Shown here: positions 1 through 64,000 of the stretch, in pieces | Layout: the number at the start of each line of letters is the position of its first letter | Position numbering within the stretch: the stretch's first letter is position 1 | Assembly (NCBI RefSeq): GCF_900110265.1 | Contig: NZ_FODB01000007.1 | Span: 1-64,000, forward strand | DNA: 64,000 bases | Direction of reading: 5' to 3' | Source: Vreelandella aquamarina | Lineage (GTDB): Bacteria; Pseudomonadota; Gammaproteobacteria; Pseudomonadales; Halomonadaceae | Position numbers and translations under genes: made by a program | The notes under the pieces: model-generated | Databases searched by the model: none | What the model was told of the DNA's origin: nothing | What the model saw: the letters and a program-made list of their open reading frames with translations, nothing else

Positions 1-280
1 CACAGGGATGAAGCGGCTCATGGCGATCTTCTCAGCTCGGCGATGACGGTGGTCAGTATCTCACGGTGCAACGGAAAGACCGACAGGCTGCTAGGGATTG
101 CAGTATTACCGCACTTTTTGGCTCAGGAAGCGGGATTAGTTTGTATTGCTTCTGATCTTGGCGTGGATCAGCCTATTTACCTCGTTATCCAAACAGACCT
201 GACGCAGTCACGCCGAACCCGTGCCGGACTTTCTTATTGAACTGGTCGCCAGTAACCATGCTCGCTTGAGCATGGGCTGA
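1..280 (+). pseudogene. LysR-family regulator, C-terminal remnant (frameshifted)
   Basis: The frame open from the left edge encodes the end of a LysR effector-binding domain (GIAVLPHFLA, then LYLV-like strand and a DLTQSRRTR tail) and stops at 238-240. Shifting frame at about position 221 gives PDFLIELVASNHARLSMG, ending at 278-280, which is how LysR proteins normally finish. The gene therefore seems to have lost or gained one base near 220. Only about the last 90 codons are in the window, so whether the rest is intact cannot be seen. It points towards the symporter gene that follows on the opposite strand. Confidence 0.6.
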
Positions 281-312
281 GAAGCGGGGGTATGACTCTA
301 ATTGATGCCATC

Positions 313-358
313 AACGCCCTCTCCGTAGCCAGGGTCTCGGTAGCCAGGAGAGAGCGTT
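313..358. repeat. Imperfect inverted repeat with internal direct repeat
   Basis: Arms 313-324 and 347-358 pair over 12 bases with one mismatch. The loop carries two copies of GTAGCCAGG starting at 325 and 340. It lies just past the stop of the minus-strand symporter gene and may end that transcript, but no T-run follows on either strand. Confidence 0.35.
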
Positions 359-369
359 AAAGCCAAGCG

Positions 370-1845
370 TCAGCCTTTGGAGCTGAGAGCCTGAGCCGGT
401 GAGTACGATGATGCACTGTGTGTCACGAGACTCACGCCGATGAATACTACGGTATTGACGACTAGGCCACAGAAGCCAGCGTGCCAGCCGAATGGAGTAC
501 TGACCCCAAACTGGAACAATAGGGTTAGAGCCGCGCCTACTGCTAAACCTGCAAAGGCACCAGAGCGTGATGCTCGCCGCCAGAATAGTGCGCCAAGCAG
601 CATCGGCAGCAACTGCACCACGATGCCATAGGCGCCGAGTAACAAGCCAACCAATGAGCCAGGGTTGGCTAGGGCTAGCAAGTAGGCTGCTAAGGAGATT
701 ACCACCACACCGTAGCGAGTTAGCCTGAGTGCCTTGTCATCAGATATACCACGCAGCACGGGTAGGTGCTGCCCCACGTCTCTTACCAGAATAGTGGCGG
801 AGGTATGAGCCAAGTTGGCAGCCGTAGACATTGCCGCGGCCAGCGCGCCGGAGAGGGCTATACCGATTAGCCACGCAGGGAAGTCAGCTAGTTCGACCAC
901 TAACGTCAACAGCACGCGATCAGCAGAGTCGAGCGGGCTATCTTCGAGTAGTAATACTCCTGCGAAGCCGATAACCAGCAATGGCACCAGCAAATAGCTA
1001 TAAAGTGGATAGAGTACGAACACCTGTTTCAGGGTTCGCTCACTGCGCGCACTATAAAACTTCATGAAAATGTGCGGCCACATTACGCAACCTAGAGCAC
1101 TTACTAGGATGGCTGTCGAGAAGGCTCCCCAGCCCATGCCGCCAGCACCGGGCATGGTTAGATATTCCGGCGCTTCGCGCTGCAGTTCGCGGAACATTTC
1201 ACCGACTCCACCAAAGAACTGGTCAGCCGTTGCCAAGCCTAGAAACCACGCGACACCCACCATCATCACGCCCTGGAGCAAGTTGGTCCAGCCGATGCCT
1301 TGTAAGCCGCTCGCATAGACATAAGCCGCCACCACGCCACAGGCCAGTAAGCTGCCGAGCCAGAACGGAATGGTGCCTGAGGTTGCCGCCTCGAAGAGCA
1401 GTCCCGCACCCGCGATCTGAATAGTTAGGTAGGGGATCATCGCCAGTACGCTGACCACACCGATGAACAGCCCCAGCAGATTCCCCCGAGTTGGATAACA
1501 GGCAGAGAGGAACTCCGCCTGGGTCAGAAAACCATGGCGACGGCCAAGCCGCGAAATGTGTGGCGCGATTAACCACCATACAATCACAGCGAGGGCCAGG
1601 TAGGCGATGATATAGAGTGCCGGCGCCCCTTTGCTGTAGGCCCAGCCGGGAGCTCCAAGAAAGGCGAAAGCAGAGAATATCTCCGCTCCGAGGATGAAAA
1701 ACAGCACCAGTAGCCCCATGTGGCGCCCACCAGCGACGTAGCCTTCCAAAGACGAACTCTGGTTATGCCTTGCTCGCAGGCCCACCGCTAGAACGATCAG
1801 CAGGTAGGCTAGGGTGATGGTAGTGATCAGCAGTGAATCACTCAT
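370..1845 (-). CDS. Sodium:solute symporter family (SSS) transporter
   Basis: This is a 491-residue polytopic inner-membrane protein with about 13 hydrophobic segments, the usual size and layout of the SSS (PutP/PanF-like) family. The family couples Na+ entry to uptake of small organic solutes. The first helix begins at about residue 8 and is followed by a polar, glycine-rich loop (about 35-42) typical of these proteins. It overlaps the small upstream membrane protein by 8 bases and lies downstream of an M20 amidohydrolase, so all three are probably one transcript. The substrate cannot be read from the sequence. An N-acyl amino acid or related amide is a guess from the neighbouring hydrolase. 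Confidence 0.85.
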   Translation of the reverse strand: MSDSLLITTITLAYLLIVLAVGLRARHNQSSSLEGYVAGGRHMGLLVLFFILGAEIFSAFAFLGAPGWAYSKGAPALYIIAYLALAVIVWWLIAPHISRLGRRHGFLTQAEFLSACYPTRGNLLGLFIGVVSVLAMIPYLTIQIAGAGLLFEAATSGTIPFWLGSLLACGVVAAYVYASGLQGIGWTNLLQGVMMVGVAWFLGLATADQFFGGVGEMFRELQREAPEYLTMPGAGGMGWGAFSTAILVSALGCVMWPHIFMKFYSARSERTLKQVFVLYPLYSYLLVPLLVIGFAGVLLLEDSPLDSADRVLLTLVVELADFPAWLIGIALSGALAAAMSTAANLAHTSATILVRDVGQHLPVLRGISDDKALRLTRYGVVVISLAAYLLALANPGSLVGLLLGAYGIVVQLLPMLLGALFWRRASRSGAFAGLAVGAALTLLFQFGVSTPFGWHAGFCGLVVNTVVFIGVSLVTHSASSYSPAQALSSKG

Positions 1846-2062
1846 CGTTCACCTCCTGTGCGGCATCATGGCGATAGGCAATCACTAGTCCCACAAATAG
1901 GACAAAGACCCAAGCGACGTACCAAAACATGAAGAAGGGCAAGCCAATCACCATCGGTTCGATGCGGTTGGCCACTAATGCGCCAGGCCAGATCATCGCC
2001 AGTGCACAGATAGTGAAGTAAATCAGCAACCCTCTAGGGGGAAGCGATGGCCGGGATTTCAT
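1838..2062 (-). CDS. Small two-helix membrane protein (DUF3311/YhdT-like) paired with the symporter
   Basis: This protein of about 74 residues has two hydrophobic helices (about 10-32 and 39-62) and a short polar tail. Small proteins of this kind often precede SSS symporter genes, as YhdT precedes PanF. The family match (DUF3311) is from memory of its aromatic FFMFWYVAWVF segment. I chose the ATG at 2062 because GAGGT sits six bases before it; an ATG at 2068 would lie directly against that site. Its end overlaps the symporter start by 8 bases, which suggests translational coupling and a partner or assembly role. Confidence 0.7.
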   Translation of the reverse strand: MKSRPSLPPRGLLIYFTICALAMIWPGALVANRIEPMVIGLPFFMFWYVAWVFVLFVGLVIAYRHDAAQEVNDE

Positions 2063-2110
2063 ATGCATACCTCATTATTGTGGTGTTATCGGTAGTAGAG
2101 CAGGCCTCGT

Positions 2111-3304
2111 TTAGGCGGCAGCGAGTGCGCCGAGGCCGATGGCCAACAGTAGTTGGCAACCAGTGGGAATAATGTCGTCGTTAAAGTCGTAACGAGCGTT
2201 GTGTAGTGGTGCGGTGGCTTCATCCTTGGCTGTACCGAGGAAGAAGTAGGCTCCTGGACAGCGCTGCAGCATGAAGGAGAAGTCTTCGCCGCCAAGGCTA
2301 GGATCGACGTCGCGCACCAGGGCAGCTTCGCCGAGTGTTTGCACTACGCAGGATTCCACGTGGCGGGTTTCCGCCTCGCTATTGACCGTTGCTGGGAATA
2401 TGCGCTGGTAGTCGACCTCAATGTCGCCGCCATGGGCAATGGCCACCCCTTCACAAACACGGCGAACAGCATGCTCAATACGGTCCTGAGTGTCGGCATC
2501 AAGGCTTCGCGCTGTACCGCTGATGCGCACTTCGTCGGGAATAATGGCGAAACCGTCAATATCGCCCCCCTGCAATCCACACAGGCTGAGAGCCGCGGGG
2601 GAGAGAGGATTAATATCACGGGCGACCACGGAGTGAAGATTTTGAATCAGGGCACCCGCCATACGCACAGGATCTGTCGATAGGTGTGGGTTGACGCCTC
2701 CATGGCCCCCTTTTCCGCGTACCCGGATATCGAGCCGATCGGTGGCTGCCATGATGGCACCTGAGCGGACGGCCACTTGGCCAGCAGGCAGAGAAGGCCA
2801 GTTGTGCAGGGCGTAGATGGCCTGCATAGGAAAGCGCTCGAACAACCCCTCTTCAATCATTGCCCGGCCACCACCTAAACCTTCTTCTGCGGGCTGAAAG
2901 ACTAGGTGAATGGTGCCAGCGAAGTCGCGGTGTTCAGCCAGGTAGCGGGCGACGCCAAGCAGCAGGGTCGTGTGACCATCATGGCCGCAGGCATGCATGC
3001 GACCGGGCACTTCGGATGTATGGTTGTGCTCGCTAAGCTCTTGGATCGGTAGAGCGTCCATATCGGCGCGTAGACCAATCTGGCGTCCATTGTCGGGCTG
3101 GTCACCGGTGACAGTTGCAACGATACCGGTTTTGCCGATGCCAGTTTCAAAGGTCAAACCGAGACGTTCTAGTTCTTCAGCGATGCGCTTAGCCGTGGCA
3201 TGTTCCTGAAACCCTAGCTCTGGGTGACGATGCAGCTCGTGCCGCATTTGGGTCAGCTCGGCGTGGTGACGCTCGAAGAAATTTGCGTTGATGAGTTCTG
3301 TCAT
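2111..3304 (-). CDS. M20-family metal-dependent amidohydrolase (HipO/AbgB-like)
   Basis: This 397-residue cytosolic hydrolase has the peptidase M20D fold. Members cleave N-acyl amino acids, hippurate or similar amides with two metal ions. Visible signatures, numbered from the ATG at 3304, are RADMDALP at about 79-86, HACGHDGHTT at 104-113 with the metal-binding Cys106, the catalytic EE pair at 140-141, and a GGHGG lid region. A 12-codon longer reading from 3340 exists, but neither start has a strong Shine-Dalgarno site. It is probably co-transcribed with the small membrane protein and symporter downstream and faces a divergent LysR gene likely to control it. Confidence 0.85.
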   Translation of the reverse strand: MTELINANFFERHHAELTQMRHELHRHPELGFQEHATAKRIAEELERLGLTFETGIGKTGIVATVTGDQPDNGRQIGLRADMDALPIQELSEHNHTSEVPGRMHACGHDGHTTLLLGVARYLAEHRDFAGTIHLVFQPAEEGLGGGRAMIEEGLFERFPMQAIYALHNWPSLPAGQVAVRSGAIMAATDRLDIRVRGKGGHGGVNPHLSTDPVRMAGALIQNLHSVVARDINPLSPAALSLCGLQGGDIDGFAIIPDEVRISGTARSLDADTQDRIEHAVRRVCEGVAIAHGGDIEVDYQRIFPATVNSEAETRHVESCVVQTLGEAALVRDVDPSLGGEDFSFMLQRCPGAYFFLGTAKDEATAPLHNARYDFNDDIIPTGCQLLLAIGLGALAAA

Positions 3305-3440
3305 AGTCGATTCGCATAGTTGTTGGATGGACCAATTCATCTTGGCTGTTTCGGTGACATAGAGAAAATAGTTTTTTTATTGGCTTTCCATGCTTATATT
3401 GGATGGAGAGAGCCACGGCGTGTCATTCAATGGGAATGAG

Positions 3441-4352
3441 ATGGACTTCAAACGCTTAAAATATTTTCAGACCGTCGTAGAGGAGGGAGCTATCTCCTCA
3501 GCAGCACGGCGGATACCACTTGCTCAGCCAGCCCTGTCACGTCAATTGCTGCTGCTTGAAGATGAGGTCGGTACCACGTTGCTAACTCGTTCACGGCATG
3601 GCGTTCGCCTGACCGCCGCAGGCGAATCGTTCTACCGTGATACTCGGCGTTTGCTTGGCGAGTTCGAACAGGCCAAGCGCAATGCACGGCGCATCGCCGA
3701 TGGCCAATTCGGTGAGTTGCGTCTAGGGGTGACGGTGATGCATTTATGGGTACCCCAGATAATCGGTTTGCTCAACCGTTTCCGCGAGCAATATCCCGAG
3801 GTCACGCTGAAAGTAGAGTCAGTGCTTTCGGGGCCTCAGGTCGATGCAATCCGCCGTGGGAGACTGGATGCTGGCATGTTGTTTTTCCCTCCAGAAGATG
3901 ATGACTGCCTCTGTAGCCATTGCTTGTATGAGGATTACCTCGTATTGGTTACCAGTGCCACCTCACGCCTAGCGCGACAACCGCCGCGATACCTATCCGA
4001 ACTCAATGACGAAAATTTTATCTGGTTTGATCGTAGTGCCACCCCGGTCTATCACGACAAGCTGATCCACGCTTTTCAGCGAGAGGGTTTCACGCCCCAT
4101 GTGGTTCAGGAGGGAACTGACAACGCTACTATGTTGTGTTTGGTAGCTGCTGGCATGGGCTGCAGTATTTTGCCGGCTATGACCATGGCAGGGGCACCAG
4201 AAGGCGTAGTAAGTCATCGCTTGGAGGATCTCAAGCTGGCTTTGCCTTTGATGCTGGTATGGCGCAGGGATTCAGGGCTGTCGGCGGTACGCCGGCTGAT
4301 CGAAATTGCCGAAACAGAATCTTTGGCGACTGATGATGACGCTGACGCGTAA
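3441..4352 (+). CDS. LysR-family transcriptional regulator
   Basis: This is a 303-residue regulator with an N-terminal winged helix-turn-helix at about 1-60 (SSAARRIPLAQPALSRQ is the HTH) and a two-lobed effector domain from about 90. The start at 3441 (MDFKRLKYF) is chosen because LysR proteins begin a few residues before this motif; an upstream ATG at 3390 would add 17 unrelated residues. It is divergent from the amidohydrolase/symporter set across about 140 bases. That AT-rich stretch includes AATA and TATT half-sites around a T-run near 3370, where a LysR operator could lie. The inferred role is control of those genes in response to their substrate. Confidence 0.88.
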   Translation: MDFKRLKYFQTVVEEGAISSAARRIPLAQPALSRQLLLLEDEVGTTLLTRSRHGVRLTAAGESFYRDTRRLLGEFEQAKRNARRIADGQFGELRLGVTVMHLWVPQIIGLLNRFREQYPEVTLKVESVLSGPQVDAIRRGRLDAGMLFFPPEDDDCLCSHCLYEDYLVLVTSATSRLARQPPRYLSELNDENFIWFDRSATPVYHDKLIHAFQREGFTPHVVQEGTDNATMLCLVAAGMGCSILPAMTMAGAPEGVVSHRLEDLKLALPLMLVWRRDSGLSAVRRLIEIAETESLATDDDADA

Positions 4353-4381
4353 CGTTCATCTTGATGGAAATTATTAGTGTA

Positions 4382-4388
4382 AGTGCCT
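4382..4388 (+). repeat. IS630 left terminal inverted repeat
   Basis: AGTGCCT, preceded by TA at 4380-4381. It is the exact reverse complement of 5458-5464. Confidence 0.75.
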
Positions 4389-4442
4389 GGTCTAAAGTTT
4401 TCGTGTAATATCCATGCCAGGATTTCTGACACGGACAGAACC

Positions 4443-5459
4443 ATGGAAAAACGCTTCGTTGCCCCTCTCACTGAGCCTGAACAACAGACGCTGACTTCCG
4501 CCTATCACCATGGCGAGAAGCGCGCTCTCCGTCGTCGGGCGCATGCCATTCTACTGAGCGACCAAGGCCATACGATTAACCAAATCAGTGAGATACTTCA
4601 GGTTCGCCGCGATGCCGTATCACGATGGTTCAAGCAATGGGAAGTGTCCGGTTTGGATGGTCTCATCGACAAACCGCGTAGTGGACGAACACCCGTCCTC
4701 GATGAACACGATCACAAGCGCTTGCAAGCGTTGGTAGCCGAGCATCCCCATCATATTCGCGCCTTACAGGCTCGCTTTCAAGAAGAGACCGGCAAGTCTG
4801 TCGCCACGGTGACACTGCGTCGGGCGTTGAAAAAAAAATGGCTATAGCTTCAAGAGCATTCGGCATTCACTCAAGACCCAGCGTGACGAAACGGACTTTC
4901 GCAAAACGCAAGACCTGATGAAAGCGCTTCACGAGCGAGAGGACCAAGGCGAGCACGAGCTCTATTACTTTGATGAATCAGGTTTTTCACAAGCGTCGTC
5001 GGTGCCGTATGCGTGGAGTCCTATCGGCAAGCCCCGGGAAGTCACTGCCTACTCCCGCAGCCGAAGGCTAAACGTGTTGGGATTCTTATAAGCCGAGCCG
5101 GAAAACTGGTCTCTCACACGACAACCGAGACAGTGACCACGGAAACGGTCATAGAAGCGTTTGACCAGTTTGTGATCCAGAAGGATCCAGACATCTTCGC
5201 CGTTGTGGTGCTCGACAATGCCAGCTTGCATCGCTCCAAGGCCTTTAGGCGAAAGAGGGTGGAGTGGATGTCGCAACGTGTGCATCTGATCTATCTGTCT
5301 GCCTACTCACCAGAGCTGAATCAGATAGGGATTCTGTGGCGGCAGATGAAGTACACCTGGCTGCCTTTGAGTGCCTATCTCTCGTTTGAACGTCTATGTG
5401 AAGAGGTACACTGCTTACTCAGTGGTTACGGAACTGATCACGCGATTAATTTTGAATAG
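4443..5459 (+). pseudogene. IS630 transposase, two frameshifts and a lost catalytic residue
   Basis: The product starts at 4443 with the helix-turn-helix region of IS630 transposases. The first frame runs into a stop at 4845-4847 just after a run of nine A (4830-4838). The homologous reading resumes one base over from 4840 (GYSFKSIRHSLK) and carries the first catalytic Asp in YYFDESGF. That frame stops at 5089-5091, and the reading returns to the original frame from 5091 (SRAGKLVSH) with the second Asp in VVLDNASLH. The third acidic site, normally NPIE before LW, reads NQIGILW, so the glutamate is a glycine. The first shift could be programmed slippage, but the second shift and the Gly make an active enzyme unlikely. 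Confidence 0.88.
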
Positions 5460-5464
5460 GCACT
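5458..5464 (-). repeat. IS630 right terminal inverted repeat
   Basis: AGGCACT, followed by TA at 5465-5466. It overlaps the transposase stop codon. Confidence 0.75.
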
Positions 5465-5466
5465 TA

Positions 5467-5829
5467 ACGAGCCATTGATGGAGGTGGGCGGGGGGGGCGC
5501 AGTTCGTGGCTCACGGTAGCGATGAACTGATTTTTCATCTTATCCAGCCGTCGTCGCTCGGTAATGTCCTCTATCAGTGACCAGATGACGGGGCGCCCAT
5601 CGGGGTAATGGCTCAGCATGCCCTGCAAACGAATCGGGTAGCGGCTACCATCCTTGCGGATGTACTCTTTTTCGAAAGGCCCGTAGCGGCCCTCGTTTTT
5701 GAGGCTCACGAGTACTTGTTCTTCCATGGCTTGGTACTCTCGGGGCGTAAGGTCCCAGTAGCTGAGCTTGACGAACTCGTCGCGGGTATAGCCGGAGGGC
5801 AGCGTCAAGGCGTCGTTGAGATGTGAAAA
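5467..5829 (-). pseudogene. PAS / histidine-kinase fragment truncated at the IS630 border
   Basis: The minus-strand reading gives the second half of a PAS domain (GYTRDEFVKL, then KEYIRKDGSRYPIR) and a PAC-like ending (IEDITERR). It then runs into the H-box of a histidine kinase (FIATVSHELR). After HELR an intact kinase would read TPLTSINGS. Here a run of eight C (5490-5497 on the other strand as G) shifts the frame, and the bases for TSINGS lie just beyond, right up to the IS end. No start codon fits, and neither the receiver of the signal nor the ATPase domain remains. The upstream part overlaps a real gene on the other strand, so I do not extend it past about 5829. Confidence 0.65.
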
Positions 5830-5887
5830 ATTGTGGAGCGCCGTTTGGCGGGCCTGATGCAGCGAAGTAGAGTGAGGAGTGCCACGA

Positions 5888-6109
5888 ATGAAACATAGCG
5901 TCTTAATAATGATGGTGGCGTTAGTAGGCTGTGCGGGAGGAGAAGGCGCTGATATGCAGACGGCAGCTGCGGCGTATTGCGTAAGCCTGGGCGGCGAGCG
6001 CCTCACCCGCGAAAGTGCTTTGGGAACGGGGCGTTACTGTCGACTGCCGGATGGCCGGGTCGAAAACGAGTGGCATTTATATCGAACAGAGCGATTGGAT
6101 AATGATTAA
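5888..6109 (+). CDS. Small DUF333 lipoprotein
   Basis: This 73-residue protein has a lipoprotein signal ending in LVGC (Cys15 or so). The C-terminal half has the DUF333 pattern: AAYCVSLGG early, then YCRLPDGRVENEWHLYR. DUF333 proteins are small secreted or outer-membrane-anchored proteins of unknown function, sometimes misnamed hemolysin-like. An ATG nine bases upstream exists, but starting at 5888 puts a basic residue right after Met and gives a normal signal. It overlaps no functional gene; the antisense kinase fragment ends before it. Confidence 0.7.
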   Translation: MKHSVLIMMVALVGCAGGEGADMQTAAAAYCVSLGGERLTRESALGTGRYCRLPDGRVENEWHLYRTERLDND

Positions 6110-6200
6110 CGCCACCAACGAATAGGCGTTTGAAACGCATCAAACGTGCTATCAACGCAATTTTGAGTGTATAAGGTTAGCGTTAATAAAAAATAGGGTG

Positions 6201-6221
6201 AGCTGGTGGGTCACGCCAGCT
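6201..6221 (+). promoter_or_regulatory. Hairpin just before the cyclase ribosome-binding site
   Basis: AGCTGGTG (6201-6208) and CGCCAGCT (6214-6221) pair over 8 bases with one G-U around a 5-base loop. The stem ends directly before the AGGGGA site of the cyclase gene, so it could affect translation. This is seen in sequence only and no family is recognised. Confidence 0.35.
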
Positions 6222-6231
6222 AGGGGATCGG

Positions 6232-7962
6232 ATGGGTACGTTCAACGTCTTGTTGCGCTTTTTATGCGTAGGAATAATGGCTTGCTTGCTGTTGCTGTCC
6301 GGTTCTTTGGCCTACGCTAGCGCGCCTGCACCGCTGACCGATTGGGAGTATCGCTGGGGAGATGCTCCTTTAGAAGATGACGCGCCTTGGAGCCCCATCG
6401 ATTTTCCTTCTAACCCACCGGAGCGCAACGGCCAGAAGTCCGTTTGGTTTAAAACGGTCTTGCCAGAGGGAGAGTGGCGTGACCCAGTGTTGCACATTAC
6501 CAGCATTAACTTGGTGGGGCAGATCTACCTCGATGGCACGCTGATTTATCAGCATGGCGATATGGAGGCGCCTCGTTTCATCGGTTGGCCGTGGCATTTG
6601 GTTCCGCTGCCGGAGAATTCGGCGGGCAAGACGCTGGCGCTGCGTATCCACTCCGATTACACCAGCATCGGGCTGTGGGGCGATGTAGAGATCACCGATC
6701 GTATCGATGCGCTGAAGGGGATGCTCCACGCTTCGGTACAGGACCTTGCGGTGAGTGCCTTCAGCCTGCTACTGGCGATGTTGGCAGCGATTTTTGCTAT
6801 GATTGGGCCTGAGCGTCGGGGCTTTTTCGCCATCGCGCTGTTTGCGTTTTCGTCAGGGTTGATGCTGTTGGCAGAGACCCCCGTTCGGCAGCTGTTGGCA
6901 GACGCGCCGCTTACCTGGGACATTTTAAGAGCCGCCAGCTACTTTACACTGCCCATTGCCATAGGCTTGTTGCTGAGCCACTGGTTGGAGGGTGTACCAA
7001 AGCGCTGGATGAGACGTTTATGGCAGCTCCATTTGGCGTACCTCGTGGTTTCGATTGGTCTGGTCGCACTTGGCGTGGTGAACTTGGCACTGACGTTCCC
7101 CATATTCGATGTGCTGCTGTTGCTCACGCTCCCCCTCATGCTTCTGCTGGCGCTGCTGCGGGTGCGTCGTTTGAATTTAGAGCAGCGGCTGTTCGTCACT
7201 AGTTTCCTGCTGTTTGCGCCACTTCTGTTGCTGGACATGTTGGTGGCGCACGAGCTGATACCTCGGCGTGACGTGCCACTGAGCTATGGGGCGTTGGGCT
7301 TCTCTTTGGCTATCGTGGGGATTTCGCTGTGGCACTACCGTCATACGCAGCGTCAGCTTGCTTCGGCCAACCAGACGCTAGAAGCACAGGTGATGGCGCG
7401 GACGGCAGAGCTAGATACCTTGGTCGAGCAGTTCAAGGGGCTCTCGCTTCAGGATGCCCTGACCGGTCTCAATAACCGTCGCCATTTCGACGCCTTGCTA
7501 CATCAGGAAATGGCGCTCGCGCAGCGTAAGGGAAGCCTGCTTTCGCTGCTGATGATCGATATCGATCATTTCAAGAAAGTGAACGATAACTTTGGCCACG
7601 ACGCTGGCGATGCCGTTCTGATTGAGGTCGCGGCGCTGTTAAAGAAGCATTTTCGCGGTACGGACGTGGTGTGCCGGTTGGGGGGCGAGGAGTTCGTCGC
7701 ACTCCTACCGGGTACCGGAGCGGCCGAGGCCCAAACGCGTGCCGAGAAACTGCTGAAGGCACAGAGTAACCAAGCGTTGAGTCACCTTCATCAGCCGCTT
7801 GGACGCATTACGCTCTCTTGCGGAATCGCCACGTATCCGGCTCACACCATGGACCCTAAAAGGCTACTGCGCTTGGCCGACACAGCGTTGTACAAAGCTA
7901 AGAATAACGGCCGCGACCGTTGTGAAGTATGGGAAGGGGCCGTGTCGTCCAGCGAGCAGTAG
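6232..7962 (+). CDS. Membrane diguanylate cyclase (7TMR-DISM sensor + GGDEF)
   Basis: This 576-residue protein should make cyclic di-GMP from two GTP. A signal/TM segment (about 5-30) leads into a periplasmic jelly-roll-like region (about 35-165) and then seven hydrophobic helices (about 172-370), the 7TMR-DISM layout used to sense external ligands. A short coiled segment (about 372-405) joins these to a GGDEF domain. The active site is GGEEF at 484-488, and RGTD at 475-478 is the inhibitory I-site in its usual place five residues upstream, so product feedback is expected. No EAL domain is present. It is a single gene with an AGGGGA site 6 bases before the ATG. The ligand is unknown. Confidence 0.9.
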   Translation: MGTFNVLLRFLCVGIMACLLLLSGSLAYASAPAPLTDWEYRWGDAPLEDDAPWSPIDFPSNPPERNGQKSVWFKTVLPEGEWRDPVLHITSINLVGQIYLDGTLIYQHGDMEAPRFIGWPWHLVPLPENSAGKTLALRIHSDYTSIGLWGDVEITDRIDALKGMLHASVQDLAVSAFSLLLAMLAAIFAMIGPERRGFFAIALFAFSSGLMLLAETPVRQLLADAPLTWDILRAASYFTLPIAIGLLLSHWLEGVPKRWMRRLWQLHLAYLVVSIGLVALGVVNLALTFPIFDVLLLLTLPLMLLLALLRVRRLNLEQRLFVTSFLLFAPLLLLDMLVAHELIPRRDVPLSYGALGFSLAIVGISLWHYRHTQRQLASANQTLEAQVMARTAELDTLVEQFKGLSLQDALTGLNNRRHFDALLHQEMALAQRKGSLLSLLMIDIDHFKKVNDNFGHDAGDAVLIEVAALLKKHFRGTDVVCRLGGEEFVALLPGTGAAEAQTRAEKLLKAQSNQALSHLHQPLGRITLSCGIATYPAHTMDPKRLLRLADTALYKAKNNGRDRCEVWEGAVSSSEQ

Positions 7963-8010
7963 CTAGCGGCTATGATGCTCAGCATATACGTAATGGTGAG
8001 CGTAAAGAGA

Positions 8011-8036
8011 AAAAAGCCGTTGGCAGCTGCCAGCGG
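8011..8036 (-). terminator. Intrinsic-terminator-like hairpin facing the minus strand
   Basis: The arms 8017-8026 and 8027-8036 pair over 10 bases (one G-U). On the minus strand the stem is followed by six T (8010-8015 region). No minus-strand gene precedes it, so it either blocks antisense transcription into the cyclase gene or ends a short unannotated RNA. The rest of 7963-8212 holds no gene that I can support. Confidence 0.5.
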
Positions 8037-8212
8037 TGGTGCAAGCCGCCAAAGTGCTGCCCTCCAAACAGTCGTCTGCGGGTGAGTGGGAGCAGTTCTA
8101 GTCCTAGCTGTGACCATCGCGCCTTGGACTGCTCAACCATGCTGCCAGGGGTGCGATTTTCCTGACGATAACGGGTAAACTAGCGCCCCTTTAAACTGTG
8201 GTGGCTAGAGGC

Positions 8213-9031
8213 ATGCACCCGACCTACGAATTAACCGACGCTGGCGACCGCTACTTTGATGGCTTGGCAGATAAGTTCTCTCGCTCGCTCTACCAAGCAC
8301 CCCGGGGCGAGCTGCGCCTCGCGATGCTGGATTATCTTCTGCCGCAAATGCTGCACTTAAAGGCCCAGCCGGTGCTGGATGTCGGCGGTGGGTTGGGGCA
8401 GCTCTCCGGTTGGTTCGCGGCACGCGGTCACACTGTCAGCATGACAGAGCCTTCCCACGATATGCTGGCCCACGCTAAGGCGTGGCACGCTGAGCAAGAG
8501 GCCGCTGCGGTGTGGCCACCGGGGCAGCTTCGCTATGTGGAAGCTCCTCTACAGGCGCTGCCGAGCCAAGCGCCCGGCCCCTGGCCGCTGATCACCTGCC
8601 ACGCGGTATTAGAGTGGTTGGGCAATCCCGAGCACGCGCTGCAAACCCTGGCAACGCTGCTGGCGCCTGGTGGTCAACTCAGCCTGATGGTGTTTAACCG
8701 CGACGCGCTGCGCTTTTCTAACGTGGTGAAGGGCAACTATCAAAAAGCCTTGAGTGACCAGTTAGAAGGCAAGGGCAAGCGCCAGCGCTTAACGCCGATC
8801 TCCCCAGTTACCCATGATGAGATTTGCCAGTGGGTGGGCCAGAACGGCTTACATATCGAGAGCGTTGCGGGCATCCGTATTTTTCAGGATTACGTGCGCC
8901 AGGCCCCAGAGAAGGCAAGCGATCAAGCAGCACTGCTAGCGCTTGAAAAGCAGTACTGCCAGCAAGACCCTCATTGGCGCTTAGGCCGCTATTTACTTTA
9001 TACCGTTACCAAACCTGAGGCTGATGTATGA
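8213..9031 (+). CDS. cmoM: tRNA 5-carboxymethoxyuridine methyltransferase CmoM
   Basis: This class I SAM-dependent methyltransferase of 272 residues methylates cmo5U34 to mcmo5U34 in tRNAs that read four-codon boxes. The start resembles CmoM (RYFDGLADKFSRSLYQAPRG at about 12-31). Motif I is VLDVGGGLGQL, and the post-I acidic residue lies in TEPS. I chose the ATG at 8213, with AGAGG just upstream, over a GTG at 8198. Its last four bases overlap the rsmC start (ATGA), so the two are translationally coupled. CmoA and CmoB, which make its substrate, are encoded at about 22-23.7 kb. Confidence 0.85.
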   Translation: MHPTYELTDAGDRYFDGLADKFSRSLYQAPRGELRLAMLDYLLPQMLHLKAQPVLDVGGGLGQLSGWFAARGHTVSMTEPSHDMLAHAKAWHAEQEAAAVWPPGQLRYVEAPLQALPSQAPGPWPLITCHAVLEWLGNPEHALQTLATLLAPGGQLSLMVFNRDALRFSNVVKGNYQKALSDQLEGKGKRQRLTPISPVTHDEICQWVGQNGLHIESVAGIRIFQDYVRQAPEKASDQAALLALEKQYCQQDPHWRLGRYLLYTVTKPEADV

Positions 9032-10017
9032 GTGCACAACTGCCCGCCTGCCAACTGCTTGAACGTTACTATGGGCAGGCCGCCCGGTTATGGCCTGTCG
9101 CGCCCCCGGAAGATACATGGCTGTTAACCCACTCCGCCGCGATGGTGAGCGACAACGTCGCTCTGCGGCAGCAGTGGCAGGCCAGCGGACGCCTAGCCGT
9201 TAGCCCTTTCGAGCCGTTCGACTACCTACCCGACGGGCAGGTGGTGCTGTTCTGGCCCAAAGCCCACCAGCTAGGCAAGTGGTGGCTTGAGTGGCTTTGC
9301 CACGTGCTACCTGACAAGACGCCGCTCGATATCGTCGGTGAGCACCAAGGGGGCATCAAACGTGTTCCCAAGATGCTAGACGAGCTGGGCATGAGCTGCG
9401 ACAAGCTCGATAACGCCCGCCGCTGCTCGCTGTTTGCCACCCGCACGGTGAAAATGGAAGCGCCCGAAAGTGCCTGGCAAACCTTTGATGCCCTGGATAT
9501 GCGCTTAGTGAGCCATCCTGGCGTGTTTGGCCATGGCAAAGTCGACGAGGGAACGCAGCTACTGCTGCAAGCCCTTGAAGAAACACTACCGAAAAAAACG
9601 CTGAAAGTGCTGGATATGGGCTGCGGCGACGGCATTATCAGCGCCTGGCTGGCTAAACGTGGCCATGCGGTCACGGCTGTCGATGTCAGCGCCTTTGCCG
9701 CCGAAGCTTGCCGCCGTACCCTTCACGACAATGCGCTGGATGGCACGGTGCTGGAGAGCGACGTTTACTCCGCGCTGGAGGGCGAGCGGTTTGATGTGAT
9801 TATTAGCAACCCGCCGTTTCATCAGGAGCGAGATATTAGCTATGGGCCTAGCACGCGGTTAATCGACGAGGCGCCGGAGCATCTCAATGCAAAAGGACAG
9901 CTCATTCTGGTGGCCAATGCGTTCCTGCCTTACCCTGAGCGGCTGCAGCGTGCCTTGGGTGGCTTTGAGACGCTATCCGATAACCGCCGTTTTCGGGTGT
10001 ATCGCGCTACTAAATAG
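9028..10017 (+). CDS. rsmC: 16S rRNA m2G1207 methyltransferase RsmC
   Basis: This 329-residue protein has two methyltransferase-like halves, as in RsmC: a degenerate N-terminal half and a catalytic C-terminal half. The latter has motif I VLDMGCGDGI at about 194-203 and the N2-guanine motif NPPF at 261-264. It methylates G1207 in helix 34 of 16S rRNA on the assembled 30S subunit. Length is close to E. coli RsmC (about 343). It begins inside the cmoM stop and ends three bases before the convergent greB gene. Confidence 0.9.
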   Translation: MSAQLPACQLLERYYGQAARLWPVAPPEDTWLLTHSAAMVSDNVALRQQWQASGRLAVSPFEPFDYLPDGQVVLFWPKAHQLGKWWLEWLCHVLPDKTPLDIVGEHQGGIKRVPKMLDELGMSCDKLDNARRCSLFATRTVKMEAPESAWQTFDALDMRLVSHPGVFGHGKVDEGTQLLLQALEETLPKKTLKVLDMGCGDGIISAWLAKRGHAVTAVDVSAFAAEACRRTLHDNALDGTVLESDVYSALEGERFDVIISNPPFHQERDISYGPSTRLIDEAPEHLNAKGQLILVANAFLPYPERLQRALGGFETLSDNRRFRVYRATK

Positions 10018-10020
10018 CTG

Positions 10021-10554
10021 TTACGGATGGCCATAGCGAATGGCCGTCACGGTATAGAACGTTTCGCCGTTGGGCGTTAGCACCGTGACATCGTCGTCGA
10101 CCTCTTTGCCCAGCAGCGCCTTCGCCAGGGGGGCGTCGATGCTAATCCAACGCTTTTGGGTATCGAGCTCATCGTGGCCGACGATACGAATATCCAGCGT
10201 TTCTCCCTCTTCATCCTCCAAGCTTACGTACGCGCCAAAAAAGATTTTATCGGTGTTAGCGGGCAGACGATCCACCACCTGCAGTTCATCAAGCCGTTTG
10301 GTTAAATAGCGGATGCGGGCAATGACCCGGTTTAGCTCCTTTTTGTTATAGGTGTAATCCGTGTTTTCACTGCGGTCTCCAAGCGCGGCGGCTTCGCCCA
10401 CTTTCGCTGATAGCTCAGGGCGTTTTACCCGCGAAAGGTGATCCAAAATGCCGCGCAGACGGGCGGCACCTTCTGCAGTAATCAAATGACTTTTCGGTTC
10501 TTGGCGAGGATCTTTGGCCGGATCCCGCCAGCGGGTCATGTTGCGACCTTTCAT
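10021..10554 (-). CDS. greB: Transcription elongation factor GreB
   Basis: This protein of about 177 residues has the Gre layout: an N-terminal coiled coil carrying the acidic tip (GDRSENTDYTYNKKEL, about 79-94) and a C-terminal FKBP-like domain. Gre factors enter the RNA polymerase secondary channel and stimulate cleavage of backtracked RNA. The Y-x-Y-NKK pattern and basic N-terminal extension favour GreB over GreA. AAGGAG lies 11 bases before the ATG at 10554. An internal ATG at 10539 with AAAGG upstream is also possible and would give 172 residues. Confidence 0.88.
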   Translation of the reverse strand: MKGRNMTRWRDPAKDPRQEPKSHLITAEGAARLRGILDHLSRVKRPELSAKVGEAAALGDRSENTDYTYNKKELNRVIARIRYLTKRLDELQVVDRLPANTDKIFFGAYVSLEDEEGETLDIRIVGHDELDTQKRWISIDAPLAKALLGKEVDDDVTVLTPNGETFYTVTAIRYGHP

Positions 10555-10683
10555 AAGCCAATCTTCTCCTTAAGTGCCTTGTAAGGCTTTCCTACCAGGG
10601 CAACAAGCTTACGCTACGGGAAGGTTTTATAACAAAGTCGCGATTCTCTGGCGAATCATTCAAACGTTCGTTACATTGTCTAA

Positions 10684-10704
10684 GTAAGCCGATACTTGGC
10701 TTAC
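10684..10704. repeat. Small inverted repeat between greB and the TPR gene
   Basis: GTAAGCC (10684-10690) and GGCTTAC (10698-10704) form a perfect 7-base inverted repeat in the divergent greB/TPR spacer. It could be an operator or a weak hairpin. Nothing else in 10555-10750 is recognised. Confidence 0.3.
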
Positions 10705-10750
10705 AGAGCCTTATGAATACAGCCGTTACAACAACAAACCTGGAGTGACT

Positions 10751-11395
10751 ATGCGCGCTATTCCATTTTCCCGCCTATTAATCGCCGCAGCCCTGGGCAG
10801 CACGCTGGCCCTGGCGCCTCTCAATGCCTCAGCATTTGAAGGGGAAGTTTTCTCGCTGAAAAACCGCTGGGAGCATACAGTAACGGAAATGCCTGCCAAC
10901 CAGAGGGAAGAGACGCTAAAAGCGCTCGCCAGCGAAGCCGAACAGCTAGCAAGCCAGCATCCTAATGAAGCCGAGGTGCTGATTTGGCAGGGCATTGTGC
11001 TGGCCTCTTACGCCCGCGAGCGCGGCGGTTTGGGGGCTTTGGGTACGGCCGGTGACGCTCGTGATGTGCTGGAGCGTGCCATTGAGATCGACCCCACCGG
11101 TGGCAACGGCTCGGCCTATGTCACGCTGGGCGCATTATATGACCGTGCCCCAGGTCGCCCGCTGGGATTTGGTAACAGCGATACTGCCGAGCGCATGTTC
11201 CAGCGCGCGCTTGAGCTTCGCCCCGACGGCATCGACGTGAACTACTACTACGCGGCGTTTTTAAAAGAAGAGGGCAACACTCAGGCGGCACGGGAGCATG
11301 CCCAGCGCGCGGTGAACGGCACGGCCCGAGAGAATCGCCAAGTGTCAGATGAAGCGCTACGACGGGATGCCGAGGCTCTACTCAGCCAGCTCTAA
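10751..11395 (+). CDS. Periplasmic TPR-repeat protein
   Basis: This 214-residue protein starts with a signal peptide (MRAIPFSRLL, hydrophobic core, cleavage near NASA-F at about 27). Helical repeats of TPR type follow, for example the AERMFQRALELRPDGIDVN stretch and an earlier ARDVLERAIEIDP unit. TPR proteins are usually scaffolds; no enzymatic motif is seen. The ATG at 10751 is preferred, with GGAG six bases upstream, over a GTG two codons earlier. It stands alone, divergent from greB and ahead of nudF. I do not know its partner. Confidence 0.75.
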   Translation: MRAIPFSRLLIAAALGSTLALAPLNASAFEGEVFSLKNRWEHTVTEMPANQREETLKALASEAEQLASQHPNEAEVLIWQGIVLASYARERGGLGALGTAGDARDVLERAIEIDPTGGNGSAYVTLGALYDRAPGRPLGFGNSDTAERMFQRALELRPDGIDVNYYYAAFLKEEGNTQAAREHAQRAVNGTARENRQVSDEALRRDAEALLSQL

Positions 11396-11443
11396 CGTAG
11401 CCAGTATCCTTTCGATGACGATGACACGCGGTTAATCACCGTA

Positions 11444-11473
11444 TTGGCATTCCCGGTGGGCAGCATTGATAAT
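11444..11473 (+). promoter_or_regulatory. Candidate sigma-70 promoter for nudF-yqiB-cpdA
   Basis: TTGGCA at 11444-11449 and GATAAT at 11468-11473 each match the consensus at five of six positions, with an 18-base spacer. They lie about 30 bases before the nudF ATG. Confidence 0.5.
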
Positions 11474-11502
11474 AGTTCGATTGTTATCATCGGGAGTGCC
11501 GT

Positions 11503-12150
11503 ATGGGCCCTACGCTTGGTCGTGATGATGTCGAACTCATCCAACGCGACACCCTTTATCAAGGTTTTTTTCGCCTAGAAGCACTGGAGTTGCGCCACCG
11601 GCTGTTTGAAGGCGGCTGGAGCGCTACTATGCGCCGCGAAGTGCATAACCGTTTCGATGCAGTAGGTGTGCTACTGTACGACCCGCACCGTGATGCCCTG
11701 GTACTCATCGAACAGTTTCGCGCTGGGGCAATTGACGACCCGACCTCCCCCTGGAAATTAGAACTTGTGGCAGGCTTGGTAGATAAGGATGAATCCCTGG
11801 AAGACGTAGCCCGTCGCGAAGCCATGGAAGAAGCGGGTTGCCAAGTGGGGCAATTAACCAAGTTGCATACCTACTACCCAAGCCCGGGTGCCTGCAACGA
11901 ACGTGTGACGCTCTTTTGCGGGTTGGTGGATACTCACGGCTTAGGCGGTGTGTATGGGGTCGAAGATGAGCACGAAGATATCCGCGTGCACATTGTAACG
12001 TTTACCACCGCTTGGGAACTCCTAGAGCAGGGAAGACTCGACAACGCCATGTCTTTGATTGGGCTGCATTGGCTGGCGGGGCAGCGGGCATCGCTGCGTG
12101 CCGCGTCTCAACGCGCCGCCCTCTCGAATATTGACGCCAAGCGAATCTAG
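11503..12150 (+). CDS. nudF: ADP-ribose pyrophosphatase NudF
   Basis: This 215-residue Nudix hydrolase splits ADP-ribose into AMP and ribose-5-phosphate. The Nudix box starts at Gly91 (GLVDKDE, then REAMEEAG) and is complete, with all metal-binding glutamates. The tail proline-rich PSPG segment and length agree with E. coli NudF (209). GGGAG precedes the ATG by seven bases. It leads a three-gene unit with yqiB (13-base gap) and cpdA, the same order as in E. coli. Confidence 0.9.
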   Translation: MGPTLGRDDVELIQRDTLYQGFFRLEALELRHRLFEGGWSATMRREVHNRFDAVGVLLYDPHRDALVLIEQFRAGAIDDPTSPWKLELVAGLVDKDESLEDVARREAMEEAGCQVGQLTKLHTYYPSPGACNERVTLFCGLVDTHGLGGVYGVEDEHEDIRVHIVTFTTAWELLEQGRLDNAMSLIGLHWLAGQRASLRAASQRAALSNIDAKRI

Positions 12151-12162
12151 TAAGGAGTCATC

Positions 12163-12609
12163 ATGGCAAGAGCCGCCTACGTCACCGATTTAAAAACCCT
12201 GCAGGGCGAATGCAGTGCGAACTATCTGCGTCTGCTGCGCTTGGTAGGGGATATGGAGAGCGGTCAGCGCCGTGATATCGCACTACACAGCGACCATCAG
12301 CACTTTGGTGACCTGCATTTAGCGATACTGCAGGAAGCGCCCTATACCACCCTGGTAGAAGTGACCCAGAGCGGGCCGCTGGACGCAGTGATCGAAGGCC
12401 CGCGCATGCGCGTACATCTCTACCATGATGTGCGTATGGCGGAAGTGGTCGACTTTCAACGCGAGCGCCATTTTAGCGGCCGCTATCGCTACCCCAATGC
12501 CCGCATGCACCAGCCGGATGAAAAGCTGCAGCTCAACTGCTTCCTGGGTGAGTGGTTGGCCCACGGGCTGGCCCACGGCCATGCTGTGGACATGCCCGAA
12601 TTGCGTTGA
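12163..12609 (+). CDS. yqiB: DUF1249 protein YqiB
   Basis: This 148-residue cytosolic protein matches the YqiB/DUF1249 family in length and in its conserved blocks, an early CEANYLRL-like segment (here CSANYLRLLRL) and a later RYRYPN motif with a KLQLNCFL end. Its function is unknown. It sits between nudF and cpdA as in E. coli, 12 bases after nudF and with AAGGAG six bases upstream of the ATG. Confidence 0.88.
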   Translation: MARAAYVTDLKTLQGECSANYLRLLRLVGDMESGQRRDIALHSDHQHFGDLHLAILQEAPYTTLVEVTQSGPLDAVIEGPRMRVHLYHDVRMAEVVDFQRERHFSGRYRYPNARMHQPDEKLQLNCFLGEWLAHGLAHGHAVDMPELR

Positions 12610-12636
12610 TGGAATGTCGTTAATGGAGCTACTGTC

Positions 12637-13371
12637 ATGAGGCTGATTCAAATCACTGATTCCCATCTTTATGCCGATAAGCAGGCACGCTCCCGGGCGG
12701 GAATTCCCTGGCAGCAGTTTCAACGTGTGCTGGAGGCTGTGATTACTGAACGACCCGATGTCGTCGTGTTCACGGGTGATATCAGTCAGGATGAAACCGC
12801 CGCTTCCTACGCCCTTGCTTGCGAGGCGCTTTCGGCGCTGCCATGCCCGTGGTTCTGGATTGCTGGCAACCATGACCAGCCAGAGCTGATGGCCGCCGAA
12901 CATCCGCTGTTAGAGGAAGTGGACTTGGAGCAATGGCGCTTACTGCTGCTCAACACCCAGGTAGTGGGCAAACCCCACGGCGAGCTGGGGAGTGTTGCCT
13001 TAAGCGCTTTGGCAGAACGGCTTGAGCAAGACGACCGGCCAACCCTTATTGCCATGCACCACCCGCCTGTGGACGTAGGTGCTGCCTGGATGGATGCCAT
13101 TGGCTTGCAAGACCGCGACGCTTTTTGGCAGTTACTCAGTGCCTATCCGCAGGTGAAAATGATTCTGTTTGGTCATGCTCACCAAGCCTACGCCCAGCAT
13201 CATCAAGCAGCTGGTACCGATATTGGTGTCTACGGTTGCCCCGCCATGGCTGACCAGTTTTTGCCGGGAGCGGAGCAGTTTGCCATCGATGAAGCCTCAC
13301 GCCCTGGCTATCGCGTGGTCGACTTCAACGCTCACGAGTGGCAGACCTGGATTGAGCGTGTGGTTGTCTAA
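12637..13371 (+). CDS. cpdA: 3',5'-cyclic AMP phosphodiesterase CpdA
   Basis: This 244-residue class III metallophosphoesterase hydrolyses cAMP to AMP. The dinuclear metal site is complete: D8-S-H10 near the start, then FTGDIS, AGNHDQ, MHHPPV and FGHAHQ in order. It ends the nudF-yqiB-cpdA unit. By lowering cAMP it would damp CRP-controlled genes. The start at 12637 has GGAG nine bases before it. Confidence 0.9.
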   Translation: MRLIQITDSHLYADKQARSRAGIPWQQFQRVLEAVITERPDVVVFTGDISQDETAASYALACEALSALPCPWFWIAGNHDQPELMAAEHPLLEEVDLEQWRLLLLNTQVVGKPHGELGSVALSALAERLEQDDRPTLIAMHHPPVDVGAAWMDAIGLQDRDAFWQLLSAYPQVKMILFGHAHQAYAQHHQAAGTDIGVYGCPAMADQFLPGAEQFAIDEASRPGYRVVDFNAHEWQTWIERVVV

Positions 13372-13486
13372 AGAGCCTGTTAGGCGTTATAGGTATAAAA
13401 AGATAGTTATTAATTCTTTTGGGTTATTATTGGCATAGCGTTACCCTACCCATAAAAGCAAGCACCGTTTTGTGAGGGAGTAGGTA

Positions 13487-14446
13487 ATGAACCAGTTTTC
13501 TGCGCCGTCGGCAGCGACGCAAGAGGTGCCCATCGCACCGGATGCCGCCCGACTGACCCACCTGAAGCAGCTCGAAGCTGAATCGATCCATATCATCCGG
13601 GAAGTAGCGGCAGAGTTTCGCAATCCGGTGATGATGTACTCCATCGGTAAAGACTCCTCGGTGATGCTGCACCTAGCGCGTAAAGCCTTTTACCCTGGCA
13701 CGCCGCCGTTTCCGTTGATGCACGTGGACACCACCTGGAAATTCCGCGAAATGATCGCTTTCCGTGACCGTATGGCGGAAGAGGCGGGCATGGAGCTGAT
13801 TGTGCACACCAACGAAGAGGGGCGGGCAGCTAACATCAACCCCTTTGATCACGGTAGCGCGAAGTACACCGATATCATGAAAACCCAGGCGCTCAAGCAG
13901 GCGCTGGACAAGTATGGGTTTGATGCTGCCTTCGGCGGTGCGCGTCGTGACGAAGAAGCCTCCCGTGCCAAAGAGCGCGTCTACTCCTTCCGCGACAAGT
14001 ACCACCGTTGGGATCCCAAAAATCAGCGCCCTGAGCTTTGGAGCGTCTATAACGCCAAGGTCAATAAAGGCGAATCGATTCGCGTCTTCCCGCTTTCCAA
14101 CTGGACCGAGCTGGATATCTGGCAGTACATCTACCTTGAGTCGATTCCGATTGTGCCGCTGTACTACTCCGCCAAGCGCCCGGTGGTTGAGCGCGACGGT
14201 ATGCAGATCATGGTGGACGATGACCGCCTTCCATTGGCCCCAGGCGAGGTGCCGGAGGAGAAGTGGGTGCGTTTTAGAACCCTTGGCTGCTACCCGCTCA
14301 CCGGCGCGGTGGAATCCACGGCAGCAACGCTACCGGAAATTATCCAAGAGATGCTGTTGACCAAAACCAGTGAGCGCAGCGGCCGTGCCATCGACCACGA
14401 TCAGGCCGGCTCCATGGAGAAGAAAAAGCGTGAGGGGTACTTCTAA
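13487..14446 (+). CDS. cysD: Sulfate adenylyltransferase subunit 2 CysD
   Basis: This 319-residue ATP pyrophosphatase-fold subunit makes adenylylsulfate (APS) from sulfate and ATP, driven by the CysN GTPase. The PP-loop SIGKDSS is at 52-58, and a later FGGARRDEE block is typical. It is about 15 residues longer than E. coli CysD, all at the N-terminus. GGGAG lies nine bases before the ATG. Its stop overlaps the cysN ATG by one base. The 115-base leader from 13372 is AT-rich and presumably carries the promoter, but I see no sure CysB site. Confidence 0.93.
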
Positions 14447-15891
14447 TGGCGCACCAGTCAACGTTAATTGCCGATAACATTGAGCAATACCTGCACGAGC
14501 ACGAAAACAAAGACCTGCTGCGCTTTATTACCTGCGGCAGCGTCGACGATGGTAAATCCACCCTGATCGGGCGGCTGCTTCACGACTCCAAGATGATCTT
14601 TGAAGATCAGCTGGCGGCGATCACCAAGGCCTCTAAAACCAGCGGTACCACAGGGGATGCGGTGGATCTTGCTTTGTTGGTGGATGGTCTGCAGTCCGAG
14701 CGCGAGCAGGGCATCACCATCGATGTGGCCTACCGTTTCTTCTCGACGGAGAAGCGCAAGTTCATTATTGCCGATACCCCTGGGCATGAGCAGTACACCC
14801 GTAACATGGCGACCGGTGCCTCCACCGCAAGCTTGGCGATTATTCTGATCGACGCGCGCTACGGCGTGCAGACCCAGACACGCCGCCACAGTTTCATTGC
14901 CGACCTACTGGGCATTCAGCACTTAGTCATTGCGGTCAACAAGATGGATTTGGTGGGCTTCTCAGAAGCGCGCTTTAACGAGATTGTCGAGGAGTACCGG
15001 GCGTTCGCTAAGAACCTGCAAGCCCCGGATATCCGCTTCGTGCCGATGTCGGCACTCAACGGCGACAACGTGGTCAACCCCAGCGAGCAAACGCCCTGGT
15101 ACTTTGACGATAGCCAGCGCTACGGAGGCAAAACGCTGATCGAGCTGCTGGAAAGCGTCGAAATCAGCCGCGATCAAAACCTCACCGACCTGCGTTTGCC
15201 GGTACAGTACGTTAACCGCCCGAACCTGGATTTCCGTGGCTACTGCGGTACGCTCTCGGCAGGCGTGTTGCGCCCTGGCCAGGCGGTCAAAGCGCTGCCG
15301 TCGGGTAAAACATCCCGCGTGGCCCGCATTGTCACGTTTGATGGCGATTTAGACGCGGCGTACCCAGGCCAAGCGATTACCGTCACTCTGGAAGATGAGA
15401 TTGATATCTCCCGTGGCGACTGGATCGTGAGCGCCGATGCTGAAATTCCGCTCTCTAACGTGTTCAACGCTGATATCGTGTGGATGCATGAAGACGCTCT
15501 CACGCCCGGCAAGCTCTACGACATCAAGCTCGCCACCCGCGACTTAGCGGGGCAGGTGAGTGCCATTGAGTACCAGATTGACGTTAATACGCTGGAAAAG
15601 CACGCTACCGATTCACTGGGGCTGAACGCCATCGCCCGCTGCGAGGTGGAGTTAACGGCGTCCATTCCGGTAGACGACTACCGTACTAGCCCGGGTACCG
15701 GCAGTTTTATCGTGATTGACCGTTTGACCAACGTGACGGTAGGTGCCGGTATGATTCGCGGCGTGGCTAACGCCCGTGAACAGGCCGCTACCACCGATTG
15801 GGCCGCCTTTGAGCGTGACCTGAACGCGCTGGTACGCAAGCACTTCCCCCATTGGGAAGCAAAGGATGTTCGCGAATTGCTGAGCCGCTGA
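14446..15891 (+). CDS. cysN: Sulfate adenylyltransferase subunit 1 CysN (GTPase)
   Basis: This 481-residue EF-Tu-like GTPase partners CysD. G1 is GSVDDGKST at 31-39, G3 is DTPGHEQY, G4 is NKMD, and two beta-barrel domains follow. The protein stops at the length of E. coli CysN, so it lacks the fused APS kinase (CysC) found in many NodQ-type versions, and no cysC is nearby. APS made here must be used by an enzyme encoded elsewhere. It overlaps cysD by one base and ends before a bidirectional terminator. Confidence 0.93.
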
Positions 15892-15906
15892 GCTGACGCC
15901 GCGTTA

Positions 15907-15948
15907 TCTAAATCATAGCCCTAGAATCATAGTCCTAAAACCATAGTC
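15907..15948. repeat. Three imperfect 14-base tandem repeats
   Basis: The unit has the form CTA-N-AATCATAG-N-C and recurs at 14-base intervals, with ATCATAG / ATCATAG / ACCATAG at 15912, 15926 and 15940. It lies between the cysN stop and its terminator. Confidence 0.7.
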
Positions 15949-15952
15949 ATAA

Positions 15953-15989
15953 AACAAGGCCTGCTGCACTTGGTGCAGCAGGCCTTGTT
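15953..15989. terminator. Bidirectional intrinsic terminator, cysN / tupA
   Basis: A perfect 16-base stem (15953-15968 and 15974-15989) closes a 5-base loop. A T-rich tail follows on both strands, stronger on the minus strand (TTGTTTTA). It lies between convergent cysN and tupA. Confidence 0.85.
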
Positions 15990-16045
15990 GCGTTTGCCTC
16001 AGTGGCGGTGTATGCCAATACCGCCAAAGGCTCTTCTGCAAAAGA

Positions 16046-16861
16046 CTACTTGGCGTTAGGGAAAAACAGCTGTTGGCCGCCTACCTCGAAGTCAGCAATC
16101 GCCTGCTGACCCTCCTCAGAGACGAGCCACTGGTGCCACTGAGCGGCTAAATCATGCTTTAAGTGCGGGTGGCGTTCTTCCGAGAGCAGCAGGCTGCCGT
16201 ACTGGTTAAACAGCGCTTCGTCACCTTCGAACAGCAGCGTGAGGTTTTGCGGATTATCGAACGCGACCCAGGTGGCGCGGTCGGTAAAGGTGTAGGCGTC
16301 CATACCCGCAGCGGTGTTTAGGGTCGGGCCCATGCCACTGCCCAGCTCGCGGTACCAGTCGCCTTGGGGTGTCACGCCCGCATCTTCCCACAAACGCAGT
16401 TCGGCGCGGTTCGTGCCGCTGTCATCGCCTCGTGAGGCAAATGGTGACCCGCTCTCGGCGATACGCGCAAAGGCGTCTGCCACGCTCTCGCTGTCGCTAA
16501 TGCCTGCCGGGTCGTCGCTGGGGCCTACGATCACGAAGTCGTTATACATGACGTCTAAACGCTCCGTGGCGTAACCGTCCGCCACGAACTGCTCCTCGCC
16601 TGCCGTATCGTGTACCAGTAGGCTGTCAGCATCACCACGGCGGCCGATCTCAAATGCTTGCCCGGTGCCGACGGCCACCACGCGCACGTCGATGCCGGTG
16701 GCCTCGGTGAACGTGGGGATAATGGCATCGAACAGCCCTGAGTTCTCGGTGGACGTCGTGGAGGCGAGGGTAATGAAGTCGTCATCCGCGAGTGGCGAAG
16801 CACTCCAGGCCAAGGCGGTCGTGCATACGCTGGCGGTGATAAGCGTGGTCGTTGTCTTCAC
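16046..16861 (-). CDS. tupA: Tungstate-binding periplasmic protein TupA
   Basis: This 271-residue binding protein has a signal peptide (about 1-25) and the TupA oxyanion motif STTSTENSGL right after it. A later SRGDDSGT segment supplies more ligands in this family. TupA binds tungstate with very high affinity and passes it to the TupB channel. The mature part has only about two lysines and many Asp/Glu, as expected for a periplasmic protein in a salt-loving cell. It is last in the order tupB-tupC-tupA, 39 bases after tupC, and ends before a strong terminator. Confidence 0.9.
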   Translation of the reverse strand: MKTTTTLITASVCTTALAWSASPLADDDFITLASTTSTENSGLFDAIIPTFTEATGIDVRVVAVGTGQAFEIGRRGDADSLLVHDTAGEEQFVADGYATERLDVMYNDFVIVGPSDDPAGISDSESVADAFARIAESGSPFASRGDDSGTNRAELRLWEDAGVTPQGDWYRELGSGMGPTLNTAAGMDAYTFTDRATWVAFDNPQNLTLLFEGDEALFNQYGSLLLSEERHPHLKHDLAAQWHQWLVSEEGQQAIADFEVGGQQLFFPNAK

Positions 16862-16900
16862 GGTCTGCTCCTTTGGGTGTTGTTCAACGCTGATTGGGGG

Positions 16901-17638
16901 TCACCAAACCAGTTCGCCCCGGATAAACGCCCTGGCCTGCGAGGAGGTCGGGGTGTCGAAAAATCGCTCGGCGCTGGTGTGCTCCAGCACCTGGCCGCCG
17001 TACATAAACAGCACATCGTCGGCGAGCCGCTTCGCCTGATGCAGGTCGTGGGTCGTCATGACGATGCGCGTGCCGCTTTGGTGAAACTCGTTCACGGCAT
17101 CTTCCACCGCCTTAATGGCGGCGGGGTCAAGGGCGGAGGTGGGTTCATCCAAAAACAGCACGGAAGGGGTTAACAGCCAAGCGCGGGCCAGGGTGAGCCG
17201 CTGCTGCTCGCCGCCAGACAGCACCCGCGCGGGGCGCTTGGCCAGAGCTGCTAAGCCGAACTTCTCCAGTGCCTGCCAGGCGAGTGCTTTACGCTCCCGG
17301 CGAGGCACGCGTTTGACGGCCAGGGCGTAGATCAGATTATCGATCACCGAGCGACGCAGCAGCACCGGTCGCTGAAACACCATGGCCTGCACGGGAGGTA
17401 CGCCTTCCCAGCTAACGTGGCCGCTGCTAGGGCGGAGTAGACCGTGAGCCAAACGCATGAACAGACTTTTACCCGCCCCGTTAGGCCCCATGATCAACGT
17501 GCGCTGACAGCCAGACAGCGTGAGGGTGGTGGGCACCAACAAGGCGTGTCCACGATGGGTAAAGCTCGCCTGCTGAAAGTGCAGGGCTGGCACATCGGCC
17601 TGTGAGGTGAAAGAGGAGGTAGTGAGCGGTGCATTCAT
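16901..17638 (-). CDS. tupC: Tungstate ABC transporter ATP-binding protein TupC
   Basis: This 245-residue ABC ATPase has Walker A GPNGAGKS at 51-58, the signature LSGGEQQR at 140-147, and Walker B LFLDEP at 161-166, followed by the switch His in TTHD. It powers import through TupB. Its start overlaps the tupB stop by four bases. The first 25 residues are an unusual extension for a TupC protein. Assignment to tungstate rests on the TupA neighbour. Confidence 0.87.
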   Translation of the reverse strand: MNAPLTTSSFTSQADVPALHFQQASFTHRGHALLVPTTLTLSGCQRTLIMGPNGAGKSLFMRLAHGLLRPSSGHVSWEGVPPVQAMVFQRPVLLRRSVIDNLIYALAVKRVPRRERKALAWQALEKFGLAALAKRPARVLSGGEQQRLTLARAWLLTPSVLFLDEPTSALDPAAIKAVEDAVNEFHQSGTRIVMTTHDLHQAKRLADDVLFMYGGQVLEHTSAERFFDTPTSSQARAFIRGELVW

Positions 17639-18339
17639 CCTAACCGCCTCTTGGCCGCTTCACTGACCGCATGGGCCAGCGCATTGATGAGGGTGACCAG
17701 CGTCAGCAGTACGATGCCCAACCCGAGCGCCAGGGGAAGATCCCCCTTGCTGGTCTCCAGCACGATGCTGGTGGTCATCACCCGAGTCACGCCGTCGATA
17801 TTGCCACCGACGATCATCACCGCGCCCACTTCGGCGCTGGCCCGGCCAAAGCCCGCTAGAATCACCGTCAGCAGGCCAAAGCGCGCATCCCACAGTAGGG
17901 TGGGCATCATGCGTAGCTGGGTCAGCCCCAGCGAGCGTAGCTGCTCGGCGTACTCATGCTGCAGGGCTTCCACCTGCTGGCGCGTCAGCGCAGCGATAAT
18001 CGGAAATACCAGGATGACTTGAGCAATCACCATGGCGCTGGGCGTGAACAGCAGCCCAAACGAGCCTAATGGTCCTGCCCGGGAGAGCAGCAAATAGACA
18101 CATAGCCCTGCCACGACCGGCGGTAGCCCCATCAGTGCATTGAGTACGACGATCAGTCCGTTACGCCCAGGAAAACGCCATAGGGCGAGCGCCGCTCCCA
18201 CTGGCAGCGCCAAGGCGCTGGCGATTAGCACGGCGACCAGCGACACCTGTAAAGAGAGCACCACGATGTCGATCAAATCTGAGTCCATGCCCAGAATCAG
18301 CGCGAGCGCCGTATAAAAAGGGTTATCACTTGCTGACAT
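17635..18339 (-). CDS. tupB: Tungstate ABC transporter permease TupB
   Basis: This inner-membrane permease of about 234 residues has five or six helices and a cytoplasmic loop of the EAA type (EQLRSLGLTQLRMMPTLLW) that docks on TupC. Its size and the PPVVAGL segment match TupB/ModB-like permeases. I start at the ATG at 18339; a GTG at 18372 would add eleven residues. It is first in the tup operon and divergent from the regulator across about 168 bases. Confidence 0.87.
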   Translation of the reverse strand: MSASDNPFYTALALILGMDSDLIDIVVLSLQVSLVAVLIASALALPVGAALALWRFPGRNGLIVVLNALMGLPPVVAGLCVYLLLSRAGPLGSFGLLFTPSAMVIAQVILVFPIIAALTRQQVEALQHEYAEQLRSLGLTQLRMMPTLLWDARFGLLTVILAGFGRASAEVGAVMIVGGNIDGVTRVMTTSIVLETSKGDLPLALGLGIVLLTLVTLINALAHAVSEAAKRRLG

Positions 18340-18416
18340 AAGTACCTGATGTAGAAGCGTTGGGTCGCGCACATGCCAGTGCGATGGCCACGGAAGAAAC
18401 GGGTGAGCAAAGTGTA

Positions 18417-18469
18417 TTCAGTAGGCTGCATAGTGTACGTTTACTTGATGTTATGCATTGGCTACTGAA
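18417..18469. promoter_or_regulatory. Candidate operator in the tup divergent spacer
   Basis: TTCAGTAGGC (18417-18426) and GGCTACTGAA (18460-18469) are inverted copies matching at nine of ten positions. The same spacer holds several ATGCA/TGCAG-like repeats up to 18500. The spacing is large for a hairpin but fits two operator half-sites around the promoters. Confidence 0.45.
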
Positions 18470-18507
18470 ATATATGCAGCCATACGCAGCTAAATGCAGG
18501 GTGAGCG

Positions 18508-19389
18508 ATGCCAAACGACTATTTGACTACCGCTGAGGTGGCGGATTATCTGCGTTTGAAAGAGCGCAAGGTGTACGACCTGGTGCGTCAGGGCCATATC
18601 CCCTGCAGCCGTGCGACGGGAAAGCTGCTGTTTCCTCGACAGCATATTGATATGTGGGTGCTTAGCCACTTGGAAGGCGACCAGGCGCAGCGGCAGCCGC
18701 CTCCGCCGGTATTGGCGGGCAGCCAAGACCCGCTGCTGGAGTGGGCTGTGCGAGAGAGCGGGAGTGACTTGGCCTCGTTGTGTCAAGGCAGTGGCGACGG
18801 CGTGCGCCGCTTGCTGAAAGGCAGGGCGATGCTAGCGGGGATCCATCTGCTCGACGCGGCTTCTGAGCGCTATAACGAACCTGCTGCGTTGGGCCTAGGC
18901 GGAGTGCGCGATCTGATCGTGCTGCACTGGGCCACGCGCCGCCAGGGGCTGCTCTTGGCGCTGGGGAATCCATTGGACATTCGGTCGGTAGGCGACATTG
19001 CCAAGCGCAAAGCCATGCTTGCCCACCGCCAGCCAGGCGCAGGGGCCGCGCAGCTCTTGAACTGCATGCTGCAGCAGGCGGGCATTGTGCCCGAAGCGCT
19101 GAGATGGGCGGCACATCCTGCGCTCAGCGAGGACGATTTAGCGCTGACCATTGCCCAAGGTGAAGCCGATGTTGGGCTGGGGATGGAGTCTGCCGCGCAA
19201 CGCCAGCAGCTGGACTTTATCCCGCTGGTGGAGGAGTCGTTTGATCTGGTGATGCATCGTCGCAGCTACTTTGAGCCTGCCGTCCAAGCCTTGTTTGAAT
19301 TTGCCAGAGAGCCCCGGTTTGCCCAGCGTGCGAGTACGCTAAGAGGGTATGATGTGAGCCAGCTAGGCCGCGTGTTGTACAACGCTTAA
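18508..19389 (+). CDS. One-component regulator: excisionase-type HTH + periplasmic-binding-like domain
   Basis: This 293-residue protein begins with a helix-turn-helix of the excisionase/HTH_17 class (LTTAEVADYLRLKERKVYDL at about 6-25). A proline-rich linker leads to a substrate-binding-protein-like domain (about 85-290) of the kind that binds molybdate or similar oxyanions. It has no signal peptide, so it acts in the cytoplasm. Its position, divergent from tupBCA, suggests that it senses tungstate or molybdate and controls uptake. It is not a ModE protein (no Mop domain). TGCAGGGTGAG lies before the ATG. The ligand is inferred from context. Confidence 0.78.
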   Translation: MPNDYLTTAEVADYLRLKERKVYDLVRQGHIPCSRATGKLLFPRQHIDMWVLSHLEGDQAQRQPPPPVLAGSQDPLLEWAVRESGSDLASLCQGSGDGVRRLLKGRAMLAGIHLLDAASERYNEPAALGLGGVRDLIVLHWATRRQGLLLALGNPLDIRSVGDIAKRKAMLAHRQPGAGAAQLLNCMLQQAGIVPEALRWAAHPALSEDDLALTIAQGEADVGLGMESAAQRQQLDFIPLVEESFDLVMHRRSYFEPAVQALFEFAREPRFAQRASTLRGYDVSQLGRVLYNA

Positions 19390-19474
19390 GCGCGTAGCGA
19401 CTAGTCTGATTCGGCCTCTACGCTTGACGATTGTATAAGATGCGCCACACTGGAGAGGTGTTGTAGACGTAACC

Positions 19475-19502
19475 TCATCACGAAAAGATCATCACGAAAA
19501 GG
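19475..19502 (+). repeat. Two 14-base tandem repeats at the pfpI ribosome-binding site
   Basis: TCATCACGAAAAGA (19475-19488) is followed directly by TCATCACGAAAAGG (19489-19502). The second copy supplies the first part of the AAAAGGAGAG ribosome-binding site of the next gene. Confidence 0.75.
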
Positions 19503-19510
19503 AGAGCACG

Positions 19511-20074
19511 ATGAATCAAGCACTGAATGGTAAACGTGTTGCTATTTTAGCCACCGACGGTTTTGAAGAGTCCGAGCTGAGCGTGCCTCGCGCGGCGCTC
19601 CAAAAAGAGGGTGTTGAAGTGCATATTGTCTCGCCGGAAGGCAAGGGCATTCGCGCTTGGGCAGAAACCGACTGGGGCGATACCTACGAGGCCGACAAGG
19701 CACTGGCAGACGTTAGCGAGTCCGACTACCACGCCCTGGTACTCCCCGGCGGCCTGTTCAACCCTGACGAGCTGCGCCTGAACGAAGACGCCCTGAGCTT
19801 TGTAAAAGCGTTCTTCCAAGCGGGCAAGCCCGTCGCCGCCATTTGCCACGCGCCGTGGATTTTGATTAACGCTGGCGTGGTCGAAGGGCGCAAGATGACC
19901 TCCGTGCCGAGTGTCGCCCAAGATCTGCGAAATGCGGGTGTGAACTGGGTGGATGAGCCGGTAGTAGTCGATAGCGGCCTCGTGACCAGCCGCACACCCA
20001 AAGACCTGGACGCCTTTAATTCCAAACTGCTGGAAGAGCTGCAGGAAGGGCGCCACTCAGGCCAGCACGCTTAA
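19511..20074 (+). CDS. DJ-1/PfpI family protein (YhbO-like)
   Basis: This 187-residue alpha/beta protein has the type 1 glutamine amidotransferase-like fold. The nucleophile elbow is ICHAPW with Cys112 and His113, and the conserved Glu is in GFEESEL near 19-20. Members act as glyoxalase/deglycase-like or stress proteins; exact activity varies and has been disputed. Length matches E. coli YhbO. AAAAGGAGAG precedes the ATG. Its stop shares one base with the App1 gene that follows, so the two are coupled. Confidence 0.85.
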   Translation: MNQALNGKRVAILATDGFEESELSVPRAALQKEGVEVHIVSPEGKGIRAWAETDWGDTYEADKALADVSESDYHALVLPGGLFNPDELRLNEDALSFVKAFFQAGKPVAAICHAPWILINAGVVEGRKMTSVPSVAQDLRNAGVNWVDEPVVVDSGLVTSRTPKDLDAFNSKLLEELQEGRHSGQHA

Positions 20075-21192
20075 TGGCGTGGTATCACCAGTGGGCAAGC
20101 TTTGCCAAAAGGCTTGCCCACGTTGTTGCAAAACCGATGAAGCGGGACAGTGGCCGCAGCGGGATGATGGTGCATCCCTACCGCGGTTACGGTTCCCAGC
20201 GGGAAATCTTTGTGATGGGCCGGGTGTTCCGCCAAGCGGCACTCGGCCGTGCCATTCCTAGACGCGGTATGCTGCGCGATACCGCCGACGTCGCGCGGCG
20301 AGTGTTCCGGCGTGGCCTCGCCAATGCCAAAGTCGATATTCGGGTGGGGGGCAATGAGCTCTGTTTAACCACCGACCGAGACGGCTACTTTGATGCCCAC
20401 CTGCCGATTAGTACGCCTTTGCCGGTCGATGTTTCCTGGCATCGCGCCGATATTTTGGTCCATGCCGAGGGGCACCCACCGATCCGTACCAGCGTAGAAG
20501 TGTACGTACCGCCTCCTGAGGCGGACCTGTTGGTGATCAGCGATATCGACGATACGGTGATGTTCACCGGCGTGGCGGAAAAGTTTAAAATGCTTTACCG
20601 ACTGTTTGTGCGCAAGCCCCACCGACGGACGGCGTTTCCCGGTGTAGCATCGCTCTATCAGGCGCTTTACCGTGGGCAGACCGAAAAGGCCGAGCGGCCG
20701 ATTCTTTATGTTTCTCGTGGCCCGTGGGCGATTTATGAAATGTTGGAAGCTTTCTTCCAAATCAACCGGATTCCAGTGGGTCCTATTCTGTTTTTACGGG
20801 AGTGGGGGATCTCATGGCGTAAGCCGTGGCCCCGCCGAGCGGAGGATCATAAGCGTGACCTGATCGACCGCATGCTGGCGCTGTATGACGACATGCCCTG
20901 CATTTTGATTGGCGATAGCGGCCAGCACGACCCGGAAGTCTACACGGAGGTCGTTAAAGCTTATCCGGATCGGATCAAAGCGATTTATATTCGCCGCGTC
21001 GACAGCGACCCCCAGCGGGAAGCCGCCATTCAGCGTCTGCGCGATGAGTTAGCCCATACCGATTGTGAGCTGGTCTTGGCCGTAGATAGCATTTTGATGG
21101 CAGAGCATGCCCACGCCAAAGGCGATATCTCCGCCCGCGGGCTGCAAGCGGTTCAGCGCGACGTCGAAGCCCATCGTAACGAGCCTGACTAA
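20074..21192 (+). CDS. App1/DUF2183-type phosphatase
   Basis: This 372-residue protein has the HAD-like motif DIDDT at 157-161 and later a GDSGQHDPE block, the signature of the App1 phosphatidate-phosphatase domain (DUF2183). A beta-rich domain (about 75-145) precedes the catalytic part. Yeast App1 dephosphorylates phosphatidate and diacylglycerol pyrophosphate; the bacterial substrate is unproven. No signal peptide or TM helix is evident. It starts on the last base of the pfpI stop. Confidence 0.83.
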   Translation: MAWYHQWASFAKRLAHVVAKPMKRDSGRSGMMVHPYRGYGSQREIFVMGRVFRQAALGRAIPRRGMLRDTADVARRVFRRGLANAKVDIRVGGNELCLTTDRDGYFDAHLPISTPLPVDVSWHRADILVHAEGHPPIRTSVEVYVPPPEADLLVISDIDDTVMFTGVAEKFKMLYRLFVRKPHRRTAFPGVASLYQALYRGQTEKAERPILYVSRGPWAIYEMLEAFFQINRIPVGPILFLREWGISWRKPWPRRAEDHKRDLIDRMLALYDDMPCILIGDSGQHDPEVYTEVVKAYPDRIKAIYIRRVDSDPQREAAIQRLRDELAHTDCELVLAVDSILMAEHAHAKGDISARGLQAVQRDVEAHRNEPD

Positions 21193-21265
21193 GCTGTGTT
21201 CCCCCGCCATTCGTGGTAAAAATGAGCGTTGATGTCTCTCTTACTTGGCGGGTTCCGGTGTTGTG

Positions 21266-21940
21266 ATGCTCATCCTCTTAATTGTGCTGGCGTTGGCTAT
21301 TTTTGTGCTGCCCAACCTATGGGCAAAATGGGTATTAAGGCGCCATACCCGAGGGCGTGATGATTACCCAGGTACCGGTGCGGAATTGGCCAAACATCTG
21401 CTGCGCCGTATGGGTGTGGAGGGCGTACGGGTAGAGCGCACCGAACAGGGCGACCATTACGACCCTGAGGCACGCTGTGTACGCTTAACGCCCGATCACT
21501 ACGATGGCCGTTCGCTTACGGCGGTAACCGTTGCCGCCCATGAGGTGGGCCATGCTATTCAGCACCATGAAGGTTATGCGCCGCTGCTGGCCCGCAGCCG
21601 TTTGGTGCAAGTGGCGCAAAAAGCGGAAAAGCTAGGCGCTATTTTGATGATGGCCGCGCCGTTTCTGTTCCTGCTGACGCGGCTACCCGGTGGGCTTGCG
21701 ATGATAGTCGTCATGGCGGTGATTAGCTTCGGCACCGCCGCGCTGGTGCATCTGGTCACGCTGCCGGTGGAGTTCGATGCCAGTTTCAATCGTGCGTTAC
21801 CGTTGTTGAAAGAGTACGTGCCGCCTGCCGATATGGCCGGTGCCCGCCACGTACTCACCGCCTGCGCCTTTACCTATGTGGCCGCGTCGCTAGCCAGCGT
21901 GATGAACCTGGGTCGCTGGCTGGTGATTTTAAGGCGCTGA
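21266..21940 (+). CDS. Membrane zinc metallopeptidase (YugP type)
   Basis: This 224-residue protein has an N-terminal helix, the zinc motif HEVGH at 92-96 and two further helices (about 125-170), then a VEFDAS segment whose acidic residue is a likely third ligand. It matches the YugP/Zn_peptidase_2 family of membrane proteases of unknown substrate. I start at the ATG at 21266, so that the first helix comes at once as in relatives; a TTG at 21245 would add seven residues. It follows the App1 gene by about 70 bases and may share its transcript. Confidence 0.82.
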   Translation: MLILLIVLALAIFVLPNLWAKWVLRRHTRGRDDYPGTGAELAKHLLRRMGVEGVRVERTEQGDHYDPEARCVRLTPDHYDGRSLTAVTVAAHEVGHAIQHHEGYAPLLARSRLVQVAQKAEKLGAILMMAAPFLFLLTRLPGGLAMIVVMAVISFGTAALVHLVTLPVEFDASFNRALPLLKEYVPPADMAGARHVLTACAFTYVAASLASVMNLGRWLVILRR

Positions 21941-21978
21941 TTTAAAAGTGCTGATTTAAAAGTACTGGTTTAAAAATG
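21937..21978. repeat. Three 14-base tandem repeats after the zinc peptidase gene
   Basis: CTGATTTAAAAGTG (21937), CTGATTTAAAAGTA (21951) and CTGGTTTAAAAATG (21965) are contiguous. The first unit overlaps the stop codon. The array fills the gap before convergent cmoB. Confidence 0.8.
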
Positions 21979-21996
21979 GTGGGCGGCCATCACTCA

Positions 21997-23007
21997 CTAC
22001 TCCGGCTTGTTCGCCAGAATCACCGCACGGCGTGGGGCGGGGTAGCCTTCAATGGTGCGGCTGCGGTCATTCGGGTCGAGGAAGTCCGCCAGCGACTGGT
22101 AGGTCATCCACTCGGTGGAGCGCTGCTCATCGAGCGTCGTCATCGCTTCATCTACCACCCGTACATTGGTGAAGCCGCAGCGCTCCAGCCAGTGGCACAG
22201 TGCTTTGGAGGAAGGCAGAAAGTAGACGTTGGGCATGGCGGCGTAGCGCTCGCCGGGTACGAATACGGTCTGCTCATCGCCTTCTACCACCAGCGTTTCC
22301 AGCACCAGCTCACCGCCGGGGGCCAGCGCGCCTTTTAGCTGTTGCAGGTGCTCAAGGGGCGAAGGGCGGTGGTACAGCACGCCCATGGAGAACACCGTGT
22401 CGAAGAAGCCCAGGTTTTCCGGTATGTCCTCGATACCCACCGGCAGAAACTGTGTACGTCCTTCATCGGCGTTGCCGACAAAGTGGCGCACCGCCTGAAA
22501 CTGCCAGTAAAAGCGTGGGGAAGGGTCAATCACCAACACGAAAGCCGCGCCTGCACCCGCCATACGCCAGGCGTGGTAGCCGCTGCCGCCGCCCACGTCC
22601 AGCACTTTGCGGTACTTCAACGGCGCGAGATGCGGCGCGACGCGTTGCCATTTCCAGTCAGAGCGCCACTCGGTATTGATCTCGATACCACCCAGGTTGA
22701 ATGGCCCTTTGCGCCACGGGGCCAGCTTGCGCAGCAGATTGAAGCACTGGCGCTGCTGGCTGTCGGTGAGGTCTATTTCCACCGTCAGCGTGTCGCTGTT
22801 TAGATCCACACGGCGCTCTTCCGGCAATGGCGGCAGCTTGGCCACGGCTTTTTCCCAGGCAGAGAGATCGCCGTGGCGCTGGCGGTCCAGCCCGCTGGAG
22901 AGCTGCTCGGGGAGCTTGGCAAGCCAGGGCGTGAGCGAGGCATCTTGAGTGGCCTGATCTAAAAACGCTTGATACAGCACGCGATGATCGTCGGGGAGTA
23001 GCGCCAC
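21997..23007 (-). CDS. cmoB: tRNA U34 carboxymethyltransferase CmoB
   Basis: This 336-residue class I methyltransferase-fold enzyme moves the carboxymethyl group of carboxy-SAM to ho5U34, making cmo5U34. Motif I is VLDVGGGSGYH and WRMAGAGA follows, the family pattern. The cofactor-binding loop and the tail (PEGYPAPRRA-like) match E. coli CmoB (323 residues). It follows cmoA by one base on the minus strand. Together with cmoM at 8.2 kb the late wobble-uridine pathway is encoded here. Confidence 0.92.
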   Translation of the reverse strand: MALLPDDHRVLYQAFLDQATQDASLTPWLAKLPEQLSSGLDRQRHGDLSAWEKAVAKLPPLPEERRVDLNSDTLTVEIDLTDSQQRQCFNLLRKLAPWRKGPFNLGGIEINTEWRSDWKWQRVAPHLAPLKYRKVLDVGGGSGYHAWRMAGAGAAFVLVIDPSPRFYWQFQAVRHFVGNADEGRTQFLPVGIEDIPENLGFFDTVFSMGVLYHRPSPLEHLQQLKGALAPGGELVLETLVVEGDEQTVFVPGERYAAMPNVYFLPSSKALCHWLERCGFTNVRVVDEAMTTLDEQRSTEWMTYQSLADFLDPNDRSRTIEGYPAPRRAVILANKPE

Positions 23008-23008
23008 C

Positions 23009-23752
23009 TTAACCCTCCTTAAAGGCGATCAGCGAGGTGAAGTTCAGGTACTGGAACCAGGTCATGGAGCGGGGAAAACCCGCCAGCGACAAGCGCTCGT
23101 GCAGCGCATCGAGCGTATCGGGAATCAGCACGTTCTCAAGCGCGGTGCGCTTTTGGCTGATCTCCATATCGCTGTAGCCATTGGCACGCTTGAAGTCGTG
23201 GTAGCGCTCGACCCGCCAAGCGTTGTCGCGCTCGTCGGCATCGACGGTTTTTTCCGAAAGAATCAGCACGCCGCCGGGCTCAAGCGTGTTGTAAAGCCGC
23301 GTGAGTAGCGCATCACGATCGGCCGGTGGCAAAAACTGCAGCGTGAAGTTGAGAATAATCATCCCCGAAGGCGCATACTCGTAGGTACGAATATCGGCTT
23401 CTTCCACCTGCATGGAGTGCTCGGGGCACTCATCGAGAAAGGTCTGCTTGGCTCGGGCGGCCATGGCCGGGGAAAGGTCGATACCGGTATAGCGGAACGC
23501 ATCGGCGGGCAGCGCGCCTGCCAGGGCGAGTCCGGATGCGCCCAGCGAGCAGCCCAGATCATAAACATGGGCACCGTGGCGCAGGTGGCGTTTGGCAATC
23601 AGGCTCAGCATGCCCAGAATTTGGCCGTAGCCGGGCACCGAGCGGCGGATCATGTCGGGGAAGCACGCGACGACCTGCTCGTCAAAGGAGAACCTAGCCA
23701 CCTTGTCTAGGGGTGTTGAAAAGATAGCGTCGCGGTAAGATGCATCACTCAT
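23009..23752 (-). CDS. cmoA: Carboxy-SAM synthase CmoA
   Basis: This 247-residue SAM-binding enzyme turns SAM and prephenate into carboxy-SAM for CmoB. The GCSLGASGL motif and the block around [11 protein letters not shown] are characteristic. I chose the ATG at 23752 ([11 protein letters not shown]) because it gives exactly the length of E. coli CmoA; the longer reading from 23866 runs into the pgi leader. It is divergent from pgi across about 115 bases. Confidence 0.92.
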
Positions 23753-23866
23753 GGGCAAGCCAGGATGGTTAATGAGGCTGCGTAGTTTACGCGCCCTTGT
23801 TAACGCAGAACAGGCCTGATCAACACAGATTCCTGCCTCACGGAACGACGCCACAGGAGAAGGCAC

Positions 23867-25570
23867 ATGGCTTCAGCAACAGCAACTCCCGATACGCTAC
23901 CCGCTTGGCAAACGCTCTCACAGCACGCCCAGGCGCTTAAGCATGTCCACTTGAAAAACCTGTTTGGGGATGACCCTGGCCGTTGGCAGCACTTTACTCG
24001 TCAGGTGGCGGGGCTCACTCTCGATCTTTCCAAGCAGCGTTGGGACGACGATACGCTGGAGCACCTGCTGGCGCTGGCTCAAGAGGCGGGCGTGCCAGGG
24101 GCCATCGAGGCGCTGCTGAGCGGTAAGCGGGTGAACGTCAGTGAGAACCGCCCAGCGCTGCATACCGCCTTGCGCCTACCTGCGGATGCGAGCCTGGAAG
24201 TGGAAGGCGAAGATATCGTCGGGGCCGTGCATGACAGCTTGGCGCAAATGGAGCGCCTAGTTCAGCGGCTACATGCGGGCCAGTGGCGTGGGGCCACCGG
24301 CAAGCCTATTCGTCACGTGGTGAATTTAGGCGTGGGCGGCTCGGATTTAGGGCCGCTGATGGTGACCCATGCCCTCGCGGACTATCGCCCCAGCGATATT
24401 CACCCGGTGGAGGTGCATTTTGCCTCCACGATGGATGGCTCCCAATTGGCGGACTACCTCAGCCGGTTCAATCCTGAAACCACGCTGTTTGTGCTGTCGT
24501 CCAAGTCGTTCACCACCATTGATACGCTCTCCAACGCCAACACGGCCCGCGACTGGCTAATCGGGCGGCTTACACAGCACGCCGACCTGCCAGAAGTCAG
24601 CCCCCATGCCAAACCGATCAGCGCAGAGCTGATTGTGCGCCAGCACTTTATTGGTGTATCCGCCAGCCCTGACAAGATGAGCGAGTGGGGGATTGCCCCG
24701 GACCACCAGCTGATGTTTTGGGAGTGGGTCGGCGGGCGCTACTCGCTGTGGGGCACCATTGGGCTGCCGATTGCGCTGGTCATTGGCATGGAGAACTTCC
24801 GCGAACTGTTGGCGGGCGCCCATGCTATGGATAGCCACTTCCGCGATGCGCCACTGGAGGACAATCTGCCGGTGTTACTGGGCTTGGCAGGCATCTGGAA
24901 CGTGAACTTTCTGGATATTCGCGCCCACTCAATTCTGCCCTACGACGGGCGGCTTGAGTACTTTGCCGCTTACCTCGAACAGCTCGAAATGGAGTCCAAT
25001 GGCAAATCGGTGACGCGCCAGGGCCAAGCGGTGAACTACTCCACCTGCCCGGTGCTGTGGGGCCAGTTGGGCCCTAATGCCCAGCATGCGTTTTATCAAC
25101 TGCTTCACCAGGGCACGCAGCCGGTGGTGTGCGATTTTATCGCGCCGCTTAAGCGTTACGATGAGGTCGAAAATCTGGATACCCGCCGCCATTTGAAGTC
25201 GCAGCATCGCTTGGCGCTGGCCAACTGTTTTGCCCAGTCCCGTGTGCTGATGTTGGGCGACGATGCGCTGGAAGAGGATGGCCCTCGCCCCGAACACAAG
25301 CGCTACCGGGGTAATCAGCCCTCTTCAACGGTGCTGCTGGATAAGCTCACGCCTGCCACGCTAGGGTCGTTGATAGCGCTGTATGAACACAAAGTCTTCG
25401 TGCAGGCCGTGATTTGGGATATCAATCCCTTCGACCAGTGGGGGGTTGAGCTTGGCAAACAAATTGCCACTGACACCCAGGCCATTATCGACGGTGAAAA
25501 GAGTATCAGCCGTATGGATGCTTCCAGCCGTGGCTTGATTGAAGCGTTTTGGGCCGCCGAGCAGGAGTAG
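23867..25570 (+). CDS. pgi: Glucose-6-phosphate isomerase
   Basis: This 567-residue cytosolic enzyme interconverts glucose-6-phosphate and fructose-6-phosphate. The sugar-phosphate-binding SSKSFTT block, the VGGRYSLW segment and the GANQP-like end region (here KQIATDTQ) are all in the usual order. Length is near that of E. coli Pgi (549). AGGAG precedes the ATG by seven bases. It stands alone between cmoA and parE. Confidence 0.93.
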
Positions 25571-25676
25571 AGTGCTCAATTCATATGGCTGGATATACAG
25601 CTTTTTGGTTTTCAGCTATCCTATGTGCTTTTCCAAGCGGCCCTATTTTAAGAGTACTCAAGAGGCCGTCCTGTGA

Positions 25677-27635
<1,959 letters not shown>

Positions 27636-27642
27636 CCCCCCG

Positions 27643-29895
27643 ATGACCATGGATATTCAGGTAGCGGAAGGCGACGTCGAGCGTCTGTCCCTGCGCGATT
27701 ACACCGAAAAAGCGTACCTCGACTACTCGATGTACGTCATTCTAGACCGCGCCTTACCCAACATTGGCGATGGCATGAAACCCGTGCAGCGGCGGATCAT
27801 CTACGCCATGCGCGAGCTGGCGCTGCATGCCAATGCCAAGTACAAGAAGTCGGCGCGTACCGTCGGTGACGTACTGGGTAAGTTCCACCCCCATGGGGAC
27901 AGCGCCTGCTATGAAGCCATGGTACTGATGGCGCAGTCGTTCAGCTACCGCTACCCGCTGGTGGATGGCCAGGGTAACTGGGGTAGCCCAGACGACCCGA
28001 AATCTTTCGCGGCCATGCGCTACACCGAGGCCAAGCTTTCCAAATTTGCCGACGTGCTGCTGAGTGAATTGGGCCAGGGCACCGTAGAGTGGGCGCCGAA
28101 CTTCGATGGCACCATGCAAGAGCCTGTAGTACTGCCCGCGCGGTTGCCCCACGTGCTGCTCAACGGCGGCACCGGTATTGCGGTGGGCATGGCGACCGAT
28201 ATTCCGCCCCATAACGTCTCGGAAGTGGTGGAAGCCACTTGCCACCTGCTGCGTCATCCCGAGGCCACCACGACGGATTTGATGGCGTTCGTGCCTGCAC
28301 CGGATTTCCCGACGGATGCAGAAATCATCACGCCGAAAGCGGATCTGCGTAAGCTCTATGAGACTGGCCGAGGCTCGGTCAAATTACGCGCCCGCTATGT
28401 ACGTGAAGACGCCAATATCGTCATTACTGCCGTGCCTTATCAGGTCAGCGGTGCCAAAGTATTGGAGCAAATCGCCGCGCAAATGCAGGCGAAAAAGCTG
28501 CCTATGGTGGCCGACCTGCGCGATGAATCGACCCATGAAGAGCCAACCCGCTTGGTGATTGAGCCGCGCTCGAGCCGTGTGGATGTCGAAGCGCTGATGG
28601 CGCACCTGTTTGCCACTACGGATCTGGAAAAGAACGTGCGGGTGAACATGAACGTGATTGGCCTGGATGGCCGTCCACGGGTGATGCCGCTGACCGATAT
28701 GCTGGGTGAGTGGCTGCGGTTTCGCCGTGCAACGGTGCGTCGCCGCCTTGAGCACCGTTTAGGCAAAGTGGAAGATCGCCTGCATATTCTAGAAGGCCTA
28801 CTGACCGCTTACCTGAATATTGATGAGGTGATCCGCATCATCCGCGAAGAGGATGAGCCCAAGCCTGCCCTGATGAGCACCTTTGGCCTGACCGAGCGTC
28901 AGGCTGAAGCCATTCTTGAGCTGCGTCTGCGCCATCTTGCCAAGCTGGAAGAGATGAAGATTCGCGGCGAGCAGGATGAGCTGGAAAAAGAGCGTAAAAC
29001 CCTGCAGGGGCTGCTGGGTAGCGAAGCCAAGCTCACCACGCTGATCGAGAAAGAGATCCGCGCAGCGGGTAAAGAGCACGGCGACGAACGCCGTTCGCCG
29101 CTGGTGGAGCGCAGCGAGGCTAAAGCGCTCTCCGAGGTGGAGCTGCTAGGTGCCGACCCGATTACCGTCGTGCTGTCGGATAAAGGCTGGATTCGTGCTG
29201 CCAAAGGCCACGATATCGACCCCGAAGGGCTCTCCTACAAAGCGGGGGATAGTTTCCGACTAGCCGCTCGGGGTAAAACCAACCAGCCGCTGGTGCTGCT
29301 GGACGATACAGGCCGCGCCTATACCCTGGCGGCGCACAATTTACCCAGCGCCCGAGGGCAGGGAGAGCCGGTGACCGGTCGGGTGAACGTGGCAGCGGGG
29401 GCGCAGATGGCGGGTCTGATGCTCGCGCCGCCCACCCAACGCTATCTTCTGGCCAGCGACGGCGGCTATGGGTTTGTGGCCCAGCTCGAAGCGCTCACCG
29501 GCAAAAACAAAGCGGGTAAAGCCGTGCTCAGCGTGCCGAAAGGCTGCAGCGTCATGCCGCCCGTGGAGGTGCCGGAGGGCGAAGGGCTGTGGGTGGCTTC
29601 GGTTTCCAACGAAGGGCGGCTGCTGCTCTTCCCGCTAGACCAGTTGCCCGAGATGGCCAAGGGCAAGGGCAACAAGATGCTCGATATCCCCGGCCCCCGG
29701 GCGGCGCGGCGCGAAGAGTTCCTGCGTGATATCGCCATTGTGCCGGAAGGCGGAGAGCTGATCATTCATGCGGGTAAGCGCAAACTGACCCTCAAGGCGG
29801 ATGATCTCGCGTATTATCGTGGGGAGCGTGGCAGAAGGGGCAGCAAGCTGCCGCGTGGTTTCCAAAAAGTTGATCGTTTAGAAGCAGGGGAGTAA
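27643..29895 (+). CDS. parC: DNA topoisomerase IV subunit A ParC
   Basis: This 750-residue subunit cuts and rejoins DNA. The catalytic tyrosine is Tyr127 (AMRYTE). The quinolone-determining region reads [11 protein letters not shown], with Ser87 and Glu91 in place of E. coli Ser80 and Glu84, so the common resistance changes are absent. The C-terminal beta-pinwheel (about 490-740) is present. The start is one of two ATGs at 27643 and 27649; GAGG lies upstream in the end of parE. serB follows by three bases. Confidence 0.92.
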
Positions 29896-29898
29896 CGG

Positions 29899-30816
29899 AT
29901 GGCACGCGGAAATATTCTGGTCACTCTGTTAGCGCCGCGCTTGACCGCCACAATAGAGTCGGCGATGGCGGCGTTAATGGTGCAGTTTGGCCTGCAGGAA
30001 GAGCGTCGCCAGACGTTGGCAGATACGGCACAAGGCGGCGGCATGGATTGCTTGGAGCTTCATTTGAGCGGCGCGCCCGACGAATTAACCGCCCTGCGCC
30101 AGGCAGCGTTGGAACTAGGCGAAACCCACGGTGTGGATCTTGTGGTGCAGCCAGCAAGGCCCGAGGCCACGCCTCGCCTGGTCTGCTTCGATATGGACTC
30201 CACGCTGATTAAAGCGGAAGTCATTGATGAGCTGGCGCGGCGTCATGGAGTGGGGCACGAGGTTTCGGAAGTGACCGAACGCGCCATGCGCGGTGAGCTG
30301 GATTTTAAAGCTAGCTTTCGCGAGCGCATGAGCAAGCTGGAGGGTTTGGAAGAGACGGTGTTGGCCAGTATTGCCGCTGAGCTGCCGCTGATGGATGGCG
30401 TTGAGCGTCTGATGGTGAATTTGAAGCGCTTGGGCTACCGAACGGTGATCTTGTCTGGCGGCTTCACCTACTTTGCTCGCTACCTTCAGGAGCGGCTTGG
30501 CTTTGATGAAATTCATGCTAATGAACTCGTCATCCAGCAGGGCAAAGTGACTGGCACGGTGCAGGAGCCCATCGTCGATGCCGAACGTAAAGCGGCTTTG
30601 CTTGAGCAAATCGCTGAACGGGAAGGGGTGCCGCTGGCGCAAACCGTTGCTGTGGGCGATGGCGCGAACGATCTGAAAATGCTGGCGACGGCGGGCTTAG
30701 GCGTGGCGTTTCGCGCTAAACCGTTGGTACGTGCCGAAGCGCGCCAAGCGATCTCTGTCGCGGGGTTGGATGGCGTGCTTTACCTGCTTGGCTATAGCGA
30801 CGCTGAGCTAACCTAA
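29899..30816 (+). CDS. serB: Phosphoserine phosphatase SerB
   Basis: This 305-residue HAD phosphatase removes phosphate from phosphoserine in serine synthesis. The nucleophile motif is DMDST at 98-102, motif II is ILSGGF, and motif III/IV is VGDGANDLKM. The N-terminal 90 residues resemble a reduced ACT-like domain as in other SerB proteins. AGGGGAG precedes the ATG by seven bases. It lies directly after parC and ends at a strong terminator. Confidence 0.92.
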   Translation: MARGNILVTLLAPRLTATIESAMAALMVQFGLQEERRQTLADTAQGGGMDCLELHLSGAPDELTALRQAALELGETHGVDLVVQPARPEATPRLVCFDMDSTLIKAEVIDELARRHGVGHEVSEVTERAMRGELDFKASFRERMSKLEGLEETVLASIAAELPLMDGVERLMVNLKRLGYRTVILSGGFTYFARYLQERLGFDEIHANELVIQQGKVTGTVQEPIVDAERKAALLEQIAEREGVPLAQTVAVGDGANDLKMLATAGLGVAFRAKPLVRAEARQAISVAGLDGVLYLLGYSDAELT

Positions 30817-30843
30817 GCTAAGCCAGACGACGCGGGTCAACGT

Positions 30844-30875
30844 AAAACGGCGGTGCTTGTTAGCACCGCCGTTTT
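30844..30875. terminator. Bidirectional intrinsic terminator, serB / lipoprotein gene
   Basis: A perfect 14-base stem (30844-30857 and 30862-30875) closes a TGTT loop. It starts in AAAA and ends in TTTT, so it can work on both strands. It lies between convergent genes. Confidence 0.9.
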
Positions 30876-30896
30876 TGTTGATCAACTGTTCGTCGT

Positions 30897-31748
30897 TTAG
30901 CTGTCTGCCGCTTGGCTATCCGTAGCTTTGGGGCGTATGCCGCCGTACTCGGTGCGCAGCGACTCTAGCCGGGCTGTCTCGCTTTCGGTCAGCGGAGGCG
31001 CGTTCCATAGTGGCTCGCCTTCGGCGTTATTGACGCCCTGCAGCGTGAGCGATAGCTCGGCATTGCGGGGGATTTGATCATTGCCCCAGGGGCCAAAGCG
31101 GTTGGGTGCCAAGCTCCATGTGGCGCTTTCGCCGGGGGCTAAACCGCCGGCAATCACGTAGTAGAAGGTTTCATCTACCCAGGCGATTTCCCGCTCTGGG
31201 CTTTCCAGTAGTCCACGCAGCATGAGCTCTGAAACGGCTTGATCAGCACCGTTCGTCACCGTTAGCTCGATCACGGGTTCCAGCGCGCCGTAGGGGCTGG
31301 TGCTGAGGTAGTAGCGAGCACTATCAATACTGATTTGTGTTAAATGCTCCTGCGCTTGCTGGGCGCTAGTCTGTTTAGCTTCCAGCCGGTTCAGCGTGCG
31401 TAGCGCCTGTTCTCGCTCTCTAGCACGCCGCTGACGCAGCATCTCATCAGCGCGCTCAATAATTTCGTCGCCCGTTAGCCCGTGCATATAGGCATTAGCC
31501 GATTCAGCAATTTCAGCAGCGTTCATGCGTTGGGGGTTAAAGAGATCGATACCGTTAAACGATGACATGGCTATGATCTTCAGCGCGGTATCAAACTCGT
31601 CGCGCTTATAGGTGGGCAGCGACTCACGCACTTTCTCGATTGAGACCACCGCTGCAGGCATGGAACTCGTATCGACTTTCGGGTCGGAGCAGCCTACGAG
31701 TACCAAGGCGGATAATGAAAGTGCAGATAGCCTGAGTAGGCTCCACAT
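30897..31748 (-). CDS. Lipoprotein of unknown function (DUF6694-like N-terminus)
   Basis: This 283-residue protein has a lipoprotein signal with LVGC (Cys at about 20). The first part after it (about 35-95) has the EKVRESLPTYKRDEFD and GLTGDEII pattern that I recall from DUF6694-type lipoproteins. A basic coiled segment (about 105-135) follows, then a beta-rich domain (about 145-265) with an immunoglobulin-like feel. It is probably in the cell envelope. It is convergent with serB and has its own promoter region. I do not know its role. Confidence 0.72.
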   Translation of the reverse strand: MWSLLRLSALSLSALVLVGCSDPKVDTSSMPAAVVSIEKVRESLPTYKRDEFDTALKIIAMSSFNGIDLFNPQRMNAAEIAESANAYMHGLTGDEIIERADEMLRQRRAREREQALRTLNRLEAKQTSAQQAQEHLTQISIDSARYYLSTSPYGALEPVIELTVTNGADQAVSELMLRGLLESPEREIAWVDETFYYVIAGGLAPGESATWSLAPNRFGPWGNDQIPRNAELSLTLQGVNNAEGEPLWNAPPLTESETARLESLRTEYGGIRPKATDSQAADS

Positions 31749-31889
31749 AGATGTACCTCACCACAAAAAATCAATCGGCAAGAGCTTACCGGAAAGTGGC
31801 ATCCGCCACTACTTTCTCTTGAGAGCAGATCATGCGTGAGGCTGACACTTTTGGTGCTCGCTCAGCGGTTTAGCATAGCGGGCAATAAA

Positions 31890-31913
31890 AAGCGCTGGCG
31901 GTTGCCAGCGCTT
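31890..31913 (-). terminator. Intrinsic terminator of the mrp operon
   Basis: AAGCGCTGGC (31890-31899) and GCCAGCGCTT (31904-31913) form a perfect 10-base stem. On the minus strand the stem runs into TTTTTATT. It sits 21 bases past the mrpG stop. Confidence 0.85.
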
Positions 31914-31934
31914 GAGCAAATAGGGCAGCGAAGC

Positions 31935-32321
31935 TTAGCCGTGCCCTTTGTCCGGGTGAGGTACCGGCTTTTCGCCGACCTCTTCAGGGCGCAACTCGAC
32001 CGGTTTGCCCTGGGTTTTTTGGCTGTGCTTTAACTGCATATGCAAGCCGGTTTTGGCCAGCAGGTGAGCGCTTACTGGGGCGGTAATAAACAGGAACAGC
32101 GTAATCAGCAGCTCTTGGATATCCGGCTTACCATCGACGCTCCAAAAATACCCCATGGAGGCAATCAGCATGCAGCCGATGCCCAACGTAGTGGCTTTAG
32201 TAGGGCCATGTAGGCGCATATAGAAATCGCGCAGGTGGGCCATGCCTAGCGAGCCTATAAACACAAACACGCCTCCGGCTATTAACAGTAGGGAAATCAG
32301 CGCTTCAACTAAGAATGGCAT
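31935..32321 (-). CDS. mrpG: Mrp-type Na+/H+ antiporter subunit G
   Basis: This 128-residue subunit has three hydrophobic helices and the MrpG/PhaG/MnhG pattern (RLHGPTKATTLG at about 37-48). The tail of about 30 polar residues is longer than in most relatives. It is the last gene of the six-gene operon, 22 bases after mrpF, and precedes the terminator. In the complex, MrpG is a small membrane subunit needed for antiport activity. Confidence 0.9.
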   Translation of the reverse strand: MPFLVEALISLLLIAGGVFVFIGSLGMAHLRDFYMRLHGPTKATTLGIGCMLIASMGYFWSVDGKPDIQELLITLFLFITAPVSAHLLAKTGLHMQLKHSQKTQGKPVELRPEEVGEKPVPHPDKGHG

Positions 32322-32343
32322 AAACGCACCTCATTGATCGGGC

Positions 32344-32613
32344 TCATTCAATAATATCCCCGCGTAGAATGTACTTGCACACGGCTACCGTACTGATAAA
32401 GCCGAGCATGGCGATCAACAGCGCTGACTCAAAGTAAGTCTTGCTGTTGAGCCACAAGCCGAGCAATACGATTAGCGCGATGGAGTTGACGTACATGGTG
32501 TCTAGCGCCAGTACCCGGTCAGGGAGATCGGGGCCTACGGTAAGCCGATAAAGGTTCATTAGTAGGGCCATCACCACCAGCGCTAAGGTGATATAGAGCG
32601 CAATACTCAGCAT
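32344..32613 (-). CDS. mrpF: Mrp-type Na+/H+ antiporter subunit F
   Basis: This 89-residue protein has three helices and the conserved DRVLALDTMYVNSIAL stretch (about 35-50), the MrpF signature. It overlaps the end of mrpE by seven bases. The family is an essential small subunit of the Mrp/complex I-like antiporter. Confidence 0.9.
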   Translation of the reverse strand: MLSIALYITLALVVMALLMNLYRLTVGPDLPDRVLALDTMYVNSIALIVLLGLWLNSKTYFESALLIAMLGFISTVAVCKYILRGDIIE

Positions 32614-33104
32614 TCGTAAATCTCCTTGAGCGGCCGTTCGTAGCGTTCGCGTATTTGCTCAATGAGCGCTTCTTCATCATCCACGTTCAGTGCGTGAATC
32701 AGCAGGGATTTGCCATCCATTCGCAGGTTGGCCGAAACGGTGCCCGGGGTCAGGCTGATCGTGCTGGCCAGCAGCGTGATGGTAAAACGCTCCTCCAACA
32801 TCAGCGGATACTCGATGAAGTGAGGCTTTAGCTTGCGCCATGGGTTAGCGATCAGGTACGCGACCTCAAAGTTGGCGGTGACGATATCGCCCAATACCCG
32901 CAGGCCAAAACGCAGCAGCATCATAGGCTTGCTGATCCGTGGCCGAGCATCCCAAAAGCGGTGGGTTAACAAAGGGATCAGAATAGCCAGCGCACCCCCC
33001 AGAACGAGCTGGCCAAAGGCGTAGCTGCGCACCAGCAGCAGCCACACCAACAGCAGCAGTATCGAAAGAACTGGGGTGGGCAGCCATTTGCGAGGGGTAA
33101 TCAT
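32607..33104 (-). CDS. mrpE: Mrp-type Na+/H+ antiporter subunit E
   Basis: This 165-residue subunit has N-terminal helices and a cytoplasmic part with the SLTPGTVSA motif (about 116-124) typical of MrpE, followed by a VHALNVDDEE-like stretch. It overlaps mrpD by four bases and mrpF by seven. MrpE is thought to help assembly or output of the antiporter. Confidence 0.9.
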   Translation of the reverse strand: MITPRKWLPTPVLSILLLLVWLLLVRSYAFGQLVLGGALAILIPLLTHRFWDARPRISKPMMLLRFGLRVLGDIVTANFEVAYLIANPWRKLKPHFIEYPLMLEERFTITLLASTISLTPGTVSANLRMDGKSLLIHALNVDDEEALIEQIRERYERPLKEIYEC

Positions 33105-34612
33105 GGCATCTCTCCTGCATCAGGCAGCAGCGTTTTAATTAGCAGCTGTGGGTTGGCGAGCTGCTCGCCGGTGGCTTGGGTATAGCTGCTCACCGGCCCG
33201 GCAAACGCCACCAGTAAAGGCGCGGCGCTGAGTAGCCAGAGCATGCCGAACCACTGGTAACGGGATAGCGAGCTACCGCTTGGGCTACCCCGGTGGCTGC
33301 GCCAAAACAGCGTAGAGCCTGCACGGGAGAGCGCGATGAGTGATGCTAGGCTGGCGAGCAGCAGCAGTGGCCATAGCCACACGCGCTGAGTGCCTTCTGC
33401 GGCTACTAGCACCATCGCTTTACCCAGCGCGCCTGAAAGGGGTGGCATCCCCACCACGGCAATCGCACCGATGAAAAAGGTGATCGCCAGGGCGTTACCC
33501 TGAACCAGCGGGCGCCCTTTGACGATGCGCGTACCCGGCTTGCCGCGCTGCAGGCCAATCATCTCAGCCAGCAGGAACAGGCCACCAGTGACTAGCGTGG
33601 TATGGATGAGATAGTAAAGCAGAGCGGAGGTGGCCTCTACCGAGCGCATGCCGACGCCCGCCAGTAGCGTGCCGACCGAAATCAGCACCAAGTAGGCTAC
33701 CAGCAGGCGCAGGTCGCGAGCGGCCATCACACCAACGCCAGCGGCTGCCAAGGTGGCTAGTGCTAACCACCACACCCAAGGCTGCTCAAGCGCCACAAGT
33801 CCGCCAGCCTGCTCGCCAAAAATCAGCGAATAGACCCGCAGAATGGCGTAGATGCCCACCTTGGTCATGATCGCAAACAGCGCTGCCACCGGGGCAGGGG
33901 CCGCCGCATAGGCGCGGGGGAGCCAGAAATAGAGCGGCAAAATAGCGGCTTTGAGGCCAAAGACGACCAGCAGCATTAGCGCGCCTGCGGTCACTAAGCC
34001 CTCGCGCTCGGCGGGCAGGCTAGCAAGCTTATAGCCCATATCCGCCATATTGAGCGTGCCGGTGGCCCCATACAGAATGCCCACGGCAATCAAAAATAGC
34101 GACGAGCCCGCTAGGTTAAGCACCACATAGTGAACGCTTGCCTGAATGCGCGCTTTGCCGCCACCGTGCAGCAGCAGCGCGTAGGAGGCCAGCAGCAGCA
34201 CTTCAAAGAAGACGAACAGGTTGAACAAGTCCCCTGTCAAAAACGCGCCGTTGATGCCTAGCAACTGCCACTGAAACAAACCGTGGAAGTTGCTGCCTTT
34301 TTCGTCGTCTCCACCGCAGGCAAACACCACGGCGCCCACGGCGAGAAGGGACGTGAGCAGCACCATCAGCGCGGAGAGGCGGTCGAGCACTAGCACTACG
34401 CCAAACGGTGGCTGCCAGTCGCCTAGGGCGTAATAGGTGATCTCACCGCTGGCGGCTTGGCGCACCAGGGCAATCGACACCAGCAGCAGAAGCAGGGTGG
34501 CAATAACGCTCACAGCGCGCTTGTAGTGCGCCAGCCCCTGGCGCTGGTAGAGCAATAAAATACCCGCGACCAGGGGTAGTACCACGGGCAACACAATTAG
34601 ATGCTGAATCAT
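33101..34612 (-). CDS. mrpD: Mrp-type Na+/H+ antiporter subunit D
   Basis: This 503-residue, about 14-helix subunit is homologous to the proton-pumping NuoM/NuoN subunits of complex I. The FVFFEVLLLASYALL segment holds the key membrane glutamate, and a lysine in LKAAILPLYFWLP is the second expected proton-path residue. It overlaps mrpC and mrpE by four bases each. Confidence 0.92.
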   Translation of the reverse strand: MIQHLIVLPVVLPLVAGILLLYQRQGLAHYKRAVSVIATLLLLLVSIALVRQAASGEITYYALGDWQPPFGVVLVLDRLSALMVLLTSLLAVGAVVFACGGDDEKGSNFHGLFQWQLLGINGAFLTGDLFNLFVFFEVLLLASYALLLHGGGKARIQASVHYVVLNLAGSSLFLIAVGILYGATGTLNMADMGYKLASLPAEREGLVTAGALMLLVVFGLKAAILPLYFWLPRAYAAAPAPVAALFAIMTKVGIYAILRVYSLIFGEQAGGLVALEQPWVWWLALATLAAAGVGVMAARDLRLLVAYLVLISVGTLLAGVGMRSVEATSALLYYLIHTTLVTGGLFLLAEMIGLQRGKPGTRIVKGRPLVQGNALAITFFIGAIAVVGMPPLSGALGKAMVLVAAEGTQRVWLWPLLLLASLASLIALSRAGSTLFWRSHRGSPSGSSLSRYQWFGMLWLLSAAPLLVAFAGPVSSYTQATGEQLANPQLLIKTLLPDAGEMP

Positions 34613-34941
34613 TCGCGGTCTTCCTTTTTACCATCCACGTGGTCGTTACCCACTTCGCTGCGCGCCCGCATGGCAAGAATGACGACGAACGCCGTCATGG
34701 CAAAGCCGATGACGATAGCGGTGAGAACCAGCGCCTGGGGCAGCGGGTCGGCAAACTGAGAGCCTTCGTTCACCAGCGCAGCACCGTCCGTCGTCAGCCC
34801 GCCCATGGAGAACAGGAACAGGTTGACCGCGTAGGAGAGCAGCGTCAGGCCCACAACGACCGGGAACGTTCTTCCACGCAGCGTCAGGTAGAGCCCGCAG
34901 GAGGTTAAGATGCCCGTAGTAATGGCGTAGAGCATTTCCAT
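34609..34941 (-). CDS. mrpC: Mrp-type Na+/H+ antiporter subunit C
   Basis: This 110-residue, three-helix protein is homologous to NuoK. The second half has the DPLPQALVLTAIVIGFA segment found in MrpC proteins. It starts on the last base of the mrpA stop and overlaps mrpD by four bases. Confidence 0.92.
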   Translation of the reverse strand: MEMLYAITTGILTSCGLYLTLRGRTFPVVVGLTLLSYAVNLFLFSMGGLTTDGAALVNEGSQFADPLPQALVLTAIVIGFAMTAFVVILAMRARSEVGNDHVDGKKEDRE

Positions 34942-37772
34942 TAGTGGGATTCCTTTTCATTCGGCGTGTCGTGGGTGTCTGACGTTTTCGGGTCGGTCAC
35001 CGGGCGGTGTGGTGTCGTCACCTTACCCAGGTTGGCCAGAATCATCAGCGTGGCACCTACCACTGCAAGGTACACACCCAGGTCAAACAGCAGGGCCGTG
35101 GCAAGCTCGAACGTGCCAATCAGCGGCAGGCTGAAATACCCAAACGACGAGGTCAGGAAGGGATAGCCCAATAGCCAGCTGCCTAGCCCGGTGAGCGTGG
35201 CAATGGCCACACCCACCACGGCGACCGGCTGGAAGGGGAAGTTCAGGCGCTCCTGCGCCCACTCAACGCCCCGCGCCATGTACAGCAGGATCAACGCAAC
35301 CGCAGTGATCAAACCGGCAATAAAGCCGCCGCCGGGTTGGTTATGGCCGCGTAAGAAGATGAAGGCCGAGACCAGCAGCGCCAGTGGTAGTAGCGTCATT
35401 GAGATAGACGTCAAAATGGCCGGGTAGCGATCCGGCGACCAAGCACGGCCTTCACCGTCGCTGTGGGGCATGAACAGACGCAAGCGGTTGAGCAGCTTGA
35501 AGATAGCCAGGCCTGCAATGGCCAGTACGGTAATTTCGCCCAGGGTATCGAAGCCCCGGAAGTCGACCAAGATGACGTTGACTACGTTGTAGCCGCCGCC
35601 ACCGGGTTTGCTGTTCTCCACGAAGAAGTTGGAGATCGATAGCGTTTCTCGGGTCATCACCGCGTAGTTCAAGCTGGCGACCACCAGCCCTAGCGCACCG
35701 GCTAGCAGAATATCGCGCACGTTGCGCAACGGGCTCGATTCGGTGGGGGTTTTTTGTGGCAAGAAGAATAGCGCCAGCATCAGCAGAATCATGGTGACGA
35801 CTTCTACCGATAGCTGGGTCAAAGCGAGATCAGGGGCCGAGAAACGTGCGAAGGTGAGGGCGACAAAGAGCCCTACTACTGACAGCATCAGCAGCGAAAT
35901 TAAGCGGTAGCGGTGAGTCGCTGCGGTGGCAATACCACCAAAAATTAGCATGCCTGCGCCTAGCAGCACCACGCCATCTATCGGCTGGTTGCCTTTGGTG
36001 CCGGTCAATTCTTGCACGCTGGCAAGGCCGATCAGCCCCATCAGCAGGGCGGCACCCAGCAACCATCCCATATAGCGCTGTAGCGAGTTGCCTTCCAGCT
36101 TGGTGATGATCTGCTCGGCGCGATAGCCCACGGTGATGATAAACCGCTCGAACACGCGACGCGCATCCACACTGGCGAAGGGCTGCACAAAGCGGCGCAG
36201 ATCGGCATGACGCCAGTACATGGCAATGCCCGCTGCAAAGGCCAGCAAGCTCATCATCAGCGGCAAATTCACGCCGTGCCAGATGGCGAGATGGAACGAC
36301 AACGGTTCGACCAGAACGGATTGAGTGGCTAATTCCAAAATGCCCGTCGCGAAAAAGGCAGGGAATAAACCCACCAGCACACATAGCGCCACCAGCAGCT
36401 CTACGGGCAAGCGCATCAGGTGGGGCGGCTCGTGGGGAGCTTTCGGCGTTTGCTCGCGGGCGGGTTTGTAGAACACCGCATGAACCAGCCGCAGTGAGTA
36501 TGCGACGGAGAGAATGCCGCCCAGCGTCGCCAGGGCGGGCAGCACCCAGCTCAAACCGCCGAGTACTGGAGTGGCGAGGGTTTCGGTAAAGAACATCTCT
36601 TTCGAGAGGAAACCGTTAAACAGCGGCACCCCCGCCATAGCGGCGGCGGCTAAGGTGGTCAGCAGTGCGGTGACGGGCATTGCCTTTCTGAGCCCGCCAA
36701 GCTGCTTCAGCTCCCGGGTGCCGGTTTCGTGGTCGATGATGCCCGCGCTCATGAACAGCGCCGCTTTAAAGGTAGCGTGGTTCAGAATATGAAACAGCGC
36801 AGCCAACACGGCCATGGGGCTGCCAATGCCCAGCAGAACGGTGATTAAGCCTAGGTGGCTAACGGTCGAAAATGCCAGAATGCCTTTCAAGTCGGTTTTG
36901 AACAGCGCAAACCACGCGCCGTAGAGCAGCGTAATAGTACCCACCAGTGGCACGACCACGCTCCACAGCGCGCTATCCGCAATGGCAGGGTGTAGACGAG
37001 CCATTAGGAAAATGCCCGCTTTTACCATCGTGGCTGAGTGCAGGTAGGCAGAGACGGGCGTAGGGGCTGCCATGGCGTGGGGGAGCCAGAACTGAAACGG
37101 GAACTGGGCAGATTTGGTGAACGCGCCCAGTAGTACAAGCCCGAGCATGAGCGGATAAAGCGGATCAGCCACGATGGTGGCGCCGCTGGCCAGCACGTCA
37201 TCCATCCGATAGCTACCGGCCATATCGCCCAGCAGCAGTAAGCCTGCTAGCAGTGCTAGGCCGCCTGCGCCGGTGACCGTCAGCGCCATACGCGCGCCTT
37301 TACGGGCATCGCTGCGGTAGGACCAAAAGCCAATCAGTAGAAACGATGAAAGGCTGGTCAACTCCCAAAACAGCCAGAGCAAGATGAGGTTATCGGACAT
37401 CGAGATGCCGACCATCGAGGCCATAAACAGCATCAAGAAGGCGTAAAAGCGTCCAAAAGGCTCATCGCTTGCCAAGTAAAAATGGGCATACAATAGAATC
37501 AATAGCCCAATGCCCAAAATGAGCAGGTTGAAGAGCAGCGATAGGCCATCGAGACGAAACGCAAGCTCCAGGCCGAGTGCGGGCATCCAGGTGGCAGCAA
37601 AACGCAGCGCTTCACCCTCCATCAGGGCAGGTATTTGCAGCAGCGTAAGTAGCAGTGCTGTTGCTGGCAGTATGCCCGTTGCGAGCGAGCACCAAGTGCG
37701 GCCGCGTTGGGCAGTCAGTGCCGGCACCAGTACGCCCAGTAACGGCAGTAAGGCGATCCACAGCAGTGTCAT
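34941..37772 (-). CDS. mrpA: Mrp-type Na+/H+ antiporter subunit A, fused with MrpB (group 2 form)
   Basis: This 943-residue protein has about 21 helices. Residues up to about 500 are the NuoL-like antiporter part ([20 protein letters not shown] is the first conserved block; the lysine in [20 protein letters not shown] region follows). A linker and NuoJ-like part (about 580-770) come next, and the end (about 800-930) is the MrpB domain ([14 protein letters not shown]). A-B fusion defines the group 2 Mrp operons. It is the first gene; the 160 bases before it also serve the divergent channel gene. The complex exports Na+ in exchange for H+ and supports growth in salt or alkali. Confidence 0.92.
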
Positions 37773-37932
37773 GAGGTCATCCAGCGCAAAAAATCAAAAA
37801 AATCGCCAGAGCAAAGAGGGTTGCCCTGGAGGCGAAGATACATCAAGTGAAACAACAGGATATCACTTGTATGGAAGGTGTGTGATTTTAGTATAAAGTG
37901 TTGACGTTAACCGTTTAGAGACTCCTTGTTCC

Positions 37933-38805
37933 ATGAGTGAACCTTTCAATACCTGGCAAGCCCGCTTTGAAAAGCTGCGTAGTAACAAGCTTTTTGAGGG
38001 AGTAGTGATTTCCATTATCGTCATTTCTGCGTTGGTCATTGGCGCGAAAACCTACGAAGAAACCTCTCGAATTGAGCAGTGGTTGCTCTACCTGGATGTC
38101 GCAGTCACAGTATTTTTCCTGGTCGAGATTTTGATCAGAATGGCAGCCGAGCGCAACTTAGTCAGCTTTTTTAAGAAGGGCTGGAACGTTTTTGACTTCT
38201 TAATCGTCACCGCCAGTCTGATTCCTATGGACGATTCAGAGATGGTGCTGCTGGCGCGGCTACTACGCATTTTCCGCGTGCTGCGCCTGGTGTCGATGAT
38301 TCCAGAGCTGCAGATGCTGCTGGGCGCGCTAGTGAAATCGGTTCCCCGCATGGGCTACGTGGTGCTGCTCATGTTTATTATTTTCTACATCTATGCGGCG
38401 CTGGGTAGTTTTCTCTTCCACAACGTGGATGAGTTTTTGTGGGGCAACATTTCCGTTGCCATGTTAACGCTGTTTCGTATCGCCACATTTGAAGACTGGA
38501 CGGACGTGATGTACGCCACCCAGGAGGTATATGCCTGGAGCTGGATTTACTACCTGACGTTCATTTTCCTTACTGCGTTTATTTTTCTTAATATGATGAT
38601 TGGTATTGTGCTGGACGTGATGCAGAAAGAGAGTGCCCAGCTCGATTTTGACAGTGGCGAAGGGGAGCCTGCACAGCTGCAGGCACTGCGTAGCGACGTT
38701 CACTCGCTCAAAGCGCAGCTCGATCGTATGGAAGCCGCGTTGGCAGAGCGAAATACAGCTTCGCCTCCCCCCAATAGTCCTACTGATTCCGCTAAAACAG
38801 ATTAA
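37933..38805 (+). CDS. Voltage-gated-type ion channel (NaChBac-like), acidic filter
   Basis: This 290-residue protein has the single-domain six-helix layout of bacterial Nav channels, which work as homotetramers in the inner membrane. S4 has regularly spaced arginines ([12 protein letters not shown], about 116-127). The pore loop reads TFEDWTD at 185-191, against TLESWSM in NavAb and TLDDWSD in the engineered calcium-selective CavAb. The C-terminal tail (about 235-275) is a coiled coil with heptad leucines, as in NaChBac. It is divergent from the mrp operon across 160 bases. Calcium permeation is a prediction from the filter. Confidence 0.85.
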
Positions 38806-38821
38806 CGACAGGAGCGCCGCT

Positions 38822-40528
38822 ATGATGTTGTCCGACCCTTCTAAAAAGTATCGCCCTTTCGTGGCCGTGGATCTGCCTGACCGCCAGTGGCCAAGCCAAC
38901 GTATCGAAACACCGCCCATCTGGTGTAGCGTTGACCTGCGCGACGGCAATCAGTCGCTGATTGACCCGATGGATCAAGAGCGCAAACAGCGCCTGTTCGA
39001 CATGCTGTTGAAGATCGGATTCAAAGAGATCGAAGTGGGCTTTCCCTCTGCATCGCAGACCGATTTTGATTTCGTTCGCTCGCTGATCGAGCAAAACAAG
39101 ATTCCCGAAGACGTGACCATTCAAGTGCTGACCCAAGCGCGTCCGCACCTGATTGAACGCACCTTCGAAGCGCTGAAAGGCGTCAAGAACGCCATCGTGC
39201 ACGTTTATAACGCCACCGACCCGATGTTCCGCCGGGTGGTGTTCAACGTGGATAAAACCGAGTGTATCCAAATTGCTGTGGATGCCACCGCGCAGATTCG
39301 CGATTTGATGGCGGCCAACCCGGAAACGAACTGGACCTTCCAGTACTCTCCCGAGCTATTCACCACCACGGAGATGGAGTTCGCGGTCGAGATCGTCGAA
39401 GCGGTGATGGACACTTTTGGCCCCAGCGTCGACAACAAAATGATCGTCAACCTGCCAGCCACAGTCGAAGTCGCTACGCCCAACAACTACGCTGATCAGA
39501 TTGAGTGGTTCTGTCGCCATGTCAAAAAGCGCGATACCTTGATCGTTAGCGTTCATCCGCACAACGACCGCGGCACCGGCGTGGCGGCGGCCGAACTCAC
39601 GTTGATGGCGGGGGCGGATCGCGTCGAGGGCACGCTATTTGGCAACGGCGAGCGTACTGGTAACGTAGATATCGTCACGCTGGCGATGAACATGTATACC
39701 CAAGGGGTAAACCCCCAGCTCGATTTTTCCAATATCACGCCGATCATGCGCGAAGTGGAGTACTGCAACCAGCTGCCGGTTCATCCGCGCCATCCTTACG
39801 TGGGCGACCTGGTGTTCACGGCGTTTTCCGGTTCGCATCAGGACGCCATCAAGAAGGGCATGGCCGACCGTCGCGCCCATCCAGAAGCGCCGTGGGACGT
39901 TCCCTACCTACCCATCGATCCGCTGGACGTAGGTCGCAGCTACGAAGCGGTTATCCGCGTGAACAGCCAGTCAGGCAAAGGCGGCATCTCTTACCTGTTA
40001 GAACAGGAGCACGGTATCGAGCTGCCCCGCAGGCTCTCCATCGAGTTCAGCCAAGTGGTGCAGGAAGTGGCGGACCGCACCGGTAAAGAGATCACCTCAC
40101 AAATGATCTACCAAGCCTTTGCCGATGAGTATCTAGAGCAGCGGTCACCGCTGGCACTGGTGAATCACCGTCTTTCCTCCGAGCCAGATAGCCCCAAAGT
40201 CGCGCTAGAGGCTATTGTCGAAAACGGCGGCCAACGCCAGACCCTGACCGGTGAAGGCAACGGCCCGCTGGCCGCGTTCATCAAGGCGCTGGTGGCGAGC
40301 GGCCAAGAGGTCGAAATCATTGACTATCATGAACACTCCCGCGGCCAAGGGGCGGATGCCGAAGCGATCGCGTACGTGGAAGTGCGTATTGATGGCAAAG
40401 CCGTGTTCGGCGTAGGCACCGATGAAAGTATCACCAGTGCCTCCATGAAAGGTGTGCTGAGTGCAATCAATCGCCATCACTCTACCCAAGCGCCTGCTGC
40501 CAATGTGACGGCGGAGTCGCTGGGGTAA
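38822..40528 (+). CDS. leuA: 2-isopropylmalate synthase (long type)
   Basis: This 568-residue enzyme makes 2-isopropylmalate from acetyl-CoA and 2-oxoisovalerate, the first step to leucine. The metal-binding DLRDGNQSL is near 40-48, HPHNDRGTG is later, and [10 protein letters not shown] follows. The C-terminal LeuA dimer/regulatory domain (about 430-550) carries leucine feedback. The length fits the type 2 (about 560-residue) LeuA of many proteobacteria. I start at the ATG at 38822, with AGGAG eight bases upstream; a longer frame overlapping the channel gene is not real. The stop abuts the ATG of the next gene. Confidence 0.93.
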
Positions 40529-41686
40529 ATGCTCAAACGGCCTTGGCTGTTCATCGTATTAGTCGCCATGGCCCTGGCTGGGCTGTTCTCGCAGACGGCC
40601 TCCCATGAGCCGTTTGAAGAGACGTTGGTACGCTTGGAAGTAGAGCGGGCACTGCCCGCTCTTGAGCCCACGTTTCAAGAAGAGTCTGCTGAGATCAACG
40701 CACTGTTTCTTCACTATGCGTCGGATCAAGCGCTATGGATGAGCGCCGCGTTGGCGATATTACGTCACGGTGATATCGCTCGAAGCACGCTTCTCGACTA
40801 TGGGTTATCGCCCCAATTCCAACAGGTGCTGGTGCGCTTCGGAGCGGATGCCGTGCTGCCTATCAGCTACTTCCGCGATCACGACGTGACGACGCTGCGC
40901 GCTCAGCACTGGATAGGAGTGCGCTATCAGCAAGTCAGCCGCTGGTGGGGCGATGAGCCATCGGATACCAATGAGCTAGGTGACGCAGACGTAGAGGCGG
41001 CCATGGCCGAGCTAACCCCTTTGCGGCGTGGCCAGATGGGTATCGCGTTACTCGGCAGCAACGGCCATGGGCTGCTCAACCAGTTTGTCGTGGATGACGA
41101 AGGCAACGTAGCGTGGCTGCAGGGCGAACGCTTGGTTTCCGGCGTAGGCGACTTTTTTACTAGCGGCCTACGTGATCTGGAAAGCCAGTGGCGGCGTGGC
41201 GAGGCAATAGGCGCAAGCGATCTGGGCTGGGCGGGTGTTGATCTACTGGTAATGGCCAGTGCCGTGAAAGTACTCCGCGCTGGAAGAGCCGCTCGTACGG
41301 CTCGTGTGGGAAGCGTTGAGGCACAGGCCGCTCGCACGGGTGTGCGTCAAGGGATCGTTGCCACAAGCGGGCGCTTCGCAACGCTGCCGCGCATGGCCAA
41401 AGTTGCAGCGGTAGCCGGCACGGCTTATGTGGTCATTCGCCACCCCAGCCTAGTCAGTGCATTGGGTGCCAATCTATCTCAGTGGTTAGGCTGGCCAACG
41501 TGGCTCGGGCAGTTTCTTGTCTGGTTAATTGTGCTATTACCGGTAATGTTCATTGCGCGCTTTATTTATCGCTGGCTACTTACACCACTTTTGTGGCTGT
41601 TGATGCCACTGATGCGGGTATGTTTTAAAGCCGCTAATCGTTCGCTTGGCAAGCGAACTCAAGAGCAAGCGAAGGAGCTTGTGTAA
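40529..41686 (+). CDS. Membrane protein of unknown function downstream of leuA
   Basis: This 385-residue protein begins immediately after the leuA stop (TAAATG). It has an N-terminal helix or uncleaved signal (about 5-22), a long soluble part probably outside the cytoplasm (about 25-235), an Arg/Ala-rich stretch (about 250-290) and two or three hydrophobic helices (about 300-365) with a basic tail. I see no catalytic motif. No relation to leucine synthesis is evident; the coupling may be chance or regulatory. Confidence 0.7.
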   Translation: MLKRPWLFIVLVAMALAGLFSQTASHEPFEETLVRLEVERALPALEPTFQEESAEINALFLHYASDQALWMSAALAILRHGDIARSTLLDYGLSPQFQQVLVRFGADAVLPISYFRDHDVTTLRAQHWIGVRYQQVSRWWGDEPSDTNELGDADVEAAMAELTPLRRGQMGIALLGSNGHGLLNQFVVDDEGNVAWLQGERLVSGVGDFFTSGLRDLESQWRRGEAIGASDLGWAGVDLLVMASAVKVLRAGRAARTARVGSVEAQAARTGVRQGIVATSGRFATLPRMAKVAAVAGTAYVVIRHPSLVSALGANLSQWLGWPTWLGQFLVWLIVLLPVMFIARFIYRWLLTPLLWLLMPLMRVCFKAANRSLGKRTQEQAKELV

Positions 41687-41736
41687 AGAAGCCCATACGC
41701 AATGTTTTACATGTGCATGGGCCTTGTATATCAGCG

Positions 41737-43557
41737 TTAAGATTGACTTGCCAACCACCCCCGCCAGCCGCCAAATTCGGTGATGTCTTCAGCTTCACCG
41801 CCTTCATTTAGCGCCCCCGCGGTGCAGATAAAGCCACACTTCCAACTGCCGTCGGCAAGCTCCACCTGGCCTAAGCCGAGCGGGGCAGGAATGCCCGCTA
41901 AAAAGCTGCCCAGGGTTTCGATAGGCAAACGCCAAACTTCTACTTCAATGGCTTGGCCGGTGTCGTCGCGAAGCATCGCCGGGCGCTTTGGAGGCCCACC
42001 TGCCAGAGCAAAGAGCTTATAGCGCGGGGCGCTGTGGGTGGTGCTCACCAATACGCCACCCCGCTGTGTGAGCTGATGGTTAAGCGGCAGGCCTTTTAAG
42101 TGCGCACCGCACACCACCAGCTCCATGCTGCCATCCTGGGCAGGAGCGGGTAGTTCCTCTAAAGGCGGGTGTGGAATGCTGGTTGCGCCTAACGGTAGCA
42201 TTAGGCGCGCTTCAAGGGCGCGGGCGAGGGAGAGTAGCGTTAAGTCTGCAAATGCTGGCCCAAACAGCGTGACGCCCACCGGTAGGTCGCGCTCGCTAAA
42301 TCCCACTGGCACCGCCAGGGCGCTATAGTCGAGCAGGTTCATAAAGTTGGTCCAGGTACCCAGGCGGGAGTTAACACCGATAGGGTCCGCTGCCACCTCG
42401 GCCTTGCTTGGGTGAGTCACCGTTGTAGGCGTGAGCATCACATCCACCTGACTAATGAGTGCGTCGGCCTGGCGCTTATATTCAGCGAGTTTATAGCGCG
42501 CATCAAAGGCGTCTACTGCCAGCGGCGTTGCCCCACCCTGGGTGATTTGGAAAGTCACCGGGTGTACCGCATCCGGGTTGCTCTTCATTAGCTCACGAAT
42601 AACATGGTAGCGTTCGGCCACCCAGGGGCCTTCATAAAGTAAGCGCGCAGCAGCCAGTAACGGCGAACAGTCCAGCTCGGCCTTTTCACCGCCCAGTGCT
42701 TCAAGCTCAGCAATTGCATGGTGCATGCCTTGGGTATAGGCCGCATCGGTTTGCCACTGGGATTCCAGTGGCACTCCAAAGCGAAACGTAGCGGGCGCTT
42801 TTCCGTAGCGTTTGCCGTGTACGGCAAAGTCATGCTGGCGCGACCAAGCGCACTCGGCATCATAGGCTGCGGTAATATCCAGCACCTTTGCGGCATCGTC
42901 AGCGGTCAGCGCAAACAGGCTAATGGTATCCAGTGTGGCGCAAGCGGGTACCACGCCCCGGGTGCTAAGCAGCCCCAAGCTCGGTTTAACTCCGTATAAG
43001 TTATGAAAGCATGCAGGCACGCGGCCAGAGCCTGCCGTATCGGTGCCCAGTGCAAAACTGACCATGCCAGCGGCTGTAACCACCGCAGAGCCGCTGCTGG
43101 AGCCGCCAGGCACCAGCGTTGGGTCGAAGGCATTGGCAGGGGTGCCATAAACTTCCAGCGCCCGCTCGCCTACCAGCCCGGTGGCGAACTGATCCAGATT
43201 GGTTTTACCCATGGGAATAGCGCCCGCATCGATCAACTGCTGCACCACAAAAGCGTTTTCCGAGGGCGTGTAAGCATAGGCCGGGCTGCCCGCAGTGGTG
43301 GGTATCCCTGCGAGGTCGATGTTGTCTTTCAGCGCAAAGGGAATGCCGTAAAGCGGCAACGTTTCCGGTGACTCACCTTCTAGGCGCTGTAAATAGGGCG
43401 CCAACTGCTCGCGACTTAAGCGGGTAATCCAGGCGGGCTCTTTACCGTGGTTTTCGGCCGCTGCCAACAGCTGACTGATAAGATCAGAAGGGGTGAGTTT
43501 GCCGCTACGGTAGGCTGCATGCAGGCTGGCAATATCGAGTGCAATAGGAAGCGTCAT
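41737..43557 (-). CDS. atzF: Allophanate hydrolase
   Basis: This 606-residue enzyme splits allophanate into two ammonia and two CO2. The amidase-signature triad is visible as Lys77, Ser153 and Ser177, in ALKDNI, GGSSSG and TAGSGR. A separate C-terminal domain (about 470-600) is typical of AtzF and decarboxylates the intermediate. It is the last gene of the guanidine operon, 14 bases after an unknown gene. It would consume the product of the carboxylase and the DUF1989 pair. Confidence 0.92.
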   Translation of the reverse strand: MTLPIALDIASLHAAYRSGKLTPSDLISQLLAAAENHGKEPAWITRLSREQLAPYLQRLEGESPETLPLYGIPFALKDNIDLAGIPTTAGSPAYAYTPSENAFVVQQLIDAGAIPMGKTNLDQFATGLVGERALEVYGTPANAFDPTLVPGGSSSGSAVVTAAGMVSFALGTDTAGSGRVPACFHNLYGVKPSLGLLSTRGVVPACATLDTISLFALTADDAAKVLDITAAYDAECAWSRQHDFAVHGKRYGKAPATFRFGVPLESQWQTDAAYTQGMHHAIAELEALGGEKAELDCSPLLAAARLLYEGPWVAERYHVIRELMKSNPDAVHPVTFQITQGGATPLAVDAFDARYKLAEYKRQADALISQVDVMLTPTTVTHPSKAEVAADPIGVNSRLGTWTNFMNLLDYSALAVPVGFSERDLPVGVTLFGPAFADLTLLSLARALEARLMLPLGATSIPHPPLEELPAPAQDGSMELVVCGAHLKGLPLNHQLTQRGGVLVSTTHSAPRYKLFALAGGPPKRPAMLRDDTGQAIEVEVWRLPIETLGSFLAGIPAPLGLGQVELADGSWKCGFICTAGALNEGGEAEDITEFGGWRGWLASQS

Positions 43558-43571
43558 AATAAATTCCTTAA

Positions 43572-44288
43572 TTAAATCGGTGTCACTAAAGAAGAATGAA
43601 GCCGGTTTGCTGCACTGTCATAAATCACTCCCTTCCGCCACGGCTGGGTAGATAGCACTACCCGCCAACCGTCTTGGCTACGCTCTAAGTAGTCAAAGCA
43701 TAGGCTGGCGCGCCAGAGAAGAGCGCTGTCAGTTAAGCTATTGATTGGGGCGAATAGTGCGTCTGCATTATCTGCCCAAGGGCGAGGTGTGATTGCCATA
43801 GCGTGGTCGCCGATTTGCAGCCAGCGCAGTTGGCCCTGCGCGTCTTGAATTACGTCTTCAACGGCATCGTTGGAAAGCTGTTGCCAGTGCTCAACGTACT
43901 GATCGTGCGGATGTCGCTCTTCTATAATGGTGCCGTCAATCCAGCGCAGTAGCCCTACATCCTTTTCCAGGCTAGGGCATAGATCCTGATAGCGATGCCA
44001 GGTGCATACCCCTAGCTCACTATCGATTTGGGTAATACCTGCAAAAGCAGTGAGTCTCGCCAGCCATTCAAGCTGGCGGCGGTTGCAGTCGTCTAAACCA
44101 GTGATGCCTGAAAAGTCAGGCGAGTCTGCAGGCAGGCGCAGGTCGGCATGCCAGTGCTTGCCCTGAAGCCAATAAACCTGAGTAGTGGTGTCGGTCTGTT
44201 GGTAGGGTGCTTTAGCGGGCTCATCGTAGAGCGTGCGCTGCCATACGCCACGAAATGCTTGAGGTGTGGCAGGTAAGCCGACGTTCAT
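43572..44288 (-). CDS. Unknown protein embedded in the guanidine operon
   Basis: This 238-residue protein has no signal peptide or TM helix. It is rich in Trp and Asp, with blocks such as GVWQRTLYDEP (about 14-24), DTTTQVYWLQG (33-43) and CTWHRYQDLCPSLEKDVG (about 94-111). It looks beta-rich, possibly a lipocalin-like barrel, and I recall similar conserved proteins without a known role. It overlaps the oxygenase gene by four bases (ATGA type) and lies 14 bases before atzF, so it is surely in the operon. I do not assign a function. Confidence 0.72.
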   Translation of the reverse strand: MNVGLPATPQAFRGVWQRTLYDEPAKAPYQQTDTTTQVYWLQGKHWHADLRLPADSPDFSGITGLDDCNRRQLEWLARLTAFAGITQIDSELGVCTWHRYQDLCPSLEKDVGLLRWIDGTIIEERHPHDQYVEHWQQLSNDAVEDVIQDAQGQLRWLQIGDHAMAITPRPWADNADALFAPINSLTDSALLWRASLCFDYLERSQDGWRVVLSTQPWRKGVIYDSAANRLHSSLVTPI

Positions 44289-45349
44289 AAGGGGTCTTCC
44301 TTATGCTTACCATGCTGGCCCAGACTACCCACTTCCCGGGCACCTTCGGGGAGCGCAATTTCACCCTTCGCCAAGCGCTCGCGCAGGTAGCGGAAGGTTT
44401 GGATGGTTTGGGCGAAGAGGTGGTCGCCTGCTTTTAGTGCTGAGTACCGGGCTTGTCCGTGGCGAGCGACCAGCTCGGGGAGTGGTTCGACCACGGTGTG
44501 GTAGTCACAGGCGAAAAACAGCGGGAACGAGTAGCGCTCCTCTTTCACTTTACGTACCCGATGGGAGGTGGCAACAAACTCGCCATTACTCCAGATCTCA
44601 AGCATATCGCCAATATTGACGATCAACGCGCCCTCCTTGAAAGGTACATCGATCCACTCGCCTTTCCCATTCATCACCTCAAGCCCTGGCGCGGTAGGCA
44701 GTAGCAGGGTAAAGCACTCGTAGTCAGTGTGGGCGCCGATGCCTTGGGCATCCTCAGCATTAGGGTTATAAGGGTAATGGATCAGGCGCAGCTGACTGGG
44801 CGGCTTATTGACGTGCTGAAGCAGTTGCTGGGGAGCCAGCCCCAGCGCCATAGCAAAGCCGCCCATCAGTGCGCGCCCGACGTGGTACGCCGCGTCGTAA
44901 TAAGCGGCCACTGGCTCCTTGAAACCATCAAGGTTAGGCCAGGGGTTAGGGCCAAGCAGTGGCGTTCCGGCCAGCACGTCCGGGTCATCGCTAGGTAGCT
45001 CGAAAGCGAGGTCGAAAGCCTCTTTCATGTCGGGCTTGGCTGGGTCTGGCGATTCTTCGCCGGGCGGCACATAGCCGCGATGGTGATGGTAGAGGCCGAT
45101 GTAGCGCTCCATTTTGATCGCTTCAGACTGTGCGAAGAAACGCTTGGCCTGATGAATCAGGCCTTCGCGCAGTGAACCATCAATACCATGGCCCACCATT
45201 TGGAAAAAGCCCACGTCTCGGGCGGCGCGGCCCAGCTCAGCGGCGACCTCGCGGCGTGCCTGTTCATCCCCGTGCAGCAGGGGATGAATGTCGATAATGG
45301 GGATCTCCTGAAAGGCTGCTAAGCGTTGGTCTGCGGCAGACGTATTCAT
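44285..45349 (-). CDS. 2-oxoglutarate/Fe(II)-type oxygenase (isopenicillin N synthase family)
   Basis: This 354-residue enzyme has the DIOX_N domain (about 15-115) and the double-stranded beta-helix domain. Iron ligands are His207, Asp209 (AHTDYE) and His263 (ATSHRV). The RYSF motif at 272-275 supplies the Arg and Ser that bind 2-oxoglutarate. It overlaps the carboxylase gene and the unknown gene by four bases each. Plant enzymes of this superfamily hydroxylate homoarginine or arginine and release guanidine. By position this one might release guanidine from a larger compound, but its substrate is not known. Confidence 0.83.
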   Translation of the reverse strand: MNTSAADQRLAAFQEIPIIDIHPLLHGDEQARREVAAELGRAARDVGFFQMVGHGIDGSLREGLIHQAKRFFAQSEAIKMERYIGLYHHHRGYVPPGEESPDPAKPDMKEAFDLAFELPSDDPDVLAGTPLLGPNPWPNLDGFKEPVAAYYDAAYHVGRALMGGFAMALGLAPQQLLQHVNKPPSQLRLIHYPYNPNAEDAQGIGAHTDYECFTLLLPTAPGLEVMNGKGEWIDVPFKEGALIVNIGDMLEIWSNGEFVATSHRVRKVKEERYSFPLFFACDYHTVVEPLPELVARHGQARYSALKAGDHLFAQTIQTFRYLRERLAKGEIALPEGAREVGSLGQHGKHKEDPL

Positions 45350-48300
45350 GCGTCAGCCTCCTCTTCTTGGGTGAGCACCACCAGAGGCTGGCCGGGTCCA
45401 ATGGCTGCACCTTCTGCAAGCGGCAGCCTAGCAACACGCCCAGCGCAGTGGGCCGTGACCTCTACCTCCATTTTCATCGACTCCACCAGCGCCACCGGCT
45501 GACCGGCGTCTACCTGCTCCCCCTCCTTGACCAGCAGTTTCCACAGGCTACCGGTCACTGGGCTTTCGATACCCAGTTCATTTTCGTCCAGAGTGTCGAC
45601 TTCTGCGCTAGCTGGTGCTTGGTCTTCAAAGGTGAACTGGCCGTTGGCGCGCCAGGCTGCCATTTCTGCCTGGAAGGCGGCCTCGCGCTTAGTGCGAAAT
45701 GCCTCGATGGCGTCGGCGTTTTTATCGATATCGGCTTGGTAGTCGGCCAGTTTGAAGCGGGCCGTTTCAATAGGCAGCTCGAAGCGCCCGTGGGGAAAGT
45801 CACGGCGAATTTGCTGTAGCTCTTCGTGGCTGACTTCATAAAAGCGAAGTTGATCAAAAAATCGCAGCAGCCAAGGGTTATTGAAGTACTGTGTGGTGCG
45901 GTAACGGTTCCACATCTGCAGCGTGCGGCCAACGAACTGGTAGCCGCCGGGGCCTTCCATGCCATAAACGCATAAGTAGGCGCCGCCAATACCCACCGAG
46001 TTTTCCGCCGTCCAGGTACGGGCGGGGTTGTATTTGGTGGTGACCAAGCGGTGGCGCGGGTCGAGGGGTGTCGCGACGGGCGCCCCCAAATACACATCTC
46101 CTAAGCCCATCACCAGATAACGGGCGTTGAAGACGATATCGCGCACTTGCTGTTCACTTTCAAGGGCGTTGATGCGACGAATAAAATCCAAATTACTGGG
46201 GCACCAGGGAGCATCTGGGCGTACGCTGCGCTGATACTTGTCGATAGCTTCCTGGCAGGCGGGGTCATCCCAGGAGAGCGGTAGATGCACGACCCGGGAC
46301 TCTACTTCCAGTGATTCCACATCCACCAGCGCCTGCTCGGCTTGTTGTAGGTGGACAAGCAGATCGTCAAGGCTCAGCTCTAGCGGTTCGAAATGCACTT
46401 GCAGAGAACGTATACCGGGCGTTAGCTCTCGAAGCCCTGTAAGCGGATGTTCACGCAGCCACAGCATCCAGGCGTGAACCCGGAACCGGAGGGCGATATC
46501 CAGCTCCATGGGGCCAAATTCGATCAGCAGGAAGTCATCTCCGGCACGGAGGTATACGACCCGTTCACCGGCCTCAGAGGCAGGTACATCTCGTAGAATC
46601 GGGCTAGCCCGCTCTGTGGTTAACGCAACGTTGGGGATAGGTGCTAGTGACGCGAGTTGAGTGAGTTGGCGCTCCTCTAAGTCGCGGGCGGTGGTGAGGG
46701 TTACCGGGACAAAGCGGACCTTGTCACCAGCGGTGAGTTGCCCCAGCTTCCAGCGTTCAGCGCGCACCACGGTGGCCGGGCAGACAAAGCCACCCAGTGA
46801 CGGGCCGTCCGGTCCAAGAATGACCGGCATGTCGCCGGTAAAGTCGATAGTGCCAAAGGCGTAGGCGTTATCGTGAATATTGGAAGGGTGCAGGCCCGCT
46901 TCACCGCCATCTGCCCGTGCCCACTCTGGGCGTGGGCCAATTAGCCGTACACCGGTGCGGCTGGAGTTGTAGTGCACTTCCCAATCGTGGTCGAAGAAGC
47001 GTTCGATATCGCTATCAGTGAAAAAGTCTGGCGCGCCGTGGGGGCCATAAAGCACGGCAATTTCCGTCACGCTTTCGGAACCGTTGCCAATGGCGGGGGC
47101 TAGCGCGTTATCCAGCGTGCGTGAGGGCGCAGGCATCAGCGTGGGCAGCTCCAGCATATCGCCGCTGCGCAGTGCCCGCCCGCCATGGCCGCCAAACTGG
47201 CCTAGAGTGAAGGTGCTGCGAGAGCCCAGATAGCGAGGGCATTCAATGCCGCCGCGCACTAGAAGATAAGCGCGTGCCCCAGCGGTGGCCTTGCCTAACG
47301 TAAGCGTGGCACCGGCCGGCACATCAATGACTTCCCAGTGATTAATGGGGTTGCCATCCAGCGAGGCGGGCAACTTGGCGCCTGCTAGCACGACCTGTGT
47401 GGCCCGGTGAAAGCGCAGCGTGGGGCCCTGGAGGGTAATTTCTAGGCCAGCGGCATCCGTGGGATTGTCGAGCAGGCGATTGCCAAGGCGAAACGACCAG
47501 TCGTCAAACGGGCCGGAAGGCGGCACACCCACATCCCAGTGACCCTGGCGACCGGGAAAATCCTGAATTGTGGTGAGCGTGCCAGGGGCGATCACTTCCA
47601 TGGCGGGAGGTGCCCACGCCAGGGTGGTAAGCCAGTGGGTGTCGATATCCGCCTGCTGAAAGCGTTCGGCACGCAGAACGTGGGCAAGCCAGCTACGGTT
47701 GGTGGCAATGCCATAAACGCTGGTGTTGTCCAGCGTATCCGCCAGCTGTGCCGTCGCCTGCTTGCGGCTTTCGGCATGCACCATCACTTTGGCTAGCATG
47801 GGGTCAAATAGCGGTGACACTTCCAGGCCTGCCTCAATGGCGTGGTCGATGCGCAGGCCGCTGGCTTCAGGAAAGATGACTTCCGTCAGTAGCCCGGCGC
47901 TGGGGCGAAAATCGTGAGCAGGGTCTTCGGCGTACAGACGTGCCTGGACGGCGTGACCAGTGGGAGAGAGCGTCTGGGCAAGTGTTTCCAGGCGAGGGAG
48001 TTCTCCGGCGCCGAGCTTTACCATCCATTCGACGATATCGACGCCGTAGACCAGCTCGGTGACGCCGTGCTCCACCTGTAGGCGAGTATTAACCTCCAGA
48101 AAATAGAAAGCTTCACGCTCGGCGTCGTAAATGAACTCGACGGTTCCCGCGCTGCGGTAGTTGACCGCTTTGCCTAGTTGCACCGCCGTGGCGTGCAGTG
48201 ATTGGCGCACGGCTTCGGGGAGGTTCGGGGCTGGGCACTCTTCTAGTACTTTTTGATGGCGGCGCTGGGTAGAGCAGTCTCGTTCACCGAGGGCGATAAC

Positions 48301-48972
48301 ACTGCCCTGGCCATCGCCAAACAGCTGTACTTCCAGATGGCGGGCACGTGCGATATAGGCTTCCAGGAAGACACCGCCATCGCCAAAGTTGCGCTCGCCA
48401 AGGCCTTTCACTGACTCAAAGGCGCGTGCCAGCTCCGTGTGAGAGTGGCAGACCTGCATGCCGATGCCACCGCCACCAGCAGTGGATTTCAGCATGACCG
48501 GGTAGCCAATTCGTTCGGCGGCTTGCTTAGCGTCTTCGAGGGTCTCCAGCAGCTGTGATCCTGGCACCAGCGGTACGCCTGCCTTTTCGGCGAGTGCGCG
48601 GGCTTCGTGCTTGAGGCCAAACTGCTGTATCTGCTCGGCGGTGGGGCCTAGAAAGACGAGCCCGGCGGCATCGCAGGCGGTAATAAATCGCGTGTTTTCC
48701 GAGAGGAAGCCGTAGCCAGGATGGATGGCCTGGGCACCGCTTTGTTGGGCGATAGCGATCAGTTTGTCGATGTTCAGGTAGGTATCGCTAGCCGCCCCCT
48801 CACCGAGTGAGTAGGCCTCATCGGCTTGATGCACATAAGGGGCGTCGCGGTCGGCATCGGCGTACACCACCACGCTCCCCACACCTAAAGCTTTAAGCGT
48901 GCGTAGAATACGGGTGGCAATCGCGCCGCGATTGGCAATCAGGACTTTGCTAAACGTTTTATGGATGGACAT
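45346..48972 (-). CDS. Biotin-dependent guanidine/urea carboxylase
   Basis: This enzyme of about 1208 residues has a biotin carboxylase domain (about 1-450), an allophanate hydrolase-like subunit 2/1 pair forming the carboxyltransferase (about 475-1090) and a biotin-carrier domain with Lys1167 in ESMKMEV. It carboxylates urea or guanidine using ATP and bicarbonate. Enzymes of this type next to DUF1989 genes have been shown to prefer guanidine, so carboxyguanidine is the likely product. I start at the ATG at 48972. The Asp/Asn difference that separates guanidine from urea enzymes could not be located by eye. Confidence 0.88.
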   Translation of the reverse strand: MSIHKTFSKVLIANRGAIATRILRTLKALGVGSVVVYADADRDAPYVHQADEAYSLGEGAASDTYLNIDKLIAIAQQSGAQAIHPGYGFLSENTRFITACDAAGLVFLGPTAEQIQQFGLKHEARALAEKAGVPLVPGSQLLETLEDAKQAAERIGYPVMLKSTAGGGGIGMQVCHSHTELARAFESVKGLGERNFGDGGVFLEAYIARARHLEVQLFGDGQGSVIALGERDCSTQRRHQKVLEECPAPNLPEAVRQSLHATAVQLGKAVNYRSAGTVEFIYDAEREAFYFLEVNTRLQVEHGVTELVYGVDIVEWMVKLGAGELPRLETLAQTLSPTGHAVQARLYAEDPAHDFRPSAGLLTEVIFPEASGLRIDHAIEAGLEVSPLFDPMLAKVMVHAESRKQATAQLADTLDNTSVYGIATNRSWLAHVLRAERFQQADIDTHWLTTLAWAPPAMEVIAPGTLTTIQDFPGRQGHWDVGVPPSGPFDDWSFRLGNRLLDNPTDAAGLEITLQGPTLRFHRATQVVLAGAKLPASLDGNPINHWEVIDVPAGATLTLGKATAGARAYLLVRGGIECPRYLGSRSTFTLGQFGGHGGRALRSGDMLELPTLMPAPSRTLDNALAPAIGNGSESVTEIAVLYGPHGAPDFFTDSDIERFFDHDWEVHYNSSRTGVRLIGPRPEWARADGGEAGLHPSNIHDNAYAFGTIDFTGDMPVILGPDGPSLGGFVCPATVVRAERWKLGQLTAGDKVRFVPVTLTTARDLEERQLTQLASLAPIPNVALTTERASPILRDVPASEAGERVVYLRAGDDFLLIEFGPMELDIALRFRVHAWMLWLREHPLTGLRELTPGIRSLQVHFEPLELSLDDLLVHLQQAEQALVDVESLEVESRVVHLPLSWDDPACQEAIDKYQRSVRPDAPWCPSNLDFIRRINALESEQQVRDIVFNARYLVMGLGDVYLGAPVATPLDPRHRLVTTKYNPARTWTAENSVGIGGAYLCVYGMEGPGGYQFVGRTLQMWNRYRTTQYFNNPWLLRFFDQLRFYEVSHEELQQIRRDFPHGRFELPIETARFKLADYQADIDKNADAIEAFRTKREAAFQAEMAAWRANGQFTFEDQAPASAEVDTLDENELGIESPVTGSLWKLLVKEGEQVDAGQPVALVESMKMEVEVTAHCAGRVARLPLAEGAAIGPGQPLVVLTQEEEADA

Positions 48973-49047
48973 GGCACTGCCTGCAAACAAAGGCGGGTCG
49001 TCCCGCAGGTTGTTTGGCCTTCTAGGGTCGTCCCTAGGGCGAATTAC

Positions 49048-49686
49048 TTAACCCCAAATCAGTAGCTCGATGGGCGTGGGGTTGTAGCCGTTGCAGGGGT
49101 TGTTGAGCTGAGGGCAGTTGGAGATCAGCACGATGACATCCATTTCTGCGACCATTTCCACATACTTGCCCGGTGCGGAGATACCGTCTTCAAACGTCAG
49201 CCCGCCGTCAGCGGTCACCGGTACGTTCATGAAGAAGTTGATGTTGTGGGTGATGTCCCGCTTGCTCAGGCCATACTCTGGGTGGTTGGCGATGGCCTGC
49301 ATCCAGTTATCCCGGCAGGAGTGCATGTGGCGCTTTTCCAGGTCGTAGCGCACGGTGTTGCTTTCGCTGGCGCAGGCACCACCTAGGGTGTCGTGGCGGC
49401 CGCAGGTGTCGGCGGTGAGGGTAAGCATCGTGCGACCTTCGCTGGAGATCAGCTTGGAGCCCGTCGTGAGATAGACCGCTCCCTGTTCGCGAACGGTATC
49501 CATGGCGCTGTAGCGCTCGGCGGTGTCGTCGGCGCTGAAGAACAGCGTGTCAGCCGCTTGGTTGCCTTCCAGGTCTAAAATCCGCAAGGTTTGGCCCTGC
49601 TTCACGGTGCCAATATAGTGATCGCCCGCATTAACGGTAGTGCGGCTAAGCGCGTTTTCGGGGCGTAAGGTACTCTCGATAATCAT
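49048..49686 (-). CDS. DUF1989 protein, UAAP2-type subunit of carboxyguanidine deiminase
   Basis: This 212-residue protein matches the urea-carboxylase-associated protein 2 pattern: [13 protein letters not shown] at the start, [32 protein letters not shown], and [10 protein letters not shown] near the end. In Pseudomonas syringae two DUF1989 proteins form a heterodimeric carboxyguanidine deiminase (CgdAB) that makes allophanate. The cysteines in CGRHD and CNG are likely metal ligands. AAGGGG precedes the ATG at 49686 by eight bases. I do not assign A or B. Confidence 0.87.
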
Positions 49687-49696
49687 GGTTTTCCCC

Positions 49697-50419
49697 TTAA
49701 AGGCCGAGGTGGTATAGGCGGTTATTGGCAAAGCCACGGGCGTTTTCTGGCCGTGAGCGGTAGCAAGGATCGTCCTCTGTTGGTGGCTCAGCCGTACCTA
49801 ACGCGATATCGACGCCACGGCGCGGGTAGTCAGTGGCAGGGTCCAGCGGGTGGGGGCAGGTATGCAACAACACTAGGGTATCCATCTCGAAGCGCAGCGT
49901 GACGCTGTTGCCCGGCTGGCAGTGGTTGCTGACATAGTGCAGCTTGCCTTCGTCATCGCTCTCGACGCGAGAGAACAGGTTGAGATTGGCAGCCATGTCT
50001 CGGCGGCTAAGCCCATACTTGGCGAGTTCGACCAGGAAGGCGTCGAAGCCGGTGCGCGTCCAGTCATTGTGGGCCTGCTGGTAGCTCACTGGCTGCCAGC
50101 CTTTGGCCAGCAGGTGTTGGGGCAGCAGGTTACCGCCAACGCTGTCGTGCCAGCCAAGGTCATCATGCGTGATCGAGGCAAAGATGCGGCCCATGTCCGA
50201 GTAAAGGCAGTGGCCTTGGGTCAGTTTGAACGTGTGCTGGCACTTCAAGGTGTCCGGCAGGTTTAAGCGCTCCAGCAGGTTTTCTGGGTTGTAGCAGAGT
50301 AATCCTACGTTGCTGTTGGCCTCCTGGGCGGTCAGGGTTAGTGTTGTGCCGCGACGTAGGCGGAGTGACCAGTGGTGCCCGCCGGGTAAATGAGTGGTGT
50401 AATCGGGCTGGCTATTCAT
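49697..50419 (-). CDS. DUF1989 protein, UAAP1-type subunit of carboxyguanidine deiminase
   Basis: This 240-residue protein has the [17 protein letters not shown] start and the [11 protein letters not shown] segment in place of the CGRHD block of its partner. It fits urea-carboxylase-associated protein 1. It should form the heterodimer with the next gene product, 10 bases downstream. Its start overlaps the ABC ATPase stop by four bases, so translation is coupled to the importer. Confidence 0.87.
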
Positions 50420-51210
50420 AGCAGCGTCTCCTGGGTGTGGGTTTTCAGTCCGCCCTGATGAAGTGCTTCCGTTAAGGCTGCCGTTGGACGGTCTCTCGAA
50501 ATGGGCAGGTCATAGGTAATGGTGGCGCCATAGGCTTCCGGGGCTTGAGGGTCGTGGCGGGTTTTGTCAAACACCCATAGCCGTGTGCCCAGCTCAAAGG
50601 CCTCTTTTAGGTCGTGGGTGATCATGAAGATGGTGAGCTGCTGCTCTTGCCAAAGTCGCGTGATTAATTCGTGCATGTCCTGGCGAATGCCGGGGTCCAG
50701 GGCACCAAATGGCTCATCCAGCAACAGCATGCGTGGCCGCATCATGAGCGCCTGGGCGATGGCTAGACGTTGCTGCATGCCGCCGGACAGCTCATGGGGA
50801 TACTTATTAAGCGCGTGACTTAGGCCAACTTCTTCAATACGTGCTTGGGCTTTCTCAATCGCGTGCCGTTTGGCAGTGCCAAAACTTTTTCCAAGCAGCT
50901 TGGCACTATGCAGCTCATCGGCCATCATCACGTTGCCCAGCACAGTCAGGTGTGGAAAGACGGAATACTTCTGAAATACCACCCCTCGATCCGGGCCGGG
51001 TTCGTTAGGAATGGGCTTACCATCTAGCAGAAGGTTGCCTTTTGAAATGGCTTCGGTGCCTAGCAGCATCTTTAAAAACGTGGTTTTACCGCAGCCAGAG
51101 GCACCTACCAGCGTGACAAATTCTCCTTGCTCGACGCTGAAATTAAGGTTCTCAAGCACGACGTGATGGCCGTAATGCTTTTCTAGGCGTTTGGCGGACA
51201 GTAGGCTCAT
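50416..51210 (-). CDS. ABC transporter ATP-binding protein, guanidine importer (predicted)
   Basis: This 264-residue ATPase has Walker A GASGCGKT (about 36-43), signature LSGGMQQR and Walker B LLLDEP, and belongs to the SsuB/TauB (nitrate/taurine) group. With the permease and binding protein it should form an importer. It overlaps the permease by four bases and the UAAP1 gene by four. The cluster position and the riboswitch upstream indicate guanidine or a guanidine compound, often annotated as a urea transporter. Confidence 0.85.
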   Translation of the reverse strand: MSLLSAKRLEKHYGHHVVLENLNFSVEQGEFVTLVGASGCGKTTFLKMLLGTEAISKGNLLLDGKPIPNEPGPDRGVVFQKYSVFPHLTVLGNVMMADELHSAKLLGKSFGTAKRHAIEKAQARIEEVGLSHALNKYPHELSGGMQQRLAIAQALMMRPRMLLLDEPFGALDPGIRQDMHELITRLWQEQQLTIFMITHDLKEAFELGTRLWVFDKTRHDPQAPEAYGATITYDLPISRDRPTAALTEALHQGGLKTHTQETLL

Positions 51211-52034
51211 GATTTGTCTCCTTCGCCCGAGTGGTACCAGGGAAAGGCAAGGCGCGATGTCCAGGCGAGAATCTGGTCAAGAAGGAACGCCAGCAGCGTA
51301 ATCCACGCCACGTAGGGCAGAATCACGTCCATCGACAGGTAGCGGCGAACCAGAAAAATGCGGTAACCAAGCCCCTCTTGGGCGGCAATTGCTTCGGCAG
51401 CTATTAAAAACAGCCAGGCGCTGCCGAGGGCCAAGCGAGTGGCATTCAGTAGCCGCGGCGTGAGTTGGGGCAGTAGCACCCGCAACAGTACCTGCCAGGA
51501 GCTGGCTCCCAGGGTTTGTGCTTTGATCAGCTGTTCATCGGGAAGTCGCAGCGCATGGCCTTGCAGGTCGCGAATCAGAAACGGCGTCACCCCAATCACG
51601 ATCAACGCGATCTTGGCGGCCTCACCGGTGCCAAAGGCGATGAATAGAATCGGAAGTATCGCCATCGGAGGGATAAGCGACGCGACGGTGACCAGCGGTG
51701 AGAGTTTGGCGCGGATGAGCGGAATGCCGCCGTTTAAAATACCCACTACGAGGCCGATGAAAGCGCTGATCGCCACGCCAATGAGAATCCGCTCTAAGCT
51801 GGCGAAAGTGTCTGTCCATAGAACGATTTGGCCAGTGCGTACGTTTTCTGCGGTGGCCAAATGATAAAATGAGCTTGCCATGGTGGCCGGAGTGGGCAGT
51901 AGCCGATCATTAGGGTTCTCGGCCAGCCGGGCATTGGAAAGGCTCAGGTAAACCATGGCCAATAACAGGAAAGGCAACAGTCCCAGCAGCCATCTGCTCC
52001 CTCGGGATGGGGCTAGATTAATGAGTCGCTTCAT
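51207..52034 (-). CDS. ABC transporter permease, guanidine importer (predicted)
   Basis: This 275-residue permease has about six helices and the EAA-type loop (LIKAQTLGASSWQVLLRVLL), the TauC/SsuC pattern. It is an inner-membrane subunit of the importer. It lies 60 bases after the binding-protein gene and overlaps the ATPase gene. Confidence 0.87.
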   Translation of the reverse strand: MKRLINLAPSRGSRWLLGLLPFLLLAMVYLSLSNARLAENPNDRLLPTPATMASSFYHLATAENVRTGQIVLWTDTFASLERILIGVAISAFIGLVVGILNGGIPLIRAKLSPLVTVASLIPPMAILPILFIAFGTGEAAKIALIVIGVTPFLIRDLQGHALRLPDEQLIKAQTLGASSWQVLLRVLLPQLTPRLLNATRLALGSAWLFLIAAEAIAAQEGLGYRIFLVRRYLSMDVILPYVAWITLLAFLLDQILAWTSRLAFPWYHSGEGDKS

Positions 52035-52094
52035 GGCGGATGTCCATCGAAGATAAAAGCAGAGGGAGCAGCCGTGGCTACTCCCATGGGCTAG

Positions 52095-53177
52095 TTACTG
52101 AGCGTCGAGGTAAGCTTGGGTAAAGCTGGGGTCGAAGCGCAGTTGCACGTTGCTCTCGTCTCCGAAGACGCCACTGGGTGTCTCAATGCCGACGACTTCT
52201 GCGTTTGGTGCCATGTCGCCTAGTAGGCCGTGCTGGAAGCTGAATTCAGCCACTCGCTGCATGGTGTTGAGCAGCTCTGGGCTTTCCATGAGCGCGATGG
52301 CTTCGGCGGGGTCGGTGTAGAGGTAGGTGGCGGCAAGTTGCTGACGATAACCGTCAATATCAGTGCCAGCGGCATCTGCCATGATGCCAAGCGCATTTTC
52401 ATCATCTGCCTCGATGAGTCCCATCACTTCATACCAAGCGCCTACCAGGGCATGACCCAGTGCCGGGTTATCCGCCAAGGTTTGCGTATTTACGACCATC
52501 ATGTCGAGTATCTCGCCGGGGATCTCAGCTGAGGTGTACACCACGTTGCTATCCGCCATATCCTCGATGGCACCTAACTGGGGGTTCCAGGCAGCGACGG
52601 CTTCTGTGGTGTCGCTCGCGAACAGGCCGACGATATCCGCATCGGACGTATTCACCGTTTCGATATCGCGTTCAGTCAAGCCAACGCTTTCGAGAGCACG
52701 GGCCAGAAAGTAGTGAGAGACGCTGAATTGAACGAGATTGACCTGACGGCCCGCAATATCGGCTAGGTCATCGCTGCCTTTCAGCACGATGCCATCATTG
52801 CCGTTGGAGTAATCGTTGATAATCAGTGCGGTGGAGTCGACGCCGCTGACCGATGGAATCGTTAGAGCATCCATGTTGGTCATGGCACACCCATCGACGT
52901 TGCCAGAAGTGAACTGATTGATGGATTCCACGTAATCATTCACCTGCACGACATCGATACTAATGCCGTATTCGTCGGCCCACTTATTGACCACGCCTTC
53001 TACGTCGGCATAGGACCAGGGCATCCAGCCGGCATAAATCGACCAGCAGACGCTAAAGTCGCTGCGTTCTTGCGCTTGGGTAGGTGTGATCGTCATCGTC
53101 AAGGATGATGCTAGTAGCGCCGCGGTCAGCGGAGCTAGGGACAGGCTTTTGAGGGCAGAGCGATTGGAACGGGTCAT
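52095..53177 (-). CDS. ABC transporter substrate-binding protein, guanidine importer (predicted)
   Basis: This 360-residue protein has a signal peptide (about 1-36, ending PTQA) and a TauA/SsuA-like two-lobe fold. Relatives are annotated as putative urea ABC transporter binding proteins. The mature chain has only about two lysines and many Asp and Glu, which points to a halophile. It is the first gene after the guanidine-I riboswitch, with GGAGG seven bases before the ATG. The ligand is inferred from the riboswitch and the enzymes downstream. Confidence 0.87.
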   Translation of the reverse strand: MTRSNRSALKSLSLAPLTAALLASSLTMTITPTQAQERSDFSVCWSIYAGWMPWSYADVEGVVNKWADEYGISIDVVQVNDYVESINQFTSGNVDGCAMTNMDALTIPSVSGVDSTALIINDYSNGNDGIVLKGSDDLADIAGRQVNLVQFSVSHYFLARALESVGLTERDIETVNTSDADIVGLFASDTTEAVAAWNPQLGAIEDMADSNVVYTSAEIPGEILDMMVVNTQTLADNPALGHALVGAWYEVMGLIEADDENALGIMADAAGTDIDGYRQQLAATYLYTDPAEAIALMESPELLNTMQRVAEFSFQHGLLGDMAPNAEVVGIETPSGVFGDESNVQLRFDPSFTQAYLDAQ

Positions 53178-53228
53178 GAGAGCCTCCAGCGGCTAAGAAA
53201 AAACTCAGGGGCATCGGCGCATCACTGT

Positions 53229-53345
53229 GCCTTATCCTCCCGGGCTTTTATCCCGCCGTGTAACCTTGCGCTTGCAAGGTCGATTGCTCTCGGACCAGCC
53301 ACGTCCATCAGGGGCATATCGTTGATGGCGTCGGAACCCTAGCGA
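53229..53345 (-). promoter_or_regulatory. Guanidine-I (ykkC) riboswitch
   Basis: Read on the minus strand, all conserved parts appear in order: CTAGGGTTCCG (53332-53342), TGGTCCGAGAG (53287-53297), a 7-base hairpin (53263-53280), ACGGCGGGATAAAAGCCCG (53241-53259) and CGGGAGGATAAG (53231-53242). This is the ykkC class I pattern that binds free guanidinium and turns genes on. It ends about 50 bases before the binding-protein ATG. A U6 tract (53198-53203) lies between, but I did not find a clear terminator stem, so the switching mode is open. Confidence 0.93.
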
Positions 53346-53412
53346 TCTATTGGAAACTCGATTGTGTGGCAGCGAAGGCAGCCAATACCCCATGTGTAAC
53401 ACTTAACTACAC

Positions 53413-53428
53413 AGCAAAATATTGGCCG
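53413..53428 (-). promoter_or_regulatory. Candidate sigma-54 promoter of the guanidine operon
   Basis: On the minus strand the sequence reads CGGCCAATATTTTGCT, with GG and GC ten bases apart and TTGCT at the -12 element, against the consensus TGGCACG-N4-TTGCW. It would start RNA at about 53402, some 57 bases before the riboswitch. This would tie the operon to nitrogen limitation through NtrC. It is a single-site match by eye. Confidence 0.45.
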
Positions 53429-53516
53429 TCATCTATAAAAATCATTAATTTTAATAGGTTATAGAGGTTTTATAGTTAACTCTAAGAAGCTGATGATAGA
53501 GTAATGCATTATCGTA

Positions 53517-53541
53517 GTGCGTAGAGCGGTGCGCTACGCAC
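53517..53541. repeat. Inverted repeat after epmB
   Basis: GTGCGTAG (53517-53524) and CTACGCAC (53534-53541) pair perfectly, and the inner bases extend the stem. It may end epmB transcription before the guanidine leader, although no T-run follows. The remaining bases of the 400-base gap 53178-53576 are AT-rich and hold no gene. Confidence 0.45.
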
Positions 53542-53576
53542 CGCAATGAAACAAAGAGGCCAATGGCAGGGGAGGA

Positions 53577-54599
53577 TCACAAAGGCGTTTTGCTCATCTT
53601 ACCTGGCACTTCACGCACCAGCCGTGGCATGAGAAAGCCGGGTAAGTGTTCCAATAGTGCTTGTATGAGCGCTTGCGCCTCTTTGTCAGGCACGTCAAAG
53701 TGCGCGGCGCCCTGAACTGGGTCGAGTACGTGGAGGTAGTAGGGCAGCACGCCTGCTTCAAACAGCCGTTCCGAGAGGGCTGCGAGGGTAGGCACGTTGT
53801 CGTTAATGTCCCGTAATAGAACGCTCTGGTTTAGCAGCGTGACGCCTGCCTGTTTTAAGCGCGTGCAGGCATCCACCACGGCCTGATCAATTTCATTGGC
53901 GTGGTTGATATGCAGCACGACGACTTTTTGTAAGCGGGTGCTGCCTAACCAGCTTAGCAGGCCTTCATCCACACGGTCGGGAATGACCACCGGCAAGCGG
54001 GTGTGAATGCGCAGCCGTTTTAGGTGAGGAATGCTCTCTAGCTGTTCGACCAGCCACGCCAGCTGCCGGTCGCTGGCGGCAAAGGGGTCGCCTCCTGATA
54101 GGATGGCTTCGTGAATCGAGGTGTCGGCACGTAGGTAGTCCAGCGCTTCCTGCCACTGGGCGCGGGAAGGCGAGTTCTCGCTATAAGGAAAATGGCGGCG
54201 AAAGCAGTAGCGGCAGTTGATTGCGCAGGCTGGGCTTGCTATCAGAAGTACCCGGTTTGCATATTTATGGATCAGCCCTTTGACGGGGCGGTGGTCGGCT
54301 TCCTCTAACGGGTCTGTGACGTAGCCCGGTGAGGCCAGTGTTTCATCGCCTATAGGCAGCACTTGACGCAACAGCGGGTCATTAGGGTCGTTGGGCTTAA
54401 TGCGGGCAAGGTAAGCGTCGGGCACGCAAATATCGAACAGACGATGTCCGGCCTGCACTTCGGGCAGCCATTGGGCGTCTAAACCAAGGCGTTGGCAGAG
54501 CGTGTCGGGATCACGAATCGCATGAGAAAGCTGCTGCTGCCAGGAGGTCGAAACCTGGGCATGGGCGTGGTGACCAGCGATAATGATGTTCTCCTGCAA
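53577..54599 (-). CDS. epmB: EF-P (R)-beta-lysine 2,3-aminomutase EpmB
   Basis: This 340-residue radical SAM/PLP enzyme turns (S)-alpha-lysine into (R)-beta-lysine for EF-P modification. The 4Fe-4S motif is CAINCRYC and the RRHF that follows is typical; a SGGDPF block binds SAM. I propose a TTG start at 54599 because AAGGAGG lies six bases before it and the length then equals E. coli EpmB (342). An ATG at 54725 would add 42 residues and overlap the efp leader. It is divergent from efp. Confidence 0.88.
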   Translation of the reverse strand: MQENIIIAGHHAHAQVSTSWQQQLSHAIRDPDTLCQRLGLDAQWLPEVQAGHRLFDICVPDAYLARIKPNDPNDPLLRQVLPIGDETLASPGYVTDPLEEADHRPVKGLIHKYANRVLLIASPACAINCRYCFRRHFPYSENSPSRAQWQEALDYLRADTSIHEAILSGGDPFAASDRQLAWLVEQLESIPHLKRLRIHTRLPVVIPDRVDEGLLSWLGSTRLQKVVVLHINHANEIDQAVVDACTRLKQAGVTLLNQSVLLRDINDNVPTLAALSERLFEAGVLPYYLHVLDPVQGAAHFDVPDKEAQALIQALLEHLPGFLMPRLVREVPGKMSKTPL

Positions 54600-54736
54600 A
54601 AAGCCCTCCTTCGGGTTATCATGCGCGCACTTAGCGGCGTTGCTATTCGCAATGACGCAACTGACGGTAACGTAAGTGGCTGGCAGATCGCCGCACGTAC
54701 GACATAGACAATTGAAACAGACCATTGAGAGGCATT

Positions 54737-55303
54737 ATGGCGAACTATTCTACCAACGAATTCAAAGCAGGTTTGAAAGTAATGCTCGACGGCGACCCCT
54801 GTTCGATCGTTGAGAACGAGCTGGTGAAGCCGGGTAAAGGCCAGGCGTTCAACCGCGTGAAGCTGCGCAACCTGATGACAGGCCGTGTGGGTGAGAAAAC
54901 CTTCAAGTCTGGCGACTCTTTAGAAGGCGCTGACGTCATGGATCTGGAAATGGAGTACCTCTATACCGACGGTGATATGTGGTACTTCATGAAGACCGAC
55001 GGCTCGTTTGAGCAGTATGCGGTAGAGAAAAAAGCGCTGGGTGATACCGTCAAGTGGCTAAAAGAGCAGGTACCTTACATTCTTACCTTGTGGAACGATA
55101 AGGCCATTTCCGTAACGCCGCCTAATTTCATCGAGCTGGAAGTCGTAGAGACTGACCCAGGCCTAAAAGGCGATACGGCACAGGGTGGTTCTAAGCCTGC
55201 TACGCTATCTTCGGGTGCTGTGGTTCGCGTACCGCTGTTCATCAATCAGGGTGAAGTGCTGAAAATCGACACCCGTTCTGGTGAGTACGTATCACGCGCT
55301 TAA
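54737..55303 (+). CDS. efp: Elongation factor P
   Basis: This 188-residue factor relieves ribosomes stalled at polyproline. Three beta-barrel domains are present. The loop PGKGQAF carries Lys34, the lysine that EpmA modifies with beta-lysine, so this is the lysine type, not the arginine-rhamnose type. I start at the ATG at 54737 with GAGAGG upstream. epmB lies divergently and epmA follows, so modification enzymes and target sit together. Confidence 0.95.
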
Positions 55304-55350
55304 CCGCGCGATGATAAAAGCGGCAGACATAGTCGCTTAAGCGTTTCGTT

Positions 55351-55385
55351 CATAAAGCCACGCGATACTGTTGCGTGGCTTTATG
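55351..55385 (+). terminator. Hairpin terminator between efp and epmA
   Basis: CATAAAGCCACGC (55351-55363) and GCGTGGCTTTATG (55373-55385) pair perfectly over 13 bases, followed by TTGTT. It ends efp and sits 17 bases before the epmA ATG. Confidence 0.75.
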
Positions 55386-55402
55386 TTGTTAGGGAGAAGG
55401 GA

Positions 55403-56383
55403 ATGACACTGAACTGGCAGCCAACGGCAACGATGGGCACCTTGCGCGAGCGCGCACGTTTGATCGCGACGGTGCGCGCCTTTTTTGCTGCTCGGGGCAT
55501 ATGGGAGGTGGAGACGCCAGTGCTCGGCCAAGGGGGCAGCACCGACGTGCATCTAGTGTCGCTATCGTCGCTTGCCCGCACCGATAAAGGTCAGCGCAAG
55601 CTATGGCTGCAAACCTCGCCTGAGTTTCATATGAAGCGACTGCTGGCGGCCGACAGCGGCCCCATTTTTCAGCTGGCAAAAAGCTTTCGTGATGGCGAAG
55701 TGGGGGCTCGGCACAATATCGAATTCACCATGCTGGAGTGGTACCGCCCTGGTTTCACGCTGGCGCAGTTGATAGAGGAGACAACGGCGCTGGTGGCGCA
55801 CGTATTGCCCCAGTCACCTGGCCCTGTGGTGTACTACCGTTATCGCGAACTCTTTCATCGCCACTTGGAGGTGGACCCGTTCACCACGTCGCTGGTCACG
55901 CTGCGGTCGCTAGCAGCAGAGCGGGGCAATATGTCGGCCCAAGCGCTAGCCGAGGAGGGGCGCGATACTTGCCTGGATCTGCTCATGGGAATGGTTATCG
56001 AGCCAACCTTGGGGCAACAGGAACTTAGCGTAGTCGTTGACTATCCTGCGAGCCAAGCGGCGCTGGCGCGACGTCATCAGGATGCCGATGGCGAATGGGT
56101 GGCCTCTCGCTTTGAGCTATACCTGAACGGTATCGAGCTCGCCAATGGCTACGATGAGTTGACCGATGCCGAGGAGCAGCGCCAGCGTTTCGATGCAGAT
56201 AATGCCGAGCGTCGCCGGTTGGGGCTACCTGAAGTAGATGTCGATGCTCATCTACTGGCAGCGCTAGAACAGGGGCTGCCAGCCTCTTCCGGCGTGGCGC
56301 TGGGGCTGGATCGTTTGATCCAATTAGCGCTGGGTAAAACGCGCCTGGAAGAGGTCTTGGCGTTTTCGACGGCTAACTGCTAA
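55403..56383 (+). CDS. epmA: EF-P--(R)-beta-lysine ligase EpmA
   Basis: This 326-residue protein resembles the catalytic core of class II lysyl-tRNA synthetase without the anticodon-binding domain. Motif 2 lies around FRDGEVGARHNIEFTMLEWY and motif 3 near SSGVALGLDRL. It transfers beta-lysine to Lys34 of EF-P. Length equals E. coli EpmA (325). It lies 100 bases after efp and is convergent with psd. Confidence 0.92.
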   Translation: MTLNWQPTATMGTLRERARLIATVRAFFAARGIWEVETPVLGQGGSTDVHLVSLSSLARTDKGQRKLWLQTSPEFHMKRLLAADSGPIFQLAKSFRDGEVGARHNIEFTMLEWYRPGFTLAQLIEETTALVAHVLPQSPGPVVYYRYRELFHRHLEVDPFTTSLVTLRSLAAERGNMSAQALAEEGRDTCLDLLMGMVIEPTLGQQELSVVVDYPASQAALARRHQDADGEWVASRFELYLNGIELANGYDELTDAEEQRQRFDADNAERRRLGLPEVDVDAHLLAALEQGLPASSGVALGLDRLIQLALGKTRLEEVLAFSTANC

Positions 56384-56401
56384 CAACGCGGCCAGCCTGG
56401 C

Positions 56402-57244
56402 TCAGGGCGTTGGGGTAGCGAGGCTCTGCCCCATTTGCACTGTTGCCCCTAGCGCGTGGTTGCCAAACGCCACGGGTTTAGCGAAACACAACACGACGGT
56501 GGAGCCGAGCTTGAAGCGGCCCATCTCAGCACCTTTCTCCAGCACAATCGGCTGCCCGAAGCGCATGCGCTGAGGGTGGCCCGACAGCGGTGTTACTTGC
56601 CCAGACCAGACGGTTTCAATGGCGGCTACAATCATGGCGCCGACCAGCACCATCGCCATAGGGCCGTGCTCGGTATCAAAGATGCACACCAAACGCTCAT
56701 TGCGGGCGAACAAGCCGGGCACGTAGTTGGCGGTGGCTTGGTTGACCGAAAAGAGTCGCCCCGGCACGTAGATCATTTCCCGCAGCGTGCCGGTCACTGG
56801 CATATGCACGCGGTGGTAGTCGCTTGGCGAGAGATAAACCGTCGCGAAGCTGCCGTTCAAAAACTCATCAGCTAACGCTTTGTCGCCGCCCAGCAGGGTT
56901 TGGACGGAAAACGTATGCCCTTTTGCCTGCACCAGTTTGCCCGCCGTGGTGAGGCGGCCAAACTGTGAAAGCGTGCCATCCGCAGGGCTCAGTAGACCTT
57001 CGCCCAGTGGGCGAGCATCCGCTTTCAGCGCGCGGGTAAAAAAGTCGTTGAATGTGGCGTAGGCGGTGGGGTCTGGCTCCAGCGCCTGGCTCATATCCAC
57101 CTTAAAGCGCTTGATAAACGCTTTAATCAGGGTGTCTTTCACCCAGGGGTTATCGCACTGGGCAAACTTACCCGTCAGGCGCGACAGCGCGTGTTGAGGC
57201 AAGGGGTATTGAAGTAGTGAAAAGGCTTTTTGGGAGAGGGTCAC
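56402..57244 (-). CDS. psd: Phosphatidylserine decarboxylase
   Basis: This inner-membrane enzyme of about 280 residues makes phosphatidylethanolamine. The pyruvoyl-forming LGST site is in the C-terminal third; self-cleavage between Gly and Ser gives the two subunits. The [12 protein letters not shown] stretch is also conserved. The longer frame from 57295 overlaps the rhodanese gene, so I prefer a GTG at 57244, right before the VTLSQKAF start. No strong ribosome site is seen, so the start is tentative. Confidence 0.88.
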
Positions 57245-57254
57245 AGTAATATCT

Positions 57255-58097
57255 TCATTTCTCGATGGGTGTATCGTCGCGGTTGCCCCATTCACCCCAG
57301 GAACCCGCGTAGCCGCGTATATTAAAGCCTAGCGCTTTACCTACAAGCCAAGTAAAGCTGCTGCGGTGGTGGCTTTGGCAGTGGGTGGCAATTTCCTTAT
57401 CGGGAGTGAGCCCTAGGGCATTAAGTTCGGTCATGAGCTCGGCGTAGTCGCGGATTCTCAGCGCCCGGCTGCGATCCATGGCGTCTAGCCAATCCATGTT
57501 CACTGCACCAGGAATATGTCCCAAGTGTTTGTTGTTGCCGCGTTCGCCGTCGTACTCCGCTTTGGAGCGGGCGTCCCAAATGGCAAACTGTTTGTTGCTG
57601 AGCTTCTCTTTGATCTCATCGCAAGTAATGGCGGCACTAGGGTTGAGAATCTCAGCGTGGTATTCGCTTGGCGTTGGCGCGGTGGGCTCGGTGCTCTCTT
57701 CCAGGCCTGCGTCGCGCCAGGCGTGAATGCCGCCGTTTAGATAGGAGTAGCGGGTGTGGCCGATCAGCTCCAGTGTCCAGAGCAGGCGAGCTGCCCAGCC
57801 GCCGCCTTCGTCGTCGTAAGCCACTACATGGGTGTCGCGGGTTAATCCCAGCGCGCTGAATAACTTGGAGAGAAACTCCACCGACGGCACGTCGTTGGGC
57901 ACTGGGCCTTCGCCGCGCATCAAGTAGCGAAAATCCAGATAAATGGCGCCGGGAACGTGGCCCTGACGGTAGCTTTCGCCATTGGCGGGCACATCGATAA
58001 TCAGCAGTTCAGGCGCCTGTAAGTGCTCTTGTAACTGCTCCGGCTCCACGATGAGTGGCAATAGATTGTGTTCTGATGAGTGGCTGGCGGTGCTCAT
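57255..58097 (-). CDS. Thiosulfate sulfurtransferase (rhodanese, RhdA-like)
   Basis: This 280-residue protein has two rhodanese domains: an inactive one (about 15-130) and an active one (about 150-275) with the CQSHHRSS loop, close to CQTHHRS of Azotobacter RhdA. It moves sulfur from thiosulfate to cyanide or another thiol acceptor. The ATG at 58097 has GGGAG seven bases upstream and is preferred over one at 58115. psd follows on the same strand. Confidence 0.88.
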
Positions 58098-58169
58098 ATC
58101 CGGCTCCCTTAACATTAAGACAACTGCAACGAGGTTAACGACGGTGTCGCCCTGGTCATTGTAGGTTCG

Positions 58170-59192
58170 TCACTGCGAATTCAAGCTATCGAGAATACGT
58201 CGATAGCTGGCAAAACGCTCTGGATGAATCTTGCCTGCCTCGACGGCGTCCAGTAAAGCGCAGCCCGGCTCATTGCGGTGGCGGCAGTCCCGGAAGCGGC
58301 AAAGGCCCAAATAGGGGTGGAACTCGATGAAACCATCGGTCACTTCCTGCTCGTCCAGATGGATCAGGCCAAACTCGCGAATGCCGGGCGAGTCGATAAG
58401 TTCGCCATTGCTGACTTCGTCGCTGCGCATGGCATAGAGACGCGCTGTGGTCGTCGTGTGCGTGCCTTTACGCGAATCTTCCGATAGCGCGCCAATACGC
58501 AGGGTTTCGTCGGGCAGTAGTAGGTCAATCAGCGATGATTTCCCCACGCCACTTTGGCCGACGAATACCGAGGTGCGGCCCGCGAGCTGCTGGCGCAACT
58601 TGTCCAGCCCTTCGGGGTTGGCCGTGGTGGTGCGTACCACCGGATAGCCTAGCTGGTGATAGCGCTCCAGCAGCTGACCGAGTTCGCCGCCATCGTCTGG
58701 CAGTAAATCGGTTTTATTCAGCACCAGCACAGGCGCGATGCCGGTAGCTTCAGCGGCTACCAGATAGCGGTCAATCAGGTTGGGGTGGGGCGCAGGCTCG
58801 ACGGCGAATACAATCAGCAGCTGATCGATATTGGCGGCTACCGGCTTAAGCTGGCCGCGTGGGTCAGGGCGCTTCAAAATACTGTCGCGCTCTTCACGGG
58901 CAACCACCACGCCAGAGCCATCCTGGCCTGCCCGCCAGATCACTCGGTCGCCGGTTACCAAGCCATCTAGGTTGGCGCGCAGGTGGCAGCGTATAGGTGT
59001 GCCGTCGGCGTCACGCACTTCCAGCGTACGGCCAAAGTGGGCCATCACTCGACCCGGCTGCTCTGGGCCGTATTCGCCTGCAGAGAGCTTTTCGGTATCC
59101 TTGGAATCGCGCTTTTCAGCGCGCTGGGCGCGTTCGGCTTGAATCTTCTCGACTCGCCACTGCTGCTGGCGGCTTAATTTACGTTTGCTCAT
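58170..59192 (-). CDS. rsgA: Ribosome small-subunit GTPase RsgA
   Basis: This 340-residue circularly permuted GTPase helps mature the 30S subunit. The order is an OB-fold (about 40-110), then G4 NKTD, the P-loop GQSGVGKSS and DSPGIREF, and a C-terminal zinc finger with RFRDCRHRNEPGC. The basic N-terminus (MSKRKLSRQQ) is typical. I start at the ATG at 59192, not the GTG at 59198. It faces orn divergently, as in E. coli. Confidence 0.93.
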   Translation of the reverse strand: MSKRKLSRQQQWRVEKIQAERAQRAEKRDSKDTEKLSAGEYGPEQPGRVMAHFGRTLEVRDADGTPIRCHLRANLDGLVTGDRVIWRAGQDGSGVVVAREERDSILKRPDPRGQLKPVAANIDQLLIVFAVEPAPHPNLIDRYLVAAEATGIAPVLVLNKTDLLPDDGGELGQLLERYHQLGYPVVRTTTANPEGLDKLRQQLAGRTSVFVGQSGVGKSSLIDLLLPDETLRIGALSEDSRKGTHTTTTARLYAMRSDEVSNGELIDSPGIREFGLIHLDEQEVTDGFIEFHPYLGLCRFRDCRHRNEPGCALLDAVEAGKIHPERFASYRRILDSLNSQ

Positions 59193-59338
59193 GACCACCT
59201 GATGATCGTTACAATAGACGTCATTGTACCCACCAGGGCGGTCAACTGTCCTGTATGGGGTGCGGGTTAGCGCAATATAAGCGACACTTTTACTTTATTC
59301 GCCGATGTCAGGGCGAAACTGGCCAAGGAATGAATGCA

Positions 59339-59923
59339 ATGAGCGAGCAAAGCGGCGCACCGCGTAGCGACCTGTTGGTATGGATTGATTTGGAAATGAC
59401 CGGCCTGGAGCCGGATAAAGAGCGCATTATCGAGGTGGCGACACTCATCACCGATGCTCAGTTGAATGTCGTGGCAGAAGGCCCAGTGATCGCCGTCAAA
59501 CAGCCCGATAGCCTCTTGGCCGGAATGGACGATTGGAACCAGAAAACTCACGGTGAGTCTGGGCTGGTGGCGCGGGTGAAAGCGAGCACCATCGAAACTA
59601 AAGAAGCCGAGCGCCAAACTCTCGACTTTTTACGCCAGTACGTGGTGGCGGGCTCCTCGCCGATGTGCGGCAACAGTATTCATCAAGACCGCCGCTTCTT
59701 AGAGCGGGAAATGCCCGACTTGTGGGCGTTCTTTCACTATCGCAACTTGGATGTCTCGACCGTCAAAGAGTTGGCGAAGCGCTGGAACCCCGGTGCGCTG
59801 GCGGGCTTCAAAAAGCAGAATGCCCACTTGGCGATGGATGATATCAAGGAGTCGATTGCGGAGCTTGCCCATTACCGCAGCACGTTTTTGCGTATTGAAA
59901 GTGGTGGCGACGAAGAGGAGTAG
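59339..59923 (+). CDS. orn: Oligoribonuclease
   Basis: This 194-residue DEDDh exonuclease degrades 2-5 base RNAs and the c-di-GMP breakdown product pGp[11 protein letters not shown] at about 17-26 has the first Asp and Glu, and later HLAMDDI and a HQDRRF block complete the site. I chose the ATG at 59339 because AAGGA is nine bases upstream; the nearer ATG at 59330 abuts that site. The gene ends three bases before the convergent queG stop. Confidence 0.92.
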
Positions 59924-59926
59924 CCC

Positions 59927-61081
59927 TCATGCGCGTGTCGCGATACGCGCATCTCGCTTATGGCGCTGCTCGTCGAGCGCCCAGGCAACGTGTTCGCGTA
60001 CTAGCGCGCTGGGATAGGCACGACGTGCCCACAGCGCTGCCTCGACGGCATCACTCCACGGAGCATTGCCTAACCCGACGGCAAGATTACGTAGCCAGCG
60101 CTCATAGCCAATGCGGCGAATGGGGCTGCCTGCGGTTTTGTCCAAAAACTCCTCTTCGCCCCAGCTAAACAGCGCAATAAGCGATGCGCGGTCAAGGTCA
60201 TGGCGTGGGGAGAAGTCCTCTTCTTGGGTGATTTTTGTGAAGCGTGTGAACGGGCAAACGAGCTGACAGTCATCGCAGCCATACACGCGATTGCCCATGG
60301 CGCGACGGTACTCCACGGGAATCGCGCCGTGCAGCTCAATGGTGAGATAAGAGATGCACTTGCGCGAATCGACGACCTTATCGTCCACGATGGCCCCTGT
60401 GGGACAAGCGGTGCGGCAAGCGCTACAGCTGCCGCAATGCTCTTGCGCAAAAGGTGCATCGACAGGCAGCGGTAGGTCGGTATACAGCTCCCCAAGAAAG
60501 AACAGCGAGCCCGCTTTGGGATTCAGCAACATGGCGTTTTTACCGAACCACCCTAAGCCTGCTTTTTGGGCGAGCGCACGCTCCATCACCGGGGCGGAGT
60601 CGACGAAGGCGCGAAAACCAAATTTTCCTACTTCTTGCTCGATGTGCTTTGCTAACTGCGCCAAGCGTTTGCGCATTAATTTATGATAATCACGGCCCAG
60701 CGCGTAGCGGGAGACATAGGCACGGCTGGGTTGGCCAAGCACCTTGGCACTCTCTACTTCGGCGGGCAGGTAGTCCATGCGCACGCTGATGACCCGGCGG
60801 GTGCCGGGTTCCAGTTCGTCAGGTCGCGTGCGTTTGGTGCCGTGCTTCGCCATAAAGCCCATCTCGCCGTGGTAGCCTTTATCCAGCCAGTTGGTGAGGT
60901 GCGTTTCGTGGTCGTTTAGATCAGTGTCAGTGATACCCACCTGCTGAAAGCCCAGCTCGCGCCCCCACTGTTTAATCAGTGCGGCAAGCTGGCGAAGCTG
61001 TTCTGCGGATAGCCGTTCGTGAGTCGGGTGTTCACGCGACGGCTGGTTGCGAGACAGTGAAAAAGTCGTGGAACTTGGCAT
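59927..61081 (-). CDS. queG: Epoxyqueuosine reductase QueG
   Basis: This 384-residue enzyme reduces epoxyqueuosine to queuosine in tRNA, the last step of that pathway. It binds cobalamin and two 4Fe-4S clusters; CGSCSACRTACPTGA and CDDCQLVCPF are both visible (about 205-275). A C-terminal HEAT-like segment is present. Length equals E. coli QueG (379). It is convergent with orn and divergent from nnr, as in E. coli. Confidence 0.93.
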   Translation of the reverse strand: MPSSTTFSLSRNQPSREHPTHERLSAEQLRQLAALIKQWGRELGFQQVGITDTDLNDHETHLTNWLDKGYHGEMGFMAKHGTKRTRPDELEPGTRRVISVRMDYLPAEVESAKVLGQPSRAYVSRYALGRDYHKLMRKRLAQLAKHIEQEVGKFGFRAFVDSAPVMERALAQKAGLGWFGKNAMLLNPKAGSLFFLGELYTDLPLPVDAPFAQEHCGSCSACRTACPTGAIVDDKVVDSRKCISYLTIELHGAIPVEYRRAMGNRVYGCDDCQLVCPFTRFTKITQEEDFSPRHDLDRASLIALFSWGEEEFLDKTAGSPIRRIGYERWLRNLAVGLGNAPWSDAVEAALWARRAYPSALVREHVAWALDEQRHKRDARIATRA

Positions 61082-61211
61082 GGTCAGTCAACGGTGGTGC
61101 GTTAAGCGCGCTATGCTAACGCATTAGCCTCTGCCACAACATGCCGTGCGTGCCTAAGCTGACACTGGCCGTGTTTAAGCGTTGATTTAGTACCCTATTT
61201 AAGGAGCAATC

Positions 61212-62705
61212 GTGTCTACGTTGAGTACCTCTTCGCTACGCCCCCTTTATAAGGCGTCTCAAGTGCGCGAGCTGGATCAGCGCACCATTGCAGGCGGTAT
61301 AGAGAGCTTTGCCCTAATGCAGCGAGCCGCCTCTAGCGCTTGGCACAGCTTTCGTTCCCGCTGGCCTCAGGCGCGCAGTGTCACGGTGCTTTGCGGCGGC
61401 GGTAATAACGGCGGCGATGGGCATGTATTGGCGGCGCTGGCCATGCAGTCGGGGCTTAAGGTGCAGCGCCTTTCCCTCAAGCCGCGAGACGCGCTTTCTG
61501 GCGACGTTGCCCGTGCCGCGGAGCTGGCAACGGCCGCCGGGGTAGGGTTTGAAGAGTGGCACCCGCACACTACGCTTGCCGGTGAGGTCATTGTCGATGC
61601 GTTGCTGGGTACCGGGCTTTCCGGCGAGGTCGAAGGCAGCATTAAGCAGGCCATTAAAGCGATGAATACGGCATCTCAGCCAGTGCTGGCGCTGGATATC
61701 CCGTCGGGCATTTCAGCCGATACTGGCGCGATGTTAGGCACAGCAGTGGAAGCCACCTGCACGGTAACCTTTATTGGCGACAAAATTGGTCTGCATACCG
61801 GTGATGCCCCGGCGTATACCGGCGATATCGATTTTCGCCCGCTGGGCGTCAAAGCCCAGGCATTTTTTGATATTCCACCTACCGCTTGGCGGCTGGATGA
61901 TGCGCTGCTAGGCGAGGCTTTCACTCCACGTTCTCGTACTAGCCATAAGGGCAGCTTGGGGCATGTGCTGGTGATGGGCGGTGCGCCGGGCTTTGGTGGC
62001 GCAGCGCTGCTGGCTTCCCAGGCGGCTGCACGCTTGGGTGCCGGTAAGGTAACGTTGGCCACGGCACACGAACATATCACCGCAAGCCTAGTGCGCTGCC
62101 CAGAAGTCATGGTGCGGGCGGTGCGTGGTGGTGCTGATGCGGCAGATTTGCCTGCCTCAGCGGATGTGGTGGTGATAGGGCCAGGGCTTGGGCAAGAGTC
62201 CTGGGGGCAGGCGATGTTGCAAAGCGCGCTTAAGGCTTCTTCACCGCTGGTAGTGGATGCCGATGCGCTCAACTTGTTGGCAAGCCGCTGGCCAGACCTC
62301 CGCCGGGATAACTGGATACTCACGCCTCATCCTGGTGAGGCAGCAAGGCTGCTGGGGTGCTCTGTGTCTGATGTCCAAGCCGACCGGCCTGAGGCTGCCC
62401 GTGCATTGCAACGCGCTCGTGGCGGTATAGTGATATTGAAAGGAGCAGGCAGCCTGATTGCCGGGCCGAGCGGATTGGTGGTTTGCCCTTACGGGAATCC
62501 AGGCATGGCGAGTGGCGGGATGGGAGATATATTAAGCGGTATGTTAGGCGCTTTGGTGGGGCAGTTTAATAGCCTGGAGCAGAGCGCATGGCTGGGCGTG
62601 ATGGCACACGCTTTAGCGGGGGATGAAGCCGCTAAAGCAGCGGGCGAGCGTGGCCTGTTAGCAAGTGATCTGGCATCCTATGCACGAGTGTTAATTAACC
62701 CGTGA
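61212..62705 (+). CDS. nnr: Bifunctional NAD(P)H-hydrate repair enzyme Nnr
   Basis: This 497-residue protein joins an epimerase domain (about 1-220, with GGNNGGDGHV) and an ADP-dependent dehydratase domain (about 235-490, with GSLGHVLVMGG, PHPGEAARL and GMASGGMGDIL). It repairs damaged NADHX and NADPHX. AAGGAG precedes the start. tsaE begins nearby, overlapping or 11 bases after, in the conserved queG-nnr-tsaE-ami order. Confidence 0.92.
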   Translation: MSTLSTSSLRPLYKASQVRELDQRTIAGGIESFALMQRAASSAWHSFRSRWPQARSVTVLCGGGNNGGDGHVLAALAMQSGLKVQRLSLKPRDALSGDVARAAELATAAGVGFEEWHPHTTLAGEVIVDALLGTGLSGEVEGSIKQAIKAMNTASQPVLALDIPSGISADTGAMLGTAVEATCTVTFIGDKIGLHTGDAPAYTGDIDFRPLGVKAQAFFDIPPTAWRLDDALLGEAFTPRSRTSHKGSLGHVLVMGGAPGFGGAALLASQAAARLGAGKVTLATAHEHITASLVRCPEVMVRAVRGGADAADLPASADVVVIGPGLGQESWGQAMLQSALKASSPLVVDADALNLLASRWPDLRRDNWILTPHPGEAARLLGCSVSDVQADRPEAARALQRARGGIVILKGAGSLIAGPSGLVVCPYGNPGMASGGMGDILSGMLGALVGQFNSLEQSAWLGVMAHALAGDEAAKAAGERGLLASDLASYARVLINP

Positions 62706-62716
62706 AGGCGGCCAAC

Positions 62717-63214
62717 ATGCAGGTGCAATTGAACGATGAAGTGGCCCACGTCGCTTTTGGCGAAGCGCTGGGTCAAGCGCTAAAAGGTCACGGGCGTGTT
62801 TATTTAGAAGGCGACTTAGGGGCAGGTAAAACGACCTTAACGCGCGGCATTTTGCGGGCCTACGGTTATCAAGGGGCGGTGAAAAGCCCCACCTACACCT
62901 TGGTAGAGCCTTATGAGCTTGGCAATCAACGTATTTATCACCTTGATTTGTATCGCCTAGCAGACCCGGAAGAGCTGGAGTTCATCGGTGGACGCGATGT
63001 GCTGGCCGACGATGCGCTATGTCTGATTGAGTGGCCGAGCCGAGGGGAGGGCTGGTTGCCCGCCCCAGATCTGCGTATTCAACTGAGCGTTGCTGAAACT
63101 GGACGCGTCGCGCTATTAAACGCCGGTAGTTCTCTTGGCGAAGATGTCATAGAGCAACTGGCGCGTCAGTGTGTCGGGGTGCAACAGGAGTGTGGTGTGA
63201 TTCAATGTATATGA
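62717..63214 (+). CDS. tsaE: tRNA t6A biosynthesis ATPase TsaE
   Basis: This 165-residue ATPase works with TsaB and TsaD to make t6A37 on ANN-decoding tRNAs. Walker A GDLGAGKTT is at about 32-40, and the KSPTYTLVEPY block and IEWPSRGE follow. I prefer the ATG at 62717, with GAAGG eight bases upstream; a GTG at 62702 overlaps the nnr stop. The stop overlaps the next ATG. Confidence 0.92.
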   Translation: MQVQLNDEVAHVAFGEALGQALKGHGRVYLEGDLGAGKTTLTRGILRAYGYQGAVKSPTYTLVEPYELGNQRIYHLDLYRLADPEELEFIGGRDVLADDALCLIEWPSRGEGWLPAPDLRIQLSVAETGRVALLNAGSSLGEDVIEQLARQCVGVQQECGVIQCI

Positions 63215-64000
63215 AAAACCCACTGGCTCGTTTAATAGGTCAGTTAGCAACTGGCTGCGCGGTTTTATTGGTAGGTACCGCCACTCTGCAGGCGGCCACC
63301 GTTGAGAGCATGCGACTCTGGGCAGCACCCGATCATGCTCGTTTGGTGTTTGATCTTACCGCTGCCGCAGAGGCCAATGTGTTTTCATTAGAAAACCCGT
63401 CGCGCCTAGTCATTGATCTTGATGAGAGCCAGCTGAATACCGACGTATCAACACTGCCGCTAGATGGCAGTGCGATTGCGGAAGTGCGAACCGGCGTGCG
63501 GGATGGTGGTGGCCTGCGGGTCGTGCTTGAGTTGAATCGTGATATTGAGCCGCGCCACTTTACGCTACCGCCTAATGATCAGTATGGCCACCGTCTCGTG
63601 GTGGATTTGGAGTACCCTGGCGAAAGCGCTGTGGAGAACCCTATCGACCCTATTGAGGCGATGATTCGTGACCAGGAGATGCTGGCGCAGCGCTCGGCTC
63701 AGGCCCAGTTGTCCGGTGTGGAAGCTGACGTTTCTACACCTACGCCCGCGCAGCCTCCCGTCGAGGTTCAGCCCGCTCAGCCTCACCCACAGCGTGACAT
63801 AATTATTGCTGTTGATGCGGGGCACGGCGGCGAAGACCCCGGTGCGATTGGCCCATCGGGTACTCGTGAAAAGGATGTGGTGTTGGATATCGCCCGACGG
63901 CTGGCTGCTGAGGTCAATCGAACCCAAGGCTTCAAGGCTGTGTTGATTCGTGACGGCGACTATTATTTGGGGTTACGCCAGCGTACTCAGCTTGCCCGCG
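63211..64000 (+). CDS. N-acetylmuramoyl-L-alanine amidase (AmiB/AmiC type), 5' part
   Basis: The gene runs off the right edge after 263 codons. A signal peptide (about 1-31) is followed by an AMIN domain (about 32-135), a Pro/Gln-rich linker (about 160-190), and the start of an Amidase_3 domain with IIIAVDAGHGGEDPGAIG, whose His and Glu bind zinc. It cleaves septal peptidoglycan during cell separation. The start overlaps the tsaE stop (ATGA); an ATG two codons earlier (63205) is possible. In E. coli amiB follows tsaE and precedes mutL. Confidence 0.9.
   Translation, partial: MKNPLARLIGQLATGCAVLLVGTATLQAATVESMRLWAAPDHARLVFDLTAAAEANVFSLENPSRLVIDLDESQLNTDVSTLPLDGSAIAEVRTGVRDGGGLRVVLELNRDIEPRHFTLPPNDQYGHRLVVDLEYPGESAVENPIDPIEAMIRDQEMLAQRSAQAQLSGVEADVSTPTPAQPPVEVQPAQPHPQRDIIIAVDAGHGGEDPGAIGPSGTREKDVVLDIARRLAAEVNRTQGFKAVLIRDGDYYLGLRQRTQLAR

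Follow-up and report, generated by a model that had tools for sequence, protein, structure and literature searches.

The window, a stretch of 64,000 nucleotides of DNA from the salt-loving bacterium Vreelandella aquamarina, carries an operon that is almost certainly the counterpart, in a further species of the genus, of the methylguanidine/guanidine assimilation operon of V. boliviensis. The finding is genuine, but it is not new, since the pathway was published in 2025 for this close relative: Sinn et al. described nine genes and two riboswitches in V. boliviensis LC1, the extra genes of which demethylate methylguanidine (PMC12508155). The window thus holds another well-conserved copy of a known pathway and no new mechanism. 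Outside the window, a cluster that combines a guanidine-I riboswitch with genes for a desaturase-type oxygenase and an MgdL-family protein may be new.

Organization of the Operon

The operon lies on the minus strand from 53353 to 41737 and consists of a guanidine-I riboswitch followed by nine genes, the place and order of which are confirmed by the list of open reading frames. At its head is a full guanidine-I motif, as an earlier note on this DNA had claimed: the aptamer (RF00442, 53235..53353, minus strand) scores 84.9 bits in cmscan against a gathering threshold of 63, with an E-value of 1e-13 over the whole 64 kb. The genes, all on the same strand, begin with those of an ABC importer, namely: the periplasmic substrate-binding protein (52095..53177; TIGR03427/NMT1), the permease (51207..52034) and the ATPase (50416..51210), the latter two assigned by reading frame and family match. 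They are followed by two DUF1989 proteins, the subunits of carboxyguanidine hydrolase (cgdA/B), one of the UAAP1 type (49697..50419; TIGR03425, 298 bits, cutoff 206) and the other of the UAAP2 type (49048..49737; TIGR03424, 336.5 bits, cutoff 284.7). A guanidine-II (mini-ykkC) riboswitch (48993..49039, minus strand) then precedes gca, encoding a biotin-dependent urea/guanidine carboxylase (45346..48972, in a frame open from a TTG at 48990; TIGR02712, 1790 bits); the NCBIfam model matched here bears the name urea carboxylase. The last three genes are mgdH (44285..45349), a 2-oxoglutarate (2OG)/Fe(II) oxygenase with PF14226 (DIOX_N) and PF03171 (2OG-FeII_Oxy), mgdL (43572..44288; 238 residues) and the allophanate hydrolase gene atzF (41737..43557; TIGR02713, 733 bits; PF21986, AH_C). 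The reading frames and families agree with the gene content given in the earlier note, and the carboxylase, both DUF1989 subunits and the allophanate hydrolase are all present together by their Pfam and NCBIfam families.

Exact 4-base overlaps are found at four of the eight junctions (permease/ATPase, ATPase/CgdA, Gca/MgdH and MgdH/MgdL), for which the "mostly" of the earlier note is a little strong. The binding protein and permease genes are 60 bases apart, cgdB and gca 75, and mgdL and atzF 14. The CgdA/CgdB junction depends on the start chosen for CgdB: with the GTG start the genes overlap by 41 bases, and with an ATG near 49686 they are about 10 bases apart. Counted on the GTG version, CgdB aligns from residue 16-17 in five of the seven long related loci and from residue 1 in the other two, and the ATG is possibly the true start. 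For the carboxylase, the ATG near 48972 is a more likely start than the TTG.

Comparison with V. boliviensis LC1

The locus of V. boliviensis LC1 has the same nine genes in the same order, with both riboswitches at the same places. Eight of the encoded proteins are 83-94% identical between the two species, the carboxylase being 85% identical to V. boliviensis Gca, and MgdL, the least conserved of the nine, is 67-68% identical. The window differs from the LC1 locus in its species of origin and in the divergent C-terminus of its MgdL, whereas the catalytic residues of MgdH and MgdL are shared.

MgdH is 83.0% identical to its V. boliviensis counterpart (293 of 353 aligned residues), and its gene likewise sits between gca and mgdL. 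The iron-binding triad (H207-x-D209 and H263) and the RxS motif (R272-x-S274) occupy the same positions in both proteins. The closest match to MgdH among PDB sequences is 9ovh, labelled ethylene/succinate-forming. MgdL is 68.3% identical to V. boliviensis MgdL and keeps, at the same numbers, D49 and R51, which are present in all 12 rows of our MgdL alignment. In V. boliviensis, variants of these two residues lose activity, MgdH turns over methylguanidine with a kcat of about 20 per s, and the bacterium grows on methylguanidine with strong induction of the operon proteins (PMC12508155). By orthology, the mgdH of the window would encode a methylguanidine hydroxylase and mgdL an N-(hydroxymethyl)guanidine lyase. 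An accessory step had been proposed in the earlier note for the two genes between the carboxylase and AtzF, and in the orthologous operon that step is the demethylation of methylguanidine (PMC12508155); the novelty that the note saw in these genes falls away with the same publication.

At E 0.001, MgdL falls into no family of Pfam or NCBIfam; searches with it gave no plasmid match at E 1e-5 and three matches among PDB sequences, all with E 0.22 or worse. As regards a beta-barrel fold, a predicted model from an alignment of nine sequences is rich in strands, and its top Foldseek matches are mainly lipocalin/FABP-type barrels. Since the mean pLDDT is only 64.7, which is low confidence, and no Foldseek match reaches E <= 0.001, this model carries no weight.

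Riboswitches and Proposed Pathway

Both riboswitches are conserved among the long related loci, guanidine-I upstream and guanidine-II in the same position between cgdB and the carboxylase gene in 7 of 7. The transcriptional mode of guanidine-I needs a ligand-controlled terminator; the 85-nt sequence 3′ of the aptamer folds little better than its shuffles (z-score -1.24, with 22 of 200 shuffles equal or better), so that folding lends no support to such a terminator or to this mode in the window. Guanidine-II (RF01068; 42.6 bits, gathering 32), which is absent from the earlier note, forms two hairpins with ACGR loops, in which GGGACGACCC occurs twice. Its 78-nt leader has a fold z-score of -3.09, with 3 of 200 shuffles equal or better, and the alignment contains a conserved CUGC/GCAGG match that could mask the ribosome site. 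In V. boliviensis, guanidine-I responds to guanidine only and guanidine-II to guanidine and methylguanidine alike, binding of both to the latter having been seen by in-line probing (PMC12508155).

In the pathway that we propose, the ABC transporter would import guanidine and methylguanidine, and MgdH and MgdL would strip the methyl group from methylguanidine. The carboxylase would convert guanidine to carboxyguanidine, CgdAB would convert this to allophanate, and AtzF would hydrolyse the allophanate, with ammonia and CO2 as products. That the carboxylase acts on guanidine is suggested by the riboswitches, by CgdAB and by orthology to V. boliviensis Gca. Guanidine-I, with guanidine as its only ligand, would open transcription of the whole operon; guanidine-II, with both ligands, would open translation of the carboxylase and, through the 4-base overlaps, probably also that of mgdH and mgdL by translational coupling.

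Two other readings of the operon were weighed. By name, the best-matching families are those of urea carboxylase and of urea amidolyase associated proteins, and on this basis the operon would degrade urea, with the two extra genes as passengers; the names, however, are older than the guanidine work. The urea operon has next to no probability, and we reject it because the importer and the carboxylase each have a guanidine riboswitch of a different class in front of them, and because the orthologous operon is induced by (methyl)guanidine and its proteins act on (methyl)guanidine (PMC12508155). Nor do mgdH and mgdL look like passengers, as they overlap their neighbours by 4 bases and keep their catalytic residues. 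It is also very improbable, if a little less so, that the two genes are there for another N-alkylguanidine, such as a guanidino acid or dimethylguanidine, and that methylguanidine is turned over only on the side. V. boliviensis MgdH does accept N,N-dimethylguanidine as well (PMC12508155), and a distant MgdH/MgdL-like pair near guanidinobutyrase-like genes (see below) indicates that the pair may be redeployed, but the MgdH of the window is 83% identical to the tested enzyme, within an identical set of genes and riboswitches. Assimilation of methylguanidine and guanidine remains the preferred reading.

Distribution in the Genus and Relation to Other Systems

Within the genus, mgdH and mgdL are optional, since they occur in 7 of 37 genomes, whereas a full-length close carboxylase is present in 11 of the 37. 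To this extent the absence from neighbours that the earlier note had held against an accessory role is seen, both genes being missing from four of the 11. Where found, they stay together and beside the carboxylase: the two are adjacent in all 7 genomes having either at high identity, each of which has the full-length carboxylase adjoining the pair. The two demethylation genes thus travel together in guanidine carboxylase operons. As outlined in a review (PMC12186494), such operons have an importer and carboxyguanidine deaminase behind guanidine-I, and a carboxylase and allophanate hydrolase behind guanidine-II; that outline shares the arrangement of the window but is without mgdH and mgdL.

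MgdH shares its superfamily with other 2-oxoglutarate-dependent, guanidine-releasing oxygenases, the ethylene-forming enzyme and plant 2-ODD-C23, and also their chemistry, hydroxylation next to a guanidino nitrogen (PMC12508155). It differs from them in that their substrates are arginine or homoarginine and their hemiaminal decays spontaneously (PMC12508155).

MgdL-family Genes Outside the Window

MgdL-family genes are also found in a different order of this class, usually at the end of a cluster that recurs there with varying content. A guanidine-I riboswitch stands at its head in 8 of 8 assessable loci, and genes for a fatty-acid-desaturase-type oxygenase, a creatininase and an isochorismatase are often present; MgdH was not found in this cluster. 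The full set, at locus L031, comprises in this order an NMT1 binding protein, the desaturase-type oxygenase, two short-chain dehydrogenases, an EamA transporter, a creatininase, an isochorismatase, a metallo-beta-lactamase fold protein and MgdL; elsewhere, the cluster is missing at least one of these genes. The L031 oxygenase has three His boxes and no match among PDB sequences at E 0.01. On the reading put forward below, this membrane-type di-iron enzyme would take the place of MgdH and remove some N-substituent from a guanidine. The MgdL-family proteins of the cluster keep D49 and R51.

In a third setting, that of guanidinobutyrase-type arginine catabolism, two genomes of the genus carry the distant pair mentioned above close to guanidinobutyrase-like and guanidino-oxopentanoate decarboxylase genes. 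Among the literature matches listed, no description of either the desaturase cluster or this pair was found, and none, judging by its title and the opening of its abstract, dealt with methylarginine demethylation by bacterial 2OG oxygenases. We put forward, at slightly under even chances, that hemiaminal lyases for N-substituted guanidines form a wider family, partnering oxygenases of several kinds, in which MgdL was the first to be tested. If this is true, guanidine-riboswitch clusters of the "fatty acid desaturase plus creatininase" type would be a testable new bacterial source of free guanidine; few guanidine-producing enzymes are known (PMC12508155). The MgdL-like proteins of the distant pair are 26-27% identical to MgdL. 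One distant MgdL-like protein has a weak Pfam match to HRI1 (26.9 bits, below the cutoff of 27).

Organization and predicted function of the guanidine operon

The operon occupies 53353-41737 on the minus strand and is headed by a guanidine-I riboswitch (53353 onward, 84.9 bits), after which come the components of an ABC importer (substrate-binding protein, permease, ATPase) and then two DUF1989 proteins (CgdA and CgdB), all assigned from open reading frames and family matches. A guanidine-II riboswitch (49039-48993, minus strand, 42.6 bits) lies inside the operon, before a urea-carboxylase-type biotin carboxylase (Gca; 1208 residues counted from the likely ATG). The carboxylase is followed by a 2-OG/Fe(II) oxygenase of 354 residues (MgdH), a 238-residue protein that matches no Pfam or NCBIfam family at E 0.001 (MgdL) and, as the last gene, ending at 41737, the allophanate hydrolase AtzF, likewise identified by reading frame and family match. 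Exact 4-base overlaps occur at four of the eight gene junctions, including carboxylase/MgdH and MgdH/MgdL, and 14 bases separate MgdL from AtzF. The genes and the guanidine-I riboswitch had been named correctly in the earlier note, but the guanidine-II riboswitch had been overlooked. The gene for EpmB (EF-P beta-lysylation protein; 53577-54725, minus strand) lies directly 5′ of the guanidine-I riboswitch and has no evident link to the operon.

The same operon was described in Vreelandella boliviensis LC1 by Sinn et al. (Nat Commun 2025, PMC12508155). In that strain, guanidine-I heads the operon, guanidine-II precedes gca, and mgdH and mgdL are flanked by gca and atzF. MgdH hydroxylates methylguanidine (KM 0.16 mM, kcat ~20 per s) to N-(hydroxymethyl)guanidine, which has a half-life of more than 1 h, and MgdL cleaves this product to guanidine and formaldehyde, for which D49 and R51 are required. 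The strain grows on methylguanidine, with strong induction of the operon proteins (PMC12508155). The window proteins are close to those of V. boliviensis LC1: MgdH is identical at 293/353 positions (83.0%) and MgdL at 155/227 (68.3%), while D49 and R51 of MgdL, as well as H207-x-D209, H263 and R272-x-S274 of MgdH, occupy the same positions. The accessory step that had been proposed for the two extra genes is thus supported; judged by orthology, it is predicted to be methylguanidine demethylation, which is already published for V. boliviensis (PMC12508155) and is not a novelty of the window operon.

Distribution of the mgdHL pair in the genus

A genome scan returned eight loci encoding MgdL, including that of V. 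boliviensis LC1; seven are about 20 kb long, and the eighth is a 3.5 kb contig holding the end of MgdH, MgdL and AtzF (L014). Two of them, L010 and L011, come from the comparison genomes G018 and G027, so that the locus and genome sets partly overlap. Both riboswitches are found in all seven long loci, and the window's order of importer, CgdA, CgdB, Gca, MgdH and MgdL is kept in each. AtzF directly follows MgdL in six of the seven and lies ~6 kb further on in L010.

Among 37 genomes of the genus, the window's own included, 7 encode MgdL (at least 62% identity) and the same 7 encode MgdH (E ≤1e-60 and at least 85%), with the two genes adjacent in every case. A full-length carboxylase (at least 83% identity) is present in 11 of the 37 among the matches listed, best first, comprising all 7 pair carriers and 4 genomes without the pair (G003, G013, G017 and G035); a twelfth genome, G031, has the carboxylase in pieces, and both G017 and G031 are less than 90% complete. 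In none of the 58 genomes searched overall does this pair occur without the carboxylase.

Proposed regulation by the two riboswitches

In V. boliviensis, the guanidine-I riboswitch binds guanidine and not methylguanidine, and guanidine-II binds both about equally (PMC12508155). The leader of the window carboxylase folds better than its shuffled versions (z -3.09). All eight aligned leaders, several of which are near-identical, share a GCAGG just 5′ of the start codon and a CUGC at the 5′ border of the second hairpin. These features fit a mechanism in which the ligand would unmask the ribosome site of the carboxylase, in line with the proposal in PMC12508155. Folding gave no support for a terminator 3′ of guanidine-I in the window. 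The general scheme, guanidine-I over importer and deaminase and guanidine-II over carboxylase and hydrolase, already appears in a review (PMC12186494).

A desaturase-type cluster in another order

In two of the genomes drawn across the class, G164 (locus L031) and G297 (locus L030), an MgdL-like gene and a fatty-acid-desaturase-type gene (PF00487) lie downstream of a guanidine-I riboswitch. The His boxes of the two desaturase-type proteins are HEFAH/HMRHH/HNAHH and HECAH/HFRHH/HNAHH. The L031 cluster (8299-15993, with guanidine-I at 16044-16142, minus strand) served as the reference for a recurrent cluster (L055-L065, L067, L076 and L077-L083), whose variable content includes the desaturase-type oxygenase, SDRs, EamA, creatininase, isochorismatase, an MBL-fold protein and an MgdL-family protein.

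An MgdL-family profile (A2) matched in 23 of 300 genomes of G164's order, a profile that leans to cluster-type members because L030 and L031 were part of it. The neighbourhoods of 22 of these genomes, G164 left out, were fetched, and at least two L031-cluster genes lie beside the MgdL-family gene in 13 of them (the other nine being L066 and L068-L075). By tblastn at 1e-8, the 13 cluster loci contain isochorismatase (12), creatininase, EamA and the desaturase type (10 each), the metallo-beta-lactamase fold (9) and at least one dehydrogenase (8), and MgdH has no match in any of them. The desaturase-type gene is absent from the stretch in 3 of the 13. For L055 and L058, a copy sits on a different contig of the genome; for L076 (G535), no match was obtained in the genome at 1e-50. 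Both L058 and L076 are short sequences, and of MgdL the latter holds only a fragment.

In all eight loci with more than ~150 readable bases 5′ of the head gene of the cluster, which encodes the binding protein, guanidine-I is present there (L031, L055, L056, L063, L077, L078, L080 and L081). Only 104 upstream bases are left in L083, and in L057, L058, L076 and L082 the contig stops short of the head gene. The 1053 bases before the first cluster gene of L079 hold neither the riboswitch nor a binding protein. The cluster faces a carboxylase-AtzF pair in G617 and an AtzF gene in G547. In L081, two divergent guanidine-I riboswitches ~400 bases apart (7775-7882, minus strand; 8282-8387, plus strand) head the desaturase-type cluster and a second ABC importer, respectively.

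From its position and His boxes, our guess is that the desaturase-type protein might take the role of MgdH in the cluster. No account of the cluster was found among the papers listed by literature searches or in passages located by term in PMC12508155, PMC12186494, PMC7266159 and PMC2211319; the absence of a description is not thereby proven, and PMC12508155 itself catalogues 216 MgdL homologues in a supplement.

D49 and R51 are both present in 22 of 30 aligned MgdL-family sequences, and their retention follows genomic context: they are kept in all 12 alignable cluster loci (L055-L065, L067) and, among the nine loci without the cluster, in L068 only. The desaturase-type protein (E ≤1e-50) occurs in 22 of the 300 genomes, including 13 of the 14 whose MgdL has D49 and R51 (raw counts, like all genome and locus counts for this order, with kinship ignored); the set is taken as identical for both proteins because the listed handles agree. 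Of the remaining nine desaturase-type genomes, eight have no MgdL-family match, so the desaturase type is also found alone; in the ninth, G479, the MgdL-family protein lacks R51.

MgdL relatives across the class

The MgdL profile matched in 7 of 369 class-wide genomes, including the window's own and G005. In G227 (L027), guanidine-II precedes the carboxylase, followed by an extra 295-residue gene, MgdH and MgdL; the extra gene (6053-6940) has no Pfam match.

Within the window's genus, G005 and G027 each have an importer cluster with a distant MgdH-like/MgdL-like pair (L018 927-17768 and L019 1925-18751), the MgdH-like frame of G005 being short (268 versus 351 residues in G027). In the G005 copy, Pfam and NCBIfam identify a PhyH oxygenase, an importer and a class II aldolase, and the importer's binding protein resembles PotD far under the curated cutoff. 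The opposite strand nearby encodes a 5-guanidino-2-oxopentanoate decarboxylase and a guanidinobutyrase-like enzyme, the latter matching PDB 3nio at E 2.6e-145. Genes of these two kinds also lie near the G027 pair. No Rfam match, guanidine riboswitches included, was obtained in either pair stretch. The substrate of this distant pair may be a substituted guanidino acid.

Downstream of an MgdL-like gene in G141 (L028 8170-17001) lie EamA, an ABC importer, creatininase, a glutamine-synthetase-like gene and CgdA/CgdB-like DUF1989 genes; neither this stretch nor the preceding L084 contains a guanidine riboswitch. The single neighbour scanned of the MgdL-like gene of G269 (L029) encodes an alcohol dehydrogenase.
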